From Kaistia soli DSM 19436 (GTDB lineage Bacteria; Pseudomonadota; Alphaproteobacteria; Rhizobiales; Kaistiaceae), in assembly GCF_900129325.1 (NCBI RefSeq), contig NZ_FQUP01000001.1, positions 186,001-250,000 on the forward strand: a stretch of DNA of 64,000 nucleotides. The letters are read 5' to 3'. Positions within the stretch are counted from its first letter, which is position 1; each line of letters starts with the position of its first letter. Below the pieces are notes generated by a model that saw nothing but the letters and a program-made list of their open reading frames with translations, was not told the origin of the DNA and did not search any database. Position numbers and translations under genes: made by a program. Below, piece by piece: positions 1-64,000 of this stretch.

Positions 1-655
1 CGACTTCCGTCTCGCTCGGGCTACGCCCCTCGCGGAGGGCATTGGTCGAGTCGCAGACCAGCGCGAGGACACCCTCGTCGCCGATCGCGGAAAGACGCGC
101 CGCATCTGTGACCGGTCCGATGACGGGTTCGGGATCGAGCTTCCAGTCGCCCGTATGGATCACCGTACCGAGCGGCGTGCGGATCGCCAGCGCCATCGGC
201 TCGAGGATCGAATGTGCGACCGCGATGAATTCGACGTCGAACGGACCGATGTTCAGCCGCTCGCCGGGTCGCACGATGGTGACGGGGATCTCCGGCGCGC
301 CGGGATGGCCCGCGCGCTTCGCCGCCAGCAGGCCCGCGGTGAACGGGCTTGCATAAACGGGGACGCGGAGGCGCGGCCACAGATCGAGCAGCGCGCCGAA
401 ATGATCCTCATGCGCATGCGTGATCACAATGCCGGCGAGATTCGTCCGTTCTTCCTCGAGATAGGCAATATCCGGAAAAATAAGGTCGACACCGGGCAGA
501 TCCGGACCCGCAAAGGCGACGCCGAAATCGACCGCCAGCCATTGCCGTTCATCCGACGGCCCGAGGCCGTAGACGGCGAGATTCATGCCGATCTCGCCGA
601 CGCCGCCGAGCGGCAGGAAGACGAATTCGTCGGACTTCGAGCGCGCGGCCTTCAT
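1..655 (-). CDS. rnj: Ribonuclease J, N-terminal part (cut by window start)
   Basis: Metallo-beta-lactamase/beta-CASP ribonuclease that acts in the cytoplasm on mRNA decay and rRNA maturation. About 218 codons are visible, beginning MKAARSKSDE and followed by the LGGVGEIGMN strand typical of RNase J. The zinc-binding HxHxDH motif is present as THAHEDHFG, and VIHTGDWKLD follows further on. The stop codon lies outside the window. The ATG overlaps the end of birA by 4 bp (ATGA), so it is translated as the last visible gene of the nuo-birA-rnj transcription unit. The order nuoN-birA-rnj is usual in Hyphomicrobiales. Confidence 0.93.
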   Translation of the reverse strand, partial: MKAARSKSDEFVFLPLGGVGEIGMNLAVYGLGPSDERQWLAVDFGVAFAGPDLPGVDLIFPDIAYLEEERTNLAGIVITHAHEDHFGALLDLWPRLRVPVYASPFTAGLLAAKRAGHPGAPEIPVTIVRPGERLNIGPFDVEFIAVAHSILEPMALAIRTPLGTVIHTGDWKLDPEPVIGPVTDAARLSAIGDEGVLALVCDSTNALREGRSPSETEV

Positions 656-1488
656 GCGCGCACCGTGGCGACAGCGCCGAAATGAACCTCGCCTGCGGCA
701 ATCGTTCGCGAAAGCCCGCTTGCCGACCGCACCACGAGCCGCCCCTGTTCGTCGATCGTCTCGAAGGCGCCTGAGAAGACATCCTCACCGACCCGCACCG
801 CCACCGGCTCGCCGAGACCAGCCGCCCGTTCGAGCCACAGCTTCCGGATGACAGGGAAGCCACGTCCGCCGTCCCAGATGCGGATGAGCCCGGCAAAGGC
901 ATTCGACAGGGCGATGAAGACCGCCGGCGCCTCGATCCGAAGCCCGAGCATCGCCAGCGACGTTGCTGGATAGGGCAAGCCCTCCGGCGCGGCGACGACA
1001 TTGACTCCGATGCCGATCGCGACGGCGAGCCGGCCGCCGTCGAGGCTCTCGGCCTCAAGGCCAATACCTGCAAGTTTGCCGCCGTCCAGCAAAACGTCGT
1101 TCGGCCATTTCAGCCGCAGCCGGTCGGCCCGTCCGGGCGCGCCCACGCCATCGAAGGCGTCAAGCCCGATATGGACGGCAAGGTCGGGCGCTACGGCGCG
1201 CAGCGCCTCGTCGAGCGCAAGACCCGCTACGAAGCCGAGCGTAGCGGCGGTCGCTGGATCATGCGGCGTGACAATCAGCAGCGTCGCAGCGAGATTGCCA
1301 ACGGGCGCGACCCAGGCGCGGCCACGGCGGCCACGCCCTGCCGTCTGATCAGTGGTCACGAACCAATGCGCGCCGGGATCTTCCGAACGCGCGGCGAGGA
1401 TCGCCTCCTGATTGGTGGAGCCGATCCGGGGATAGGCGGTAAGCCGATAACCGGCCGACAGTGCCGTGGGTCCGAGTGCGAATTCCAC
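652..1488 (-). CDS. birA: Biotin--[acetyl-CoA-carboxylase] ligase (BirA/BPL, short form)
   Basis: Activates biotin as biotinyl-AMP and transfers it to the biotin carrier domains of carboxylases. The 278-residue product has the biotin-binding motif GRGRRGRAW near residue 50, KWPNDV and KLAGIGLE in the core, and a C-terminal SH3-like domain (GEPVAVRVGEDVFSGAF region). There is no N-terminal helix-turn-helix, so it is the monofunctional enzyme and not a repressor. I chose the GTG start, which lies one base after the nuoN stop; the open frame extends further upstream but only as antisense-like sequence inside nuoN. It overlaps rnj by 4 bp. Confidence 0.92.
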   Translation of the reverse strand: MEFALGPTALSAGYRLTAYPRIGSTNQEAILAARSEDPGAHWFVTTDQTAGRGRRGRAWVAPVGNLAATLLIVTPHDPATAATLGFVAGLALDEALRAVAPDLAVHIGLDAFDGVGAPGRADRLRLKWPNDVLLDGGKLAGIGLEAESLDGGRLAVAIGIGVNVVAAPEGLPYPATSLAMLGLRIEAPAVFIALSNAFAGLIRIWDGGRGFPVIRKLWLERAAGLGEPVAVRVGEDVFSGAFETIDEQGRLVVRSASGLSRTIAAGEVHFGAVATVRA

Positions 1489-1489
1489 G

Positions 1490-2929
1490 TCAGAAGAAGG
1501 TCTTGGCAGCGGCGGCTGCCGCCTGGCCGAGCGGACCGGCGAAGACGACGTAGAGGATGACGAAGGCGCCGGAAATCCCCAGAACCAGACGGAGGGCGCC
1601 CGACATCGGCTCGAACGCGCCCGCCGGCTCATCGAAATACATGATCTTGACGAGGCGGAGATAGTAGAAGGCGCCGACGACGCTGGAGAGCACGCCGACG
1701 ATCGAGAGCATGTAGAGATGCGCCTCAATCGCCGCCAGGAACACATAGAACTTGGCGAAGAAGCCGGCGAGCGGCGGGATGCCGGCAAGCGAGAACATCA
1801 GCATCGCGAAGATGAATGCGATCACCGGATGCGTCCGCGAGAGGCCAGCGAGATCGCCGATCTCCTCAACCGCGCGGCCCTGGCGGCGCATGAAGAGGAT
1901 GACGGCGAAGACGCCGAGCGTCATGGCGACATAGATCGACATGTAGACAATGACGCCCTGGACACCCGCCTGCGTCCCTGCAGCAAGGCCGACCAGCGCG
2001 AAGCCCATATGGCCGATCGAGGAATAGGCCATCAGGCGCTTGATGTCGCGCTGACCGATCGCCGCGAAGGCACCGAGCAGCATCGAGGCGAGCGCCACGA
2101 AGGTGATGACCTGCTGCCAGTCAGCTACGGCCGGACCGAATGCGCCGGCAAGGGCGCGCACGAACATCGCCATCGCCGCCGCCTTGGGCGCCGCGGCGAG
2201 AAAGGCGGTGACCGGGGTCGGCGCGCCTTCATAGACGTCGGGCGTCCACATGTGGAACGGGACCGCCGAAACCTTGAACGCGATGCCTGCGATGACAAAG
2301 ACGATGCCGAACACCAGCCCAACCGAGGCCGGGCCACCCGAAAGGGCCGCGGCGATGCCAGCGAAATCCGTATGGCCGGTGAAGCCGTAAACCAGCGACG
2401 CGCCATAGAGCAGGATGCCGGAGGAGAGCGCACCGAGGACGAAATATTTGAGGCCCGCTTCCGACGACTTCTCGGAATCCCGGTTGATCGCGGTGACGAC
2501 ATAGAGCGCCAGCGACTGCAGCTCGAGACCGAGATAAAGCGAGATGAGGTCGCTCGCCGAGATCATCAGCATCATGCCGAGCGTCGCGATGACGATCAGC
2601 ACCGGATATTCGAACCGGTCGAAGCTCTCGCGCCGGGCAAAGTCTGCCGACATCAAGACCGCGAAGCCGGAGCCAATCAGCGACAGCACCTTCATGAATC
2701 GCGCGAAGGGATCGAGCACGAACGCGCCCGAGAACGTGACTCCGTCCGGCGTCATGAAGATAAGCGCCAAACCTGCAATGACGATCACGACCACCGACAG
2801 GGAGGTCACGAGTGGCGTCGCGCGCTCTCCCTTGAAGACGCCGATCATCAGGAGCGCGAGCGCGCCGACCGCCAGGATGAGTTCCGGCAGCACGGGCGAG
2901 AGGACGGGCAGAGGCGCGAGTTCCATCAT
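1490..2929 (-). CDS. nuoN: NADH-quinone oxidoreductase subunit N
   Basis: Antiporter-like membrane subunit of complex I and one of the proton-pumping modules. The 479-residue protein is hydrophobic throughout, with about 14 predicted helices. Family signatures visible include the [15 protein letters not shown] helix, the [22 protein letters not shown] segment carrying the conserved lysine, and [14 protein letters not shown]. It is the last nuo gene, 58 bp downstream of nuoM and 1 bp upstream of birA. Two ATGs are adjacent at the start; the outer one has AGGA about 6 nt upstream. Confidence 0.97.
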
Positions 2930-2987
2930 AGTGCGTCCTGGTTCGTCACTCGGTTCGTCATGGAGGCGGTCTGGTCTGTCATCAGAG

Positions 2988-4499
2988 TCACTTGGCCGCG
3001 ACGGCGAGCTTGCCGGCAGCCGAAAGAGCCGCCTGATAGTTGGTGATGAGATTGTCGACCGAAGCCGACGTCACATGGAAGACGGGCGTCGGATAGACAC
3101 CGAAGAAAAGGGTCAGCAGAACCAGCGGCACGAGGATCGTCAGTTCGCGACGCGAGAGGTCGAACATCGACATCAGCGCAGGCTTGTCTAGCGGCCCGAG
3201 CATCACGCGACGGTAGAGCCAGAGCCCGTAAGCCGCCGAGAAGATAACGCCGGTTGTTGCGAAGAAGGCGACCCAGGTGTTGGCGCGGAAGGCCCCCAGC
3301 ATGGTGAGGAACTCGCCGACAAAGGCCGACGTGCCCGGCAGACCGATATTGGCCATCGTGAAGAACAGGAAGATGGCCGCATAGAACGGCATCCGGTTGA
3401 CCAGTCCGCCATAGGCCGCGATCTCGCGGGTGTGCATCCGGTCGTAGACGACGCCGACGCAAAGGAACAGCGCGCTCGCCACAAGCCCGTGTGACAGCAT
3501 CAGGAAGACAGCGCCTTCGACGCCCTGCTGATTGCCGGCGAAGATACCCATCGTCACGAAGCCCATATGGGCGACCGACGAATAGGCGATCAGCTTCTTC
3601 ATATCCTCCTGCATCAGCGCCACCAGCGAGGTGTAGATGATGGCGACGACCGAGAGCGTGTAGATGAAGGGCGCAAAATCAGCCGAGGCGAGCGGGAACA
3701 TCGGCAGCGAGAAGCGCAGGAAGCCGTAGCCGCCCATCTTCAGCAGCACACCCGCCAGGATCACCGAACCGGCGGTCGGGGCTTCCACATGCGCGTCTGG
3801 CAGCCAGGTGTGGACTGGCCACATCGGCATCTTGACCGCGAACGACGCGAAGAAGGCAAGCCATAGCCAAGTCTGCATCGAGGCCGGGAACTGGTGGTTG
3901 AGCAGCGTCGGGATATCCGTCGTGCCGGCCTGCCAGTACATCGCCATGATGGCTAGCAGCATGAGCACCGAGCCGAGCAACGTATAAAGGAAGAACTTGA
4001 ACGCGGCATAGACGCGACGCGGTCCGCCCCAGATGCCGATGATCAGGAACATCGGAATCAGGCCGGCTTCGAAGAAGACGTAGAACAGGACAAGATCGGT
4101 CGCGCAGAAAACGCCGATCATCAGCGTCTCGAGCAGCAGGAACGCGATCATATATTCGCGGAAGCGCTTCTGGACCGAGAACTTCGACGCGATGATACAG
4201 GCGGGCATCAGGAAGGTCGTCAGGATGACGAACAGCATCGAAATGCCGTCCACACCCATCGAATAGCCGATGCGACCGCCGAGCCAGCCCGCCTGCTCGA
4301 CAAACTGGAAGCCGGCATTGGCGTTGTCGAAATCCTTCCAGATCAGCAGCGAGATCAGGAAGTTGACGATGGTCGTCCAGAGGGCGATCCAATAGATGTT
4401 CCGCCGCGCGGCCGCGTCATCGCCGCGGATCGTCAGCAGCAACAGCGCGCCGACCGTCGGCAGGAAGGTTACGGTCGAAAGGATCGGCCAGTCGGTCAT
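2988..4499 (-). CDS. nuoM: NADH-quinone oxidoreductase subunit M
   Basis: Second antiporter-like proton-pumping subunit of membrane complex I. The 503-residue polytopic protein shows the family motifs [17 protein letters not shown] (conserved glutamate), [23 protein letters not shown] (conserved lysine region) and [14 protein letters not shown]. Length matches the family. It lies between nuoL (12 bp upstream) and nuoN. Confidence 0.97.
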
Positions 4500-4511
4500 T
4501 AGGTCAAATCC

Positions 4512-6608
4512 TCAGCGCGCGAACATCATCCATGTGACCAGCGCCGAGACGCCGATCAGCATGGCAAAGGCATAGTGGTAGACGTACCCCGTCTCGAGGC
4601 GGACGACGCGCTTGGTGACGTCCACGACACGGGCGGAGATACCGTCCGGGCCGAACCCGTCGATCAGCCAGCCATCGCCCTTCTTCCAGAGGAAGCGGCC
4701 GAGCCATTTAACCGGGCGGACGAACAGGAAGTCGTAGAGCTCGTCGAAATACCACTTGTTGAGCAGGAAACGGTAGAGCAGCGGCTGCTCCTCGGCGAGG
4801 CGCTTCGGCACCTCGGGCGAGCGGATATAGAACCAGTAGGTGAGCAGGAAGCCGATCACCATCATGACCGTCGGCGCGAGCTTAACCAGCTCAGACATCT
4901 CATGCATGTTGTGCAGGACATGATTGTCCGGATTGGTGAACAGCGCGCTCTTCCAGAACTCGGCATAGGCCTCGCCGATGAAGCGGTTCTCGAAGATCAT
5001 GCCGGCGAAGAGCGCACCGAGCGACAGCACGATCAGCGGGATCGTCATCGGCTTCGGCGATTCATGCACATGCGCCATGACCTCGGCCGAGGCGCGCGGC
5101 TTGCCATGGAAGGTCATGAAGATCAGGCGCCAAGAATAGAACGAGGTCAGCAGCGCCGCCGCCACCGTCATGAACCAGGCATAGCCGGCCAGCGGGTTCT
5201 CAGCCACATAGGCCGCCTCGATGATGGCGTCCTTCGAGAAATAGCCGGCCGTGAACGGGAAGCCGGTGATGGCCAGCGTGCCGGCGATCATCGCCCAATA
5301 GGTGATCGGGAGGTGCTTGCGAAGACCGCCCATCTTGCGCATGTCCTGCTCGCCGCTGACCGCATGGATCACCGAGCCGGCGCAGAGGAACAGCAACGCC
5401 TTGAAGAAGCCGTGCGTCAGGAGGTGGAAGATGCCGGTCGCGAATGCGCCCGTGCCGAGGCCAACGAACATGTAGCCGAGCTGCGAGCAGGTCGAATACG
5501 CGATCACGCGCTTGATGTCGTTCTGCACAAGGCCGATCGTCGCCGCGAAGAAGCAGGTCGTCGCGCCGAAGAACGTAACCATGGTCAGCGCCGTCTCGGA
5601 CAGGCCGAATAGCGGCGACATCCGCGCCACCATGAACACACCAGCCGTCACCATCGTCGCCGCATGGATGAGGGCCGAGACCGGGGTCGGGCCCTCCATC
5701 GCGTCCGGCAGCCAGGTATGCAGCAGGAACTGCGCCGACTTGCCCATGGCGCCGACGAACAGCAGCAGGCAAACGGTGGTCAGCGCGTCGAAATCCCAGG
5801 ACAGGAAGTGCATCTTCGTGCCGACGGCACCGCCGGCATTGGCGAAGATCGTCTGGAAGTCGACGGAGTTGAACAGAACGAACACGCCGAAAATGCCGAC
5901 CGCGAAGCCGAAATCGCCGACGCGATTGACGACGAAGGCCTTGATGGCCGCGGCGTTCGCCGACGGGCGCTGGTACCAGAAGCCGATCAGCAGATAGGAG
6001 GCAAGGCCGACGCCTTCCCAGCCGAAGAACATCTGCACGAGGTTGTCTGACGTCACCAGCATCAGCATGGCGAAGGTGAACAGCGACAGATAGCCGAAGA
6101 AGCGCGGCCGGTGCTCATCATGGGCCATGTAGCCCCATGAGTAGAGGTGGACGAGCGAGGAAACGGTCGTCACCAGGATGAGCATCACCGACGTCAGCGT
6201 GTCGATGCGGAAGGACCAGTTGAAGGACAGCGTGCCCGAGGTCACCCAAGGCAGCACGTTGACGAAGACAGGCTCGCCGGTGGGGGCCGTGATCGTCAGG
6301 AAGGCGATCCACGACAGGATCGCGGAGACGAACAGGAAGCCCGTCGTGATGATCTCGGCCGGACGCGACCCTGGCGCCGCGGGTGCATGATCGTCATGCC
6401 CGTGCCCGTGATCGTCATGCGCATGGGCGCCGTGGCCGTGGTCATCATGCGCGTGGCTTACATGTGCATGGTCGCCATGATCATGATGGCCGGCGTCGCT
6501 GCCCTCGGCCGGCGCACCGACCATGGCGGCGCGGTAGCTGCCCGAAAGCGCGATCACGCCGGCGATGATGGCGCCGATGAGCGGGAGGAAGACGATCGCG
6601 GAATACAT
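4512..6608 (-). CDS. nuoL: NADH-quinone oxidoreductase subunit L with histidine-rich loop
   Basis: Distal antiporter-like subunit of complex I, which carries the long lateral helix. The 698 residues include [38 protein letters not shown] and [15 protein letters not shown] motifs, and C-terminal helices. It is some 85 residues longer than the E. coli protein. Part of the excess is an insertion at about residues 31-80, between the first and second membrane helices, with 15 histidines in 34 residues (41-74) mixed with Asp, Gly and Ala. The insertion keeps the reading frame and the neighbouring sequence is normal, so I read it as a genuine loop. Confidence 0.96.
6387..6488 (-). repeat. His/Asp/Gly-rich low-complexity segment inside nuoL
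   Basis: Codes for residues 41-74 of NuoL. The DNA is built from short imperfect repeats of the kind GACGATCACGGGCACGG that translate to alternating HD/HG/HA pairs. The pattern resembles metal-binding His-rich loops of zinc and nickel transporters and chaperones. That NuoL binds metal here is only an inference. Confidence 0.8.
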
Positions 6609-6615
6609 CGGAGCC

Positions 6616-6924
6616 TCAGCCCTTCATCAGATTGATGTCTTCGACCGCGATCGAACCACGATTGCGGAAGTAGACCACGAGGATGGCGAGGCCGATCGCC
6701 GCTTCAGCCGCCGCGACCGTCAGCACGAACAGCGCGAAGATCTGGCCGACGAGATCGCCGAGGAAGGAGGAGAAGGCCACGAAATTGATGTTCACGGCGA
6801 GCAGGATGAGCTCGATCGACATCAGGATGACGATGACGTTCTTCCGGTTGATGAAGATGCCGAATACGCCGATCGTGAACAGGATCGCCGCGACCGCCAG
6901 ATAGTGAGGGAGACCGATCTCCAT
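6616..6924 (-). CDS. nuoK: NADH-quinone oxidoreductase subunit K
   Basis: Small three-helix membrane subunit of complex I in the E-channel region. At 102 residues it has the expected length. The conserved glutamates in transmembrane helices 2 and 3 lie within [17 protein letters not shown] and [14 protein letters not shown]. It lies 7 bp upstream of nuoL and 20 bp downstream of nuoJ. Confidence 0.97.
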
Positions 6925-6944
6925 GATTGTGATCCGTTCCCTCT

Positions 6945-7553
6945 CTAGACGCCCTGGCCGGGCTTGACGGCGTGCATGTCGACCTTCTGCGACCGCGACA
7001 CCTGGTCGGCGATCACCTGGCGCTTGACCTTCGGCTTGTGGCGCAGCGTCAGCACAATCGCGCCGATCATCGCGACGAGCAGCACGAAGCCCGCGACCTG
7101 GAAGAAGAAGATGTAATGCGTATACAGCAGACGCCCGATCGCCGCGGTGTTGGAAATCTCCGCGGGATTGGGGATCGGCGACGTCGCCGTCGCGATCGCC
7201 TCAGGCGCGAAGGTCCAGCCCGACAGGCCGATGAGCAACTCGGCGAGCAGCACGACGCCGACCAACGCGCCAACCGGCAGATACTGCAGGAAGCCTTGGC
7301 GCAGCTCGACGAAATCGACGTCCAGCATCATCACGACGAAGAGGAACAGCACCGCCACCGCGCCGACATAGACGACGACCAGCAGCATCGCGAGGAATTC
7401 GGCGCCGAGCAGGACGAACAGGCCCGCAGCGTTGAAGAAGGCCAGGATCAGGAACAGTACCGAATGCACGGGGTTCCGGGCCGAGATGACCATCAGGCCC
7501 GAAGCGAGGGTGATCGCCGAAAACAGATAGAAGAAGAGGGTGTGAATGATCAT
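6945..7553 (-). CDS. nuoJ: NADH-quinone oxidoreductase subunit J
   Basis: Membrane subunit of complex I with five predicted helices in 202 residues. The conserved third-helix region [19 protein letters not shown] is present, as is the N-terminal [30 protein letters not shown] segment typical of the family. Its ATG lies 6 bp after the nuoI stop. Confidence 0.97.
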
Positions 7554-7559
7554 GACCGC

Positions 7560-8048
7560 TCACCGATACGGCGCGTCGATGCTGATGTTCTGGGCGATTT
7601 CCCGTTCCCAGCGGTCGCCATTCGCAAGCAGCTTCTCCTTGTCATAGTAAAGCTCCTCGCGCGTCTCGGTCGCGAACTCAAAGTTCGGACCTTCGACGAT
7701 GGCGTCGACCGGGCAGGCTTCCTGGCAGAAGCCGCAATAGATGCACTTCACCATGTCGATGTCGTAACGGGTGGTGCGGCGCGTACCGTCATTGCGGCGC
7801 GGGCCGGCTTCGATCGTGATCGCCTGCGCCGGGCAGATGGCCTCGCACAGCTTGCACGCGATGCAGCGCTCTTCGCCGTTCGGATAGCGGCGCAGCGCAT
7901 GTTCGCCGCGGAAGCGCGGGCTGATCGCGCCCTTCTCGTAGGGATAGTTCAGCGTCTTCTTCGGCGCGAAGAAATAGCGCATCGCAAGGAAGAACGCCGA
8001 GACGAACTCGGTCAGGAAGAGCGACTTCGCAGTCTGGTCGAGGCGCAT
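7560..8048 (-). CDS. nuoI: NADH-quinone oxidoreductase subunit I
   Basis: Peripheral-arm subunit that carries iron-sulfur clusters N6a and N6b and passes electrons towards NuoB. The 162 residues contain two complete 4Fe-4S motifs, [12 protein letters not shown] and [12 protein letters not shown], and the typical C-terminal region [21 protein letters not shown] start at the ATG giving MRLDQTAKS, which overlaps the nuoH stop in a TAATG junction. An in-frame ATG four codons upstream is possible but lies inside nuoH. Confidence 0.96.
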
Positions 8049-9094
8049 TAGGGAGCCCATCCCATGATCTGGAGAACGGCGGCGACCACGACGACCATGC
8101 CCAGCGAGATCGGCAGGAACACCTTCCAGCCGAGACGCATCAGCTGGTCGTAGCGATAGCGCGGGACGAAGGCCTTGACCATCGCGAACATGAAGAAGCA
8201 GAGCAGCAGCTTCAGGGCGAACCAGACGATCCCCGGCACCCAGGTGAAGGGCGCGAAGTTGAACGGCGGCAGCCAGCCCCCGAGGAACAGGATCGTCGTC
8301 ATCGCGCACATCAGGCAGATCGACGCGTATTCGCCGAGCATGAACATCATGTACGGCGTCGAGCCATATTCCGACATGAAGCCGGCGACGAGTTCCGACT
8401 CGGCCTCGACGAGATCGAAGGGCGGCCGGTTCGTCTCGGCCAGCGCCGAGATGAAGAAGATGATGAACAGCGGGAACAGCGGCACGAAGTGCCAGTCGAG
8501 GAAGCTCCCCGGAAGGCCGATCTTGGTGCCGAGGCCGGTCTGTTGCGACAGCACGACATCGGAGATGTTCAGCGAACCGACGCAGAGCAGCACGCCGACC
8601 AGCACGAAGCCGATCGAAACCTCGTAGGACACCATCTGCGCGGCGGCGCGCAGCGACGACAGGAACGGATATTTCGAGTTCGACGCCCAGCCGCCCATGA
8701 TGATGCCATAGACGCCGAGCGAGGAGATCGCGAGCAGGTAGAGGATACCGACATTGATGTTGGCGATCACCCAACCTGCATTGAACGGGATCACCGCCCA
8801 GCCGGCGAGCGCCAGCGTCACGGTCACGAGCGGCGCCAGGAGGAAGATGCCCTTGTTGGCGCCGGACGGTATCACCGGCTCCTTGAACACGAACTTCAAG
8901 AGATCCGCGAAGGACTGCAGCAGGCCGAAGGGGCCGACCACATTCGGTCCGCGGCGCATCTGCACCGCCGCCCAGATCTTGCGATCGGCCAGCAGAATGA
9001 AAGCGATCGATACCAGCAGCAGCACCAGAACCAGAAGGCTCTGCGCGATAAGAATGACGCCCGGAATCAGGTAGCCGTCGACGAAACCGTTCAT
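8048..9094 (-). CDS. nuoH: NADH-quinone oxidoreductase subunit H
   Basis: Membrane subunit that forms much of the quinone-binding cavity where the peripheral arm docks. The 348-residue protein has about eight helices and the signatures [49 protein letters not shown] and, near the end, [16 protein letters not shown]. It lies 7 bp after nuoG and shares one base with nuoI. Confidence 0.98.
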
Positions 9095-9101
9095 GCGCCC
9101 C

Positions 9102-11195
9102 TCACTCCGCTGCCGCCGCGACCAGGCCGGCCGCCAGCGCGGAACACTCCGCCATCACGGCGGATGCGCGAGCAATCGGATTGGTCAGGTAGAAATCGGC
9201 GATCGGGTTCCTGAACGCCGTGCTCGCGAGGCCGCCGGCCGAACTGGCCAGCGCCGCGACATCGCCGAGCCCTGCCGGCTCGACATGATCAATCATCTGA
9301 AGATGCGGATAGGCCGCATAGAGCGCACGGCGCAATTCGCCGAGCGAGTCATAGGGCAGGCGGTGACCGACGACATCCGACAAGGCCCGCAGGATCGCCC
9401 AATCCTCGCGCGCATCCCCTGGGGGGAACGAGGCACGGTTGGAAAGCTGGACCCGGCCCTCCGTGTTCACATAGGTGCCGGACTTCTCGGTATAGGCCGC
9501 TGCCGGCAGGATGACGTCGGCGCGGTGCGCGCCGTTGTCGCCATGGGTGCCGATATAGACGACGAAGGCGGCGCCGAGCGCTTCGGTATCGATTTCGTCG
9601 GCGCCGAGCAGGAAGAGAAGATCCAGCTCCCCCGCCCCGGCCGCCTTGACCATACCGGCCGCATCGAGACCGCCGGCAGCCGGCACGAAGCCGACATCAA
9701 GTCCCCCGACGCGTGAAGCCGCCATATGAAGAACCGCAAGGCCGTTCCAGCCCTCGTCACGGCCCTCGGCCGTGGCGATTGCCGCAGCGGTTGCGAGCAC
9801 GCCAGCGCCGGCCGCGCCTGCCAGTGCGCCCTGCCCAACGATGACGATCGGCCGCTTGGCCTTGGCCAGCGCCTCGCCAAAAGCGAGGCGGCCAGCCGCG
9901 ATTTCGCCGAGCGTGTCGCTGCCCGCGCCGAGATATTCATAGGGGTAGGTCAGATCGGCCTGTTCGCCGATGACGCCGATCCGGACGCCGCCGGCGCGCC
10001 AGCGCTTGCGGATGCGTGCATTCAGCACCGAAGCCTCGCGGCGGGGATTGGAACCGACGATGAGGATCAGGTCGGCCTGTTCAATGCCGGCGATGGTCGG
10101 GTTGAACACATAGCTCGCGCGGCCCTTCGATGGGTCGAGCGCTGCACCATCCTGGCGGATGTCGAAATTGCCGGAACCGAGCGAAACCAGCAGCTGCTTC
10201 AACGCGAAGAGATCCTCAACCGAGGCGAGATCGCCGCCGATGGCGCCGATGCGTGCACCGGTCGTCGCCTTGACCTTGCCGGCGATCGCCGCAAAGGCTT
10301 CGCCCCACGAGGCCGGGCGCAGCTTGCCGCCGACTCGCAGGTAAGGCCGGTCGAGGCGCTGCGTGCGCAGACCATCCCAGACGAAGCGCGACTTGTCGGA
10401 AATCCACTCCTCGTTCACGGCCTCGTTAAGACGCGGCAGGATGCGCATCACTTCGCGGCCGCGCACGTCGACGCGGATATTCGAGCCGACCGCGTCCATG
10501 ACGTCGATCGCCTCGGTTTTGACCAGCTCCCACGGGCGGGCGTGGAAGGCATAGGGCTTCGAGGTCAGCGCGCCGACCGGGCAAAGGTCGATGACGTTCC
10601 CCTGCAACTCGGATGACAGCGCCTTTTCGAGATAGGTCGTGATCTCGGCATCCTCGCCGCGGCCGATCAGGCCCATCTCGGAAATGCCGGCAACCTCGGT
10701 CGTGAAACGGACGCAGCGCGTGCAATGGATGCAGCGATTCATCGACGTCTTCACGAGCGGACCGATATATTTATCTTCGACGGCGCGCTTGTTCTCGGCG
10801 AAGCGGTTCTTGTCCACGCCATAGGCCATGGCCTGGTCCTGCAGATCACACTCGCCGCCCTGATCGCAGATCGGGCAATCGAGCGGATGGTTGATCAGCA
10901 GGAACTCCATCACGCCTTCACGCGCCTTCTTCACCATCGGCGACTTGGTGAACATGACCGGCGGTTCGCCGTTCGGTCCCGGGCGGAGATCGCGGACGCT
11001 CATCGCGCAGGAAGCCTGCGGCTTCGGCGGGCCGCCCTTCACCTCGACGAGGCACATGCGGCAATTGCCGGCGATCGACAGACGCTCATGGAAGCAGAAG
11101 CGTGGCACTTCCGCGCCAGCGGCTTCCGCCGCCTGCAGCAGCGTGTAGTCCGGGGGGACGTCCACTTCGATGCCGTCAACGATGATCTTGGCCAT
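9102..11195 (-). CDS. nuoG: NADH-quinone oxidoreductase subunit G
   Basis: Large iron-sulfur subunit of the NADH-dehydrogenase module. Of the 697 residues, the first 80 or so form the 2Fe-2S ferredoxin domain ([17 protein letters not shown]). Next come the HxxxC-type ligand region around [21 protein letters not shown] and a 4Fe-4S pair around [14 protein letters not shown]. The remainder is a degenerate molybdopterin-oxidoreductase fold. Its ATG overlaps the stop of the upstream pentapeptide-repeat gene (TAATG), which suggests translational coupling. Confidence 0.97.
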
Positions 11196-11530
11196 TACTT
11201 CGCCTCTTGCGCCGCACGATAGGCGGCCTGCAATTCGGATAGGAGGACACCGTCGACCCTGGCGCCTTCGACAAGGCAGCCTTCGATCGAGACGCCCATC
11301 AGGTTGACCTTCGAGAGCCGAGCGCCCGACAGATTCACGTCGGTGATGCGCGCTCCCGAAATATTCGCGTCCTCGACGGAGAGGCCCGCCAGATTGACGT
11401 TCTTCGCCGTCCAGCCCGACATGTTCACATCGTCGAAGCAGGCGCCCGAAAGATTGACGTCAACAAAATTCGAACCCGCGAGGGTCGACCTGTTGACCTC
11501 CAATTTCTCAATGACGCCTTCCAGCTTCAT
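11195..11530 (-). CDS. Pentapeptide-repeat protein embedded in the nuo operon
   Basis: The 111-residue product consists almost entirely of pentapeptide repeats: from about residue 15 to 90 every fifth position is L, F, M, V or I in units like VNLSG, ANISG and ARLSK. This predicts a small right-handed quadrilateral beta-helix with a short C-terminal helix ([14 protein letters not shown]). There is no signal peptide or membrane segment, so it should be cytoplasmic. It lies 4 bp after nuoF and shares one base with nuoG, so it is expressed as part of the operon. I do not know a complex I subunit of this type; a role as assembly or stability factor for the NuoEFG module is an inference from position. 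Confidence 0.9.
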
Positions 11531-11534
11531 CGCC

Positions 11535-12842
11535 CTACTCCGCCGCTTCCATCATCTCGCGCTCGATCGGCTTCGGATTGGCCGAATAGAGGTCGATCCG
11601 CTCCTCGATGAGCGGACGGAAATGACGGATGAGGCCCTGCACCGGCCAAGCCGCCGCATCGCCCAGCGCGCAGATCGTGTGACCCTCGATCTGGGTCGTG
11701 ACCTGCAGCAGCATGTCGATCTCGCGCTTCTCGGCTTCGCCGCGCGCCATACGGTCCAGCACGCGCCACATCCAGCCCGTGCCTTCGCGGCACGGCGTGC
11801 ACTGGCCGCAGCTCTCATGCTTGAAAAAGGCCGAGATGCGCGCGATGGCGCGGATCACGTCGGTCGACTTGTCCATGACGAGGACGCCGGCCGTGCCGAA
11901 GCTCGACTTCACCGCGCGGGTGCCGTCGAAATCCATAATCAGCTCTTCGCAATCCTTGGCCGGGATGATCGGGCAGGACGCGCCGCCGGGGATGATGGCC
12001 AGGAGATTGTCCCAGCCGCCACGGACGCCGCCGCCATGCTTCTCGATCAGCTCGCGGAACGGAATGCCCATCGCCTCTTCGACGATGCAGGGTGTGTTCA
12101 CGTGGCCGGAGATGCCGAACAGCTTGGTGCCAACATTGTTCGGCCGGCCGATCGAGGAAAACCACGCCGCGCCGCGCCGAAGAATGGTCGGGGCGACCGC
12201 GATGCTCTCGACATTATTGACCGTCGTCGGGCAGCCATAAAGGCCGACATTCGCCGGGAACGGCGGCTTCAGGCGCGGCTGGCCCTTCTTGCCCTCGAGG
12301 CTCTCGAGCAGCGCGGTTTCCTCGCCGCAGATATAGGCGCCGGCGCCATGGGCGACATAGATATCCATGTCCCAGCCATGGACATTGTTCTTGCCGATGA
12401 GGCGGGCCTCATAGGCCTGGTCGATCGCCGCCTGCAGATGCTCGCGCTCGCGGATGAACTCGCCACGCACATAGATATAGGCGACATGCGCGCCCATCGC
12501 GAAGGACGCGATCAGGGCACCCTCTACGAGATGATGCGGATCATGGCGCAGGATCTCGCGATCCTTGCAGGTGCCCGGCTCCGACTCGTCCGCATTGATG
12601 ACGAGATAATGCGGCCGGCCGTCGTTGACCTTGGGCATGAACGACCATTTGAGGCCGGTCGAGAAGCCGGCGCCGCCACGGCCGCGCAGGCCCGAGGCCT
12701 TCATCTGGTCGACGATCCAGTCGCGACCGGCTTCCAGGATGGTCTTTGTGCCATCCCAGGAGCCGCGCTTCAGCGCGCCCTGCAGGCCCCAGTCCTTGGC
12801 GCCGTAGATATTGGTGAAGATGCGGTCCTTGTCAGCCAGCAT
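11535..12842 (-). CDS. nuoF: NADH-quinone oxidoreductase subunit F
   Basis: NADH-binding flavoprotein that oxidises NADH through FMN and cluster N3. The 435 residues include the glycine-rich nucleotide site [20 protein letters not shown], the FMN-site segment [16 protein letters not shown], and the 4Fe-4S motif [16 protein letters not shown]. Spacing to nuoE is 9 bp and to the pentapeptide-repeat gene 4 bp. Confidence 0.98.
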
Positions 12843-12851
12843 GGTCCGCCC

Positions 12852-13769
12852 TCAATCCTTCTTGCCCGACTGGGGAATTTCCGCCGTGCCCGCGTCCGGC
12901 CGCACCGACGGATCGGACGCCGGCTTCGACTGGTCGACCTGGTTCGGAACCTTATCCTTGTCCGCCTCGGCCTGTACCTTGACGGCCGGGGCAACCGGAT
13001 CCTTGGCCGGAGCCGGATCGACCTTGGTCTCCACGGCAGGCTTGGCGGCCTCGGCAGCCTTCGCCTCTTCGGCAGCCTTGGCTTCTTCAGCAGCCTTGGC
13101 GCGCGCGGCGATCGCTTCTTTGGCGGCAGCAAGGCCCGCGCCCTGGCCAATCATCGAGCCATCATAGAGCTCGGCGCTGACCAGGACACGCTGACCGCCA
13201 AGCGGCGTCGACGTGAAGCGATCGACCTGCGGGCCGGGCTTCAGCGCACGGCCTGCCTCGATATCGTCGATGAGCGTATTGAAGCTCTCGGCGGTGAGGT
13301 CTTCATAGGTATCCGGGACAATCTGGACCATCGGCGCGTTAACGCAGGCGCCGAGGCACTCGACCTCTTCCCAAGAGAGATCACCATTCGCAGAGATGTG
13401 GAATGGCTCAGCGTGGATACGGCTGCGGCAGACCTTGAGCAACTCGCCGGCGCCCCGCAATGCGCAGGGCGTCGTTCCGCAGACCTGGATATGCGCCTTC
13501 CTGCCCACCGGGGCGAGCAGGAACATCGTATAGAACGTCGCGATCTCGAGCACGCGGATGAACGGCATGTCGAGCAGTTCGCCAACGAAGCGAATGGACG
13601 GCTCGGAAACCCAGCCCTCCTGCTCCTGAACGCGCCAGAGGATCGGGATCACCGCCGAAGCCTGACGGCCGGCAGGGAACTTCTGGGTCTGCTTCTCGGC
13701 CCAAGCGAGATTCTCGGGCGTGAACGCGAAGCTCGCGGGCTGTTCGGATGCGAGACGACGAACGGACAT
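12852..13769 (-). CDS. nuoE: NADH-quinone oxidoreductase subunit E with C-terminal extension
   Basis: Thioredoxin-like 2Fe-2S (N1a) subunit that partners NuoF. Residues 1 to about 190 are the conserved domain, with cluster ligands in VCGTTPCALRGAGELL and CLGACVNAPMVQI. From about residue 215 there is a tail of roughly 90 residues rich in Ala, Lys and Glu (EEAKAAEEAKAAEAAK), then Pro/Asp/Lys, without hydrophobic core. Similar tails occur in NuoE of other Hyphomicrobiales. The ATG shares one base with the nuoD stop. Confidence 0.96.
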   Translation of the reverse strand: MSVRRLASEQPASFAFTPENLAWAEKQTQKFPAGRQASAVIPILWRVQEQEGWVSEPSIRFVGELLDMPFIRVLEIATFYTMFLLAPVGRKAHIQVCGTTPCALRGAGELLKVCRSRIHAEPFHISANGDLSWEEVECLGACVNAPMVQIVPDTYEDLTAESFNTLIDDIEAGRALKPGPQVDRFTSTPLGGQRVLVSAELYDGSMIGQGAGLAAAKEAIAARAKAAEEAKAAEEAKAAEAAKPAVETKVDPAPAKDPVAPAVKVQAEADKDKVPNQVDQSKPASDPSVRPDAGTAEIPQSGKKD

Positions 13770-14959
13770 CAGCGGTCAACCTCTCCGAACACGATGTCGA
13801 TCGAACCCAGCACCGCCGAAACGTCGGCCAGCATGTGACCGCGGCAGAGGAAGTCCATCGACTGGAGATGCGCGAAGCCCGGCGCGCGGATCTTGCAGCG
13901 ATAAGGCTTGTTAGTGCCGTCCGAGACGAGATAGACGCCGAATTCGCCCTTCGGCGCTTCGACGGCGGCGTAAACCTCGCCGGCCGGGACGTGGTAGCCC
14001 TCGGTATAGAGCTTGAAGTGATGGATGAGCGCTTCCATCGAGCGCTTCATCTCGCCGCGCTTCGGCGGAACGATCTTGTTGTCGGTGTAGGACACCGGAC
14101 CGCTGCGCTCGGTGCCAAGAAGGCGGGCGACGCACTGCTTCATAATGCGGATCGACTGGCGCATCTCTTCCATGCGGACGAGATAGCGGTCGTAGCAATC
14201 ACCATGCGAGCCGGTCGGGATGTCGAAATCGAGCTCGGAATAACACTCATAGGGCTGCGAACGGCGCAGGTCCCATGGCGCACCGCAGCTGCGAACCATC
14301 ACGCCGGAATAGGCCCAGCGCCAGGCTTCCTCAAGCGTCACGACGCCGATATCGACATTGCGCTGCTTGAAGATGCGGTTTCCGGTCACCAGACGGTCGA
14401 GATCGTCGAGACGCTTCAGATAGGGATCGCAGAAATCGCCGATGTCGCGGACGAGCGCCTCGGGCAGATCCTGGTGGACGCCGCCCGGACGGAAATAAGC
14501 CGCATGCATGCGCGAGCCGGACGCGCGCTCATAGAAGATCATGAGCTTCTCGCGTTCTTCGAAGCCCCAGAGCGGCGGCGTCAGCGCACCGCAGTCCATG
14601 GCCCAGGTCGTCACGTTCAGCACATGCGAAAGGAGGCGCCCCATCTCGCTATAGAGGACGCGGATAAGCTGGCCGCGCTTCGGCACCTCGATGCCGAGCA
14701 GTTTCTCGACCGCGAGCGCGTAGGCATGCTCCTGGTTCATCGGCGCGACATAGTCGAGCCGATCGAAATAGGGCACCGCCTGTAGATAGGTCTTGGCTTC
14801 GATCAGCTTCTCGGTGCCACGATGCAGCAGACCGATATGCGGATCGACGCGATCGACGATCTCGCCGTCGAGCTCCAGCACAAGACGCAGCACGCCGTGC
14901 GCCGAGGGGTGCTCGGGGCCGAAATTGATGTTGAAGGTGCGAACCTGGGCTTCAGACAT
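13769..14959 (-). CDS. nuoD: NADH-quinone oxidoreductase subunit D
   Basis: Hydrogenase-derived 49-kDa subunit that builds the quinone site with NuoB. The 396 residues start with the typical [21 protein letters not shown] segment, carry [14 protein letters not shown] and end with DIVFGEVDR, the highly conserved C-terminus. Eight bp separate it from nuoC, and it is a stand-alone NuoD rather than a NuoCD fusion. Confidence 0.98.
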
Positions 14960-14967
14960 TCAGGGCC

Positions 14968-15597
14968 TCAGCTCGGCTTCGTTGCAGGCGGGGCGCTTTC
15001 CTTGGCCTTCTCATCGCCGGGCATGACGTAGTCAGTGCCCTCCCACGGCGAGAGAAAGTCGAAATCGCGAAATTCCTGGGTGAGACGGACCGGCTCATAG
15101 ACGACGCGCTTCTGCTCGTCGTCGTAGCGGACCTCGACATAGCCGGTCAGCGGGAAATCCTTGCGCAAGGGATGACCGTCAAACCCGTAGTCAGTCAGGA
15201 TGCGGCGAAGGTCCGGATGACCGACGAAGAGGATGCCATAGAGATCATAGGCCTCGCGCTCGAACCAGCCGGCACCCGGAAGGATCGGCGTGATCGAAGG
15301 AACCGGCGTGACCTCGTCGGTCTCGACCTTCAGGCGAATGCGCAGGTTCCGCTTCGGGCTCGTCAGGTGATAGACGACATCGAAGCGGTTCTCGCGTTCG
15401 GGGTAATCGACGCCGCAGACGTCGACGATATTCACGAAGCCGCCCTTCGGGTCATCCATCAACCAGGCGACGACGTCGACGATTGCCTCGCGAGCGACAA
15501 TGACCGTCAGCTCGCCATAGGCAATCGAATGGCCGAGGATCGCCTCGCCCTTGGTCGCCGCGATATAGTCGCCGAGCTCGTTGAGCGTTTCGTCCAT
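14968..15597 (-). CDS. nuoC: NADH-quinone oxidoreductase subunit C
   Basis: The 30-kDa peripheral subunit of complex I. The 209 residues include the family signature from [20 protein letters not shown] to [15 protein letters not shown]. Cytoplasmic, no cofactor. It lies 8 bp after nuoB and 8 bp before nuoD. Confidence 0.97.
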
Positions 15598-15605
15598 CTC
15601 AGTCC

Positions 15606-16202
15606 TCAGCGCTCGATCGTGCCGGTGCGGCGGATTTTCTTCTGCAGCAGCAGGACGCCATAAAGCAGTGCCTCGGCAGTCGGTGGACAGCCGGGGACAT
15701 AGATGTCGACCGGCACCACGCGGTCGCAGCCCCGCACGACGGCATAGGAATAGTGATAATAGCCGCCGCCATTGGCGCAGGAGCCCATCGAGATGACGTA
15801 GCGCGGCTCCGGCATCTGGTCGTAGACCTTGCGCAGCGCAGGGGCCATCTTGTTGGTCAGGGTGCCCGCGACGATCATGACGTCGGACTGGCGCGGCGAG
15901 GCGCGCGGCGCGAAGCCGAACCGCTCCACGTCATAGCGCGGCATCGAGACCTGCATCATTTCGACGGCGCAGCAGGCGAGCCCGAACTGCATCCACATCA
16001 ACGAGCCGGTGCGGGCCCAGGTGATGAGGTCCGAGGCGGTAGCGACGAAGAAGCCCTTGTCGGCAAGTTCGCCATTCACTTCCATGAAGAAGCGATCGTC
16101 CTGGCCGATCGGTCGCCCTGCGGCGTCAACGAGGCCACGCGGACGCTCGGCGACGAGCGGCCCTTTCGCGGGAGCCGGTGCGGGGGTCGGGGTCAATCCC
16201 AT
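15606..16202 (-). CDS. nuoB: NADH-quinone oxidoreductase subunit B
   Basis: Carries cluster N2, the last electron carrier before quinone. The 198 residues include the unusual tandem-cysteine ligand motif [10 protein letters not shown] and the further ligands in GSCANGGG and [15 protein letters not shown] start at the ATG giving [11 protein letters not shown], which overlaps the end of nuoA by 10 bp. The frame stays open further upstream, but that part is nuoA sequence in another frame. Confidence 0.96.
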
Positions 16203-16558
16203 TCGAGCGCTCCCTTCTTCCATTCGTAGACAAAGCCGATTGTGAGAACGCCGAGGAAGATCATCATCGACCAGAAACCGAACCAGCCGAGGCTGCCGAA
16301 TGTGACGGCCCACGGGAACAGGAAGGCGACTTCCAGATCGAAAATGATGAACAGGATGGCGACGAGATAGAAGCGCACGTCGAACTTCATGCGCGCATCA
16401 TCGAAGGCGTTGAAGCCGCATTCGAACGCCGAAAGCTTTTCCGGATCGGGATTGCGATAGGCGACGAGGAAGGGCGAAACCAGCAGCGCGAGGCCGATGA
16501 CGAGCGCAATGCCGAAGAACACGACGATCGGAAGATATTCGCGCAACAAGACGTCCAT
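16193..16558 (-). CDS. nuoA: NADH-quinone oxidoreductase subunit A
   Basis: Small membrane subunit of complex I with three helices in 121 residues. The conserved loop [21 protein letters not shown] is visible, with its redox-state-sensitive cysteine. I start at [12 protein letters not shown], the usual length; the open frame extends 23 codons upstream through a region of strong hairpins and is probably leader. It is the first gene of the nuo operon. Confidence 0.96.
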
Positions 16559-16962
16559 GATCCGGCTCCGATGCTCCACCGGCCGGGCGGCCGGTGCTGC
16601 GGCGCAAAACGCCGCCAAGCGCTTCACTCTGTTATCATATCGGACGGCAACGAGGCCACCTGACCCGCACGCGCGCCGGTCGAAAACATTACGCGAGCCT
16701 TAGCGGAGGCGCTCCGACGTGGCAAGCCCCGTGCCATTGCCGCGGCAAGGTGTTGCCGCCTGCGCGCCGCAGCTTCTTGGCGGAATTGCGCCCATCCTGG
16801 AATTGGAACAACGAAAACAAATCTCCGCGCGGCGAAATGTCCCGTCGCCGCGGGCTCCAGCGGAGCCCGCCACTTCCGGCGACGACTCAACAAGTCGGGC
16901 TTCCCCGCCGCCCGGCGGCATGGTCTTTTCGGACAGTTCACCATTTCGGACGGTGGCGACCC
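16559..16962. promoter_or_regulatory. Divergent control region nuoA / FUSC gene with leader hairpins
   Basis: This 404-bp stretch separates nuoA (minus) from the FUSC gene (plus). On the minus strand, close to nuoA, lie two strong hairpins: ACCGGCC-N4-GGCCGGT at 16578-16595, and a GCGGCG/CGCCGC pair at about 16600-16615. A TATGAT hexamer (minus strand, 16634-16639) could be the -10 box of the nuo promoter, which would place both hairpins in the 5' leader. I see no clear -35 box and no convincing ORF in the region. Confidence 0.4.
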
Positions 16963-18051
16963 ATGACGAGGGAGGCGCGCTTGTCGGCCAGAGAAACGAT
17001 CAGATCGGCCCTCGGCGGTGCCATGCGGCTCGGCTTCGATCGCGAGACGATGGAGCGCTCGATCCGCTTCACGCTGACCGTAATGGCTCCGATCGTCGTC
17101 ACGCTCGTGACCGGGCCGGAGAACTGGCTCGTCTACGCGATGGTCTCGGCCATCGTCGCCTTCGCAGGCGATGCGGGCGGCCCTCCCCTCGCCCGGTTCG
17201 GCTGGATGGCCATCGGTCCGCTGGCCCTTTCAGCCGGGCTGGCGCTCGGTGCGCTGGCCGCCGGCCATCTTGGCTTCGTCTTCGCCCTCTCCATGGGCGC
17301 GGGCCTCGCCTATGGCCTCGTCGAGACAGCGCATCCCCACTTGCTGCTGGCGACGCGCTTCTTCGCGTTCGGCGTCGTGCTGGCCGGACTCGTGAGCGCG
17401 CCTGTGCCGGTTGATTATCTCGCGGTCCTCGTGATGCTGGTCATCTCCTGGCTGATCTCGCTCGCGGGCGACCTGCACGATGGGCAGTGGCACCCGCTCT
17501 CCGTCCCGCCTGCCGCCTCGATCGGGCTCAGCCTCAAGGGGCCAGCGGGACCACGCATCGCCTTTGCCATCGCCGTGATGCTGTCGATCGGCGCCGCGCT
17601 TCTCGCGGCGCAGTTGCTCGGCTCCCTGCGGCCCTCCTGGACATGCCTCACCGTGCTCCTTGTCATGCGCTCGGAGGTCGTCAGCAGCCTGAGACTTGCG
17701 GTCGAGCGGGTCATCGGGACGCTCGGCGGCGTCGTCGTGGCAGTGTTGATCGCCGATCTCGGCAATCACCGGCTGACATTGTTCGCGATGGCACTGGCAG
17801 CGTTCGTGCGCTGGCCGGCCCAGCAGTTCCACAATGCCCTCGGCGTATTCTGCTTGACGCTGTTCGTCCTGCTGATGGTCGAGATCGTCTCACCCGACCG
17901 GCAGACCACGGCGCTGCTCCTGCATGAGCGCCTCACAGATACAGTCATCGGCGCGATCGCCGCCGGCCTCGGCCTGCTGGCTTTCAACCGCCTGCAACGC
18001 TGGATCGGACCGATAGCTCAGAGATCGCGGCCGCCACGGCAGGAAGCCTGA
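16963..18051 (+). CDS. FUSC-family (fusaric acid resistance-like) inner-membrane protein
   Basis: The 362-residue protein has two blocks of hydrophobic helices (about residues 30-165 and 200-345), each followed by a polar segment, the usual layout of FUSC/aromatic-acid exporter-type proteins. The second block has the RPSWTCLTVLLVM and VERVIGTLGGVVVAVLIA sequences found in this family. Members are thought to export aromatic acids or weak acids; the substrate here cannot be told. I start at ATG (MTREARLSARE); MRLGFDRETME 20 codons later is an alternative. No partner membrane-fusion protein is nearby. Confidence 0.8.
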   Translation: MTREARLSARETIRSALGGAMRLGFDRETMERSIRFTLTVMAPIVVTLVTGPENWLVYAMVSAIVAFAGDAGGPPLARFGWMAIGPLALSAGLALGALAAGHLGFVFALSMGAGLAYGLVETAHPHLLLATRFFAFGVVLAGLVSAPVPVDYLAVLVMLVISWLISLAGDLHDGQWHPLSVPPAASIGLSLKGPAGPRIAFAIAVMLSIGAALLAAQLLGSLRPSWTCLTVLLVMRSEVVSSLRLAVERVIGTLGGVVVAVLIADLGNHRLTLFAMALAAFVRWPAQQFHNALGVFCLTLFVLLMVEIVSPDRQTTALLLHERLTDTVIGAIAAGLGLLAFNRLQRWIGPIAQRSRPPRQEA

Positions 18052-18343
18052 GCCGCCTGTCGTAAAAAGGTAATTTTCTGGTCGCACTGGGCAATTTGTG
18101 CTTTGCACCTCGGACGGTGCGTAGCACAATAAGCGAGATGAGGCGGCACTCCCCCCGACGTGTCGGAGCCTCCTGCGTTTGACGCGAGACTCGCCTTAAC
18201 CGGCCCTCATCGCCTTTTTCCCTGACGCCCCCGCCACGGTGAAATGCCAGGAACGGCCCGACAGGCAGCAATACCCTCGGAACGGCGACCATGAGGACGA
18301 CCTGATCAGTCGTGCCGAATTCTTGATGTCATTCTGGAAAAAA
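18052..18343. other. Non-coding stretch between FUSC gene and tRNA-Asp
   Basis: No convincing reading frame or strong terminator hairpin was seen. It lies 3' of both the plus-strand FUSC gene and the minus-strand tRNA, so it is the convergent end of two transcripts. Confidence 0.5.
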
Positions 18344-18420
<77 letters not shown>

Positions 18421-18693
18421 GCTGGGGTCCCTCATCGAGGGCCGAAGCGGCGTCGCCGCGTCGTGTGGGCGTCTGGTACGGCACCCCTTGGGACAAGTCA
18501 AGCGTGGCGGTGGCCGCCTTGTGGATAAGCCGGCGGCGCTTCCGGAACGGTCGTGGCGGCTGGGCCGAGAACGGACTGATCGCGGGCCAGCCTGCGCTCA
18601 ACCCTTCGTTCTCAACCTGGCGGGAGACGGGTCTGCTGGAGGTTTACGACTTACGAACGTGGTTGTTTGTGATCCGGCCGCTCCGAGCCCAGA

Positions 18694-19308
18694 TCACCTG
18701 ATAACTTGCCCTTCCGTGAAGCCAAGCAACAAGGTGCTGGCGAGCTCTCGCGCATTCTGTGCAAGCGCCTCATCGGGCAGTTCGCCCGCAGTCCAGAACG
18801 ACAGCACCCCACGAAAAGCGAAGGCGAGTTGTCCCGGCAAGCAACGTAGCGCCTGATCCCGCCGCGCCGCGACGAGGCCGTCACCCGCGCCCAGCGCCAG
18901 CGTCCAGAGTGCCGTCGAGCGCGCCCAAACCTGTCCGGGCGAAGAACTGGCGGTGCCAAGCCAGCCCATGACCGCGCGGTTGACCTCCGGCTCCTCCAGC
19001 ATCACGGCAGCTGCCGTATCGATAGCCAGCAGGACGCGCTCGGCGGCGTCCGTCAGCAGCGGCGCGGCGACAAAGCGACTCTGCATCGTATCGATCCGAC
19101 GTGCGGAGAGCGTTTGCATGATCGTCGCCTTGCTTCCGAACTGGTTGAATGGCGTCGCAAAGCTGACGCCGGCCTCGGCAGCCAGGTCGCGCATCGAGAA
19201 ATCGGCTTTGCCGTCGCGAAGCAGACGTTCTGCAGCGTCGATGACGCGCTGACGAAGCGGCTCGCCCCTGACGCCGGCGGCCGAGGTTGTGATCTTGCCA
19301 TGTGTCAT
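18694..19308 (-). CDS. TetR-family transcriptional regulator
   Basis: The 204-residue protein has an N-terminal TetR DNA-binding domain (residues about 15-62: VIDAAERLLRDGKADFSMRDLAAEAGVSFATPFNQFGSKATIM, in which the helix-turn-helix is clear) and a helical ligand domain. It is transcribed away from the SDR gene at 19357, with 48 bp between the start codons containing a perfect palindrome. It therefore probably represses the SDR gene and itself in the absence of an unknown ligand. Confidence 0.9.
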   Translation of the reverse strand: MTHGKITTSAAGVRGEPLRQRVIDAAERLLRDGKADFSMRDLAAEAGVSFATPFNQFGSKATIMQTLSARRIDTMQSRFVAAPLLTDAAERVLLAIDTAAAVMLEEPEVNRAVMGWLGTASSSPGQVWARSTALWTLALGAGDGLVAARRDQALRCLPGQLAFAFRGVLSFWTAGELPDEALAQNARELASTLLLGFTEGQVIR

Positions 19309-19317
19309 GCGGATATC

Positions 19318-19331
19318 TATATCATGATATA
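19318..19331. promoter_or_regulatory. 14-bp perfect palindrome, candidate TetR operator
   Basis: TATATCATGATATA reads the same on both strands. It sits in the 48-bp gap between the divergent TetR and SDR start codons, in an AT-rich island that must also hold both promoters. Binding there would block both. That it is the operator is inferred from position and symmetry. Confidence 0.6.
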
Positions 19332-19356
19332 TTAAATTCTCAACACGGAGCTATCC

Positions 19357-20205
19357 ATGGCGATCGTCGCTTCGAAGGTTTTCCTTATCACAGGTGTCAG
19401 CTCGGGCTTGGGCCGCGCGTTTGCCGAAGGCGCGCTGCACGCGGGCCACCGGGTGATCGGCGCGGTCAGGCAGACCGTTGACGCCGAAGCCTTTGCCGCA
19501 CGCGCTCCTGGCCGCGCTCACCCACTGTTGCTCGACGTGACTGATTTCGACGCCATACCGGCGGCTGTGACGGATGCCGAGCGGCAAGTCGGCGTCATCG
19601 ACGTGCTGGTGAACAATGCCGGTTACGGTCATGAGGGCGTGCTGGAAGAATCCTCCATGGATGCACTCGAGCGTCAATTCGCGGCCAACGTCTTTGGTCC
19701 GGTCGCGATGATCAAGGCGGTGCTACCGGGGATGCGCGAACGGCGCCGCGGCCATATCGTTAACGTCACCTCCATGGGCGGCTTCATCACCATGCCGGGC
19801 ATCACCTTCTACTGCGGCAGCAAGTTTGCTCTGGAAGGCATTTCGGAAGCGCTTGGCAAGGAACTCGCGGGCTTCGGGATACGGGTGACGGCGCTCGCGC
19901 CGGGCCAGTTCCGCACCGATTGGGCAGGCCGATCCATGGACCGCACGCCGCGCACTATTTCCGACTATGACTCAGTCATGGATCCGATCCGAGCCGCCCG
20001 GCAGGCCAAGAGCGGCAACCAGCCCGGCGACCCGGCAAAGGCCGCGCAGGCACTGCTGGCGCTTGTCGAAGCCGAGAATCCTCCAGCCCGCCTGTTCCTG
20101 GGCGATGACGCGCTGGCACTCGTCAAACAGAAGCTCGAGACAATGAAGATCGAACTCGATGCTTGGGATGCGCTTTCGCGTTCGACCAGCTTCGAGTCTG
20201 ATTGA
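19357..20205 (+). CDS. Short-chain dehydrogenase/reductase (SDR)
   Basis: NAD(P)-dependent classical SDR of 282 residues. The Rossmann motif is TGVSSGLGRAF (residues about 11-21), NNAG is present, and the catalytic Ser-Tyr-Lys set is visible as NVTSMGG followed by YCGSKFALEG. After the catalytic part there is PGQFRTDW and a C-terminal substrate loop. This subgroup resembles the oxidoreductases often annotated only as 'SDR family NAD(P)-dependent'. It faces a TetR gene, which suggests induction by a small molecule. The substrate is unknown. Confidence 0.9.
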   Translation: MAIVASKVFLITGVSSGLGRAFAEGALHAGHRVIGAVRQTVDAEAFAARAPGRAHPLLLDVTDFDAIPAAVTDAERQVGVIDVLVNNAGYGHEGVLEESSMDALERQFAANVFGPVAMIKAVLPGMRERRRGHIVNVTSMGGFITMPGITFYCGSKFALEGISEALGKELAGFGIRVTALAPGQFRTDWAGRSMDRTPRTISDYDSVMDPIRAARQAKSGNQPGDPAKAAQALLALVEAENPPARLFLGDDALALVKQKLETMKIELDAWDALSRSTSFESD

Positions 20206-20270
20206 CCGGCAGCCTGCTGGCTTATCAGCATGCACGGCAGCGGCGACGAACGCCGCGCGGATCGAAACGA

Positions 20271-20346
20271 TGGTGGGCGGTGAGAGACTCGAACTCCCGA
20301 CATCCTCGGTGTAAACGAGGCGCTCTACCAACTGAGCTAACCGCCC
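20271..20346 (-). tRNA. tRNA-Val (anticodon TAC)
   Basis: A 76-nt cloverleaf on the minus strand. The acceptor arm GGGCGGT pairs with ACCGCCC, the anticodon stem CCTCG/CGAGG encloses TTTACAC, the T loop is TTCGAGT, and discriminator A is followed by an encoded CCA. It lies downstream of hupB in the same direction. Confidence 0.97.
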
Positions 20347-20444
20347 GCATCATGGAGGCCTGGAGCCTCGGGGCCGCTTGTGGCCCGTCGCATGGGTCTA
20401 GGCCAACAAGGGCTCCGCTTTCAAGCCGATCCCGCCGTCGTCCC

Positions 20445-20489
20445 ATAATAAAACCAGAGGCGGCCCCGCGCCCATTGCGCAGGGCCGCC
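20445..20489 (-). terminator. Rho-independent terminator of hupB
   Basis: On the minus strand a GC-rich hairpin (20459-20489, GGCGGCCCTGCGC against GCGCGGGGCCGCC with a short loop) is followed by a TTTTATT tract. It begins about 20 bp after the hupB stop. Confidence 0.85.
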
Positions 20490-20508
20490 CCCGACAATAG
20501 CGCTCGAC

Positions 20509-20781
20509 TTAGTTGACGGCGTCCTTGAGGCCCTTACCGGCCTTGAACTTCGGCGTCTTCGAGGCAGCGATGGCGATCGTCTCACCGGTGCGGGGATTGC
20601 GGCCCTCGCTCGCGGCGCGGGCCGCGACGCTGAAATTGCCGAAACCGATGATCTTGACTTCGTCACCGGACTTCAGGGCAGCGGTGATCGCGTCGAACGT
20701 TGCATCGACAGCCTCCGCGGCAGCGGCCTTCGAAGAGTTGGTACGCTCGGCAACGGCTGCGATGAGATCGTTCTTGTTCAT
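20509..20781 (-). CDS. hupB: DNA-binding protein HU
   Basis: A 90-residue histone-like protein that bends DNA and compacts the nucleoid. It has the N-terminal helices [15 protein letters not shown], the strand motif [14 protein letters not shown], and the DNA-intercalating arm with GRNPRTGE. The start is fixed by the conserved N-terminus although the frame is open further upstream. It lies downstream of lon in the same direction, as in most Hyphomicrobiales, but with its own terminator. Confidence 0.97.
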
Positions 20782-20928
20782 GATGATCCTTTCCCTGGTC
20801 TCGAGGTCGGTCCGCCTGAGTCGGACCTGACCTTGGCGCGACATCTCACCGAATTGAGCGGCGCTGGCAAGGGAAAATGGCTGTTTTCCGCGGGTTTTGG
20901 GCATAATTCGGTGAATTTCGAGACGAAA

Positions 20929-20950
20929 ACGCCCGCCGGAGGGCGGGCGT
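20929..20950. terminator. Bidirectional-looking terminator after lon
   Basis: A perfect 9-bp hairpin ACGCCCGCC-N4-GGCGGGCGT. On the minus strand it is followed by TTTCG and serves lon; on the plus strand a TTTTT tract follows after six bases. It separates lon from hupB. Confidence 0.8.
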
Positions 20951-20974
20951 CGTCGTTTTTCAGGCTCAGTTTGC

Positions 20975-23407
20975 CTAATGAGCCGTCAAGGCTAAACTTG
21001 CATCATCCTCGGCCGCGACCGGCTTTTGTGCCGCTGCCTTGGCCTCGTCCCACACAATCGGGATCGGCTTCCTGGTCAGCGCGTGGGCGAGAACGTCGTC
21101 CATGCGCGCGACCGGAATGATCTCAAGCCCGTTCTTAACGTTGTCCGGGATCTCGGCGAGATCCTTCGCATTGTCCTCGGGGATCATGACCGTCTTGATC
21201 CCGGCACGCAGCGCCGCGAGCAGCTTTTCCTTCAGGCCGCCGATCGGCAGCACGCGTCCGCGCAGCGTGATCTCGCCGGTCATGGCGACATCCTTGCGGA
21301 CCGGGATGCCGGTCATGGTCGAGACGATCGCCGTCACCATTGCGATACCAGCCGACGGCCCGTCCTTCGGGGTTGCCCCCTCGGGAACATGGACGTGGAT
21401 GTCGCGACGGTCGAACAGCGGAGGCTCGATGCCGAAATCGACGGCACGGCTGCGGACATAGGACGCCGCCGCCGAGATCGATTCCTTCATCACGTCACGC
21501 AGGTTACCCGTGACGGTCATGCGGCCCTTGCCGGGCATCATGACACCCTCGATCGTCAGGATTTCGCCGCCGACTTCCGTCCAGGCGAGACCCGTGACGA
21601 CGCCGACCTGGTCCTCGAGTTCCGCCTCGCCATAGCGATAGCGGGGGACGCCGAGATAGTCCTCGACGACCTGCTCATCGACCGCGATCGACTTCTTCTT
21701 CGACAGCAGCAGCTCCTTGACCGCCTTGCGGGCAAGCGTCGCGATCTCACGCTCGAGACTGCGGACGCCGGCCTCGCGCGAGTAGCGACGGATGACGAAC
21801 CGCAGCGCCTCGTCCGAGACCGAGAACTCCTTCGCGTCGAGGCCATGATTTTTCATGACCTTCGGCAGCAGGTGCTTGTGCGCGATCTCGAGCTTCTCAT
21901 CCTCGGTGTAGCCGGCGATCCGGATGATCTCCATGCGGTCCATCAGCGGGCCGGGGATGTTCAGCGTGTTCGCCGTCGTCACGAACATCACGTTCGACAG
22001 GTCGTAGTCGACCTCGAGGTAATGGTCGTTGAACGAGGAGTTCTGCTCCGGATCCAGCACCTCCAAGAGGGCCGACGAGGGATCGCCACGGAAGTCCTGG
22101 CCCATCTTGTCGATCTCGTCGAGCAGGAAGAGCGGGTTGGACTTCTTGGCCTTCTTCATCGACTGGATGACCTTGCCGGGCATCGAGCCGATATAGGTCC
22201 GCCGATGGCCGCGGATTTCGGCCTCGTCGCGCACGCCGCCAAGCGACATGCGGACATATTCACGGCCGGTCGCCTTGGCGATTGAACGGGCGAGCGAAGT
22301 CTTGCCGACGCCGGGCGGACCGACGAGGCACAGGATCGGCCCCTTCAGCGTGTTGGAACGGCTCTGGACGGCCAGATACTCGATGATACGGTCCTTGACC
22401 TTGTCGAGGCTGTAGTGGTCGGCATCAAGGACCTCCTGCGCATAGCGCAGGTCGTTCTTGACCTTCGACTTCTTGCCCCACGGAATCCCGAGCAGCCAAT
22501 CCAGATAGTTGCGCACGACGGTGGCTTCGGCCGACATCGGCGACATCTGGCGCAGCTTCTTCAGCTCGCCCTGTGCCTTTTCGCGCGCCTCCTTCGAGAG
22601 CTTGGTCTTGGAGATCCGCTCCTCGAGTTCGGCCAGTTCGTCCTTGCCGTCCTCCTGGTCGCCGAGCTCCTTCTGGATCGCCTTCATCTGCTCGTTCAGG
22701 TAGTATTCGCGCTGCGTCTTCTCCATCTGCCGCTTGACGCGGGAGCGGATGCGCTTCTCCACCTGAAGGACAGAGATTTCGCTTTCCATCAGTCCGAGCA
22801 CGCGCTCCAGCCGCTCGCCGACCGTGCGAAGGGCGAGGATTTGCTGCTTCTCCGGGATCTTGATGGCGAGATGCGAAGCGACGGTATCGGCAAGCTTCGA
22901 GTAGTCCTCGATCTGCGTGACCGCTCCGACGACCTCGGGCGAGACCTTCTTGTTCAGCTTCACATAGTTTTCGAATTCGGACACGACCGAGCGTGCCATC
23001 GCCTCGACCTCGACCTTGTCGCCTTCGGCGTCGGGCAGAGGATGGGCATAGGCCTCATAATAGGGCTCATGGTCAGTGTAGTTGCGGACTTCGGCGCGCG
23101 CGATGCCCTCGACCAGCACCTTGACGGTGCCGTCTGGCAGCTTCAGCAGCTGCAGCACGCTCGCCAGCGTTCCGATCGGATAGATGGCGTCAGGCGCAGG
23201 ATCGTCGTCGCCGGGATTCTGCTGCGTCGCCAACAGGATCTGCTTGTCGGCCCGCATCACCTCCTCAAGCGCGCGGATCGACTTCTCGCGGCCGACGAAC
23301 AGCGGCACGATCATATGCGGGAAGACGACGATGTCGCGCAGAGGCAGGACGGGGTAGAGTTCGTCGCCAGGAGGTAGGCCGATCGAACGCTTTGTCTCGG
23401 ATGTCAT
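20975..23407 (-). CDS. lon: ATP-dependent protease Lon (LonA)
   Basis: Cytoplasmic AAA+ serine protease of 810 residues. The domains are an N-terminal substrate domain (from [12 protein letters not shown]), a coiled-coil segment, the AAA+ module with Walker [10 protein letters not shown] and Walker [10 protein letters not shown], and the C-terminal protease domain with the catalytic Ser in [11 protein letters not shown] and the Lys in [15 protein letters not shown] chose the ATG giving [10 protein letters not shown], 8 codons inside the open frame, as the more usual N-terminus. It is a quality-control enzyme and is expected to be heat-inducible, but I could not find a clear RpoH promoter. Confidence 0.97.
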
Positions 23408-23746
23408 GCTCGTTCCTTTCGCGACCGGCACGGCCCTTGATAGGCACCATGCGGCTCATGGACGGGTCTTAAGGGGTGGGGAAGCGATCCCGTTCGACTC
23501 GTCATCGCTGCGTCTTGCGACGCGGTTGTCCCATTAGGTGGCGTTGCAGCATGGGGGTGTCAAGCGCCGCTGTATCCCCCCTGCATCGATACCAAGGCAG
23601 GCCGGACTCCAGTCACCGGCGACCGGCCTGCCGCCCGAAATGGGTCGATGTCGATCGAAGTCGTCAAGCCTTTCAAAACGCGTTGCTGCGATGATTGCTG
23701 GCGCGCCCTGCCTCTCACCACTTGGGCGCGGAAATCGGGGAAGATC
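23408..23746. promoter_or_regulatory. Divergent promoter region lon / Ntn-hydrolase
   Basis: This 339-bp stretch separates lon (minus) from the secreted acylase gene (plus). The lon side has AAAGGA about 10 nt before its ATG. I saw no convincing RpoH-type or sigma-70 box, no strong hairpin and no credible ORF. The reading frame open through the plus strand upstream of 23747 has no signal-peptide-like start. Confidence 0.4.
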
Positions 23747-24838
23747 ATGAAGTTCTGTGTTTCGAAGCTCGTTGGCAGCGTCGCAGCCATTGCGATAGCC
23801 ACAGCGAGTATCCAGTCGGCCGCCGCCTGCACGCGCGCGCTCTATGTTGGCGATGACGGCCTTGTCATCACCGGGCGGTCGATGGACTGGGCGGAGGACA
23901 TGCACACCAATCTCTGGGCGATGCCGCGCGGTATCGCGCGCGACGGGGCCGGCGGAGTTGGGACGCCGAAATGGGTATCGAAGTATGGCAGCGTCATCGC
24001 CACCGGCTACGATGTCGGCACGGCCGACGGAATGAATGAACAGGGCCTCGTCGCCAATCTGCTTTACCTCGCCGAATCGGAATACGGGCAGCCAGATGGC
24101 AAGCCGGTTCTCTCGATCAGCCTATGGGCTCAGTACGCCCTCGACAATTTCGCCACTGTTTCCGAGGCCGTCGAAGCCCTGTCGAAGGAGCCGTTCCGGA
24201 TCGTGGCGCCCAAGCTTCCGAACGGCCAGGGCGCGCAGCTTCATCTCGCCATTTCCGACGCGACCGGCGACAGCGCCATCTTCGAATATATCGGCGGCAA
24301 GCTGGTGGTTCATCACGGCAAGCAGTTCAACGTGATGACCAATTCGCCGAGCTTCGACCAGCAATTGGCGCTGAATGCGTATTGGCAGGGCATTGGTGGG
24401 CTGACCTTCCTACCTGGCACAAATCGCGCTGCAGACCGTTTCGCCCGGGCCTCGTTCCTTGTCGAGGCGATCCCCAAAAAGGCCGATCCGGCCTATATCA
24501 CGGCGGTGCCGGAGCAGAAATTCGCCTTTCAGGCGGCCGCTAGCGTGCTTGGCGTAATGCGCAGCGTCAGTGTGCCGCTCGGAATCACGACGCCCGGCCA
24601 GCCGAACATCTCGTCGACGCTTTGGCGCACGGTGTCGGATCAGACGGACAAGATCTACTATTTCGACAGCGCAACCAGCCCGAATGGCTTCTGGGTGCCG
24701 CTTGCCGATCTCGACCTGAAGGAAGGCGCGCCGGTAAAGAAACTCACCGTCGCGGGCGGCAAGGTTTACTCCGGCAACGCAGCCGACAAATTCGTCGCGA
24801 CGCCCGCCTTCACGTTCCTGCCGTCGACAGGCATGTAG
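23747..24838 (+). CDS. Secreted linear amide C-N hydrolase (choloylglycine hydrolase / penicillin V acylase family)
   Basis: Ntn-hydrolase of 363 residues. The first 27 residues are a signal peptide ending SAAA; cleavage exposes Cys28, which would be the catalytic N-terminal nucleophile (C-TRALYVG). The other family motifs follow: GRSMDW (conserved Asp), GMNEQGLVANLLYL and NVMTNSP. The enzyme cleaves a linear amide bond. Relatives act on penicillin V, bile salts or N-acyl homoserine lactones, and the sequence alone does not decide between them. It should act in the periplasm. It sits between lon and clpX, transcribed against both. Confidence 0.88.
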   Translation: MKFCVSKLVGSVAAIAIATASIQSAAACTRALYVGDDGLVITGRSMDWAEDMHTNLWAMPRGIARDGAGGVGTPKWVSKYGSVIATGYDVGTADGMNEQGLVANLLYLAESEYGQPDGKPVLSISLWAQYALDNFATVSEAVEALSKEPFRIVAPKLPNGQGAQLHLAISDATGDSAIFEYIGGKLVVHHGKQFNVMTNSPSFDQQLALNAYWQGIGGLTFLPGTNRAADRFARASFLVEAIPKKADPAYITAVPEQKFAFQAAASVLGVMRSVSVPLGITTPGQPNISSTLWRTVSDQTDKIYYFDSATSPNGFWVPLADLDLKEGAPVKKLTVAGGKVYSGNAADKFVATPAFTFLPSTGM

Positions 24839-25022
24839 CCCCGGCCCGGGAGGCTGGATTCTGCAATTCAGCCTCCCCTTCAGTCTCCGACATCAGGATG
24901 CGGCTGCGACCAAGCATACCGTGTCGTGGCCGTCAGCGCGGCGGGAAGGCTCCGGCAAATCTTTCCACGCAGAATCCGATGCCTGCGACCCTTCCGGTCC
25001 TCGGGCGCCTTGGTTCAGCACG

Positions 25023-25056
25023 AAAAAGCCCGGCGGATCGCTCCGCCGGGCTTTTT
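25023..25056. terminator. Strong bidirectional terminator, clpX / Ntn-hydrolase
   Basis: A 15-bp perfect stem, AAAAAGCCCGGCGGA against TCCGCCGGGCTTTTT, with loop TCGC. It has five A before and five T after the GC part, so it can stop transcripts from both strands. It lies between the convergent ends of the acylase gene and clpX. Confidence 0.93.
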
Positions 25057-25078
25057 CAATTCTGTCACAATGGAATCC

Positions 25079-26350
<1,272 letters not shown>

Positions 26351-26598
26351 CCGTCTACCTCGCTGTCGTCGGGCCCGGGGAAGCGGGACGACTCATCTCA
26401 CATGTCAGTCGGTTCGATCCTTCCGACCTGGTGACCGGAATCCGGCCGTCTAAAGCCCCTAGCCGACGGACGCAATCGGCTGATTGCGATCCAACCATGC
26501 TAGTCGGGACTTGATCAAGACATACTTAACGTCGCGGCCGGCCAAATCGAGACCTTGCGATGGCCGGACCGCAACGAGAACCTGCCGGAACGGCCGGA

Positions 26599-27234
26599 TC
26601 AGTCCTTCTTCACCTGGTCGAGCGCGTCGCGATTGCTCAGCACCTGGTCGATCAGGCCGAATTCCACAGCGGCGTCCGCGACGAGGAAATTGTCGCGCTC
26701 AAGCGCGTTCTCGATCGTCTGATAATCATTGCCGGTGTGATGAACATAGATCTCGTTCAGGCGCCGCTTGAGGCTCTCGACCTCGCGGGCATGAATAAGA
26801 ATGTCCGTCACCTGGCCCTGATAACCGCCTGAAGGCTGGTGCACCATGATGCGGGCGTTCGGCAGCGCAAAGCGCAGGCCCTTTTCACCGGCGGTCAGGA
26901 GCAGCGAGCCCATCGATGCGGCCTGGCCAATGCACAGCGTCGAAACAGCCGGCTTGATGAACTGCATCGTGTCATAGATCGCGAGGCCCGATGTCACCAC
27001 GCCGCCTGGCGAGTTGATATACATCGCGATTTCTTTCTTCGGGTTTTCGGCCTCGAGAAAGAGAAGCTGCGCGGTGATGAGGGTCGACATGTAATCCTCG
27101 ACCGGGCCGGTGACGAAAATCACCCGCTCCTTGAGCAGCCGGGAATAGATGTCATAGGCACGCTCGCCACGGTTCGTCTGTTCGACGACCATCGGCACAA
27201 GCGTGTTCATATAGAGGTCGATGGGGTCTCTCAT
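26599..27234 (-). CDS. clpP: ATP-dependent Clp protease proteolytic subunit ClpP
   Basis: Serine protease that forms the double-ring chamber of ClpXP. The 211 residues include catalytic Ser107 in GQAASMGS, His132 in MVHQPSGG and Asp181 in ERDNF. Start [10 protein letters not shown]. Order tig-clpP-clpX-lon is conserved and links folding with degradation. Confidence 0.98.
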
Positions 27235-27404
27235 GATCTTCCTTCGGCGTCTCGAATTGCCACAGGTTCCGTCAGTTCGCCCCGGCCGACCTCACTCGGT
27301 TCGACCGAATCCCGGGGCGCTGGAGGACCATACATATGGTAGCCGGTACCGCTTCGGAAGAGGCGCCCTTGATGACGCCGCCGCGACAGTCCCGCGGCTG
27401 GATG

Positions 27405-27435
27405 AAAGGCGCCGCGACGATGAGGCCGCGGCGCC
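27405..27435 (-). terminator. Probable terminator after tig
   Basis: On the minus strand a 9-bp stem GGCGCCGCG / CGCGGCGCC with a 10-nt loop is followed by TTTC. It lies 25 bp after the tig stop. Confidence 0.65.
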
Positions 27436-27459
27436 AAAAGTCGATCAGTCAGGACGCGT

Positions 27460-28815
27460 TCAGGCCTTCGCCTCGGCGTCCTCATCTTCCTTGAGGAGTT
27501 CCTCGCGGGAGACGGTGCGATCCGTGATGTCGGCAAGCGTCAGCACGTGGTCGACGACCTTCTCCTCGAAGATCGGCGCACGCAGGCTGGACAGGGCTTC
27601 AGGGTTCGACTTGTAGAAGTCGTAAACCTGCTTCTCCTGTCCGGGGAACTGCCGGATCCGGTCGACGAGGGCGCGCTGCACCTCTTCGTCGGTGACCTGG
27701 ACATTCGCCTTCTCACCGATCTCGGAGAGGACCAGGCCCAGGCGGACGCGGCGCTCGGCGATCTTGCGATAGTCGGCCTTGGCGTCGTCTTCGGTCGTGC
27801 CCTCGTCCGCGAAGGTGCGGCCCGAGCGCTCGAGATCCTGCGTCACCTGGCCCCAGACGTTCTGGAACTCCTGCTCGACCATAGTCGGCGGCAGTTCGAA
27901 CGCATGCAGCTCGTCGAGCTTGTCGAGCAGCTGGCGCTTGATCTTGGTGCGCGTGACAGAACCGAGCTGGCCCTGCATCTGCTCGCGCATCGTCTCGCGC
28001 AGCTTCTCAAGCGATTCGAGGCCGAACTTCTTGGCCCATTCATCGTCGAGCGTCGCCTCGACAGGCGCGGACACTTCCTTGACGACGACGTCGAAGGTCG
28101 CGGCCTTGCCGGCGAGATGGGCGGCGCCGTATTCCTCGGGGAAGCTGACATTGAGGACGCGTTCCTCGCCGACCTTCGCGCCGACGAGCTGTTCCTCGAA
28201 GCCGGGGATGAAGCGGCCCGAGCCGATCGTAACCTGGCCGTTTTCGTCGGCGCCGCCTTCGAAGGGCTCGCCGTCGATCTTGCCGACATAGGAGATCGTC
28301 ACGCGGTCGCCATCGGCGGCCTCGCCGTCCTTCGGCTGGAAGTCGGCCGAATCGCGCGCCAGCTTGGCGACTTCCGCGTCAACCTCGGCGTCCGAAATCT
28401 CGGCAACGGGGCGGTCGATCTTGATACCCGCGAAGTCGCCCAGTTCGAAGCTCGGCAGCACTTCATACGTCATCGTGTAGGCAAGGTCCTTCTTGCCTTC
28501 CAAGACCTCGCCTGCCTCGGACTCGTCCTCGGGCAACACGAAATTTGGCTGCATGGCAGCGCGCTCGCCGCGCTCCTCGATGGTCTTGCGGGCCGTCTCG
28601 TTCAGAATGTTCTGGACGATCTCGGCCATCGCCGACTTGCCGTAGAGCCGGCGCAGATGCGCGGTCGGCACCTTGCCGGGGCGGAAGCCGTTCAGCTTGA
28701 CCTGGCCCTTGAGCTCTTCGAGACGCGCCGAAAGGCGGCTGTCGAGTTCAGTCGCGGGGACCACGATCTTGATTTCACGTTTCAGGCCCTCTGCGAGGGT
28801 CTCGGTCACCTGCAT
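27460..28815 (-). CDS. tig: Trigger factor
   Basis: Ribosome-bound chaperone and peptidyl-prolyl isomerase. The 451 residues begin MQVTETLAEGLKRE. The ribosome-docking motif GFRPGKVP lies near residue 43-50, the FKBP-type PPIase domain (GDRVTISYVGKIDGEPF) is at about 165-245, and a helical substrate-binding domain follows to an acidic/alanine tail. The frame extends 20 codons upstream but the conserved N-terminus sets the start. Confidence 0.97.
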   Translation of the reverse strand: MQVTETLAEGLKREIKIVVPATELDSRLSARLEELKGQVKLNGFRPGKVPTAHLRRLYGKSAMAEIVQNILNETARKTIEERGERAAMQPNFVLPEDESEAGEVLEGKKDLAYTMTYEVLPSFELGDFAGIKIDRPVAEISDAEVDAEVAKLARDSADFQPKDGEAADGDRVTISYVGKIDGEPFEGGADENGQVTIGSGRFIPGFEEQLVGAKVGEERVLNVSFPEEYGAAHLAGKAATFDVVVKEVSAPVEATLDDEWAKKFGLESLEKLRETMREQMQGQLGSVTRTKIKRQLLDKLDELHAFELPPTMVEQEFQNVWGQVTQDLERSGRTFADEGTTEDDAKADYRKIAERRVRLGLVLSEIGEKANVQVTDEEVQRALVDRIRQFPGQEKQVYDFYKSNPEALSSLRAPIFEEKVVDHVLTLADITDRTVSREELLKEDEDAEAKA

Positions 28816-28888
28816 GTTCAGCGCTTTCCGTGTCGTCGATTGTTGAATTGGCGTCTCGCCGCCGTTTTTTGTCATCTTCGCGGCGCTT

Positions 28889-28973
28889 TGGTGCGGGCGG
28901 AGGGACTTGAACCCCCACGGCGCAAGCCACTGGAACCTAAATCCAGCGTGTCTACCAATTCCACCACGCCCGC
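28889..28973 (-). tRNA. tRNA-Leu (anticodon TAG)
   Basis: An 85-nt class II cloverleaf on the minus strand. The acceptor arm GCGGGCG pairs with CGCCCGC, the anticodon stem CTGGA/TCCAG encloses TTTAGGT, there is a long variable arm (TGGCTTGCGCCGT), T loop TTCAAGT, discriminator A and an encoded CCA. It lies 73 bp upstream of the tig start. Confidence 0.96.
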
Positions 28974-29030
28974 AGCTGCCGTTTCTGGTCCGGCCAAGGC
29001 GCCGCCTCTATAGCATCCGCAAGGGTCGGG

Positions 29031-30503
29031 TCAATCAAAAAGCCTCTGGAACACGCGCGGCAGCGCTTCGGGGAGATCCTCGGCGATCAGGCCGCGCCCC
29101 AGAACGACCGCCGCATCGCCATGAAGATAGGTTGCCGCGCTCGCTGCCTCGAAGGCCGGCATGCGCTGCGCCAGCAGCCCGCCGATCATGCCGGCCAGCA
29201 CGTCGCCAGACCCGGCCGTGGCCAGGAAGGGCGGCGCGTTGTCGGCGATCGAGGCGCGCCCGTCCGGTGCCGCGACCACCGTGTCCGGACCCTTCAGCAG
29301 CACGACAGCGCCGGAGCGGCCGGCGGCGGCGCGCGCCCGGTCGAGCTTGCCGAGTTCCTGCGCGAGATCGGGGAAGAGGCGTGCAAACTCGCCATCATGC
29401 GGCGTCAGGGTCACCGGAGCCGCGCGCCGCGCAATCGCGGCAAACAGCCGCTCCGGCGCGTCGCGGAACGCGGAAATGCCGTCAGCGTCGAGCACAACGG
29501 CCGCAGCCGAGGCGAGCGCTGCCTCGACCAGGGCGCGCGTCTCGTCGCCGCCGCCAAGGCCCGGCCCGAGCACGACAACGTTGAGCCGCTCGTCAGCGAG
29601 GATGCTGGCGAGCCCCGCAGCCCCTTCCATCGGGCGCAGCATGATCGCCGTCAGATGAGCCGCATTCTCGGGCAGAGCGTCCAGGGGCGAGGCAAGCGTC
29701 GCAAGGCCGGCACCGATGCGCAAGCCTGACCGCGCTGCCATTCGCGCGGCGCCGGTGTGCCAGGCAGGCCCGGAGACGACTACGAGATGACCCTTGTCAT
29801 ATTTGTGCCCGTCGATGCGCGGCACCGGAAAATGCGGCAGCCAGAGACCCTTGCGATTCTGGAAGGCGCGCGGCGCGATCGCGGCCAGCACATCCGCGCT
29901 GATGCCGATATCGGCCACCGACAGACGGCCGCAGCGGAGCCGCCCGGGCAGCAGCATGTGGCCGGGCTTGGGCCGGAAGAAGGTCACCGTCTCGTCGGCC
30001 TCGACCGCCTCGCCCATGACCGCCCCGGTCGCGCCATTGATGCCACTTGGGAGATCGACGGCGATGATCGGCGCGGCGGCCGCATTCATGCGGCGGACCG
30101 CTTCGGCCGCATCGCCCGCCAGCGGACGATCGAGGCCGGCGCCGAACAGGGCATCGATGATGAGGTCGGCCTTCTCAAACTCGAGCGCAGCGAGCGAGGC
30201 GACTTCGCCCTTCCATCGCGCCGCGGCCAGCGCCGCATCGCCCTTCAGCGCAGCGACTGAGCCGATGAGGCCGAGGCTGACACGGTAGCCGCGCTCAACG
30301 AGGATCTGCGCTGCCACAAACCCGTCGCCGCCATTATTGCCCGGGCCGCAGGCGACGGCGATTCGCGTGCCGAGCGGACGGCGGGCAGCGACATCGGCCA
30401 CTGCGCGGGCGGCCGCCATCATCAGCTTGAAGCCGGGCGTACCGGCGGCGATGGTCGCGGCATCGGCGGCGGCCATCTCGGTCGGCGTCAGCAATTCACT
30501 CAT
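29031..30503 (-). CDS. nnr: Bifunctional NAD(P)H-hydrate repair enzyme (epimerase + dehydratase)
   Basis: Repairs hydrated NADH and NADPH. The 490-residue protein joins the YjeF-N epimerase domain (residues 1 to about 215, with ACGPGNNGGDGFVAA and AVDLPSGINGATG) to an ADP-dependent dehydratase domain (about 225-490, with GHLVVVSGP, LTPHDGEFARLF and ATAGSGDVLAGMIGG). I start at the ATG giving MSELLTPTEM, which fits the family. It is transcribed away from glnB. Confidence 0.95.
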   Translation of the reverse strand: MSELLTPTEMAAADAATIAAGTPGFKLMMAAARAVADVAARRPLGTRIAVACGPGNNGGDGFVAAQILVERGYRVSLGLIGSVAALKGDAALAAARWKGEVASLAALEFEKADLIIDALFGAGLDRPLAGDAAEAVRRMNAAAAPIIAVDLPSGINGATGAVMGEAVEADETVTFFRPKPGHMLLPGRLRCGRLSVADIGISADVLAAIAPRAFQNRKGLWLPHFPVPRIDGHKYDKGHLVVVSGPAWHTGAARMAARSGLRIGAGLATLASPLDALPENAAHLTAIMLRPMEGAAGLASILADERLNVVVLGPGLGGGDETRALVEAALASAAAVVLDADGISAFRDAPERLFAAIARRAAPVTLTPHDGEFARLFPDLAQELGKLDRARAAAGRSGAVVLLKGPDTVVAAPDGRASIADNAPPFLATAGSGDVLAGMIGGLLAQRMPAFEAASAATYLHGDAAVVLGRGLIAEDLPEALPRVFQRLFD

Positions 30504-30612
30504 TGGAACTCCTCGAAGCCGCTCTGCGACGATGGCTTCTTGTAGCTCCGCCGCGCGGGTGCGACGATGGAAAAGCCATCTGTTGCACACAGTTTGTTCA
30601 TTTGCCTATTGA

Positions 30613-30654
30613 TGCACCGATGAAGCCGGGCTTCATTGCCTCTGTGCGCCGATG
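30613..30654 (+). promoter_or_regulatory. Repeats and palindrome upstream of the glnB promoter
   Basis: Two direct copies of TGCRCCGATG (30613-30622 and 30645-30654) lie 32 bp apart, about three helical turns. Between them is a perfect palindrome ATGAAGCC-G-GGCTTCAT (30620-30636). They lie 50-90 bp upstream of the sigma-54 promoter, where NtrC would be expected to bind. The half-site TGCACC fits NtrC, but the spacing of the dyad does not match the classical site, so the binding protein remains open. Confidence 0.4.
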
Positions 30655-30691
30655 GTGAAGTCTGGAAGCCCGATTTTTCGGCGTTTCCTGA

Positions 30692-31120
<429 letters not shown>

Positions 31121-31234
31121 CGTTCCCCACTGGCAAGCTCCGCCAGCCCTGATAATCTCTTGGACCGTATCCGCTGGGAGCCGGCAGTGCCTTTGGCCGT
31201 GCCGGCCCCTTGAGTCTGAGAGAGGACACACGTC

Positions 31235-32644
31235 ATGACGACCGCCAAGGACATCCTGAAACTGATCAAGGATCAGGATGTGAAATATGTGGACTTCCGC
31301 TTCACTGACCCGCGCGGCAAGTGGCAGCACGTCACCTTCGACATCGACCTGATCGACGAGGAGATTTTCGCGGAAGGCACCGCCTTCGACGGTTCGTCCA
31401 TCGCCGGCTGGAAGGCGATCAACGAATCCGACATGACCCTTGTGCCGGATCCCGACACCGCCTTCATCGATCCGTTCTTCGCCCAGACGACGCTCGTCAT
31501 CGTCGGCGACATCATCGATCCGATCTCGGGCGAGAGCTACAACCGTGATCCGCGTTCGATCGCGAAGAAGGCCGAGGCCTATCTCAAGCAGACCGGTATT
31601 GGCGATACCGTCTATTTCGGCCCCGAGGCCGAGTTCTTCATCTTCTCCGACGTCAAGTACAAGGTCGATCCGTACAACACCGGTTTCAAGCTCGACGACC
31701 AGGAGCTGCCGATCAACACGGACACCGATTACGAGGGCGGCAATCTCGGCCACCACGTCAAGAAGAAGGGCGGCTATTTCCCGGTACCGCCGATCGACGC
31801 CTACCAGGACCTGCGCGGCGAGATGCTGGCTCAGATGAAGGCGATGGGCGTCTCGGTCGAGAAGCACCATCACGAGGTCGCCTCCGCACAGCATGAACTC
31901 GGCATCAAGTTCGCGCCGCTGACGCGGATCGCCGATCACCTGCAGATCTACAAATACGCTATCCACCAGGTCGCCCAGGCCTATGGCAAGACGGCGACCT
32001 TCATGCCGAAGCCGGTGTTCGGCGACAACGGCTCGGGCATGCATGTGCACCAGTCGATCTGGAAGGACGGCAAGCCGGTCTTCGCCGGCAACCAGTATGC
32101 CGATCTCTCGGAGACCTGCCTCTATTATATCGGCGGCATCCTGAAGCATGCGAAGGCCCTCAACGCCTTCACCAACCCGTCGACCAATTCCTACAAGCGT
32201 CTCGTTCCCGGCTATGAAGCCCCGGTGCTGCTCGCCTACTCGGCGCGCAATCGCTCCGCATCGGTGCGCATTCCCTACACGACATCGCCCAAGGCCAAGC
32301 GTCTTGAGGTTCGCTTCCCCGATCCGACCGCCAATCCGTATCTCGCCTTCTCGGCGCTGCTGATGGCCGGTCTCGATGGCATCAAGAACAAGATCCATCC
32401 CGGCGAGGCGATGGACAAGAACCTCTACGATCTGCCGCCGAAGGAACTGAAGAAGATCCCGACGGTCTGCGGATCGCTCCGCGAAGCCCTCGACAGCCTG
32501 CGCAAGGACAACGCGTTCCTGCTCGCTGGCGACGTCTTCACCCGCGACTTCATCGAGAGCTATATCGAGCTGAAGTGGGAAGAGCTGATGGCCTATGAGA
32601 TGACGCCGCATCCGATCGAATTCGAGATGTATTTCTCGGTCTGA
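31235..32644 (+). CDS. glnA: Glutamine synthetase type I
   Basis: Dodecameric enzyme that makes glutamine from glutamate, ammonia and ATP. The 469 residues carry the family signatures FDGSSIAGW, the ATP/ammonia-site segment [18 protein letters not shown], and the adenylylation site in KNLYDLPP, so it should be controlled by GlnE. It lies directly after glnB. The window also encodes a type II enzyme. Confidence 0.98.
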
Positions 32645-32753
32645 TCGCAGAACGGATGGCGAAGTTTGCGGTCCGCCGCTCGACTTCGCCGCCCTTCCCC
32701 GCCGAGGCCGTATGGACGGACATCCGGCACGGCGACGCTGGAGCAGACAAGAA

Positions 32754-32787
32754 GAAGGGCAGGCAGCGCTTGCGCTCCCTGCCCTTC
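32754..32787. terminator. Hairpin between convergent glnA and autotransporter gene
   Basis: GAAGGGCAGG pairs perfectly with CCTGCCCTTC, and the 14-nt loop contains a further AGCG/CGCT pair. It lies 110 bp after glnA and 20 bp after the autotransporter stop, so it may serve both. There is no long T tract on either strand. Confidence 0.65.
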
Positions 32788-32807
32788 ATTACGTGCGCTA
32801 GACGCGG

Positions 32808-35015
32808 CTACCAGGAATAGGTCAGGCGGCCGGTCCCGGCATAGGTCTGCGATGAATCGGCTAGTTGGCTGTCGAAATAGGCGCCGACCGAGAGGCCCTG
32901 CGCGAGATTGACCTCCGCGCCGGCCGAGGCCAGCAGAGCATTGGATGCGATATTGGCGCCGCTCACCGTGAAGCCCGATCCCGGCAGGGTCTGGAAGGTA
33001 GCGTCGACGAGGGTGTTGCCACCTTCGTTATGCGCCCATGCAAGGCGCATCCGCAGCGCCAGCGTCGAGCCCTCGTCGATGACGAAGCTGCGCCCGAGGC
33101 GGACGCCCAATTCCGTATGCGTGGTCATGGTCGTGTCCGAGCCGTAGTCGAGCGCGAAGGGCGAGGCGCCGCTATAGCTGGTCTCGCTATAGGCTGGGGT
33201 GAAGAAAGCCTGCAATTGCAGCGCTGCATAGGGGGTGATCCAGCCAGCGCCCGGAACACCCACCATAGCCGGAAGATCGAAGCGGTACCCGCCTTCGATC
33301 TGGCCGGCAACGTCGTAGGCCGAGAAGTCGGCGGTGAAGCGGTCGTAGCCGGCGCTATAGATGCTGCGATCGGTGGAAACGTCGTTCCAAGCGGTCGCCA
33401 GGGCGGCCGAGACATAGGCCTGGCCGATATCGGTGCGTCCATAGACGGCAGCCTGGTAGATGTCGGAACTGCCGCCGCCGAGATCGTCCGAAAGAGCGAA
33501 ATCGGCCCTCCCCGCGCCGACGGCCAGGCCGATCCGCGTGTTCGGGGTGACGAGAGAATCAAAGCCGCCGGCAAAGCCGATCGTGCTGATCGACCGGTCA
33601 TGCGACCCGTCATAGGCATCGCCATCGGTATAGCTCTGGTCGCCATAGCCGGCCAGCCAGGCGCTCATCGGCCGCGGATCGACATAGGCGGCGGCCGGCA
33701 GTTTCTCCACGGCCGAGATATCGGCCGCTGCCTGCTGGACCCGTGGATCCTCGGTGACATAGCCGAGCACCTTGACCGTCACGGGCTGATTGCTCTGAAG
33801 CGGACCCGGCTGATTGCTGCCGAAGGTGCCGTGCTGGTCGCTGAGGCGGCTGAATATCTCGGTCAGGAAGGCATTCATCGCCTGGTTGCCGGCCGGCGCG
33901 ACGGCCGTGCTCGTCTCGCCGGCGATCTCGGCGAATGTTTCCTTCAACTGGTCGGCTGCCAGCAGATTGAGCACCAGCGGCGCCGTGTTGCCGGCTGCGA
34001 CAAAGCTATCGAGCGCATCGGCGACTTTCACGACATTGGTTCCGACCGGCGGTGTCGTGGGATTGGCGGTGACCGTGGTGCCTCCGGTGGCAGGCGTCCC
34101 GCCACCCGCCGTTGTGCCGGTTGTCGGGGTGCCGCCCGTGGTCGTTGTCCCGCCCGTCGTCGGAGTACCGCCCGCCGTGGGCGTGCCACCCGTTGGTGTC
34201 GTTCCGCCAGTCGTAGGCGTGCCGCCCGTGGTGGGCGTGCCGCCAGTCGTCGGAGTACCGCCCGTCGTGGGCGTGCCGGTATCCGTCGGAGTCGTGACGA
34301 CGGCGCCGAAGGTCGCCTTGCTCACCGTGCAAACCGAAATCCGGTTCGTATCGAGCGTGACGGCACCGTTGCGCGCCAGGACGGCGCCGCACAGCACGTT
34401 GGCGCTGGTGTTCAGCGTGATGCTGGTCAGCGCTAGGATCTGTCCGGCGAAGGACGTCGCGGTGCCGAGCGTCGCCGAACTTCCGACGACGAAATAGACA
34501 TTGCTCGCCTGCGCGCCATTGATCAGCGCCACACTGGATCCACTGGCGGTGGTCAGCGTGCTGCCCACATTGATGATGAAGACGGCATTCGGATTGTTCT
34601 TGGCGTCTACCGTCACCGTGCCGGTCAGTTGCGCCGCGTTCTGAAACGAATAGACGCCCGGCGCGAGCACGAGGCCGGCAAGGTCCTTTCCGGTCAGGTC
34701 GGCGGTTGCCGGGCGATTGCCCAGATTGTTGTAGGCGGCCACGAGGTCGATCTTCGCCTGAACGGCCACGCCGTCATTGAGATGGATCGCCGAAGGCGCG
34801 ACCACGACGCCGGGCGGGAAACCGGTCAGGGCCGTACCGGGGCTTAGTCCGATATTGCCGTTGATGACGCTCGTTCCGGTATTGGTGATCGTCGAGCCGG
34901 CAAGGATCGCGAAACTCGACAAATCTTCGGCATGAGCGACGGTCGACTCTACAAACGTCGCGCCGGCCAGCGCCAATACGGTCCGGGCCAGATTTCGCGC
35001 CTGAAGATTCTTCAT
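32808..35015 (-). CDS. Autotransporter with ice-binding-like (DUF3494) passenger domain
   Basis: Predicted surface protein of 735 residues. Residues 1-29 are a signal peptide (cleavage after VAHA). Residues 30 to about 235 match the ice-binding-like fold of DUF3494 (SSFAILAGSTITNTGTSVINGNIGLSPG and, later, YFVVGSSATLGTATSFAGQILA). Residues about 238-313 are a TPTTGG-repeat linker. Residues 314-441 resemble the segment that precedes autotransporter barrels (ADQLKETFAEIAGE), and about 442-735 form the beta-barrel ending in an aromatic residue (RLTYSW). The passenger would be displayed outside the cell. Whether it binds ice, a polysaccharide or another surface is unknown. It faces a Crp-family gene. 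Confidence 0.85.
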   Translation of the reverse strand: MKNLQARNLARTVLALAGATFVESTVAHAEDLSSFAILAGSTITNTGTSVINGNIGLSPGTALTGFPPGVVVAPSAIHLNDGVAVQAKIDLVAAYNNLGNRPATADLTGKDLAGLVLAPGVYSFQNAAQLTGTVTVDAKNNPNAVFIINVGSTLTTASGSSVALINGAQASNVYFVVGSSATLGTATSFAGQILALTSITLNTSANVLCGAVLARNGAVTLDTNRISVCTVSKATFGAVVTTPTDTGTPTTGGTPTTGGTPTTGGTPTTGGTTPTGGTPTAGGTPTTGGTTTTGGTPTTGTTAGGGTPATGGTTVTANPTTPPVGTNVVKVADALDSFVAAGNTAPLVLNLLAADQLKETFAEIAGETSTAVAPAGNQAMNAFLTEIFSRLSDQHGTFGSNQPGPLQSNQPVTVKVLGYVTEDPRVQQAAADISAVEKLPAAAYVDPRPMSAWLAGYGDQSYTDGDAYDGSHDRSISTIGFAGGFDSLVTPNTRIGLAVGAGRADFALSDDLGGGSSDIYQAAVYGRTDIGQAYVSAALATAWNDVSTDRSIYSAGYDRFTADFSAYDVAGQIEGGYRFDLPAMVGVPGAGWITPYAALQLQAFFTPAYSETSYSGASPFALDYGSDTTMTTHTELGVRLGRSFVIDEGSTLALRMRLAWAHNEGGNTLVDATFQTLPGSGFTVSGANIASNALLASAGAEVNLAQGLSVGAYFDSQLADSSQTYAGTGRLTYSW
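34120..34280 (-). repeat. Tandem 18-bp repeats coding for the TPTTGG linker
   Basis: Imperfect 18-bp units (of the type GTCGTGGGCGTGCCGCCC on the plus strand) code for repeated TPTTGG hexapeptides in the autotransporter. Units are multiples of three, so gain or loss of a unit by slippage would change linker length without breaking the frame. Confidence 0.85.
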
Positions 35016-35074
35016 CGATATTTCCCCCCGAGACCATTTATATTTGGAACCTACCGGGAGTCATAAAGTTGTTA

Positions 35075-35090
35075 TGAGCAATAAAGCTCA
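35075..35090. promoter_or_regulatory. Inverted repeat TGAGC-N6-GCTCA between autotransporter and Crp-family gene
   Basis: A perfect 5-bp dyad with 6-bp spacer, flanked by a further TT/AA match. This is the geometry of CRP/FNR-type sites (TGTGA-N6-TCACA). It lies in an AT-rich 128-bp divergent gap, 60 bp from the autotransporter start and 54 bp from the regulator start. A second small palindrome, TTTGTGACACAAA, overlaps the GTG start codon of the regulator. Confidence 0.55.
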
Positions 35091-35143
35091 CAATTTGCTC
35101 GATACCCAACAAAATTTCGAATATCGCCTATAGGGATATATTT

Positions 35144-35896
35144 GTGACACAAAAAGAGCGCCCAGAGATCGCCAGCGCGCATTTCCTAGATTCTGCTGGG
35201 CTGGGAGGCGCTCTTTCAAACTATCCGCGAGGCGCGGTGATCTTTTCGCAAGATTCCCTTGCAGACTCGGTCTTTTACATCCGGGACGGAAAGATCAAGC
35301 TCACCGTCACGTCTTCGGGCGGGAAAGAGGCCGTCATCGCCTTGCTTGGGCGCGGGGAATTCTTTGGCCAGGCTTGCCTTGCTGGAGAAGTCCGGCGCAT
35401 GGCGACGGCCATCGGCCTGACCGATTGCTCTTTGACCCGGATCGACAAGGAGTCAATCGCGACGCTCTTGAAAAACGATCCTGGCTTTTCGGGCTTCTTT
35501 CTTCAGCGGATGCTCAAGCGGTCGATCCGCGCCGATGAGGATCTGGTTGATCAACTGTTCAACTCGAGCGAAAAGCGCCTTGCACGGGCGCTGCTTCTCT
35601 TGGCTAATTACAGCAGCGACACGCCGATAGAGCTGTCGATACCCAAGATCAGCCAGGAGACTCTGGCAGAAATGATTGGCACAACCCGCTCGCGCGTCAG
35701 CTTTTTCATGAATAAATTTAGGCGATTGGGATATATTAACTATAAGGTGCAGATCGAGGTTCGCCCCTCGTTGCTGAATATCCTTGTCGATGAGCCGGCC
35801 GTTTCCGTACGAGGCGCGACTTCGGGGACTGAGGCGCTCCCTGCCCTATCTCCGCCGTCCCCAAAAGCCGGGCCGCCCCTCAGGGCACGACGATGA
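35144..35896 (+). CDS. Crp/Fnr-family transcriptional regulator
   Basis: The 250-residue protein has an N-terminal cyclic-nucleotide-binding-type beta-roll (about residues 25-140, LADSVFYIRDGKIKLTVTSSGGKEAVIALLGRGEFFGQ) and a C-terminal winged helix (KISQETLAEMIGTTRSRVSFFMNKFRRLGYI). The tail of about 30 residues is proline-rich. There is no FNR-type N-terminal cysteine cluster, so oxygen sensing by a 4Fe-4S cluster is unlikely; the effector is unknown. The start codon is GTG. It is divergent from the autotransporter gene and is its most likely regulator. Its 3' end overlaps the convergent L,D-transpeptidase gene by 17 bp. Confidence 0.9.
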   Translation: MTQKERPEIASAHFLDSAGLGGALSNYPRGAVIFSQDSLADSVFYIRDGKIKLTVTSSGGKEAVIALLGRGEFFGQACLAGEVRRMATAIGLTDCSLTRIDKESIATLLKNDPGFSGFFLQRMLKRSIRADEDLVDQLFNSSEKRLARALLLLANYSSDTPIELSIPKISQETLAEMIGTTRSRVSFFMNKFRRLGYINYKVQIEVRPSLLNILVDEPAVSVRGATSGTEALPALSPPSPKAGPPLRARR

Positions 35897-36473
35897 CTGT
35901 CGTTCCAACATTCACGCGGCTGAAGACGTCGAGGATATCCTCGTTAAACATCCGGATGCAGCCATAGGACACGAATTTGCCGATCGATTCCGGCTTGTTC
36001 GTTCCGTGAATGGCATAGAGGCCCCCGGCGATCGTCATGGCCGCGGCACCCATTGGGTTCTGCGGTGATCCCGAGGGAATGATTTCCGGCAGTTGCGGGC
36101 TGTCTCGACGAACGTCGCTGGGCGGCTCCCAGTTCGGCTTCAGATATTTGCCGCTGATGGTCGAGGTGCCCTGCCACTGCCGCCCGGCTCGGCCGACGCC
36201 GACGGCATAGCGCACCGCAACCCCCCGCGAGACAACAAGATAGAGCCGGCGTTCTTCGGTGTGGACGATGATTGTCCCGGGGGCGGCACCCGCACTGTCA
36301 AACGTCATCACCTCGCCAGCCCATGCGTGCGAGCCGGCGGTGACGCTCAGCAACGCCGCAGCAAGATGAACGCGCCAGTCTGTCCTGCGGCGGGCCGCTT
36401 TTTGTCTTGAAATGGCTTTTCGAACTCTTCTCCTGGCACTGCTCGCCAGGATGTCGATCTCGGCTATCATCAC
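35880..36473 (-). CDS. L,D-transpeptidase (YkuD domain)
   Basis: Periplasmic cell-wall enzyme of 197 residues that forms 3-3 peptidoglycan cross-links or anchors outer-membrane proteins. The N-terminus has a basic stretch and then a hydrophobic signal (HLAAALLSVTAGSHAWA). The YkuD catalytic motif is seen as YAIHGTNKPESIG followed by SYGCIRM, with His and Cys in place. The start is not certain: MMIAEIDILAS gives an unusually long n-region. Confidence 0.88.
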   Translation of the reverse strand: MMIAEIDILASSARRRVRKAISRQKAARRRTDWRVHLAAALLSVTAGSHAWAGEVMTFDSAGAAPGTIIVHTEERRLYLVVSRGVAVRYAVGVGRAGRQWQGTSTISGKYLKPNWEPPSDVRRDSPQLPEIIPSGSPQNPMGAAAMTIAGGLYAIHGTNKPESIGKFVSYGCIRMFNEDILDVFSRVNVGTTVIVVP

Positions 36474-36583
36474 TTGGAAGCTACGCGTTTCCTGGCCGAC
36501 TGGATACAGCCGACATCAGATCGGCCTGGACCATCCATTCGCCTCGCGCGTCGTGCACGAATGCGACACCTGGGGGAGAGACC

Positions 36584-37630
36584 ATGCCACGTCCAGAAAG
36601 ATTGAAGATCGCCGTCGTCGGTGTTGGCAACTGGGGCCTCCAGCATGCCCGCGTCTTGGCCGCCCGCGACGATGTCGATTTCTGCGCGGTCGTGGGGCGC
36701 AACCACGAGCGGGTCGACCGACGGGCCGCAGCCTTCGGCGTGCGCGGCTATGCCAGCATCGGCGCGATGATCGCGGCGGAGCAGCCGGATCTCGTCTCAG
36801 TCTCGCTGCCAAACGAGCAGCATTTTGCGCCAACGCTGGAACTCATCGAGGCGGGCGTGCCGCTCTTTGTCGAAAAGCCGCTGGTGTTCGATAGCGGAGA
36901 GGCCGACCGGCTGATTGCGGCCGCGGCGGAACGCGGCCTGTTCTTCGCCATCAATTTCAACCATCGCTTTGCACGTCCTGTCGCGATGGCGCGCCGCGCC
37001 ATCGTCGATGGGCGGCTCGGTGACATCGTGTTTGCCAGTTGGCGCTTCGGCGGAGAAGGCGGCACCAGCCATCCCTTCAACAATCTCATCGAAACGCAAT
37101 GCCACGGCTTCGACATGCTGGAGTTCCTTGTCGGGCCCATCGCCTCGATCATGGCCGAGATGACCGACATGACAGAGGCGGGCGCCTTCCGAACCATGGC
37201 TTTGTCGCTGCGGTTCGCAAACGGCGCCGTCGGGAGCCTGATCGGTTCCTACGACACGTCCTACGCCTACCCCGAGACGCATAGGGTCGAGATCAGCGGC
37301 ACTGGCGGCCGTTTGATGATCGAGGACACTGTACGGAGGTTCACGTTCAATGCTGCGGGCAGCGAAACAGCGGAGATATGGCAGGCGGGCTATTTCAACG
37401 ACCGCGACCGCAGCTTCTATCTGACCTTCGATGCCCATATGGACGCCGTGATCGCCGCTCTGCAAGCCGGCGGGCCGCCACCCGTGCATGCCCGTGCCGG
37501 GCGACGGGCTCTGATGCTGGCCGAGGCGGCCATCCGTTCGTTCAGGACCGGAACACGGATCACCGTCGAGATCGACAGTCACGAGCCGGCCCCACCGCCA
37601 TTGCCCAGACCGGCGCCAGCCAATCCCTGA
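36584..37630 (+). CDS. Gfo/Idh/MocA-family oxidoreductase
   Basis: NAD(P)-dependent dehydrogenase of 348 residues, probably acting on a sugar or polyol. The N-terminal Rossmann domain has VVGVGNWGLQHARVL, the conserved lysine lies in VEKPLVF, and the C-terminal alpha/beta domain has ETQCHGFDMLEFLVG with the likely catalytic histidine. I start at ATG (MPRPERLKIAVVG), which has a purine-rich GGGGGAGAG sequence just upstream. Substrate not determinable. It stands alone between the transpeptidase and the DUF2735 gene. Confidence 0.88.
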   Translation: MPRPERLKIAVVGVGNWGLQHARVLAARDDVDFCAVVGRNHERVDRRAAAFGVRGYASIGAMIAAEQPDLVSVSLPNEQHFAPTLELIEAGVPLFVEKPLVFDSGEADRLIAAAAERGLFFAINFNHRFARPVAMARRAIVDGRLGDIVFASWRFGGEGGTSHPFNNLIETQCHGFDMLEFLVGPIASIMAEMTDMTEAGAFRTMALSLRFANGAVGSLIGSYDTSYAYPETHRVEISGTGGRLMIEDTVRRFTFNAAGSETAEIWQAGYFNDRDRSFYLTFDAHMDAVIAALQAGGPPPVHARAGRRALMLAEAAIRSFRTGTRITVEIDSHEPAPPPLPRPAPANP

Positions 37631-37676
37631 GGGAGCGGCGCATTCTTTCTCTCGATCAGCCCAATCCTAAAACGGA

Positions 37677-37709
37677 AAAGGGCCAGTGCAACTCGTGCAT
37701 CGGCCCTTT
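37677..37709. terminator. Hairpin between convergent oxidoreductase and DUF2735 genes
   Basis: AAAGGGCC pairs with GGCCCTTT around an inner TGCA/TGCA pair. On the minus strand it is followed by a TTTTCCGTTTT tract, so it is best as terminator of the DUF2735 gene; it can also end the plus-strand oxidoreductase transcript. Confidence 0.7.
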
Positions 37710-37768
37710 GAATAGCTTGTCCGCAGAAACGGATGGTCGCTCAGCCTCGCCTGCCTCCGATGCGAGCA

Positions 37769-37972
37769 TCAGTGGTGGCCGGCCGTCTCGTCTTCGGCGA
37801 TGGCCACATCGTGATACCAGCTGTCGCCATAGACCGTATTCGGCAGCGAGGCCATTTCGCGCTCAATATTGGTCAATTCGAGATGAGCCTCAAGACCACG
37901 AACGCGCGCGGTGCGTCCACCAGCCGGAAATTCATAGATCTTTGCGGTTTGTCTTTGAACACTTGCAGTCAC
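37769..37972 (-). CDS. DUF2735 small protein
   Basis: A 67-residue protein with the DUF2735 signature: TAKIYEFPAGGR near the N-terminus and TVYGDSWYHDVAI near the C-terminus. In rhizobia genes of this family are commonly found beside glnII; here it is divergent from glnII across a 490-bp gap. No signal peptide or helix is predicted and its function is not known. I chose the GTG start at 37972, which has GGAG eight bases upstream; the longer open frame is not supported by any ribosome-binding site. Confidence 0.82.
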   Translation of the reverse strand: MTASVQRQTAKIYEFPAGGRTARVRGLEAHLELTNIEREMASLPNTVYGDSWYHDVAIAEDETAGHH

Positions 37973-38462
37973 GTCAATCACTCCATTGTTGCGCGGCCAT
38001 CCGCTGGTCACTGCATGTAGTGATTCATAGCATGGATTGCACACGTCTTGCGCTATCAAGATCAAAAATATGCAGTGATTGACTATAATATGATCACCCC
38101 AGATCACTGGCGGCCCAATCGGCAGCGTTCCCGGACCCGTCGGTCCGCGCTCCGCATCACCCCGCCCGCCCCATGGGCGTTTTGACGCGCCTGCCTGCCT
38201 CACAATGCGCCATGCCGCTTTTTGGCGCTCAAGAACAGTGCGTTCTGCGGTCTCTCGCAGGGTCTATGCGCCGCCAGGCCTACGGTGAAGAATGCGCCAT
38301 GCCTGACGATTCATCCGTCGCCAAGGTGGTCGCGACGCCGTGCCGCGTAGAATGGCATGCAAAATGCTTCATCATGGACGGCGCTAGCGATCCGATCAGG
38401 CGGCGGGGCTGGCAGCGAGAGGTTCTGGGGCGCTTTGCGTCATCACCTAACGAGAGACCTAA
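37973..38462. promoter_or_regulatory. Divergent control region DUF2735 / glnII
   Basis: A 490-bp gene-free region. It holds a near-perfect palindrome TCACTGCATGTAGTGA (38008-38023), and the same half-site again as ATGCAGTGATTGA near 38072. Further along, an exact 13-bp direct repeat AATGCGCCATGCC occurs at 38204-38216 and 38291-38303. A candidate sigma-54 promoter follows at 38353. Regulation of glnII by NtrC and RpoN is known in rhizobia; which repeats bind NtrC is an inference. Confidence 0.5.
38353..38367 (+). promoter_or_regulatory. Possible sigma-54 promoter of glnII
   Basis: TGGCATG-N4-ATGC has the invariant GG and GC at the right spacing but two mismatches to the consensus TGGCACG-N4-TTGC. 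It lies 95 bp before the glnII start codon. Confidence 0.45.
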
Positions 38463-39503
38463 ATGACAAAGTTTAAACTGGAGTACATTTGGCTCGACGG
38501 GTACACGCCCGTGCCGAGTCTGCGTGGCAAGACGCAGATCAAGGAGTTCGACGTATTCCCGACCCTTGAAGAGCTTCCGCTATGGGGCTTCGATGGCTCT
38601 TCGACCATGCAGGCCGAGGGTCGCAGCTCGGATTGCGTTCTGAAGCCGGTCGCTATCTACCCTGATCCCGCCCGCAAGAACGGCGCCCTCGTCATGTGCG
38701 AGGTCATGATGCCCGATGGTGTCACGCCGCACTCTTCAAACAAGCGCGCCACCATCCTCGACGATGCCGGCGCTTGGTTCGGTTTCGAGCAGGAATACTT
38801 CTTCTACAAGGACGGCCGTCCGCTCGGCTTCCCGGAGAGCGGCTATCCCGCCCCGCAGGGCCCGTATTACACCGGTGTCGGCTTCAAGAATGTCGGCAAC
38901 GTCGCACGCGAGATCGTCGAGGAGCATCTCGAGCTTTGCCTCGCCGCCGGCATCAATCACGAGGGCATCAACGCCGAAGTGGCGAAGGGCCAGTGGGAAT
39001 TCCAGATTTTCGGCAAGGGCTCCAAGAAGGCGGCCGACGAGGTCTGGATGGCGCGCTACCTGCTGCTGCGCCTCACCGAGAAGTACGGTGTCGACATCGA
39101 GTTCCACTGCAAGCCGCTTGGCGACACGGATTGGAACGGCTCGGGCATGCATGCCAACTTCTCGACCCAGTATATGCGTGAAACCGGCGGTAAGGCCTAT
39201 TTCGAGCAGCTGATGGCGGCATTCGAAAAGAACCTGCACGACCATATCGCTGTATACGGCCCGGACAACGACAAGCGACTGACCGGCAAACATGAGACCG
39301 CGCCGTGGAACAAGTTCAGCTATGGCGTGGCTGATCGCGGCGCTTCGATCCGCGTCCCGCATTCGTTCGTCAAGAACGACTACAAGGGCTATCTCGAGGA
39401 TCGCCGCCCGAATTCCCAGGGCGACCCCTACCAGATCGCTTCGCAGATCCTGAAGACGATCTCGGAAGTGGCGATCGAAGGCGCGGCATCCGCCGCCGCC
39501 TGA
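38463..39503 (+). CDS. glnII: Glutamine synthetase type II (eukaryote-like)
   Basis: Second glutamine synthetase of 346 residues, the short type II form found in rhizobia, streptomycetes and eukaryotes. It has EYIWLDG and LPLWGFDGSST near the N-terminus, the ATP-site segment GIN(H)EGINAEVAKGQWEFQ, and RGASIRVPHSF near the C-terminus. It lacks the type I adenylylation region, so it is not a GlnE target. In rhizobia it is induced under nitrogen limitation. Confidence 0.97.
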   Translation: MTKFKLEYIWLDGYTPVPSLRGKTQIKEFDVFPTLEELPLWGFDGSSTMQAEGRSSDCVLKPVAIYPDPARKNGALVMCEVMMPDGVTPHSSNKRATILDDAGAWFGFEQEYFFYKDGRPLGFPESGYPAPQGPYYTGVGFKNVGNVAREIVEEHLELCLAAGINHEGINAEVAKGQWEFQIFGKGSKKAADEVWMARYLLLRLTEKYGVDIEFHCKPLGDTDWNGSGMHANFSTQYMRETGGKAYFEQLMAAFEKNLHDHIAVYGPDNDKRLTGKHETAPWNKFSYGVADRGASIRVPHSFVKNDYKGYLEDRRPNSQGDPYQIASQILKTISEVAIEGAASAAA

Positions 39504-39524
39504 TCGGGCATGAATGAATGACGC

Positions 39525-39559
39525 GGCGGTGCGGAGCGATCCGCGCCGCCGTTTTCTTT
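39525..39559 (+). terminator. Rho-independent terminator of glnII
   Basis: An 11-bp stem (GGCGGTGCGGA against TCCGCGCCGCC, one T-G pair) with loop GCGA is followed by GTTTTCTTT. It begins 21 bp after the glnII stop. Confidence 0.93.
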
Positions 39560-39571
39560 AGTTTTCGTTGC

Positions 39572-39973
39572 TCAGGTGCCGCCGATCGACCAGAGGACGC
39601 CAAAGGGGTCCTTGAGCTGGCCGTAGCGATCACCCCAGAACATTTTCTGCAGCGGGGTCACGATTTCGAGGCCCGCCGCCTCGGCGCGATTCCACCAGAC
39701 ATCCGGATCCGGGACCTGCAGATGCATGGTGAATGCCTGTGGCCTCACCGCCGGATAACCATGCTCAGGGTAAAAGTCACACAGCATCACCGATCCGCCA
39801 TGGATGGTCAGATGAATGTGCATGGTGCGGCCTTGGTCATCGACCGGATGGCGGGCGATTTCCTCGGCGCCGAATGCCCGTGCGTAGAGCTCGGCCGCCT
39901 TCACCGCGCCATCGACGCTGAGATAGGGAACTACGCCGACGATCGTGTTGGATGAAGCCGTCGTCTCGGTCAT
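39572..39973 (-). CDS. VOC-family protein (PhnB/glyoxalase-like)
   Basis: A 133-residue protein with the vicinal-oxygen-chelate fold: VVPYLSVDGAVKAAELYARAFGAEEI, then MHIHLTIHGGSVMLCDF, and KDPFGVLWSI at the end. It belongs to the PhnB-like group often found beside DGPF proteins and ECF sigma factors. Enzyme activity is unknown. I start at ATG (MTETTASS) with AGGAG seven bases upstream. It lies 91 bp after the ECF sigma gene and has its own candidate ECF promoter. Confidence 0.85.
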   Translation of the reverse strand: MTETTASSNTIVGVVPYLSVDGAVKAAELYARAFGAEEIARHPVDDQGRTMHIHLTIHGGSVMLCDFYPEHGYPAVRPQAFTMHLQVPDPDVWWNRAEAAGLEIVTPLQKMFWGDRYGQLKDPFGVLWSIGGT

Positions 39974-40025
39974 CTTCGTCTCCTTCTTGTCGAGCCGCAC
40001 CACCTTCGGGCGGGCTTCGCTGCAA

Positions 40026-40053
40026 GGACGGTTGATAAAAGCCGAAGCCGACA
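40026..40053 (-). promoter_or_regulatory. Candidate ECF promoter of the VOC gene
   Basis: On the minus strand TGTCGG is followed after 17 bp by CGTCC. It lies in the gap between the sigma gene and the VOC gene, with the -10 element about 53 bp before the start codon. The same motif pair precedes the DGPF-sigma operon, the SRPBCC gene and the DGPF gene at 52860. Confidence 0.6.
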
Positions 40054-40063
40054 AGCGAACCAA

Positions 40064-41329
40064 TCAGCCGCTGGACGCCGGCATGTTTATCGGCGTCGCA
40101 TCCAGACGGTCGAGATGCATACGGATATGCGCCGCTTCCGCTGCCGTTCGCGCCAGCGCGATTGCCCGGTCATACGCATCGCGGGCTTCGTCAACGCGTC
40201 CAAGCTGGCTCAGCAATGCGCCCCGCAAGCCAAAATAATGAAAATAGCCGCCGAGCGGTTCCGCCAAAGGCGCGATCATCGTCAGCGCCGCCTCCGGCCC
40301 CGCGACCTTGGAAACTGCGACGGCCCGGTTCAGCGTCACCACCGGTGAGGGCTGGATATGTTCGAGCGTTGCATAGAGAAGGTCGATCTGCGGCCAGTCG
40401 GTGTCCTCCGGCCGCGCGGCTCTCGCATGCAGGGCCGCGATCGCCGCCTGGATGAGATACGGCCCGGGACGGCGATGGCGCATGGCCTTGTCGATGAGCG
40501 CGAGGCCCTCCGCGATCATCGCGCCGTTCCAGAGGCCGCGGTCCTGATCGTCGAGCAGGACCACCGCGCCATCAGCATCGAAGCGCGCCGCGAGGCGCGC
40601 ATGCTGGAGCAGCATCATCGCCGTGAGGCCCATGATCTCAGGCTCGGCCGGAAAGAGGCGCAACAACAGGCGCGCCAGCCGGATCGCCTCGTCGCAGAGC
40701 CGGGCGCGAGCAAGGTCTCCGGATGCGGCGGAATACCCCTCGTTGAAGACGAGATAGATCATGGTGGCGACCGCCGCGAGACGCTCGGCCCGCTCGACGG
40801 GCCCCGGCGTCTCGAATGGCACGCCGGCCTTTGCCACGCGGCTCTTGGCGCGGGTGATGCGCTGCTCCATCGCGCTTTCGCTTACGAGAAAGGCGCGCGC
40901 GATCTGCGGAACCGTAAGGCCGGAGACGATGCGCAGCGCAAGCGCGATCTGCTGCGTTGTCGCGATGTCAGGGTGGCAACAGATGAAGAGCAGCCGCAGG
41001 ATGTCGTCGCGATAATGGGCGTCATCGAGCCGATCGGCCAGCGAACTCTCCGCATCGCCAAGGTCTGAGAGCACCGATTCCTCTGGAAGCTCGGCCTCGC
41101 GACTGCGCCTGCGAACGACATCAATGGCGGCATTGCGGCCGACGAAAATCAGCCAGGCGCAAGGATCGCGCGGCGGCCCGTTCTGGGGCCAGAGATTGAG
41201 CGCCTTCAGACACGCTTCCTGGAACGCCTCCTCGGCGATGTCGAGATCGCGGAAATAGCGAAGCAGCGCGCTGATCGCCTTCGGCCGCGCCGCGGAAACC
41301 GCCGTCTCGATCCAGCCGATATCGGTCAT
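40064..41329 (-). CDS. ECF RNA polymerase sigma factor with C-terminal extension (ECF42-like)
   Basis: The 421-residue protein has sigma region 2 (residues about 10-80, DIAEEAFQEACLKAL and AWLIFVGRNAAIDVVRRR) and region 4 (about 110-170, with the helix-turn-helix LTVPQIARAFLVSESAMEQRITRAKSRV). A C-terminal part of some 230 residues follows that contains TPR-like helices and the FNEGYSAA motif. This long C-terminus and a DGPF/YciI gene in the same operon are the marks of the ECF42 group, which has no anti-sigma factor; none is seen here. It overlaps the upstream DGPF gene by 4 bp. Confidence 0.93.
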   Translation of the reverse strand: MTDIGWIETAVSAARPKAISALLRYFRDLDIAEEAFQEACLKALNLWPQNGPPRDPCAWLIFVGRNAAIDVVRRRSREAELPEESVLSDLGDAESSLADRLDDAHYRDDILRLLFICCHPDIATTQQIALALRIVSGLTVPQIARAFLVSESAMEQRITRAKSRVAKAGVPFETPGPVERAERLAAVATMIYLVFNEGYSAASGDLARARLCDEAIRLARLLLRLFPAEPEIMGLTAMMLLQHARLAARFDADGAVVLLDDQDRGLWNGAMIAEGLALIDKAMRHRRPGPYLIQAAIAALHARAARPEDTDWPQIDLLYATLEHIQPSPVVTLNRAVAVSKVAGPEAALTMIAPLAEPLGGYFHYFGLRGALLSQLGRVDEARDAYDRAIALARTAAEAAHIRMHLDRLDATPINMPASSG

Positions 41330-41697
41330 GGTCGGAGTGCCCCGGGAAAGAAGGCGCCGACGGGCCGCACTTCATAGGCACCACCGGGGTTGGCGGCTGC
41401 GAGTTCGCGTGTCGTGTCCAGGACATCTTCAAGCGAGCCGCCCTCCACAAGATAGAAGCCGAGCAGTTGCTCCTTGGTCTCGGCATAGGGACCATCGAGC
41501 ACCAATGGCGGATCCTGATCCTTGCGCAGCGTCGTCGCCGCTGTCGTCGGCAGAAGCCGAGCCACAGGCCCGAGCCTGCCCTCGCGGGCCAGCTTGTCCT
41601 GGACGACCGCAAGCTTCGCCATGACGGCCGCGTCTTCCTCCTTGGTCCAGGAACCGACGACGTCTTCGGAATGATAGCAAAGGATGGCGTAGAGCAT
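41326..41697 (-). CDS. YciI/DGPF-domain protein, operon partner of the ECF sigma factor
   Basis: A 123-residue ferredoxin-like-fold protein of the YCII-related family with the signature DGPYAETKEQLLGFYLVE. Genes of this kind accompany ECF42 sigma factors in many soil bacteria, but their role, enzymatic or signalling, is not established. I start at the ATG giving MLYAILCYHSED; an in-frame start five codons upstream is possible. The stop overlaps the sigma start by 4 bp. Confidence 0.9.
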   Translation of the reverse strand: MLYAILCYHSEDVVGSWTKEEDAAVMAKLAVVQDKLAREGRLGPVARLLPTTAATTLRKDQDPPLVLDGPYAETKEQLLGFYLVEGGSLEDVLDTTRELAAANPGGAYEVRPVGAFFPGALRP

Positions 41698-41722
41698 GGG
41701 ATTCCCTTCCACATCGCAGCTA

Positions 41723-41751
41723 GGACGATTGGCACCCTACGCCTGCCGACA
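41723..41751 (-). promoter_or_regulatory. Candidate ECF promoter of the DGPF-sigma operon
   Basis: TGTCGG-N18-CGTCC on the minus strand, with the -10 element 25 bp before the DGPF start codon. If used by the encoded sigma factor this means autoregulation. The -35 element lies inside an inverted repeat, CGCCTG-N4-CAGGCG. Confidence 0.62.
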
Positions 41752-41815
41752 GGCGATGCGAGAATGGGTGACGATTGCCGATGCGAGCCCAACTTATCTC
41801 TGCGATCAAGGGGAT

Positions 41816-41843
41816 TGTCGGATCCTGGGGACCGCAAGCGTCC
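41816..41843 (+). promoter_or_regulatory. Candidate ECF promoter of the SRPBCC gene
   Basis: TGTCGG-N17-CGTCC on the plus strand, ending 29 bp before the start codon of the SRPBCC gene. It mirrors the promoter of the DGPF-sigma operon, 65 bp away on the other strand. Confidence 0.65.
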
Positions 41844-41872
41844 TTGTCACGGAGCCACGAGGAGAGACATTG

Positions 41873-42343
41873 ATGAGCATCACCGAACCTGGCGATCGCG
41901 AGTTGATCATCACGCGCCTGATCGATGCGCCGCGCGCCAGCCTTTATCGCTGCTGGACAGAGCCTGAGCTGATCAAGAAGTGGTTTGCGCCCGCGCCGTG
42001 GACGACGCCCTCGGCCGAACTCGACCTTCGCATCGGTGGCACGAGCCGCATCGTGATGCGCAGTCCGGCTGGCGAGGATTTCGCCAATCCGGGCGTCTTC
42101 CTCGAGGTCGTGCCGAATGAGAAGCTCGTATTTACCGACGCCTTCACCGAGGCCTGGCTGCCATCGCAGAAGGCTTTCATGGTCGGAACGGTCACCTTTG
42201 CCGACGAGGACGGCAAGACGCGCTACACCGCCCGCGTCCAGCACTGGTCTGCGGAAGATCGGGCGGCACACGAGCAAATGGGATTCCATCAGGGATGGAA
42301 CCAATGCACGGACCAATTGGCAGCGCTGGCCCGAACGCTCTGA
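41873..42343 (+). CDS. SRPBCC/AHSA1-domain protein
   Basis: A 156-residue helix-grip protein of the START-like AHSA1 group: LIITRLIDAPRASLYRCWTEPELIKKWFAP, then GGTSRIVMRSPAG, ending HQGWNQCTDQLAALA. Members bind small hydrophobic ligands; many stand next to ECF sigma factors or ArsR regulators. GGAG lies about 10 bases before the ATG. It is divergent from the DGPF-sigma operon and shares its promoter motif. Confidence 0.88.
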   Translation: MSITEPGDRELIITRLIDAPRASLYRCWTEPELIKKWFAPAPWTTPSAELDLRIGGTSRIVMRSPAGEDFANPGVFLEVVPNEKLVFTDAFTEAWLPSQKAFMVGTVTFADEDGKTRYTARVQHWSAEDRAAHEQMGFHQGWNQCTDQLAALARTL

Positions 42344-42346
42344 ACA

Positions 42347-42373
42347 GGCGGCCGGCCCATCGGGCCGGCCGCC
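42347..42373. terminator. Hairpin between convergent SRPBCC gene and secreted-protein gene
   Basis: A perfect 12-bp stem GGCGGCCGGCCC / GGGCCGGCCGCC with a three-base loop. No T tract follows on either strand. Confidence 0.6.
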
Positions 42374-42382
42374 CTGATCGTC

Positions 42383-42787
42383 TCAGGGACAGACGTCCCA
42401 GAACCCGGTCGTCTTCTGCGGGTTCGTATAATACCAGCAATAGCCCGGCTTCGGCGCTGCGCCCGCCACCGAGACGGCGGCGGCGCCCGCGATGAAGCCG
42501 ATCGCCGCGCCGGCCGCGACGGCGCCACCTGGCGGCCAATAGCGGCGCGGGTTGACCACGACCACGCCCGGCGGCCGATAGACCGGATGGCGATAGACAG
42601 GCGCGGGCCGGTAAGCCGGCCGCCGGGTTGCACCGGCCGCGCAGCCATAACGTCCGCAGCCTGCTGCGGCGCAGCCGCGTGGTCCGCAGGCAGCGCGCGC
42701 CTCGGCCGGCGGCGCCGAAAGCATCGGCAGCGCCACCGTTGCCAGGACGCCGAACGTCAACACCAGAATTCTGAACAGCTTCTGCAT
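42383..42787 (-). CDS. Small secreted protein with Gly/Ala hydrophobic segment
   Basis: A 134-residue protein with a signal peptide (MQKLFRILVLTFGVLATVALPMLSAPPAEA). A Cys/Gly-rich stretch (CGPRGCAAAGCGRYGC), a Pro/Tyr/Arg-rich stretch, the hydrophobic GAVAAGAAIGFIAGAAAVSVAG, and a short conserved-looking end YCWYYTNPQKTTGFWDVCP follow. The last part resembles the C-terminus of several small rhizobial secreted proteins of unknown role. GGGGGAG precedes the ATG by six bases. Confidence 0.75.
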   Translation of the reverse strand: MQKLFRILVLTFGVLATVALPMLSAPPAEARAACGPRGCAAAGCGRYGCAAGATRRPAYRPAPVYRHPVYRPPGVVVVNPRRYWPPGGAVAAGAAIGFIAGAAAVSVAGAAPKPGYCWYYTNPQKTTGFWDVCP

Positions 42788-42916
42788 CAAAAACTCCCCC
42801 GCAAAGCGATTCCTACCCTAGCACTGTTCCAAACGCCGGGGGAGCAAGCTGATCCGGGGTGCTCAAGCTCGCCGCGATCGCCTACACTTCGCTGCGACAA
42901 CCAGCTGGAGTCCGCG

Positions 42917-43378
42917 TTGAGCCACGACCCGAAAGCGACCAAGGCCCTCCCCGCCCATGTCGAGTCTTCACTCGACGCCACGCCAGACCACACCACGATC
43001 CCGGTGATCCGCACGATCGCCATGCCGCGCGACACCAATCCGGCAGGCGATATCTTCGGCGGCTGGCTGATGTCGCAGATGGATCTTGGCGCCAGCACGA
43101 TCGCGACACGGCGGGCGCGCGGCCGGACGGTTACCGCGGCGGTCGAAGGCATGTCGTTCCTGAGCCCCGTGCAGGTCGGCGACGAGGTGACGATCTATGG
43201 GCGCATCGTTTCGACGGGCCGCAGTTCGATGCGGGTTTTCGTCGAGGCCTGGCGTCGCAACCGCGAAAGCGACGACATCACCAAAGTGACGCACGCCACC
43301 TTCACATTCGTCGCGATCGACGCCGCCCGGAAGCCGCGTCCGTTGCCGGAGCCCGATGGCGAGGTCAAAGACAGATGA
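42917..43378 (+). CDS. Acyl-CoA thioesterase (hotdog fold, YciA-like)
   Basis: A 153-residue hotdog-domain enzyme that hydrolyses acyl-CoA. The family signature NPAGDIFGGWLMSQMDLGAST with its catalytic Asp is present, followed by TAAVEGMSFLSPVQVGDEV and the C-terminal THATFTFVAID. The best-supported start is TTG at 42917, with GGAG about six bases upstream; the ATG of MPRDTNPAG would cut into the first strand. Confidence 0.87.
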   Translation: MSHDPKATKALPAHVESSLDATPDHTTIPVIRTIAMPRDTNPAGDIFGGWLMSQMDLGASTIATRRARGRTVTAAVEGMSFLSPVQVGDEVTIYGRIVSTGRSSMRVFVEAWRRNRESDDITKVTHATFTFVAIDAARKPRPLPEPDGEVKDR

Positions 43379-43429
43379 AGGGCCGGATCAGCGCCTCCGC
43401 GTCAGAGACGGCTCCGACGCACCGCTTTT

Positions 43430-44062
43430 TCAGGGAACCGTGGCCTGGCTCGCCGCGAAGCCGATGATGATGTCGTTGTTCAGAAGATAGTTAAGGCTCT
43501 GGAAGGTCGTTGCCCCGCCCTGAACCGCCGCGCTCTGGTTGAGATAGGCCACCATATTGTTGCGCGCAGCAACCGTTCCGAAGGTCGTTTCAAGGTCGGA
43601 AATGCTCCCGCCGAGGCCGGGTGCCTGCATCGTCAAGCCAGCAAGCGACGAGGGTGCGGCATCGCAGCCGGCCTTAGGCGCGGCATAGTTGGCGCCGACG
43701 AGCGTGACCTTGTGCTCTGAACCGCCGGCCTGGCCGTCGGAGACGAACCAGATCAACTGCTGCTGGTCGCCCGACCCCGCTGCATAGCAGAGCCAGTCAG
43801 CCGATACGCTGCCATCCGCCGCGTGCTGCAACGTGCCGCCAAAGGCATCCTGCAGATCCCCCAGGAGCGTTTCCCCGAGCACGATCGTCGCGGGACCCGC
43901 AGTGATCGTCGGGGCAGGCATGTTCGGAACTTCGTGCTGCGTGCCCTCGGCCGCATCGCCTGAGAGCAACGCAGATGGCAGGCCGGTCAATCGCGCGCCA
44001 TCGGCAAGGGCCGGACCAGCAAGAAGCATGAGCAACAGCGTGGCGGTGGTCAAAGGTCTCAT
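43430..44062 (-). CDS. Secreted protein of unknown function
   Basis: A 210-residue protein with a clear signal peptide (MRPLTTATLLLMLLAGPALA). The mature part has two cysteines (WLCYAAG and KAGCDAAP) that could form a disulfide, and no repeats or motif I recognise. It stands alone, 88 bp from the DUF1045 gene. Probably periplasmic. Confidence 0.72.
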   Translation of the reverse strand: MRPLTTATLLLMLLAGPALADGARLTGLPSALLSGDAAEGTQHEVPNMPAPTITAGPATIVLGETLLGDLQDAFGGTLQHAADGSVSADWLCYAAGSGDQQQLIWFVSDGQAGGSEHKVTLVGANYAAPKAGCDAAPSSLAGLTMQAPGLGGSISDLETTFGTVAARNNMVAYLNQSAAVQGGATTFQSLNYLLNNDIIIGFAASQATVP

Positions 44063-44150
44063 GATGGAAATCCCGAGGCCGCAATACGGCGGCGCAAGCC
44101 GAGCCTAAGCCAAGGCTGGGAAACAGCCAAGCTCAAGAAAAGGCTTAGCT

Positions 44151-44849
44151 TCAGATTGGCCGATCGCCGCCCAGCTGCGCAACATGACGGATGCCGAAGG
44201 GCGCGCCCCGCTCCGGCTCGACGAAGACCGCGAGGCGATCGATGACGAAGGGCTTGCCTTCAAACGCTGCAAAGTGGCTGCGCAACGCCGTATCGACAGC
44301 CTCCATGTCCTCTCGCGGAACGCGCCCGGTCAGCGACATATGGAATCGAAAGGCGTCGAAGACATAGGGATAGCCCCAGCGCAGCAGATTGGCTTCCTCG
44401 TCCAGCGTCAGGCCCGATTTGCGCCGCCGCTCGATATCCGCGTCCGAGAGCGGCGCGCGAAATGCGTCGAAATCGCTGACCACGCGGCCGGCCCAGGCGT
44501 CAAGCGCCGCAACCGGCTCATTCGGGACGAGCGCAAAGAAGCGACCGAGCCGGCGGACGACCAGTTCAGGGATCGTGATGCGAGCCGATTGAGCCGCGAA
44601 GCGATCGACGGCCGCAAGAAGTCCCGCTTCATCGGCGTCGGAGGCCAAGGAAAACGGCGCCTTCAGCGTTCCGTGGAAGCCATAGCGGGCCGGGTCGGCG
44701 AGATAGGCTTCCAGAGTGCCGGCCGCGAGCCCTTCGACCTCCGGCAGCGGACCTTCCAGTCCTCCGAATGCATCTCGTCCGAGCCACGCGACAGCAGCGA
44801 GGCAGAGAGGGTCATCGGCGGCGGGCGTGGCATAGAGAGCGTAGCGCAA
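44151..44849 (-). CDS. DUF1045 protein (2H phosphoesterase-like)
   Basis: A 232-residue protein with the two HxT/S motifs of the 2H phosphoesterase superfamily, GFHGTLKAPF at about residue 58 and FRFHMSLTGR at about 170. Members occur with phosphonate (phn) genes and are annotated 'putative phosphonate metabolism protein'. No phn gene lies nearby here, so that role is only a family association. Confidence 0.86.
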   Translation of the reverse strand: MRYALYATPAADDPLCLAAVAWLGRDAFGGLEGPLPEVEGLAAGTLEAYLADPARYGFHGTLKAPFSLASDADEAGLLAAVDRFAAQSARITIPELVVRRLGRFFALVPNEPVAALDAWAGRVVSDFDAFRAPLSDADIERRRKSGLTLDEEANLLRWGYPYVFDAFRFHMSLTGRVPREDMEAVDTALRSHFAAFEGKPFVIDRLAVFVEPERGAPFGIRHVAQLGGDRPI

Positions 44850-45049
44850 GGAGGGCCTCGGACATCATCAGGGCTGTGGCGGCAAAGCCGACGAATCATC
44901 TCATTATCGCCGAAGTGCAGACATTCGCATGACGCGCAGTAGCTTTTCCTGTTCGGAACGAACCCCGAGGCCCGCGCCGCGTTATGGAAGCAGTCATGCT
45001 GATCGGGCATGATGGCTCGATGCACGCCTGTTGAAGGACGATACCAGGG

Positions 45050-45364
45050 ATGTCCGCCATGATCCGCTCAGCTTCGATGCTCATCGCCGCCGCTTTTGTC
45101 TCGGCCCTTGCGCTCACGACGCTCTCATCTGGTCACGCCCACGCCTTCAGCTATTACGACGGCCACACAGCGCCCGTCCCAGACTGGGAGGTGTTCGGCT
45201 TCGACCTCACCAGCGTGCCCGGCGACGTCGCATCCCTGATGGCGTTCAAGGCTTCCCTCGATCCAAGACTGCAGCTCGCAATCAACAACCGCTGCAAGCA
45301 GGATATCGTCGCGATGCCCTGGCGCTACTCCCCGAAAGTGAGAATGTTCTGCTGGGGGCACTGA
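45050..45364 (+). CDS. Small secreted protein A of a tandem paralogous pair
   Basis: A 104-residue protein with a signal peptide ending HAHA. The mature part of about 70 residues has WEVFGFDLTS, a single internal cysteine in NNRCKQDI, then WRYSPKVRMFCWGH. The set VFGFD...C...RYSxxVxxFC recurs in the next gene at 45568. The two cysteines probably form a disulfide. No known domain recognised. An ATG three codons later (MIRSASML) is an alternative start. Confidence 0.72.
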   Translation: MSAMIRSASMLIAAAFVSALALTTLSSGHAHAFSYYDGHTAPVPDWEVFGFDLTSVPGDVASLMAFKASLDPRLQLAINNRCKQDIVAMPWRYSPKVRMFCWGH

Positions 45365-45537
45365 GCGCCCGCCGCCCCTTCATGTCCAGTGTCGCCTGGC
45401 GGATGGTGCCCGGCGCTTTCACCGGAACAAATCATCACCCTGATCGTTTAGATCTCGTGACGGATAGTTGACCGTCGATCTATCGAGGTTGCGGCGACGT
45501 CTTCGCCGAAATCAAAATTTGCAACACGTCGCTTTAC

Positions 45538-45549
45538 TGCAACGTTGCA
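45538..45549. promoter_or_regulatory. 12-bp palindrome before secreted protein B
   Basis: TGCAACGTTGCA is perfectly symmetrical, overlaps a CATAAT sequence that could be a -10 box, and lies 18 bp before the start codon. Upstream is a further TTGCAA. A regulator site is possible; nothing more can be said. Confidence 0.35.
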
Positions 45550-45567
45550 TAATCAGGGAGATCGCCA

Positions 45568-45927
45568 ATGATCGTTTCCAAGTATAGCAAGGCTCTCACG
45601 GCCGGTATTGTTTTCGCGACGCTGTCGATGACCCCGGCATTTGCGCAGGACGCGAACAATCCGGCCGTTCAGACGCCGCCCGCGGTTTCGAACCCGACGC
45701 CGGCCCAGTCCGACAACGGCCAGTCGACCGAGTCCTCGAGCGAGGCTGACAAGCCAGGCGGCCCGATCGCAGACACGGATGTCTTCGGCTTTGACATCAG
45801 CATGGGTACAGCGAATCTGACAGCCGAACAGATGACGGCAGCGAAGAATACGTGTCGCGACAACGTCACGATCGACCCGGTGCGCTATTCCTCGGCGGTC
45901 AAGAGCTTCTGTGACCAGCTGAAATAA
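45568..45927 (+). CDS. Small secreted protein B of a tandem paralogous pair
   Basis: A 119-residue protein with a signal peptide (cleavage after AFA) and a low-complexity Pro/Ser/Gln/Glu linker to about residue 65. The C-terminal part DVFGFDISMG...CRDNVTIDPVRYSSAVKSFCDQ has the same motif order as the preceding gene. GGGAG precedes the ATG. It probably arose by duplication and gained the linker. Function unknown. Confidence 0.75.
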   Translation: MIVSKYSKALTAGIVFATLSMTPAFAQDANNPAVQTPPAVSNPTPAQSDNGQSTESSSEADKPGGPIADTDVFGFDISMGTANLTAEQMTAAKNTCRDNVTIDPVRYSSAVKSFCDQLK

Positions 45928-45929
45928 GA

Positions 45930-46706
45930 CTAACCGCCGTTAAGACCCGGCCGCGGCTCGCTTCCGGCGAGTTCGCGGCCGATCCATGTCAAGAGCTCGC
46001 GTCGAGCCGATGGTTCGGCTAAGGCACGCGGCTGGTAGATATGCCGATCGAGAAAGTGGCCAGTGAGGCGGAACGCCTCGTCAATCGCGCGCCGATCGTC
46101 ATTCGCGCCGTGTTGGCCGAATAGCAGCCTGGGCAGCGGCAGCAACCGATCCTCATAGCCAGCAGCAGCCGGCCCACTCACCGCGCGGCCGGTTCGCGGC
46201 GAGACGAAGACGAGACCCTCCGTCGTGCCCGTCACGGCGCAGCGCGAGAGATCGAGCCCGAAGCCGCTTTCATTCAAGAACGCGAGTTCAAAGCGCGCGA
46301 CGAAGCCGGCGATAGCCAAGGCGCTCGGACCGGGGCTCTCGGCGAAGCTGTCGAGCGCTGAATCCACCGCGCCATGCAGTTCCGGATGACTTTCCCGCTC
46401 CGCAAGCAGCCCCAGATGGCCGGCGAGAACCTGCAGCGCAAAAAGCGACAGCGGACGTTCGATCAGCTTGGCGGCACGCATGGTCAGCGGCTCGATTGTG
46501 AACAAGCCCAACTGCTCGTCCAGCCGGGCGCGCCAAGTAGCTTCGACGCGGTTGCCGGGCTGCAGCATCGGCGCCAGGCGGCGCGAGCGCGCACCGCGCA
46601 CGACACCGAGATGGCGGCCGCGCTTTGCCGTCATCAATTCCAGCACCGCACTCGAATCACCGAGCCGCCGCATGCCGAGCACGATGGCCTGATCGGTCCA
46701 TTGCAT
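45930..46706 (-). CDS. recO: DNA repair protein RecO
   Basis: Recombination mediator that loads RecA with RecF and RecR. The 258 residues start with the OB-fold sequence MQWTDQAIVLGMRRLGDSSAVLELMT, continue with HLGVVRGARSRR, and have the helical C-terminal part with LDLSRCAVTGTTEGLVFVSPRTGRAVS. Only the first of the C-terminal cysteines is kept, so the zinc site of some family members is absent. Its stop lies 3 bp from the convergent secreted protein B. Confidence 0.94.
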   Translation of the reverse strand: MQWTDQAIVLGMRRLGDSSAVLELMTAKRGRHLGVVRGARSRRLAPMLQPGNRVEATWRARLDEQLGLFTIEPLTMRAAKLIERPLSLFALQVLAGHLGLLAERESHPELHGAVDSALDSFAESPGPSALAIAGFVARFELAFLNESGFGLDLSRCAVTGTTEGLVFVSPRTGRAVSGPAAAGYEDRLLPLPRLLFGQHGANDDRRAIDEAFRLTGHFLDRHIYQPRALAEPSARRELLTWIGRELAGSEPRPGLNGG

Positions 46707-47135
46707 TCAGAAACCCGCCTCGACGCGCAATGACCGCGCCGTAACACCATCAACGGAGGGTCTCATCATAATCCTGACCTCGCGACTAGCCGGTCAAAAA
46801 TGTCGCCGGACATCGATGTCGCTTAAATCCGGGTGGGGACCTGCGGCCGCCAAACTTCGGCGTGAGGACTGGTGACGCGCCTAGCTATCCGCCCGCCGTC
46901 TGATGTTGGCGTCACGTGACACCACGGCGTGTGATCCTGGCTCTAATCCCAAATAGGGCCGAAGTTTGATCCGGCAACATTTGCATCCGTTCTGACACCA
47001 CCATGCGCAGATAAGCATGGCGCTGATGACCTCACAGCCAAGGTCGAGGGCCTCGTCGCTGCGCGCATCGGATTGGCCGGCTGCCAGATGAACTTGCTTC
47101 TCCCAAGATGGCTGCTCGGCAGAGCACAAACGAAA
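46707..47135. other. Gene-free stretch between recO and porin
   Basis: About 430 bp upstream of recO and downstream of the porin terminator. It must hold the recO promoter. I saw no convincing ORF, palindrome or repeat here. Confidence 0.5.
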
Positions 47136-47163
47136 AGGCCCGGCGGAATGATCCGCCGGGCCT
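47136..47163 (-). terminator. Rho-independent terminator of the porin gene
   Basis: A 12-bp stem AGGCCCGGCGGA / TCCGCCGGGCCT with loop of four bases; on the minus strand it is followed by TTTTCG. Its core CCCGGCGGA/TCCGCCGGG equals that of the clpX terminator at 25023-25056. Confidence 0.88.
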
Positions 47164-47185
47164 CTTTATCTCCGAGGAGAAGAGC

Positions 47186-48466
47186 TTACCAGGAGCGCTT
47201 CATCCAGAGGTTGACGGTCCAAGCGTCGCCGTCGTCATCGTTGTTGACGCCCGCAACGCGGCCGTCGGTGATGTCAACATGCGAGTACTGGCCATCGAGC
47301 ATCAGATCGAGACCGGTGACCGGGGTCCAGCCCGTCGAGAACACACCGCGATACGCATCGACGGTGAAGTTGTCGAAGTAGCCATCGCCATCATACGAAG
47401 CATAACCGCCCGAAACAGCCGACCAGACGGTCGGGGTCCAGACATGCTTGTACGAAGCGAGTGCCGACCAGCTGGAACCAGGAGCCGCCGACGCGATGAA
47501 CGAGCCATCGTAGGTCGAGGTCAGGTTAGCAACCGACGTACCGCCGGCGATGCCGGTGTACGAGTTGGCGTTGTCGCCATACGAACCCGTGACGAAGAAC
47601 TTGTCGCCGGGCGAGAAGCTGTCGAGAGCGAACTCGACGCTGCCGCCGATGGCCCAGCCAGTCTTCGCATTGATGTCATACGGGTCGGCAATCGTGCCCG
47701 AGCCGCCATTGACGTCAACCGCGTTGTTGACATAGGCCGCAGCAATCTTCGTCGAGAAGATGCCCGAAGCGTAGGTCACAGCACCGACGATGTCGGGGAT
47801 GTTGTTCTCGCCGCCCTGATAGTAGCTCGAACCGCTGAGCACCGGATCGCCGGTGTTGCCAGCAGCGCCACGGTCACGCTGGTCTTCGACCGAGATCGCA
47901 AGACCGAAGCCGTTGACGGCATAGGTCAGCTGGATGTGATCGGTGGTGGTGTCCGAACCGAACGCGCCGGTGTCGGTGTAGCCACGGCCGAAGTCGTACA
48001 GCGAGGTGAAGCGACCAGCCTTGACCGGACCAAGCGACAGCCAGGCGCTGTCGACATAGGCGGAGTTGGTGGCGGCGTTGACCGTCTGCGTCGCCGACTG
48101 CGTGAACGAGCCGGTGTTGCCGGACTGAGCACGGAAGTCGAGGAAGCCGGTGAGGTTACCGAATTCGGTGACCGACGAAGCCGTCAGCTGGACCGAGGCT
48201 TCCGTGTAGAAGTTCGACCACTGGCTGTTCGGGTAGATCGAGTTGTACGTGCCGAAATCGGTATCACCGAAAGCGGTACCGAACTTCACGTAGCCACCGA
48301 CCTTGATGCAGGTGTCGGTGCCGGGAGAATAGAAGAAGCCAGCGCCAAAAGCGTCGCAGACCTTCACGTAGTCGACCGGCTCGGCGACCGTGAGATCCGC
48401 CGCCTGAGCGCCACCAGCCACGATCATCGCAGCGGCAGAGCCGAGGAGAAGGGTCTTGAAGTTCAT
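47186..48466 (-). CDS. Outer-membrane porin (alphaproteobacterial Omp2/RopA type)
   Basis: A 426-residue beta-barrel porin that lets small solutes cross the outer membrane. Signal peptide to AQAA (residue 23), then the hallmark start of this family, VDYVKVCDAFGAGFFYSPGTDTCIKVGGYVKFG with its two cysteines. Alternating amphipathic strands follow, and the protein ends in MKRSW, the aromatic residue recognised by the BAM machine. Codon use is strongly uniform, as in highly expressed genes. It is preceded by a long leader and has its own terminator. Confidence 0.95.
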   Translation of the reverse strand: MNFKTLLLGSAAAMIVAGGAQAADLTVAEPVDYVKVCDAFGAGFFYSPGTDTCIKVGGYVKFGTAFGDTDFGTYNSIYPNSQWSNFYTEASVQLTASSVTEFGNLTGFLDFRAQSGNTGSFTQSATQTVNAATNSAYVDSAWLSLGPVKAGRFTSLYDFGRGYTDTGAFGSDTTTDHIQLTYAVNGFGLAISVEDQRDRGAAGNTGDPVLSGSSYYQGGENNIPDIVGAVTYASGIFSTKIAAAYVNNAVDVNGGSGTIADPYDINAKTGWAIGGSVEFALDSFSPGDKFFVTGSYGDNANSYTGIAGGTSVANLTSTYDGSFIASAAPGSSWSALASYKHVWTPTVWSAVSGGYASYDGDGYFDNFTVDAYRGVFSTGWTPVTGLDLMLDGQYSHVDITDGRVAGVNNDDDGDAWTVNLWMKRSW

Positions 48467-48866
48467 ATCCTGACCTCCAAAAGGTTAAACCAGGAGACTG
48501 TTTCTTTCTTCTCGTCGCCCCCGAGACAATCTTTCGATTATCCCAGTCAGTCGGCTCGCTCGAAGTCCGTCAAATCCCCGTTCAGCTGCATCTGCCCGAG
48601 TTGTCCCCCACCCCTGGGTGACAGGCAAAGCAACCGGAACCGCTTTCGATTCCGTAAAGTGATCATAGCGAAAGGCGTCAGGGGCGCTATGACGGAAATG
48701 CAACACTGCAAGGGATCGTCATGCTTTGACATGTAAGGTTTCGGTAACACCTGTTAACACGCTGGCAACAATCAGCTTTTGAACCGTGCGCCAGGGCGTC
48801 GCCTTGTGCGAAAGACGTCATCGACGCATGGTTGCCAGCGAAAACCAACGCAAGGATTCCAAGGAC
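48467..48866. promoter_or_regulatory. Divergent control region porin / mrp
   Basis: A 400-bp gap. On the mrp side there is a TTGACA (48726-48731) that would do as -35 box and a direct repeat TAACAC-N4-TAACAC (48745-48760). The -10 box is unclear. Some of the gap is porin leader; no credible ORF or strong hairpin was seen. Confidence 0.35.
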
Positions 48867-50000
48867 ATGGCCTCTATCGACCGCGAAGCGATTCTGGCGC
48901 GACTCGCCGCCGTTCCCGGGCCCGACGGAAACGGCGACCTCGTTTCGCTTGGGCTCATCTCCGACATCGTCATCCATGGCGGCAAGGTCATGTTCTCGAT
49001 CACCGTGGATGCCGCTCGCGCCGACGCGCTCGAGCCGCTCCGCGAGCAGGCCGCGGCAGCCGTGAAGGCGCTGCCGGGTGTCGAGAGCACGCTTGTTATC
49101 CTAACAGCCGAGCGCAAAGGCGGCGCGGGCGCCCCCCCTCCGCCCCGCCCTGCCCGGCCCGCCGCATCCGCCCCCCCGACTTCGGCCAGCGGCAAACCGG
49201 GCATTCCGGGCGTTGGAGCAATCATCGCCGTCGCCTCGGGCAAGGGCGGCGTCGGCAAATCCACCACAGCTGTCAACATCGCGCTCGGCCTTGCGGCCAA
49301 CGGGCTGAAAGTCGGCCTGCTCGACGCCGATATCTATGGTCCGTCCGTCCCGCGGCTGCTGGGCCTCTCTGGCAAGCCAGAGACCCAGGACGGGCGCACT
49401 CTGAAGCCGATGGAGGCTTTCGGCATCAAGGCCATGTCGATGGGATTCCTCGTCGAGGAAGAGACGCCCATGATCTGGCGTGGCCCGATGGTGATGTCGG
49501 CGCTGACGCAGATGCTGCGCGAGGTGGCTTGGGCACCGCTCGACGTTCTGGTTGTGGACATGCCGCCGGGGACCGGTGATGCGCAACTCACCATGGCCCA
49601 GCAGGTGCCGCTCGCCGGCGCGGTCATCGTCTCGACGCCGCAGGACCTCGCCCTCATCGATGCGCGCAAGGGCCTCGCGATGTTCCGCAAGGTCGATGTG
49701 CCGGTGCTCGGCATCGTCGAGAACATGAGCTATTTCCTCTGCCCGCATTGCGGCGGACGCTCGGACATCTTCAGCCATGGCGGGGCGCGGCACGAGGCGG
49801 AGCGGCTTGGGGTGCCGTTCCTCGGCGAGGTGCCGCTCGACCTCGTCATCCGCGAGACGTCGGACGCCGGCAGGCCGATCGTGGCCAGCGCGCCAGATGG
49901 CCCGCATGCGGCTGTCTACCGGGACATTGCAACGCGGATCAGCATGGCGATCGCTGGCGGCGCCGGGGCAAAGCCGGCGCCGCGCATCATCATCGAATAG
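48867..50000 (+). CDS. mrp: Iron-sulfur cluster carrier protein (Mrp/ApbC/NBP35 family)
   Basis: P-loop ATPase that delivers Fe-S clusters. The 377 residues have an N-terminal DUF59/MIP18-type domain (about 1-85), a proline/alanine linker (about 90-115), and the ATPase domain with the deviant Walker A GKGGVGKSTT and the cluster-binding CPHCGG motif. I start at MASIDREAIL; an upstream in-frame ATG (MVASENQRK) is less likely. With complex I encoded in the same region, a role in Fe-S supply is plausible. Confidence 0.94.
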   Translation: MASIDREAILARLAAVPGPDGNGDLVSLGLISDIVIHGGKVMFSITVDAARADALEPLREQAAAAVKALPGVESTLVILTAERKGGAGAPPPPRPARPAASAPPTSASGKPGIPGVGAIIAVASGKGGVGKSTTAVNIALGLAANGLKVGLLDADIYGPSVPRLLGLSGKPETQDGRTLKPMEAFGIKAMSMGFLVEEETPMIWRGPMVMSALTQMLREVAWAPLDVLVVDMPPGTGDAQLTMAQQVPLAGAVIVSTPQDLALIDARKGLAMFRKVDVPVLGIVENMSYFLCPHCGGRSDIFSHGGARHEAERLGVPFLGEVPLDLVIRETSDAGRPIVASAPDGPHAAVYRDIATRISMAIAGGAGAKPAPRIIIE

Positions 50001-50003
50001 CGA

Positions 50004-50894
50004 TTAGCCCTTCGGCGCGAGCGCCGCGCGGTTCTCGAGCAGGAAGTCGCGGACGCTCTGCGGCTCCTGTCCCGTCCAATCCTTCACGACGGTCGTGGTG
50101 ATCGCGTGAAAGCCCTCCGCCGCCGCGACGTCGAAGGCCACCAGACCTTCGACGAGGCCGGCGGGCAGCCCTGCAGCCGTCAATCCCTGACGAAGCCCCT
50201 CGGCCGGGACCGCGACATGCTTCACCGGCCTGCCAGAAATCTCGCTGGCGAGTGCTGCGACCTCATCCTGCGTCAACGGTGCGGGCCCGGTGACATCGAG
50301 GGCGGATTTTCCGGTTGCCTTGGCCAGCGCTGCGGCCGCCGTGCGCGCGCAATCTTCCCGCGTGACGTAGGAGCGGCCTCCCGTTCCGGTTGCCGTATAG
50401 AGCGTGCCGGTCTCGATCGCGTGCGGCAGCGAATAGACGAGCAAGTCCGTATAGAGATGGTCGCGCAGGAATGTGAAGTCGACGCCGCTGGCGGCGATCG
50501 CCTGCTCGGTCCAGTAGTGATCGCCAATGAGGCTCGGCTCGGGCGTCGGATAAGGCGCTGGCGCCGACAGATAGACGATGTGATTCACCCCGGCGGCCAC
50601 CGCCGCCTGTATCGCTGCGCGGTGCTGCGCCAAGCGCCTGCCATCCGTCCCGAGGGCATCGGTCGAAATCAGCAGCATCCGGTCGGCGCCCACAAAGGCG
50701 TTGGCCAGCGTCCCCGGCTCGTCAAAATCGGCGTGGCGGATTTCGGCGCCCTTGGCCGCGAGGTCGGCGAGCTTTGCCGGATCGCGCGTCGTGCCGATGA
50801 CCTTGCCGGCCCCGGCAGCCAGCAGCGCCTCGATAACCTGGCGGCCGAGATGCCCGCTGGCACCCGTGACGAGAAGTGTGGAGTCGCTGGTCAT
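50004..50894 (-). CDS. NmrA-like NAD(P)-binding reductase (quinone oxidoreductase-like)
   Basis: An atypical SDR of 296 residues with Rossmann motif TGASGHLGRQV, a second segment HIVYLSAPAPYPTPEPS, and the C-terminal domain of the NmrA/QorB group. It probably reduces quinones or carbonyl compounds with NADPH. I start at ATG (MTSDSTLLV), with AGGA six bases upstream. It is divergent from an HxlR regulator, a common pairing for electrophile stress. Confidence 0.88.
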   Translation of the reverse strand: MTSDSTLLVTGASGHLGRQVIEALLAAGAGKVIGTTRDPAKLADLAAKGAEIRHADFDEPGTLANAFVGADRMLLISTDALGTDGRRLAQHRAAIQAAVAAGVNHIVYLSAPAPYPTPEPSLIGDHYWTEQAIAASGVDFTFLRDHLYTDLLVYSLPHAIETGTLYTATGTGGRSYVTREDCARTAAAALAKATGKSALDVTGPAPLTQDEVAALASEISGRPVKHVAVPAEGLRQGLTAAGLPAGLVEGLVAFDVAAAEGFHAITTTVVKDWTGQEPQSVRDFLLENRAALAPKG

Positions 50895-51058
50895 GTCCAT
50901 TCCTTTGTCGACAGCAGACGAACGCGGCACCGCATGGATTGGCGCGCTCGGTTCCATCTAGTAACTAAGCGCTTGACATGCATCCGTGAAAAACGCATCT
51001 GTCTGTCCCTTGGGCACACCGGCGGAACTGCGTCTGCGTGGCAGCAGAGGAATGGGTG
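50895..51058. promoter_or_regulatory. Divergent promoter region with candidate HxlR operator
   Basis: The 164-bp gap holds the small palindrome TAGT-A-ACTA (50959-50967) directly followed by GCGCTTGACATGC, whose TTGACA could be the -35 box of the HxlR gene. HxlR-type operators often contain GTAACT-like halves, so this is a reasonable operator candidate. Confidence 0.45.
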
Positions 51059-51508
51059 ATGATCGATACAGCGACGGCCCGCATCGAAACCGAGTGGGAT
51101 GAGGCTCACTCCCACACCCCGGCGCTCGGCGAACTGATCGGCGGTTTTGGAAACGCCGCTCGATCGGCCGAGGAATGTCCGGTTCGCGATGTGCTCGACC
51201 GACTTGGCGATGCCTGGAGTTTTCTGGTGGTCCTGCGCCTCGCCGACGGTGCGCTGCGGTTCAATGAACTGAAGCGGCAGGTCGGGGGCGTTTCGCAGCG
51301 GATGCTGACGGTGACTCTGCGCAGCCTCGAGCGCGATGGCCTCGTCGGCCGCACCGTTTTTCCAACCACGCCGCCGCGCGTGGAATACCGACTGACGGCG
51401 CTCGGCAATTCGCTGGTCGAACCCATGACCGCCCTCACCCGCTGGGCGGTCACCAATCATGACAGCGTTCGCGCGGCGCGCGCCCGCTATGATACGCCGC
51501 AGCCCTGA
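51059..51508 (+). CDS. HxlR-family transcriptional regulator
   Basis: A winged-helix protein of 149 residues. The HxlR signature is clear: [34 protein letters not shown], then [37 protein letters not shown]. The single cysteine at the start of the domain (EECPV) is the residue that senses electrophiles or hypochlorite in relatives such as HypR/YodB. I start at ATG (MIDTATAR) with GAGG eight bases upstream. It probably controls the divergent NmrA-like gene. Confidence 0.9.
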
Positions 51509-51544
51509 GCACGCGGCGGAGGCGATCAGTTTACTAGGGCTGCA

Positions 51545-51934
51545 TCACTTTCCGCACTTGATGTTGTAGGTGCCGGCGACCGCGACGCCCTTGGCGCCCA
51601 TGCCGCTGCGCTTCAGGCGCATTGTGACGATCGACCCCTGAACGAGTTCGGCGGCGCCAGAATTCAGGACCACCTCACCCTTGGTGCCGACGGTGCTCTT
51701 GTACTCGATGATCAGCATCGCATCGGCCGGAACGCCGCCGACGCCCACGCGCCAGACGTGATTTTCCGGCGATTCGGCGATCACCGCCTGACCCTCGCTC
51801 ATGCCCTGCGGCACGGATAGCGTCCATTTGGTCGGCCGGCAGGCCGGGTCCTTGGCAGCGGCCTCGGCAGTGCCCGCGCCGGCGAGACAGGCGATCGAGA
51901 CGGCGGCGGCAAGAAGGGGCGCTAGTCTGGTCAT
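51545..51934 (-). CDS. Small secreted protein of unknown function
   Basis: A 129-residue protein with signal peptide (MTRLAPLLAAAVSIACLAGAGTAEA). The mature part is predicted to be beta-rich and has two cysteines, near its start (DPACRP) and at its end (NIKCGK), fit for a disulfide. No known domain recognised; it stands alone between HxlR and Nudix genes. Confidence 0.75.
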   Translation of the reverse strand: MTRLAPLLAAAVSIACLAGAGTAEAAAKDPACRPTKWTLSVPQGMSEGQAVIAESPENHVWRVGVGGVPADAMLIIEYKSTVGTKGEVVLNSGAAELVQGSIVTMRLKRSGMGAKGVAVAGTYNIKCGK

Positions 51935-52054
51935 GACGGGTGTCCGTTGCTGGCGAGCCGTCTCGAGGCGACGGCATCAAAATACGTGGGCGGAGAATAC
52001 ATCAATGGATACGGGCGCCAAGGTCTCGCCCGGACGTGCCGCGGAAGCTGTTTA

Positions 52055-52645
52055 TCAGCGGGCGAGAAGGCCCTTCAGCGCCGCATAGTGAAGCAACATG
52101 ATGGTCTTGGCATCGCAGATGCGGCCATCGAAACTCATGGCCATCGCCTCCTCGAAAGGAAGCTCCAGCACCTCGATATCCTCGCCTTCGGAGACATGGC
52201 CGCCGCCGGCGCCACGGCGATCGCCCGGGCGATAGCGGGCAACGAAGAGATGCAGTTTCTCGACGACGCTGCCTGGCGACATGAAGGCCGCGATCGCAAG
52301 TTCAGGCTCGTCGATGGCAACGCCCATCTCCTCCTCGGCCTCCTTCTTGATGCAGGTGACCGGATCGTCGGCATCGAGAAGGCCGGCACAAACTTCGATC
52401 AACGGTTCATGATGGCCGCGCTTCCAAGCGGGAAAGCGGAACTGGCGGATCAGGAGGACCGTGCCACGATCGGGGTCGTAAGCGAGAACGGCCGCGCCAT
52501 CACCGCGATCATAGGTTTCGCGCGTCTGGCGCTGCCACGATCCGTCGGAGCGCTGATAATCGAAGACGTTCCGGTCGAGCTTGCCCCAGTTGCGGGAAAG
52601 TTCAACTGTCTCGACGAGACGGATGCGGTCGTTCCAGTCGGTCAT
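52055..52645 (-). CDS. Nudix hydrolase (NudK/GDP-mannose pyrophosphatase-like)
   Basis: Cleaves nucleoside diphosphates linked to another group, here probably a nucleotide sugar. The 196 residues contain the Nudix box GLLDADDPVTCIKKEAEEEMGV, in which the first acidic position is Asp instead of Glu while the metal-binding EAEEE is intact. FMSPGSVVEKLHLFVA following the box is typical of the NudK group. I start at MTDWNDRIRLVE; the frame upstream is not conserved-looking. Confidence 0.86.
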   Translation of the reverse strand: MTDWNDRIRLVETVELSRNWGKLDRNVFDYQRSDGSWQRQTRETYDRGDGAAVLAYDPDRGTVLLIRQFRFPAWKRGHHEPLIEVCAGLLDADDPVTCIKKEAEEEMGVAIDEPELAIAAFMSPGSVVEKLHLFVARYRPGDRRGAGGGHVSEGEDIEVLELPFEEAMAMSFDGRICDAKTIMLLHYAALKGLLAR

Positions 52646-52781
52646 GGGAATCCCCTTGTCGCGCTTTGGCATGCATAGCCGATCGGGCGCGCGAGGGAAC
52701 CGGTCTTCAGGCGACTTTGCGCTGCGACACAGAGCGCAGGCAGAGGGCAGAGCGGCGCCTCTTGAAAAAGTTCGACGCAAA

Positions 52782-52810
52782 TGTCGTCCCGGCTGCCCCG
52801 CCGTTCGTCA
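52782..52810 (+). promoter_or_regulatory. Candidate ECF promoter of the second DGPF gene
   Basis: TGTCGT-N18-CGTCA on the plus strand, 49 bp before the DGPF start codon. It differs from the three copies around the ECF sigma operon only in the last base of each element. Confidence 0.55.
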
Positions 52811-52859
52811 TCACACTGAGCGCAACCGGCGCGACTGGCGATATCAAGGGAGAACGATG

Positions 52860-53249
52860 ATGCGTGTGATGGTTCTGGTGAAGGCAACGACCGATTCGGA
52901 AGCCGGACTGCTGCCGACGACCGAATTGTTCGACGCAATGGGGCGGTTCAACGATGAGCTCGCCGCCGCGGGCATCCTGCTGGCCGCCGATGGCCTCAAG
53001 CCCTCCTCCAACGGCAAGCGCGTCGCCTTTGACGGCGCGAGCCGGATGGTCATCGACGGACCCTTCGCGGAAACGAAGGAGGTTGTGGCTGGCTTCTGGC
53101 TTTGGCAGGTCAAGGACATGGACGAGGCCGTGGCATGGGTGAAGCGCTGCCCGAACCCGATGCCCGGCCCGAGCGAGATTGAAATCCGGCCGCTTTTTGA
53201 AATGTCCGATTTCGCCGATGTGGTGACGCCTGATCGCGGCGCTGCGTGA
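52860..53249 (+). CDS. YciI/DGPF-domain protein (second copy)
   Basis: A 129-residue protein of the YCII-related family with the signature IDGPFAETKEVVAGFWLW and the N-terminus MRVMVLVKATTDSEAG. It belongs to a different subgroup from the copy at 41326. Two adjacent ATGs exist; the second has AGGGAG at the better distance of seven bases. There is no sigma gene beside it, but an ECF-like promoter motif lies upstream. Confidence 0.88.
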   Translation: MRVMVLVKATTDSEAGLLPTTELFDAMGRFNDELAAAGILLAADGLKPSSNGKRVAFDGASRMVIDGPFAETKEVVAGFWLWQVKDMDEAVAWVKRCPNPMPGPSEIEIRPLFEMSDFADVVTPDRGAA

Positions 53250-53335
53250 GAAGAATCGCCGCAAGGGCGCGGACAGCGGGGGACACACGACGGGATCCGG
53301 ACGGTCAGCACCACCGGATGCCGTGTGCCGCGTGA

Positions 53336-54235
53336 TCAGAAGGCCGATGGCCGGCCTTGCGTCAGGGCGATCTCGCGTTTCAGCCAATCGCGGAAGAGGC
53401 GCACCTTGCGGCTGCGCGATGACGCCTCGGTGGTGACGAACCAATAGGCGAACCGGCTCTCGACCTCGGCGTCGAACGGCCGCACCAAGCGGCCGAGCGC
53501 CAGTGCATCGGCGACGACCATGTCCCATGCGAGCATCACGCCCTGCCCGGCCATGGCCGCCTCGAGCCCGAGGATGGGGTCGGAAAAGCGGGGGCCGGCA
53601 AGGTCCGGCATTGGCTGGCCGGCCGCAGCGAACCACTCCCGCCAGTCGACCATCGTGCCCTCGTCGTGGATGACCGGCACATGGGCGAGATCGGCCGGTG
53701 TCTTCAGCTTCGCCAACCATTCTGGCGTCGCCACGGGGAAGAATGGCTGAGGCAGCAGGCATTCCGATTGAAGATCGGGCCAATTGCCTCGGCCGAGGCG
53801 GATCGCGCAGTCGATATCGCTGTGATTGAGATCGACCAGTGCAACGGTCGCCGAGAAGCGGATCTCGATCTCCGGGTTTTCGCGCGAGAACCGGCCAAGC
53901 CGCTGCACCAGCCAGCGCGCCGCGAAGGCTGGCGCGGCGGACAGCGTCAGCGTGCCGCTGTGGCTCTGCTCAATGGCCGCGACGCCGTCTGCAAGCGCCT
54001 GGAAGCCGCGATGCAAATGTGGCAGCGCGACGTCGAGCGCCGGCGTTGGCCGCAATCCAGTGCGATCCCTCTCGAAAAGGACATATCCGAGCCGCTCTTC
54101 GGCCCTGCGGATATGTTGACTAACGGCTCCTGGCGTTACGCCGAGTTCGTCCGCCGCCGTCGACAGCGTGCCGCCGCGGCCGACAATTTCTATCGCCCGA
54201 AGAGCATTGAGCGGCACCTTGAAAGGGTTTGCCAT
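53336..54235 (-). CDS. LysR-family transcriptional regulator (GcvA-like)
   Basis: A 299-residue protein with the N-terminal winged helix (LNALRAIEIVGRGGTLSTAADELGVTPGAVSQHIRRAEERLG) and a type 2 periplasmic-binding-like effector domain (from about residue 90). It resembles the GcvA subgroup. It is divergent, over 92 bp, from two very small genes and probably regulates them; GcvA-like genes beside DUF1127-like small genes are common in alphaproteobacteria. Confidence 0.92.
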   Translation of the reverse strand: MANPFKVPLNALRAIEIVGRGGTLSTAADELGVTPGAVSQHIRRAEERLGYVLFERDRTGLRPTPALDVALPHLHRGFQALADGVAAIEQSHSGTLTLSAAPAFAARWLVQRLGRFSRENPEIEIRFSATVALVDLNHSDIDCAIRLGRGNWPDLQSECLLPQPFFPVATPEWLAKLKTPADLAHVPVIHDEGTMVDWREWFAAAGQPMPDLAGPRFSDPILGLEAAMAGQGVMLAWDMVVADALALGRLVRPFDAEVESRFAYWFVTTEASSRSRKVRLFRDWLKREIALTQGRPSAF

Positions 54236-54327
54236 AGAGATTTTCTACAGTGTGACGGAGATCATGTCGATGGGATCGCCGTAGGGCTATCTCCATATTC
54301 GGTGGTGTCAGCCACAGGAGACCAACC

Positions 54328-54510
54328 ATGATCCTCTCCAGCCTCTATCGCACCATCACCGACTGGGCCTCTCGTCCCGTGCTTACGCATGACAACGAGA
54401 ATGCCCTCTGGCGCATGAGCGCCCATGACCTGTCCGATCTGCCGATCGGGCCCGAACCCGAAGACGAAGGCGCCGCCTTTGAGGCGGACCGACGAGACCG
54501 CTGCGCCTGA
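54328..54510 (+). CDS. Very small protein, DUF1127-like
   Basis: A 60-residue protein, MILSSLYRTITDWASRP then ENALWRMSAHDLSDLPIG. The second part fits the C-terminal pattern of DUF1127 (YjiS-type) proteins, in which LxxLxDxxLxDIG is typical. AGGAG lies seven bases before the ATG. It faces a LysR gene. Proteins of the family have been linked to RNA turnover and phosphate or carbon metabolism in related bacteria; the role here is unknown. Confidence 0.7.
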   Translation: MILSSLYRTITDWASRPVLTHDNENALWRMSAHDLSDLPIGPEPEDEGAAFEADRRDRCA

Positions 54511-54538
54511 CGCAGCGGTACCCAAAGAGGAGAAAACC

Positions 54539-54712
54539 ATGTCGCTTCATATCGCCGACCAGACCGCCCGCCGCGAGGATGCGGGGGAGCATCGGCTGCT
54601 GGACCACTACAAGTCGCTGGGGCCGCATCTGCGCGCAGCAGTTCTGCATGCCCGCCAGCCGGAACGGCGCGAACGTCCCGAGCCATGCGGCGGCGATTCA
54701 GACATGGACTGA
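54539..54712 (+). CDS. Very small protein of unknown function
   Basis: A 57-residue hydrophilic protein (MSLHIADQTARRED, then LLDHYKSLGPHLRAAVLHARQPERR). It has no signal peptide or membrane segment. A good AGGAG lies seven bases before the ATG and the gene lies 28 bp after the DUF1127-like gene, followed by a strong terminator, so the two are probably an operon. No family recognised. Confidence 0.6.
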   Translation: MSLHIADQTARREDAGEHRLLDHYKSLGPHLRAAVLHARQPERRERPEPCGGDSDMD

Positions 54713-54745
54713 TGCGCCGGCGCCAAAGGCGCCGGGCACTCTTGT

Positions 54746-54778
54746 AAAGCCACGGCCGGACATGCCGGCCATGGCTTT
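54746..54778 (+). terminator. Terminator of the small-protein operon
   Basis: Long stem AAAGCCA-x-GGCCGG against GCCGGCC-x-TGGCTTT with a short loop, 33 bp after the stop of the second small gene. It also lies 14 bp from the convergent end of the fusion oxidoreductase gene, so it can serve both. Confidence 0.8.
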
Positions 54779-54792
54779 GTCTTGACCGAGCC

Positions 54793-56802
54793 TCAGCCCT
54801 TATCGAGCCAGGCGACCTGCTCCGCCGTCAGGCGGATATCGAGCGCCGAGAGGCTGTCTTCAAGCTCGGCAAGCGTGCGCGGGCCGATCAGCGGGACGAC
54901 CGGGAACGGCTGGGCGAGCACATAGGCGAGCGCGATATGGATCGGGTTGCGGCCGAGCTTGCCGGCCAGTTCGATTGCCCGGTCACGGCGCTCGAAGTTC
55001 TTCTCCGAGTACCAGCAGCGCACGATCTCCTCGTCGTCCATCTTGCCACGGCCGGCGCGCTCGGTGAAAAAGCCGCGACCCTGGCTCGACCAGGCGAAGT
55101 TCGGGATCTGATGGGCGTTCAGCCAAGATTTCCACGCGTCGTCCGAGGCATGGACGCAGCCGGCCCAGATCGGATCGACCATCTCGGCGAGCGAGAAGTT
55201 GTTGGAGAGCGCGCCGGGCTTGGTCTTGCCGTTCTTCTCGGCATAGGCGATCGCCGCGTCGAGACGCTCGCGCGTCCAGTTGGAGCCGCCGAAAGGCCCC
55301 CGAATGCGGCCGGCCTTGACCTCGGCATCCATCGCGTCGACGAACTCGCCAACCGGGACGTCCGGATTGTCGCGATGCATGAAATAGACGTCGACGTGAT
55401 CGGTCTTGAGCCGATCGAGGGTCTGCGTCAGCTGCTTGGCGATGATATCGGGATAGACGAGCGGCGAGTGCGCACCCTTGCCGATCACGACGAAATCGTC
55501 CCGCGCAATGCCCCGTGAGCTCTGCCACTCGCCGAACAGCGCTTCGGTCTTGCCACCGCCATAGATATAGGCCGTGTCGAACAAGTTTCCGCCAGCCTCA
55601 TAGAACGCGTCGAGCAGGATCGAGGCGCCCGAGAAGTTCGGGAAGAACTCGAAACCGAGCGCGACGAGCGAGGTGTCGCGGCTGACGCCCGGCAGGGAGC
55701 GCTTCGGAATACCGGCGCCCTTGCGCGCCAACACGCGGCCCGACGCCGTGCGCGGCCGGTTGGCCGGGCGCTCGATATCATATTCGAGACCGATATCAGC
55801 GCGCCACTTGTCGAGAACCGCGAGATTGCCGAGCGTGTCGGCCCAGGTCATGCCTGGCGGTGACAGTTCCAGCTTGCCGGCGCGGATGGCTGCGCCCGCC
55901 GCATCGACCTCGAAGGAATAGAGCCAGCCCTCTTCCGGCACGGTGACCGTTTCGACCGAGCCATCCGGGCGATAGATCGTGATCACGCCCGAGCCGCCCT
56001 CGCGGCCACCGGCAAACCAGAAGTCCTTGACCTCGATCCGGCCTGTGGTGCCGAGAATGCGCAGCACATTATCCTGCGCCAGCGACACCGAGCAGGAAAC
56101 CTCCGCGAGGATCTCGTTCGGGAACTTCAGCAGCGCCGAGGCCCATTCGTCGACACCGGACTTGCCGAGATGGCCGACGCCAACCACTTTCTCGGGCTCC
56201 AGGAACGGCTTGCCCGCCGCTGCACCCGCGATGAGCCGCGCCATCGAAACCGGATAGCAACCGACATCGAGGATGCCGCCGCCGGCGAGTTCGTTGGCGT
56301 AGAGGCGGTGCGAGGCGTCGAAGCGCGGCATGGCGAAGCCGAAGCTCGACTTGATCGCGCGGACCTCGCCGATGGTGCCGGCCTTGACCAGATCGACCAG
56401 CTTGGCCGTCTGCGGATGGACGCGGTACATGAAGGCTTCGGCCGCGAAGGTGCCGGCCTTCTTGGCGGCGTGGAACACCGCCCCCGCCTCGAACGCCGTC
56501 AGCGCGAGCGGCTTTTCGACCAGCACATGCTTGCCGGCTTCTGCGGCCTTGATCGCCCATTCGGCGTGGCCGGGATGCGGTGTCGCGATATAGATCGCCT
56601 CGACCTCGGGATCTGCGAGCAGCGCATCATAGCCGTCGAGAATACGCGCGCCGGGGAAACCGTCGCTGAGGCCGGGACGCGCGGGGTCGCGCGTCGCAAT
56701 CGCAACCAGCTTGCCGGTCTTCGAATGAGCGACGCCGCCCGCAAAGGTCTTGGCGATGCTGCCGGGGCCGAGAATGCCCCAGCGCACAGGTTCGGAAGTC
56801 AC
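54793..56802 (-). CDS. Fusion of Gfo/Idh/MocA dehydrogenase and aldo/keto reductase
   Basis: A single 669-residue frame with two complete NAD(P)-dependent enzymes. Residues 1 to about 345 are a Gfo/Idh/MocA dehydrogenase (GILGPGSIAKTFAGG Rossmann motif, VEKPLAL, GGGILDVGCYPVSM). Residues about 370-669 are an aldo/keto reductase with the catalytic tetrad Asp and Tyr in NLFDTAYIYGGG, Lys in VVIGKGAH and His in YFMHRDNP, and the late cofactor-site segment VPLIGPRTLAELED. The GTG start is chosen because GAGGAG lies nine bases upstream; an upstream TTG is weaker. It is the last gene of the sugar ABC operon, 40 bp after the ATPase gene. Two-step conversion of an imported sugar is inferred. Confidence 0.9.
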   Translation of the reverse strand: MTSEPVRWGILGPGSIAKTFAGGVAHSKTGKLVAIATRDPARPGLSDGFPGARILDGYDALLADPEVEAIYIATPHPGHAEWAIKAAEAGKHVLVEKPLALTAFEAGAVFHAAKKAGTFAAEAFMYRVHPQTAKLVDLVKAGTIGEVRAIKSSFGFAMPRFDASHRLYANELAGGGILDVGCYPVSMARLIAGAAAGKPFLEPEKVVGVGHLGKSGVDEWASALLKFPNEILAEVSCSVSLAQDNVLRILGTTGRIEVKDFWFAGGREGGSGVITIYRPDGSVETVTVPEEGWLYSFEVDAAGAAIRAGKLELSPPGMTWADTLGNLAVLDKWRADIGLEYDIERPANRPRTASGRVLARKGAGIPKRSLPGVSRDTSLVALGFEFFPNFSGASILLDAFYEAGGNLFDTAYIYGGGKTEALFGEWQSSRGIARDDFVVIGKGAHSPLVYPDIIAKQLTQTLDRLKTDHVDVYFMHRDNPDVPVGEFVDAMDAEVKAGRIRGPFGGSNWTRERLDAAIAYAEKNGKTKPGALSNNFSLAEMVDPIWAGCVHASDDAWKSWLNAHQIPNFAWSSQGRGFFTERAGRGKMDDEEIVRCWYSEKNFERRDRAIELAGKLGRNPIHIALAYVLAQPFPVVPLIGPRTLAELEDSLSALDIRLTAEQVAWLDKG

Positions 56803-56842
56803 TTGGTGGTACTCCTCAGTCGATAGGATCAAAGGCTTGAAA

Positions 56843-57922
<1,080 letters not shown>

Positions 57923-57932
57923 GATGCGTTCC

Positions 57933-58745
57933 TCATTTGACCGCTCCCAGCATCCCCTGCACGAATTGCCGCTGCAGAACGAAGAAGATGACGAGCGTCG
58001 GAGCCGTGGCGAGCACGGTGGCGAGCAGGATGACGCCGTAGTCCGGCGTATAGGCTGCGGTGAGTGTCGAGATCACGAGCGTGATCGTCTTGTTTTCCGG
58101 CGTCTGCAGCACGATCAGCGGCCAGAGGTAATTGTTCCAGGCGTTCATGAAAACGATGATCGTCGCCGCTGCATAGGTCGACCGCATGGTCGGCAGATAG
58201 ACGAAGAGGAAGATCTGCCATTCCTTCAGACCGTCGACGCGGGCCGCATCGCGCAATTCGCGCGGGAACGCCTTCGTGGCCTGGCGGAAATAGAAGACGA
58301 TGAAGATCGACGCGATCCCCGGCAGGACAACGGCCGTGAAGGTGTTGTTCAGCTGGGCGCGCGAGATCATGACGAACAGCGGCACCATCAGAGCGGCAAA
58401 CGGGATCGACAGCAGCAGGAGCAGCAGCTGGAATATCCGCTCCCGGATGCGCGAGCGGAACATTTCGAAGCCGTAGCCGGCGAACGACGAGACGGCGAGC
58501 GTCAGAAATGTCGAGATGACGGCAATCAAAAACGAATTGCCGAAGACCCGCGGCAGGTCGACCTGGGTCATAAGATGCTGGAAATTGACCAGCAGATTCT
58601 CGCCCACCCCCAGCTTGCCGCGCACAATGTCGGGCGACTGGTTGGTCGAGCCGACCGCCATCCAGTAGAACGGAAAGACTGACAGGAACGCGGCGACCGA
58701 GAGAAACGCGTAGACGGCGCCGCGGCGCAGGAGCGCGACGCTCAT
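57933..58745 (-). CDS. Carbohydrate ABC transporter permease (MalG type)
   Basis: A 270-residue inner-membrane protein with six predicted helices and the EAA loop that contacts the ATPase (FPRELRDAARVDGLKEWQIFLFVYLP). It overlaps the MalF-type gene by 4 bp and lies 10 bp before the ATPase gene, so the genes are co-translated. Confidence 0.94.
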   Translation of the reverse strand: MSVALLRRGAVYAFLSVAAFLSVFPFYWMAVGSTNQSPDIVRGKLGVGENLLVNFQHLMTQVDLPRVFGNSFLIAVISTFLTLAVSSFAGYGFEMFRSRIRERIFQLLLLLLSIPFAALMVPLFVMISRAQLNNTFTAVVLPGIASIFIVFYFRQATKAFPRELRDAARVDGLKEWQIFLFVYLPTMRSTYAAATIIVFMNAWNNYLWPLIVLQTPENKTITLVISTLTAAYTPDYGVILLATVLATAPTLVIFFVLQRQFVQGMLGAVK

Positions 58746-59632
58746 GTCGCCCTCCTGCGATCACGGGCGATCATGAACTGGACGAAGCTCAGGACCGCGA
58801 CGATCAGAACGATGACCCAGGAGACGGTGGCCGAATAGCCGAAGCTGGGCATCATGCGGAAGGTCAGATTGTAGATGTACATCGAGAGCGTCAGCGTGGC
58901 GTTGCCTGGGCCGCCCTGCGTGATGTTGTTGACCTCGTCGAAGAGCTGCAGCGTTCCGATGGTCGACAGGATCGTGGTGAAGAGGATCACCGGCTTCAGC
59001 ATCGGGATTGTGATGCGCGTGAAGCGGGCCCATGCCGGGACGCCATCGATCCTCGCGACCTCGTAGATCGACTTGTCCACATTCTGCAATGCGGCCAGAT
59101 AGAAGATCATGTTGTAGCCGGTCCAGCGCCAGGTGATGGCGGTGATGATGACGACCCGCGCCCAGAAGGGATCGGATAGCCACGGGATCGGCGTGCCAAT
59201 CACATGCAGCGTCAAAAGGGCCTGGTTGATGATGCCGTCGGCGGAGAACATCGACTTGAACAGGCTCGAATAGGCGATGAGCGACGTGACGCAGGGCAGG
59301 AACAGCGCGGTCCTGAACAGTCCCCGGAACTTCAGCGTCGGATCGTTGAGGGCGACTGCGAAAAGCAGCGCCAGAACGATCATGATCGGCACCTGGATGA
59401 AGAAGAAGATGCAGGTGTTGGTCAGCGCCTTGATCAGCAGCGCGTCATTGGCGAGCCGCTGGATATTGGCCAGGCCGCCAAAGGAGAAATTGGCGCCGCG
59501 ACCAACTTGGAAGCTCATCCAGAGCGACCAGATGATCGGGTAGATCATGAAGATGCCGAGCAGGACCAGCGCAGGCATGACGAATGCCCAGCCATTGATT
59601 TGCTCGCTACGGTCTAAACGCGTCTGCGCCAT
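58742..59632 (-). CDS. Carbohydrate ABC transporter permease (MalF type)
   Basis: A 296-residue inner-membrane protein with six predicted helices. The EAA loop is seen as IYEVARIDGVPAWARFTRITIPMLKPV. It partners the MalG-type permease. It lies 115 bp after the binding-protein gene, a typical space for a translational or mRNA-processing step that lets the binding protein be made in excess. Confidence 0.94.
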   Translation of the reverse strand: MAQTRLDRSEQINGWAFVMPALVLLGIFMIYPIIWSLWMSFQVGRGANFSFGGLANIQRLANDALLIKALTNTCIFFFIQVPIMIVLALLFAVALNDPTLKFRGLFRTALFLPCVTSLIAYSSLFKSMFSADGIINQALLTLHVIGTPIPWLSDPFWARVVIITAITWRWTGYNMIFYLAALQNVDKSIYEVARIDGVPAWARFTRITIPMLKPVILFTTILSTIGTLQLFDEVNNITQGGPGNATLTLSMYIYNLTFRMMPSFGYSATVSWVIVLIVAVLSFVQFMIARDRRRAT

Positions 59633-59747
59633 GCGCCCTTCCGATCATGAATGCCGCACCTCACGATGCGGCTTGGGCGCCGCACCAGGAAGAGACTGCT
59701 GGATCGGGGCGGGCCTGAGGCCCGCCCACATGGGAAAGGAGACGCGA

Positions 59748-61049
59748 TTACTGCATCTGCTGGCGCAGCTGCGCGTCGATCGCCTTCAGCGCTTCGTCGA
59801 TATTGCCGCCATTGGCAATGTTCGGGATCTGCGCGCGGACGGCCATGCGGGCCTCCGGCGTGAAGGTGCCGTAGTCGACGGTCGGCACCTTGGCCAGCCA
59901 GTCGGAGAAGTTCTGCCAGACCGGCTCGCCGTTGAAGAACGGATCGCTGGCCTTGTAGGCAGCGCCTTCACGAGCGGCGAGGAGCGAGCCCACGGCGCCC
60001 TGGTTGATCAGGATACCCTGATAGAAGTCGACATCGCCGCCCCAAACGGTCTTGAGGAAATCGACGGCCTCATCCTGATGCTTGGACGAGGCAAGCACAT
60101 ACCAGCTCGAGCCACCATTGCTGGAGAAGTGGGTCGCCCCTTCAACACCCTCAAGGATCGGCATCGGCGCCACGCGCCACTTGCCCGACTGCTCCGGGAC
60201 CGACTTGATTGTGCCGGTGATCCACACGCCCTGCGGCACAGCGGCAACCTGGCCTGAAGTGAACGAGCCGGTGTAATCAGTCCAGCCCGAGACGGACTTG
60301 ATGATGCCGGCCTTCGCCATGGTCTGGAAGGTCTCGAGCGCCGTCTTGAGCGCGGGATTGTCGAGAATGTTCGGCTCTTTGCCGTTCTTCAGATACCACT
60401 GGCCAGTCGACTGCATCATCAGGACGATGAGGTCGTCGCCGTTATAGTCCATGCTGATCAGCGGGTGGCCGGTCTTGGCGAGAACGTCCTTGCCGATCTC
60501 GATCAGCTTGGCCCAGGAGATGTTCTGCAGATCCTCGGGCTTGTAGCCAGCCTGTTCCAGATAGTCGGTGCGGTAGAAGAGGCCCGCGACACCGGAATCG
60601 AAAGGCAGCGAGTAGGACTTGCCGTCAAAGGTCGCCGCGGCGACCTTGTAGTCGGCGAACTTCTTCATGTCGATGGAATCGGACAGCGGCACGAAGGAGC
60701 CGGGGAACGACTGCAAGAAGCGCTGGATGTTGTCGTCCTGAATCAGGACGATGTCCGGCAGGCCATCGGTGACGCCCGCGAGGAACTGCGTCTGAAGCTT
60801 CTGGTTGATTTCATCCTGGGTGATGTTGGCAACGTTGAAGGTCGTATCGGGATGCGCCTTCGTGTAGCGCTCGCTCGCGTCCTTCATGGCCGGAATGTTG
60901 AAATTCGGGTCCCAGCACCAGACCGTCAGCTCTGACGCCGAGGCGGCGCCGACGAAGGCAGCGCTTGCAAGCATCGCTGCGCCGGCCAAAGCAGCCGCGA
61001 AGCGGCCACCCGCCCGCGCTCCAAATCCCAGTCGATTCATCTTTCTCAT
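59748..61049 (-). CDS. Carbohydrate ABC transporter substrate-binding protein
   Basis: A 433-residue periplasmic protein of the extracellular solute-binding family 1. Signal peptide to about residue 39 (ASASE), then LTVWCWDPNFNIPAMKDASERY, VPQGVWITGTIKSVPEQSGKW and WYVLASSKHQDEAVDFLKTVWG. It collects a mono- or oligosaccharide for the permease pair; the sugar is not identifiable. The ATG at 61049 has GGAGG five bases upstream, better than the ATG three codons later. First gene of the operon. Confidence 0.94.
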   Translation of the reverse strand: MRKMNRLGFGARAGGRFAAALAGAAMLASAAFVGAASASELTVWCWDPNFNIPAMKDASERYTKAHPDTTFNVANITQDEINQKLQTQFLAGVTDGLPDIVLIQDDNIQRFLQSFPGSFVPLSDSIDMKKFADYKVAAATFDGKSYSLPFDSGVAGLFYRTDYLEQAGYKPEDLQNISWAKLIEIGKDVLAKTGHPLISMDYNGDDLIVLMMQSTGQWYLKNGKEPNILDNPALKTALETFQTMAKAGIIKSVSGWTDYTGSFTSGQVAAVPQGVWITGTIKSVPEQSGKWRVAPMPILEGVEGATHFSSNGGSSWYVLASSKHQDEAVDFLKTVWGGDVDFYQGILINQGAVGSLLAAREGAAYKASDPFFNGEPVWQNFSDWLAKVPTVDYGTFTPEARMAVRAQIPNIANGGNIDEALKAIDAQLRQQMQ

Positions 61050-61440
61050 CAGGTCCTCCCGCTATGTCCGGATCCCACCCGATGCGTCGGTCGGAATGGC
61101 CATCGCCATCTCCTCCCGCACGACACGCCGAGCGCGTTCATCCGCCTCAATTCCGGGATCATTAGGAGTGTCGGGGCGCTTATTGTCAAGCCGCTGCGCC
61201 ATCTTGTGGACCGCGTTTCTCAAGGACGCGTAATAAAGCAGGAATGATCAACATATTGTATAACATGGTGTATTTGCCACAATATCTTGACATGCTGCGC
61301 TGCACGCTGGTTGGCTTGGCCCGCCATCGACATTACTATTCCGGAATTGCAACAAATGATCCCGGAACGTTTGTACTGACCCGAGCGAACGCACCGGGCC
61401 AACGGGCTGGACCCTGCCAGCGATATCGCCGTCCCGAACG
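61050..61440. promoter_or_regulatory. Promoter region of the sugar ABC operon
   Basis: A 391-bp stretch with no credible gene. It has an AT-rich island at about 61240-61300 in otherwise GC-rich DNA. On the minus strand TTGTGG and TACAAT stand 16 bp apart as -35 and -10 candidates, which would give a leader of about 200 nt. Confidence 0.5.
61253..61285. promoter_or_regulatory. Inverted repeat around the ABC operon promoter
   Basis: ATATTGT and ACAATAT form a perfect 7-bp dyad with a 19-bp spacer that encloses the -35/-10 candidates. The spacer has a weaker dyad centred on CATG. This is the layout of a repressor operator, perhaps of a GntR- or LacI-type protein, but no such regulator gene is nearby. 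Confidence 0.5.
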
Positions 61441-62019
61441 CTATAGCGGCCAGCGACCATGGAACGCGAAGTCTGCCACAGCCCGCCGCTGACGCGGCTC
61501 CATCTCTCGTGCCGCGCCCTCGCCGAGCAGCGCCGGATCCCCCGGATAGCCGATCGCGATGCCGGCCACTGGCTCGAAATCGCCCGTGATCCCGGCCGCC
61601 GCAATGACCTTGTCGCTGTCGAAGCCGCCGAAGGGATGCACGGCGAAGCCGTTCGCCGTGGCCTGCAGCAACAGATAGCCGAGCGCCATGCCCGTATCGT
61701 GCCGATTGTGCCAGAGGGCGCGGCCGCTGTCGGAGTGAAGCCGCGCAACCGAATAGGCGAGTACCGAGGCGCGTTTCACCCAGGCCTGGTTGCCGGGCAC
61801 GGCGGCGTCAAGAAGCGCCCCGAAGGCCGGCTCGCCACGAAGCGCATAGACGAAGCGCCAGGGCTGCGAATTGCTCGATGATGGCGCCCATCGCGCCGCC
61901 TCGAAAAGGGGAGCAAGGTCGGCCTCGCTCATCGTCCGTTCAGGATCGAAGGCGCGAGGACTCCAGCGCTCAGCGATGACGTCAAGGATGGGCACGGCGG
62001 CATCGGCGGGCTTCCGCAT
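61441..62019 (-). CDS. Nitroreductase-family protein
   Basis: An FMN-dependent NAD(P)H oxidoreductase of 192 residues. N-terminal RWSPRAFDPERTMSEADLAPLFEAARWAPSSSNSQPWRF is the family signature, with the FMN-contacting Arg-Ser and Ser-Asn-Gln-Pro residues; the C-terminal region carries VAGIAIGYPGDPALL. Likely roles are reduction of nitro compounds or quinones. It lies upstream of the ABC operon but the 391-bp gap suggests separate transcription. Confidence 0.9.
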   Translation of the reverse strand: MRKPADAAVPILDVIAERWSPRAFDPERTMSEADLAPLFEAARWAPSSSNSQPWRFVYALRGEPAFGALLDAAVPGNQAWVKRASVLAYSVARLHSDSGRALWHNRHDTGMALGYLLLQATANGFAVHPFGGFDSDKVIAAAGITGDFEPVAGIAIGYPGDPALLGEGAAREMEPRQRRAVADFAFHGRWPL

Positions 62020-62237
62020 CGGGGCATTCCTGTTCGAGGGACCGGCCGGCGCCGGCTTTCAGGAGCTTAAGACGGCCAGCGGTTCCTTGTCACCGCGACG
62101 GCGCTGTGCCGCGACGCTTTGGAAAGCAACTTCACGGCCTTTACGGAAGATAGCAGCGGGCGACTTGTCCGCTCTTCATCGCTCTGGCACGTTCGCCGCA
62201 GCCATCTGAGAACGGTAATATCCGGGGAGGAAAAACC

Positions 62238-62882
62238 ATGAAGACGGTGCTCGCCTTTGGCGACTCCAACACCTTTGGCGAGGCGACGATTGCGCGGCCG
62301 AACAGCCGCTATTCCTTCGAGGAGCGTTGGCCCGGCGTTATGCAGGCCGCCCTTGGCGGCGCTTGGCGGGTCATCGAGGAAGGGCTGCCGGGGCGGACCA
62401 CCGTCCATGACGACCCGATCGAGGGCGCGCATATGAATGGCAAGGCCTATCTGCTGCCCTGCCTCAGGAGCCATCGACCGCTCGATGTCGTCGCGATCAT
62501 GCTCGGCAGCAACGACCTGAAGGCGCGTTTCGCCCTCCCCGCGGCGGATATCGCCGCCGGCGCCGCCGAACTCATCAAGGTCGCGAAGCTCGCGGAAGCC
62601 GGGCCGAATGGCAGCGTGCCCAAGATTCTTCTGATCGCTCCTCCGCCCATGCTCAACCATTGCGGCGAGGCGGTCCATATCGAGCGAATGTTTGTCGGCG
62701 GCTATGAAAAGTCGCTGCAGCTCGGCGCGCTTTACGCGGAGGTCGCCGCGACACACGGCGTCGCCTTCCTCGACGCCGGTACGGTGATCCGGTCAAGCGC
62801 CTTCGACGGGCTGCATTTCGATCCCGACGCGCATGACGCGCTCGGCAAGGCGGCGGCCTCGGTCGTATCAAGCCTCGGCTGA
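62238..62882 (+). CDS. SGNH/GDSL-type esterase (arylesterase-like)
   Basis: A 214-residue hydrolase with the SGNH blocks in order: block I FGDSNTFGE (catalytic Ser), block II Gly in EEGLPGRTT, block III LGSNDLK (Asn), and block V DGLHFDPDAH (Asp and His). No signal peptide, so cytoplasmic. It resembles multifunctional arylesterases of Hyphomicrobiales. GGGAGG lies 8 bases upstream of the ATG. Confidence 0.92.
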   Translation: MKTVLAFGDSNTFGEATIARPNSRYSFEERWPGVMQAALGGAWRVIEEGLPGRTTVHDDPIEGAHMNGKAYLLPCLRSHRPLDVVAIMLGSNDLKARFALPAADIAAGAAELIKVAKLAEAGPNGSVPKILLIAPPPMLNHCGEAVHIERMFVGGYEKSLQLGALYAEVAATHGVAFLDAGTVIRSSAFDGLHFDPDAHDALGKAAASVVSSLG

Positions 62883-62893
62883 GGTTTTGTGGC

Positions 62894-64000
62894 TCAGCCC
62901 GTCCAGGGCAATGCGACGGCGGTCGGAACCGTGGAGAGCAGAAAGCTCCCGACGGCTTCCGCCGTCATCGGCCGGGCGAAGGCATAACCCTGAAGATAGT
63001 CGCAGCCAGCCTGCCGCAGCAGTACCGCTTCACCCTCCGTTTCGACACCCTCCGCTGTCACGCGGAGATCAAGCGCACGCGCCAGCGCGATCGTCGCCTC
63101 GCAGAGCTCGCGCGCCGCCTCGTCCGAGGTAATGCCCACCACGAGCGACCGGTCGAGCTTCAGCTTGTCGAAAGCGAACCGGCGCAGGTAGCCGATGGAC
63201 GAATAGCCGGTTCCGAAATCGTCCAGCGCGATGGTGACACCACGCGCGCGCAAATTGGCGATGATTGCCTGGGCGCGCTCGGGATTGGCGACGAGATGGG
63301 TCTCCGTCATCTCGATCTCGAGGCGCTCGGTCGGAAAGCCGATCTCGCCGAGCATGTTGGCGAGCACGACGTCGAACTTCGGATTGCGGAACTGAACGGC
63401 CGAGACATTGACGGACAGCCTGACGCCCGGCCATTCCAGGGCGTCGCGGCAGGCGCGCCCGATCACGAAGGCGCCGATCTGATCTATGAGGCCGCTTTCT
63501 TCCGCAATCGGCACGAAAATGTCCGGCGGCACGAGACCTACCTCCGGGTGGAGCCAGCGCACCAGCGCCTCGACGCCGGTCGGGCGCATCGAGCCCGCCT
63601 CGAAGATCGGCTGATAGACGACCGCAAGCTGATCAGCCTTGATCGCCTCGCGCAGCTTGTCGGCGAGCGTCGTGCGCTCTGACCGGGCGGCGTCGATGGA
63701 GGGATCGTAGAAGGCGACGCGGTTGCGGCCGAATTCCTTGGCCAGATACATCGCGACATCCGAGCGGCGCAGCAGTTCCTCCGCCGACAGAGCTTCCTGC
63801 GCCATCACCGCGACGCCGATGCTGGTGCCGATCGAGATCATTCGGCCATTGATCGCCGCCGGATGGTCGAAGAAGCGTATGAGTTGCTCGCAGAGGATCT
63901 CGGCCCGCTGGACCGTCTCTGGTCGATCGAGTAACAGCGCGAATTCATCCCCGCCAACACGGGCAAGCGTCCCTGCCCCCTGGCAAATTGCCCCGAACCC
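62894..64000 (-). CDS. GGDEF-EAL domain protein, C-terminal part (cut by window end)
   Basis: Cyclic-di-GMP enzyme; 368 residues are visible and the N-terminus lies beyond the window. The first visible part is the end of a GGDEF domain with an intact RVGGDEFALLL motif and SIGTSIGVAV. The EAL domain follows with the catalytic residues in GVEALVRW, NVSAVQF, EMTET, DDFGTGYSS and AEGVET, so phosphodiesterase activity is likely. Any sensory domain would be upstream. The stop lies 11 bp from the convergent esterase gene. Confidence 0.94.
   Translation of the reverse strand, partial: GFGAICQGAGTLARVGGDEFALLLDRPETVQRAEILCEQLIRFFDHPAAINGRMISIGTSIGVAVMAQEALSAEELLRRSDVAMYLAKEFGRNRVAFYDPSIDAARSERTTLADKLREAIKADQLAVVYQPIFEAGSMRPTGVEALVRWLHPEVGLVPPDIFVPIAEESGLIDQIGAFVIGRACRDALEWPGVRLSVNVSAVQFRNPKFDVVLANMLGEIGFPTERLEIEMTETHLVANPERAQAIIANLRARGVTIALDDFGTGYSSIGYLRRFAFDKLKLDRSLVVGITSDEAARELCEATIALARALDLRVTAEGVETEGEAVLLRQAGCDYLQGYAFARPMTAEAVGSFLLSTVPTAVALPWTG

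Follow-up and report, generated by a model that had tools for sequence, protein, structure and literature searches.

A likely scattered regulon of an ECF42-type sigma factor in Kaistia soli and a possible exchange of sigma types within the genus

The stretch of Kaistia soli DSM 19436 DNA analysed here (the window, 64,000 nucleotides) contains a gene for an ECF42-type sigma factor of 421 aa, called type A below (40064..41329, minus strand), which according to Pfam carries a DUF6596/TPR C-terminal extension. A DGPF/YCII gene (41326..41697, minus strand; Pfam YCII) overlaps the sigma start and is the first gene of the sigma operon. The other genes considered are a VOC (glyoxalase family) gene (39572..39973, minus strand; Pfam Glyoxalase), an SRPBCC/AHSA1 gene (41873..42343, plus strand; Pfam AHSA1), and a second DGPF/YCII gene termed DGPF2 (52857..53249, plus strand; Pfam YCII). 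The start codons at 39973 (VOC), 41697 (DGPF), 41873 (SRPBCC) and 52857 (DGPF2) were accepted by eye; for the VOC gene the gene caller had chosen a GTG at 40003.

The assignment of the sigma factor to ECF42, already made in the preliminary description, is borne out by its DUF6596 domain, its TPR tail and its DGPF partner. Sigma70_r2, Sigma70_r4_2 and DUF6596 (residues 183-283, 119.6 bits) all score above the Pfam cut-off, and the ECF-type domain model TIGR02937 (sigma70-ECF) matches with 44.0 bits at a cut-off of 42.9. The TPR-rich C-terminal extension of about 200 residues expected of ECF42 is present, with TPR_1 matching at residues 368-393 below its cut-off, and the expected YCII/DGPF gene lies nearby. 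Among solved structures the TPR-like matches are designed TPR proteins only, and none is a sigma factor complex. An anti-sigma gene is not expected beside an ECF42 sigma; the neighbours tested with Pfam comprise YCII, Glyoxalase and AHSA1 proteins plus a protein that matched no Pfam family, a search that an undescribed anti-sigma factor could escape.

Four motif pairs had been proposed as candidate promoters, and the position and strand of each were confirmed. TGTCGG-N18-CGTCC precedes the DGPF-sigma operon (41723..41751, minus strand), TGTCGG-N17-CGTCC precedes the VOC gene (40026..40053, minus strand) and the SRPBCC/AHSA1 gene (41816..41843, plus strand), and TGTCGT-N18-CGTCA, likely an altered type-B promoter, precedes DGPF2 (52782..52810, plus strand). 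The distances to the start codons are 25 bp (DGPF-sigma), 52 bp (VOC), 29 bp (SRPBCC), and 46 bp (DGPF2). The DGPF-sigma promoter has the letters of ECF42 targets (TGTCGN-N17-CG(T/A)C) with a spacer of 18 instead of 17 bp, and the motif is found before an SRPBCC-like and a VOC gene, as in the regulon of Sinorhizobium meliloti RpoE10. The three type-A promoters of the window have no more than a weak A/T block ahead of their -35 elements (0.38-0.50).

The loose pattern TGTCGK-N17/18-CGTCM occurs six times in the window, not four, the two extra matches (4601-4629, minus strand; 33461-33489, plus strand) both lying within called genes. Shuffled sequence gives an expectation of 0.30 matches per window; the frequency in the genome itself, 91 matches over 5.23 Mb and hence some 1.1 for every 64 kb, is the fairer yardstick. 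Under the refuting condition set in the preliminary description, the loose pattern fails over the whole genome, 70 of its 91 matches being intragenic, whereas TGTCGG-N17-CGTCC succeeds: 11 of 14 sites are situated 0-80 bp upstream of a gene, and 3 of 67 N18 sites are. Only two of the 48 N18 matches other than TGTCGG/CGTCC are promoter-positioned, namely those before DGPF2 and a TolC-like gene. The idea of a shared promoter motif stands, but the signal resides in the 17-bp spacer and the letters G and C rather than in the wider pattern, whose N18 and T/A matches are mostly intragenic.

Outside the window, TGTCGG-N17-CGTCC precedes a third DGPF gene (DGPF3) and genes of the DUF899, DUF1428, DoxX, PhnB-VOC, SMP-30, SDR, MFS and M20 families (by Pfam). 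The site of the M20 peptidase gene (G000:C4:336910) is altered in the sibling G126 and missing from five other genomes of the genus; as it is not conserved we dropped it as a regulon member, and at least one of the 11 promoter-positioned sites is therefore probably a chance match. Further sites were seen upstream of an SBP_bac_5 gene (with CGTCA, locus L104) and of the TolC-like gene (N18, with T). As to the regulon of four genes originally proposed, its scattered nature is supported, but it appears to be larger than four and its fourth site probably comes from the regulon of another ECF42 sigma.

The motif at the DGPF-sigma, VOC and SRPBCC genes is kept in relatives. Named relatives have a site upstream of 65 of 79 DGPF genes (all N17) and of 25 of 1235 other genes; at their named loci 35 of 43 AHSA1 homologs and 27 of 41 VOC homologs are preceded by one. 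At 119 of the 139 promoter-positioned sites in these relatives an A/T block (at least 6 of 8) lies upstream of the -35 element. Of 105 type-A operons, 88 or 89 have an N17 spacer; the sibling locus L105 has N17, in contrast to N18 in the window. An 18-bp spacer was found at 3 of the 105, and in one of these three an N17 site is present as well. At a single type-A operon, L183, TGTCGA takes the place of TGTCGG. A syntenic block was found in seven genomes.

From the order, 120 sampled genomes were compared using a codon-phase-matched N20 pattern as control. The 56 genomes with a DUF6596 sigma contain 355 N17 matches versus 212 control matches (binomial p 1e-9), and the 64 genomes without one contain 201 versus 185 (p 0.22). 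Promoter-positioned N17 sites amount to 22 of 52 in four ECF42-positive genomes versus 0 of 20 in four negative ones. The excess of the N17 motif is limited to the group of genomes that encodes a DUF6596 sigma.

We considered two alternatives to recognition by the sigma factor of the window. The motif pairs could be chance matches in GC-rich coding DNA, as the intragenic position of most loose-pattern matches would suggest; the promoter positions of the TGTCGG-N17-CGTCC subset, the presence of sites at the same gene families in relatives, and an N17 excess that tracks the DUF6596 sigma make this hardly credible. Taken together, the TGTCGG-N17-CGTCC sites are in our judgement not due to chance, whereas most N18 and T/A matches are. 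Alternatively, the four sites could be read by the paralog in the same genome, a second ECF42 sigma (type C, G000:C4:333.7-334.9 kb). Its own operon, however, is preceded by TGTCGA-N17-CGACA with a different -10 element, likewise in the genus relatives G090, G124 and G126, and we regard this reading as very unlikely. On balance it is quite likely that the ECF42-type sigma encoded behind the DGPF gene reads TGTCGG-N17/18-CGTCC at its own operon, at the VOC and SRPBCC genes and at about eight genes elsewhere, and that the DGPF2 site stems from the regulon of another ECF42 type. Probably the sigma factor activates its own gene, along with some ten others in separate parts of the genome, through this one DNA signal.

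The codons of residues 150-162 of the sigma4.2 recognition helix, including E155, Q156 and T159, were placed by alignment at 40844..40882 (minus strand). Among 88 aligned sigmas, E155 is present in all 45 of type A and in none of the 43 others. Residue 156 covaries with base 5 of the -35 element, with 69 of 69 operons concordant and three independent changes; the plasmid loci that combine an N17 site with Q or K at this residue agree as well (10 of 10). At residue 155, E is paired with G at base 6, and a single R with C. This second match is less certain than the first: E155 has a single origin on the tree, which confounds its link to base 6 with the remaining positions specific to type A (27 such positions were listed for residues 1-200, counting 155). 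In loci lacking E155, base 6 can be G (L274, L276, L279, L291) or T (L287, L312). The proposal that T159 alone sets base 6 was rejected, since T159 occurs with A in L425 (N17) and L440 (N18) and with C in L437. In the mechanism that we propose, the sigma factor of the window would bind TGTCGG-N17/18-CGTCC sites, Q156 reading base 5 and E155 base 6, while the TPR tail may sense the signal.

Species of the genus carry either a type A sigma (TGTCGG) or a type B sigma (TGTCGA), and both signals are found upstream of the same gene families, which suggests that the regulon was handed over; the two types were not found together in any of ten genus genomes. In type-B genomes 15 of 30 TGTCGA-N17-CGTCG sites are promoter-positioned, 14 of them, as judged by eye, before DGPF, DoxX, VOC, dihydrofolate-reductase-like or MFS genes. 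Whole-genome protein searches followed two genes, DUF899 and DGPF2, through both types. The best DUF899 matches (63-65 percent identical) have TGTCGA-N17-CGTTG in the type-B genomes G120 and G121; in four of five type-A genomes the site upstream of DUF899 is TGTCGG-N17-CGTCC. Two of three other genomes of the family (G014, G118) have B-clade sigmas and the third (G058) has neither type, and it is solely from these two genomes that we infer a change from B to A.

The DGPF2 orthologs of the type-B genomes G121 and G123 have TGTCGA-N17-CGTCG, and DGPF genes resembling DGPF2 precede type-B sigmas in L271, L304 and L296. The sigma type from whose regulon the DGPF2 site likely descends was not found in this genome. 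The NUDIX and LysR neighbours of DGPF2 are the same in the window, G124, G126 and G090 and are not found in G123 or G121. A common site beside DGPF2 from which a type-B sigma was lost was rejected, no scar being seen and the neighbours differing in G123 and G121.

From these observations it is conceivable, at somewhat under an even chance, that two ECF42 types were swapped within the genus and that the -35 and -10 letters of the scattered promoters followed the resident sigma. Two adjacent recognition-helix residues would form the switch (E155/Q156 for TGTCGG, a small residue and Q for TGTCGA, K or R at 156 for TGTCC), the gene set would have been transferred between sigma types, and DGPF2 would be a left-over of the displaced sigma's operon. 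A slightly less probable but serious possibility is that type-A and type-B species assembled similar regulons independently from the same families. The tracing of only DUF899 and DGPF2 in both types agrees with independent assembly, as do DGPF3, whose closest type-B counterpart reaches at most 44 percent, and the DoxX genes, whose neighbours differ between G000 and G120/G121; the DUF899 promoter letters that differ with the type, and the finding of no genome with both A and B among the ten of the genus, speak against it. All four sites of the window, DGPF2 included, might also be read today by the window's sigma, a reading that we hold to be about as tenable as independent assembly. The sibling G126 has retained TGTCGT, N18 and CGTCA at DGPF2 although the spacer sequence differs, in two other type-A genomes, G124 and G090, TGTCGG-N17-CGTCA stands at this gene, and the DGPF2 site has an A/T block (52765..52772, plus strand; 7 of 8 A/T, 0.88). 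Against this, T at base 6 was never seen at called type-A operon promoters: G is found in 41 of 41 of the tree set, and the 88 N17 matches of the full set consist of 87 TGTCGG and one TGTCGA. The spacer of 18, the rarity of promoter positions among comparable N18 matches (2/48), and the similar DGPF genes that accompany type-B sigmas point in the same direction. In our reading the DGPF2 site probably stems from another ECF42 type's regulon. Close relatives have another version of the regulator, and signals with other letters ahead of the same kinds of genes, suggesting that a gene set can pass from one sigma regulator to another.

About half of the sampled genomes of the order (56/120) encode a DUF6596 sigma. 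Knowing which targets are conserved makes it easier to look for the ECF42 signal. Having two sigma types in one genus would make it possible to ask what becomes of a scattered regulon when its regulator changes, and single substitutions could test the residue-to-base rules suggested here.

We take R170 of Corynebacterium glutamicum SigD to be the counterpart of residue 155 here, by our own alignment of the helix. In the SigD/SigH study, R170 is modelled to contact the template-strand base that faces position five of the -35 element, and S171 the second position (PMC11588781); in contrast, residue 156 here, the counterpart of S171, varies with base 5. In the literature surveyed, which covers the relevant papers in part, we recognised no description of a regulon handover or of residue-to-base rules for ECF42, and an earlier description is possible.

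The target motif of the Streptomyces venezuelae ECF42 sigmas and of Pseudomonas putida ECF-10 is reportedly TGTCGA with CGA/TC, resembling types B and C here, unlike type A. These sigmas share with that of the window a TPR-rich C-terminal extension and a YCII-domain protein encoded nearby, and regulation via protein interaction has been predicted for them (PMC8999054). A regulon of the kind described here is already known from S. meliloti RpoE10 (ECF42), whose regulon has been mapped with starts by RNA-seq or 5'-RACE and whose promoters are TGTCGG-N17-CGTCC or CGTCA, also before the YCII-sigma operon (PMC6180224). Overexpression of the sigma raised six genes, four of which belong to two operons; the YCII-sigma operon showed no response (PMC6180224). 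As in the window, the YCII gene lies upstream of the sigma gene, and the targets, which are not all at one locus, include a hydrophobic-ligand-domain gene and glyoxalase-like genes (PMC6180224). By comparison, K. soli has 11 promoter-positioned TGTCGG-N17-CGTCC sites and the extra families DUF899, DUF1428, DoxX, SMP-30, SDR and MFS, while its operon promoter has a spacer of 18 bp.

The four motif pairs that the preliminary description placed upstream of the VOC gene (40026–40053, minus strand), the DGPF-sigma operon (41723–41751, minus), the SRPBCC/AHSA1 gene (41816–41843, plus) and a second DGPF gene, DGPF2 (52782–52810, plus), are all present at these coordinates. The underlying pattern TGTCGK-N17/18-CGTCM matches six times in the window and 91 times in the 5.23-Mb Kaistia soli genome (G000); 70 of the 91 matches lie in genes, 20 are intergenic and one is partial. 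Genes were called with our own simple dicodon model and not with a published caller, the start of the VOC gene was chosen by us, and sites outside genes and at most 80 bp before a start were regarded as promoter-positioned. When the matches were split by letters and spacer, 11 of 14 TGTCGG-N17-CGTCC sites were promoter-positioned, as were 1 of the 10 remaining N17 matches and, all letters taken together, 3 of 67 N18 matches, namely those before the DGPF-sigma operon, DGPF2 and a TolC-like gene. By these counts, most of what the N18 and T/A options of the proposed pattern bring in is noise; the N18 site of the DGPF-sigma operon nevertheless occupies the conserved place.

By Pfam, the 11 genes downstream of TGTCGG-N17-CGTCC encode the VOC and AHSA1 proteins in the window and, outside it, DUF899, MFS, SDR, PhnB-type VOC (3-dmu-9_3-mt), SMP-30, a third YCII (DGPF3), DUF1428, DoxX and M20 peptidase proteins. 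Genome G090 of the same genus has 8 of its 15 N17 sites in promoter position, by eye before SDR, SMP-30, PhnB-VOC, DUF899, VOC, DGPF3, a dihydrofolate-reductase-like gene and another MFS gene; its AHSA1 gene also carries a site, the gene itself having been missed by our caller. The M20 site is altered in the sibling genome G126 and absent in G090, G120, G121, G124 and G127. With these sites in G090, and with the M20 site not conserved, the firmest predicted members of the regulon are DUF899, SDR, SMP-30, PhnB-VOC, VOC, AHSA1 and DGPF3. Membership of MFS, DUF1428 and DoxX is suggested by the K. soli genome itself and by family resemblance elsewhere. The intact DUF899 gene is followed after about 2.2 kb by a partial duplicate, a fragment that matches the final 57 residues of its protein at 96 percent identity (G000:C4:548645–548815).

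Of the five YCII genes of K. soli, three are preceded by a match to the loose pattern and one, the fifth (C5:217622), by none. The fourth belongs to a second ECF42-type operon (DGPF and DUF6596 sigma, type C) with a motif of its own, TGTCGA-N17-CGACA (G000:C4:333202–333229; locus L094 from 2703), 61 bp before the DGPF gene and with identical letters in G090, G124 and G126. This operon is likely a separate regulon. A 735-aa open reading frame at 32808–35015 of the window, with a PTTGGT-like repeat run between its two parts, resembles by eye a surface or secreted protein.

A DUF6596 sigma factor of any type is encoded by 56 of 120 genomes of the order. With a codon-phase-matched N20 spacer as control, TGTCGG-N17-CGTCC was found 355 versus 212 times in these 56 genomes (binomial p 1e-9) and 201 versus 185 times in the 64 genomes without the sigma factor (p 0.22); the two groups differ (Mann-Whitney p 0.007). 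Singly, N17 exceeded N20 in 31 sigma-positive genomes and fell below it in 15. Within 120 bp of a start, 22 of 52 N17 sites were promoter-positioned in four ECF42-positive genomes (G090, G096, G065, G066; 15 of the 18 G096 matches covered), with just 1 of 7 in G066, and 0 of 20 in four ECF42-negative ones (G025, G098, G091, G106; 20 of 21 matches covered).

Conservation was assessed in the best 80 of 578 confirmed loci of the genome-collection scan (L105–L184), a site being TGTCGN, a spacer of 15–19 and CGTC at 0–150 bp before a gene, with genes running off a contig end excluded. In these 80 loci such a site precedes 65 of 79 DGPF genes, always with N17 and in 64 cases at 21–30 bp, 35 of 43 AHSA1, 27 of 41 VOC and 3 of 5 DGPF2-like genes, compared with 3 of 80 sigma genes (none with N17) and, among 1235 other genes, 25 (12 with N17). 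In the closest relative among them, Mesorhizobium sp. BR1-1-16, the promoter of the DGPF-sigma operon has an N17 spacer, as against N18 in the window. Over 105 operons with the sigma type of the window (type A), TGTCGG occurs with N17 only in 88, with both spacers in 1, with N18 only in 2 (the window and L322) and not at all in 14. Two genomes apparently entered twice (L105/L267 and L106/L272).

Upstream of TGTCGG, at positions −17 to −10, an A/T block (at least 6 of 8 A/T) accompanies 119 of 139 promoter-positioned sites of these best 80 loci, compared with control values of 2 of 7 for their in-gene sites, 1 of 20 for sites in ECF42-negative genomes and 0 of 62 for N18 in-gene sites of K. soli. 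Where the genome sets cover a wider range of targets it is weaker (7 of 22 sites in G090, G096, G065 and G066; 6 of 15 in genomes with the other sigma type, type B; 1 of 11 K. soli N17 promoters), but upstream of DGPF2 it is strong, with 7 of 8 A/T. The block is like an upstream element.

The −35 letters were compared with residues of the sigma4.2 recognition helix. In a quick IQ-TREE tree of 88 of 148 sigma factors (one in every four of L105–L184 sampled, without L105 and L106) type A forms a single clade of 45 rows (SH-aLRT 100). E155 is found in 45/45 type-A rows versus 0/43 others, and T159 in 45/45 versus 3/43. Within a 110-bp limit, base 6 of the −35 element is G at 41/41 called type-A promoters of the tree set and A at 10/10 called non-A promoters; the one match at L289 (TGTCGC, N18) lies beyond this limit, 117 bp from the gene. 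Scanning all 148 sigma factors gave an N17 match at 87 of 105 type-A operons (87 matches TGTCGG, 1 TGTCGA in L183) and at 28 of 43 non-A operons, mostly TGTCGA but also TGTCGT, TGTCCA, TGTCCG and TGTCTG. The base-6 exceptions outside type A, L274, L276, L279 and L291 with G and L287 and L312 with T, all lack E155. Residue 156 pairs with base 5 without exception in 69 called tree-set operons (Q with G 63, K/R with C/T 6), and across the 28 non-A rows it predicts base 5 better than any other of 170 positions; three independent changes are all concordant, three pairs being too few for sign-test significance.

Twenty plasmid loci were chosen by organism among 60 records listed of 135, distance to a start not being a filter; in L432 no start was found within 140 bp of the site. 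An N17 match occurs in 12 of the 20 scanned stretches, with Q156–G in 8/8, K156–C in 2/2 (both Paraburkholderia) and A156 once with G and once with A; E155 goes with G in 2/2 and the single R155 (L437) with C. Among the eight loci lacking an N17 match, K156 occurs once and R156 twice, and one of these carries TGTCCA at N18. In L437, on a Labrenzia plasmid, a TGTCGC site lies upstream of the ECF42-type sigma with R155, followed by SRPBCC and DoxX genes; this may represent a third specificity that occurs naturally.

Within the genus, ten genomes were compared. Type A is encoded by G000, G090, G124, G126 and G127, type B by G120, G121 and G123, neither by G122, and no DUF6596 match was found in G125 (720 contigs); outside the genus both types coexist in G080, G096 and G103. 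A search of the three type-B genomes for TGTCGA-N17-CGTCG gave 30 sites, 15 of them promoter-positioned, of which 14 precede, by eye, DGPF, DoxX, PhnB-VOC, VOC, MFS or dihydrofolate-reductase-like genes and one another gene. Among the best whole-genome matches to DUF899, those of G000, G090 and G124 have TGTCGG-N17-CGTCC, as does that of G127 at a distance of 102 bp; the G126 match has, by eye, CGTCGG-N17-CGTCC, and those of G120, G121 and G125 have TGTCGA-N17-CGTTG. In the fragmented G125 (L379) the sigma gene may lie in a gap, or the promoter may have outlived it. DGPF3 has TGTCGG-N17-CGTCC in all four type-A genomes possessing it. The DGPF2 promoter reads TGTCGT-N18-CGTCA in G000 and G126, TGTCGG-N17-CGTCA in G124 and G090, and TGTCGA-N17-CGTCG in G121 and G123. 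Judged by eye, it is TGTCCG-N17-CGTCG in G127 and TGTCGA-N17-CGTTG in G122. G120 offers no more than a relative at 51 percent, which carries TGTCGA-N17-CGTCG, and in G123 a type-B sigma gene follows DGPF2. To judge from these sequences, the two-type pattern and the DGPF2 promoters fit a handover of the regulon in which the second DGPF gene would be a left-over; we infer the direction of such a handover and the number of genes switched.

In modelling and mutagenesis of SigD/SigH, as described in PMC11588781, R170 contacts, on the template strand, the base opposite position five of the −35 element; by our own alignment SigD R170 is the counterpart of ECF42 residue 155, which agrees with R155 and C. 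Sensing by the TPR tail is reported as a prediction in a review (PMC8999054). This kind of system is already known from the S. meliloti RpoE10 regulon (PMC6180224). Within the reach of our literature searches, the new elements are the longer list of targets, the occurrence of two sigma types within one genus and the residue rules.
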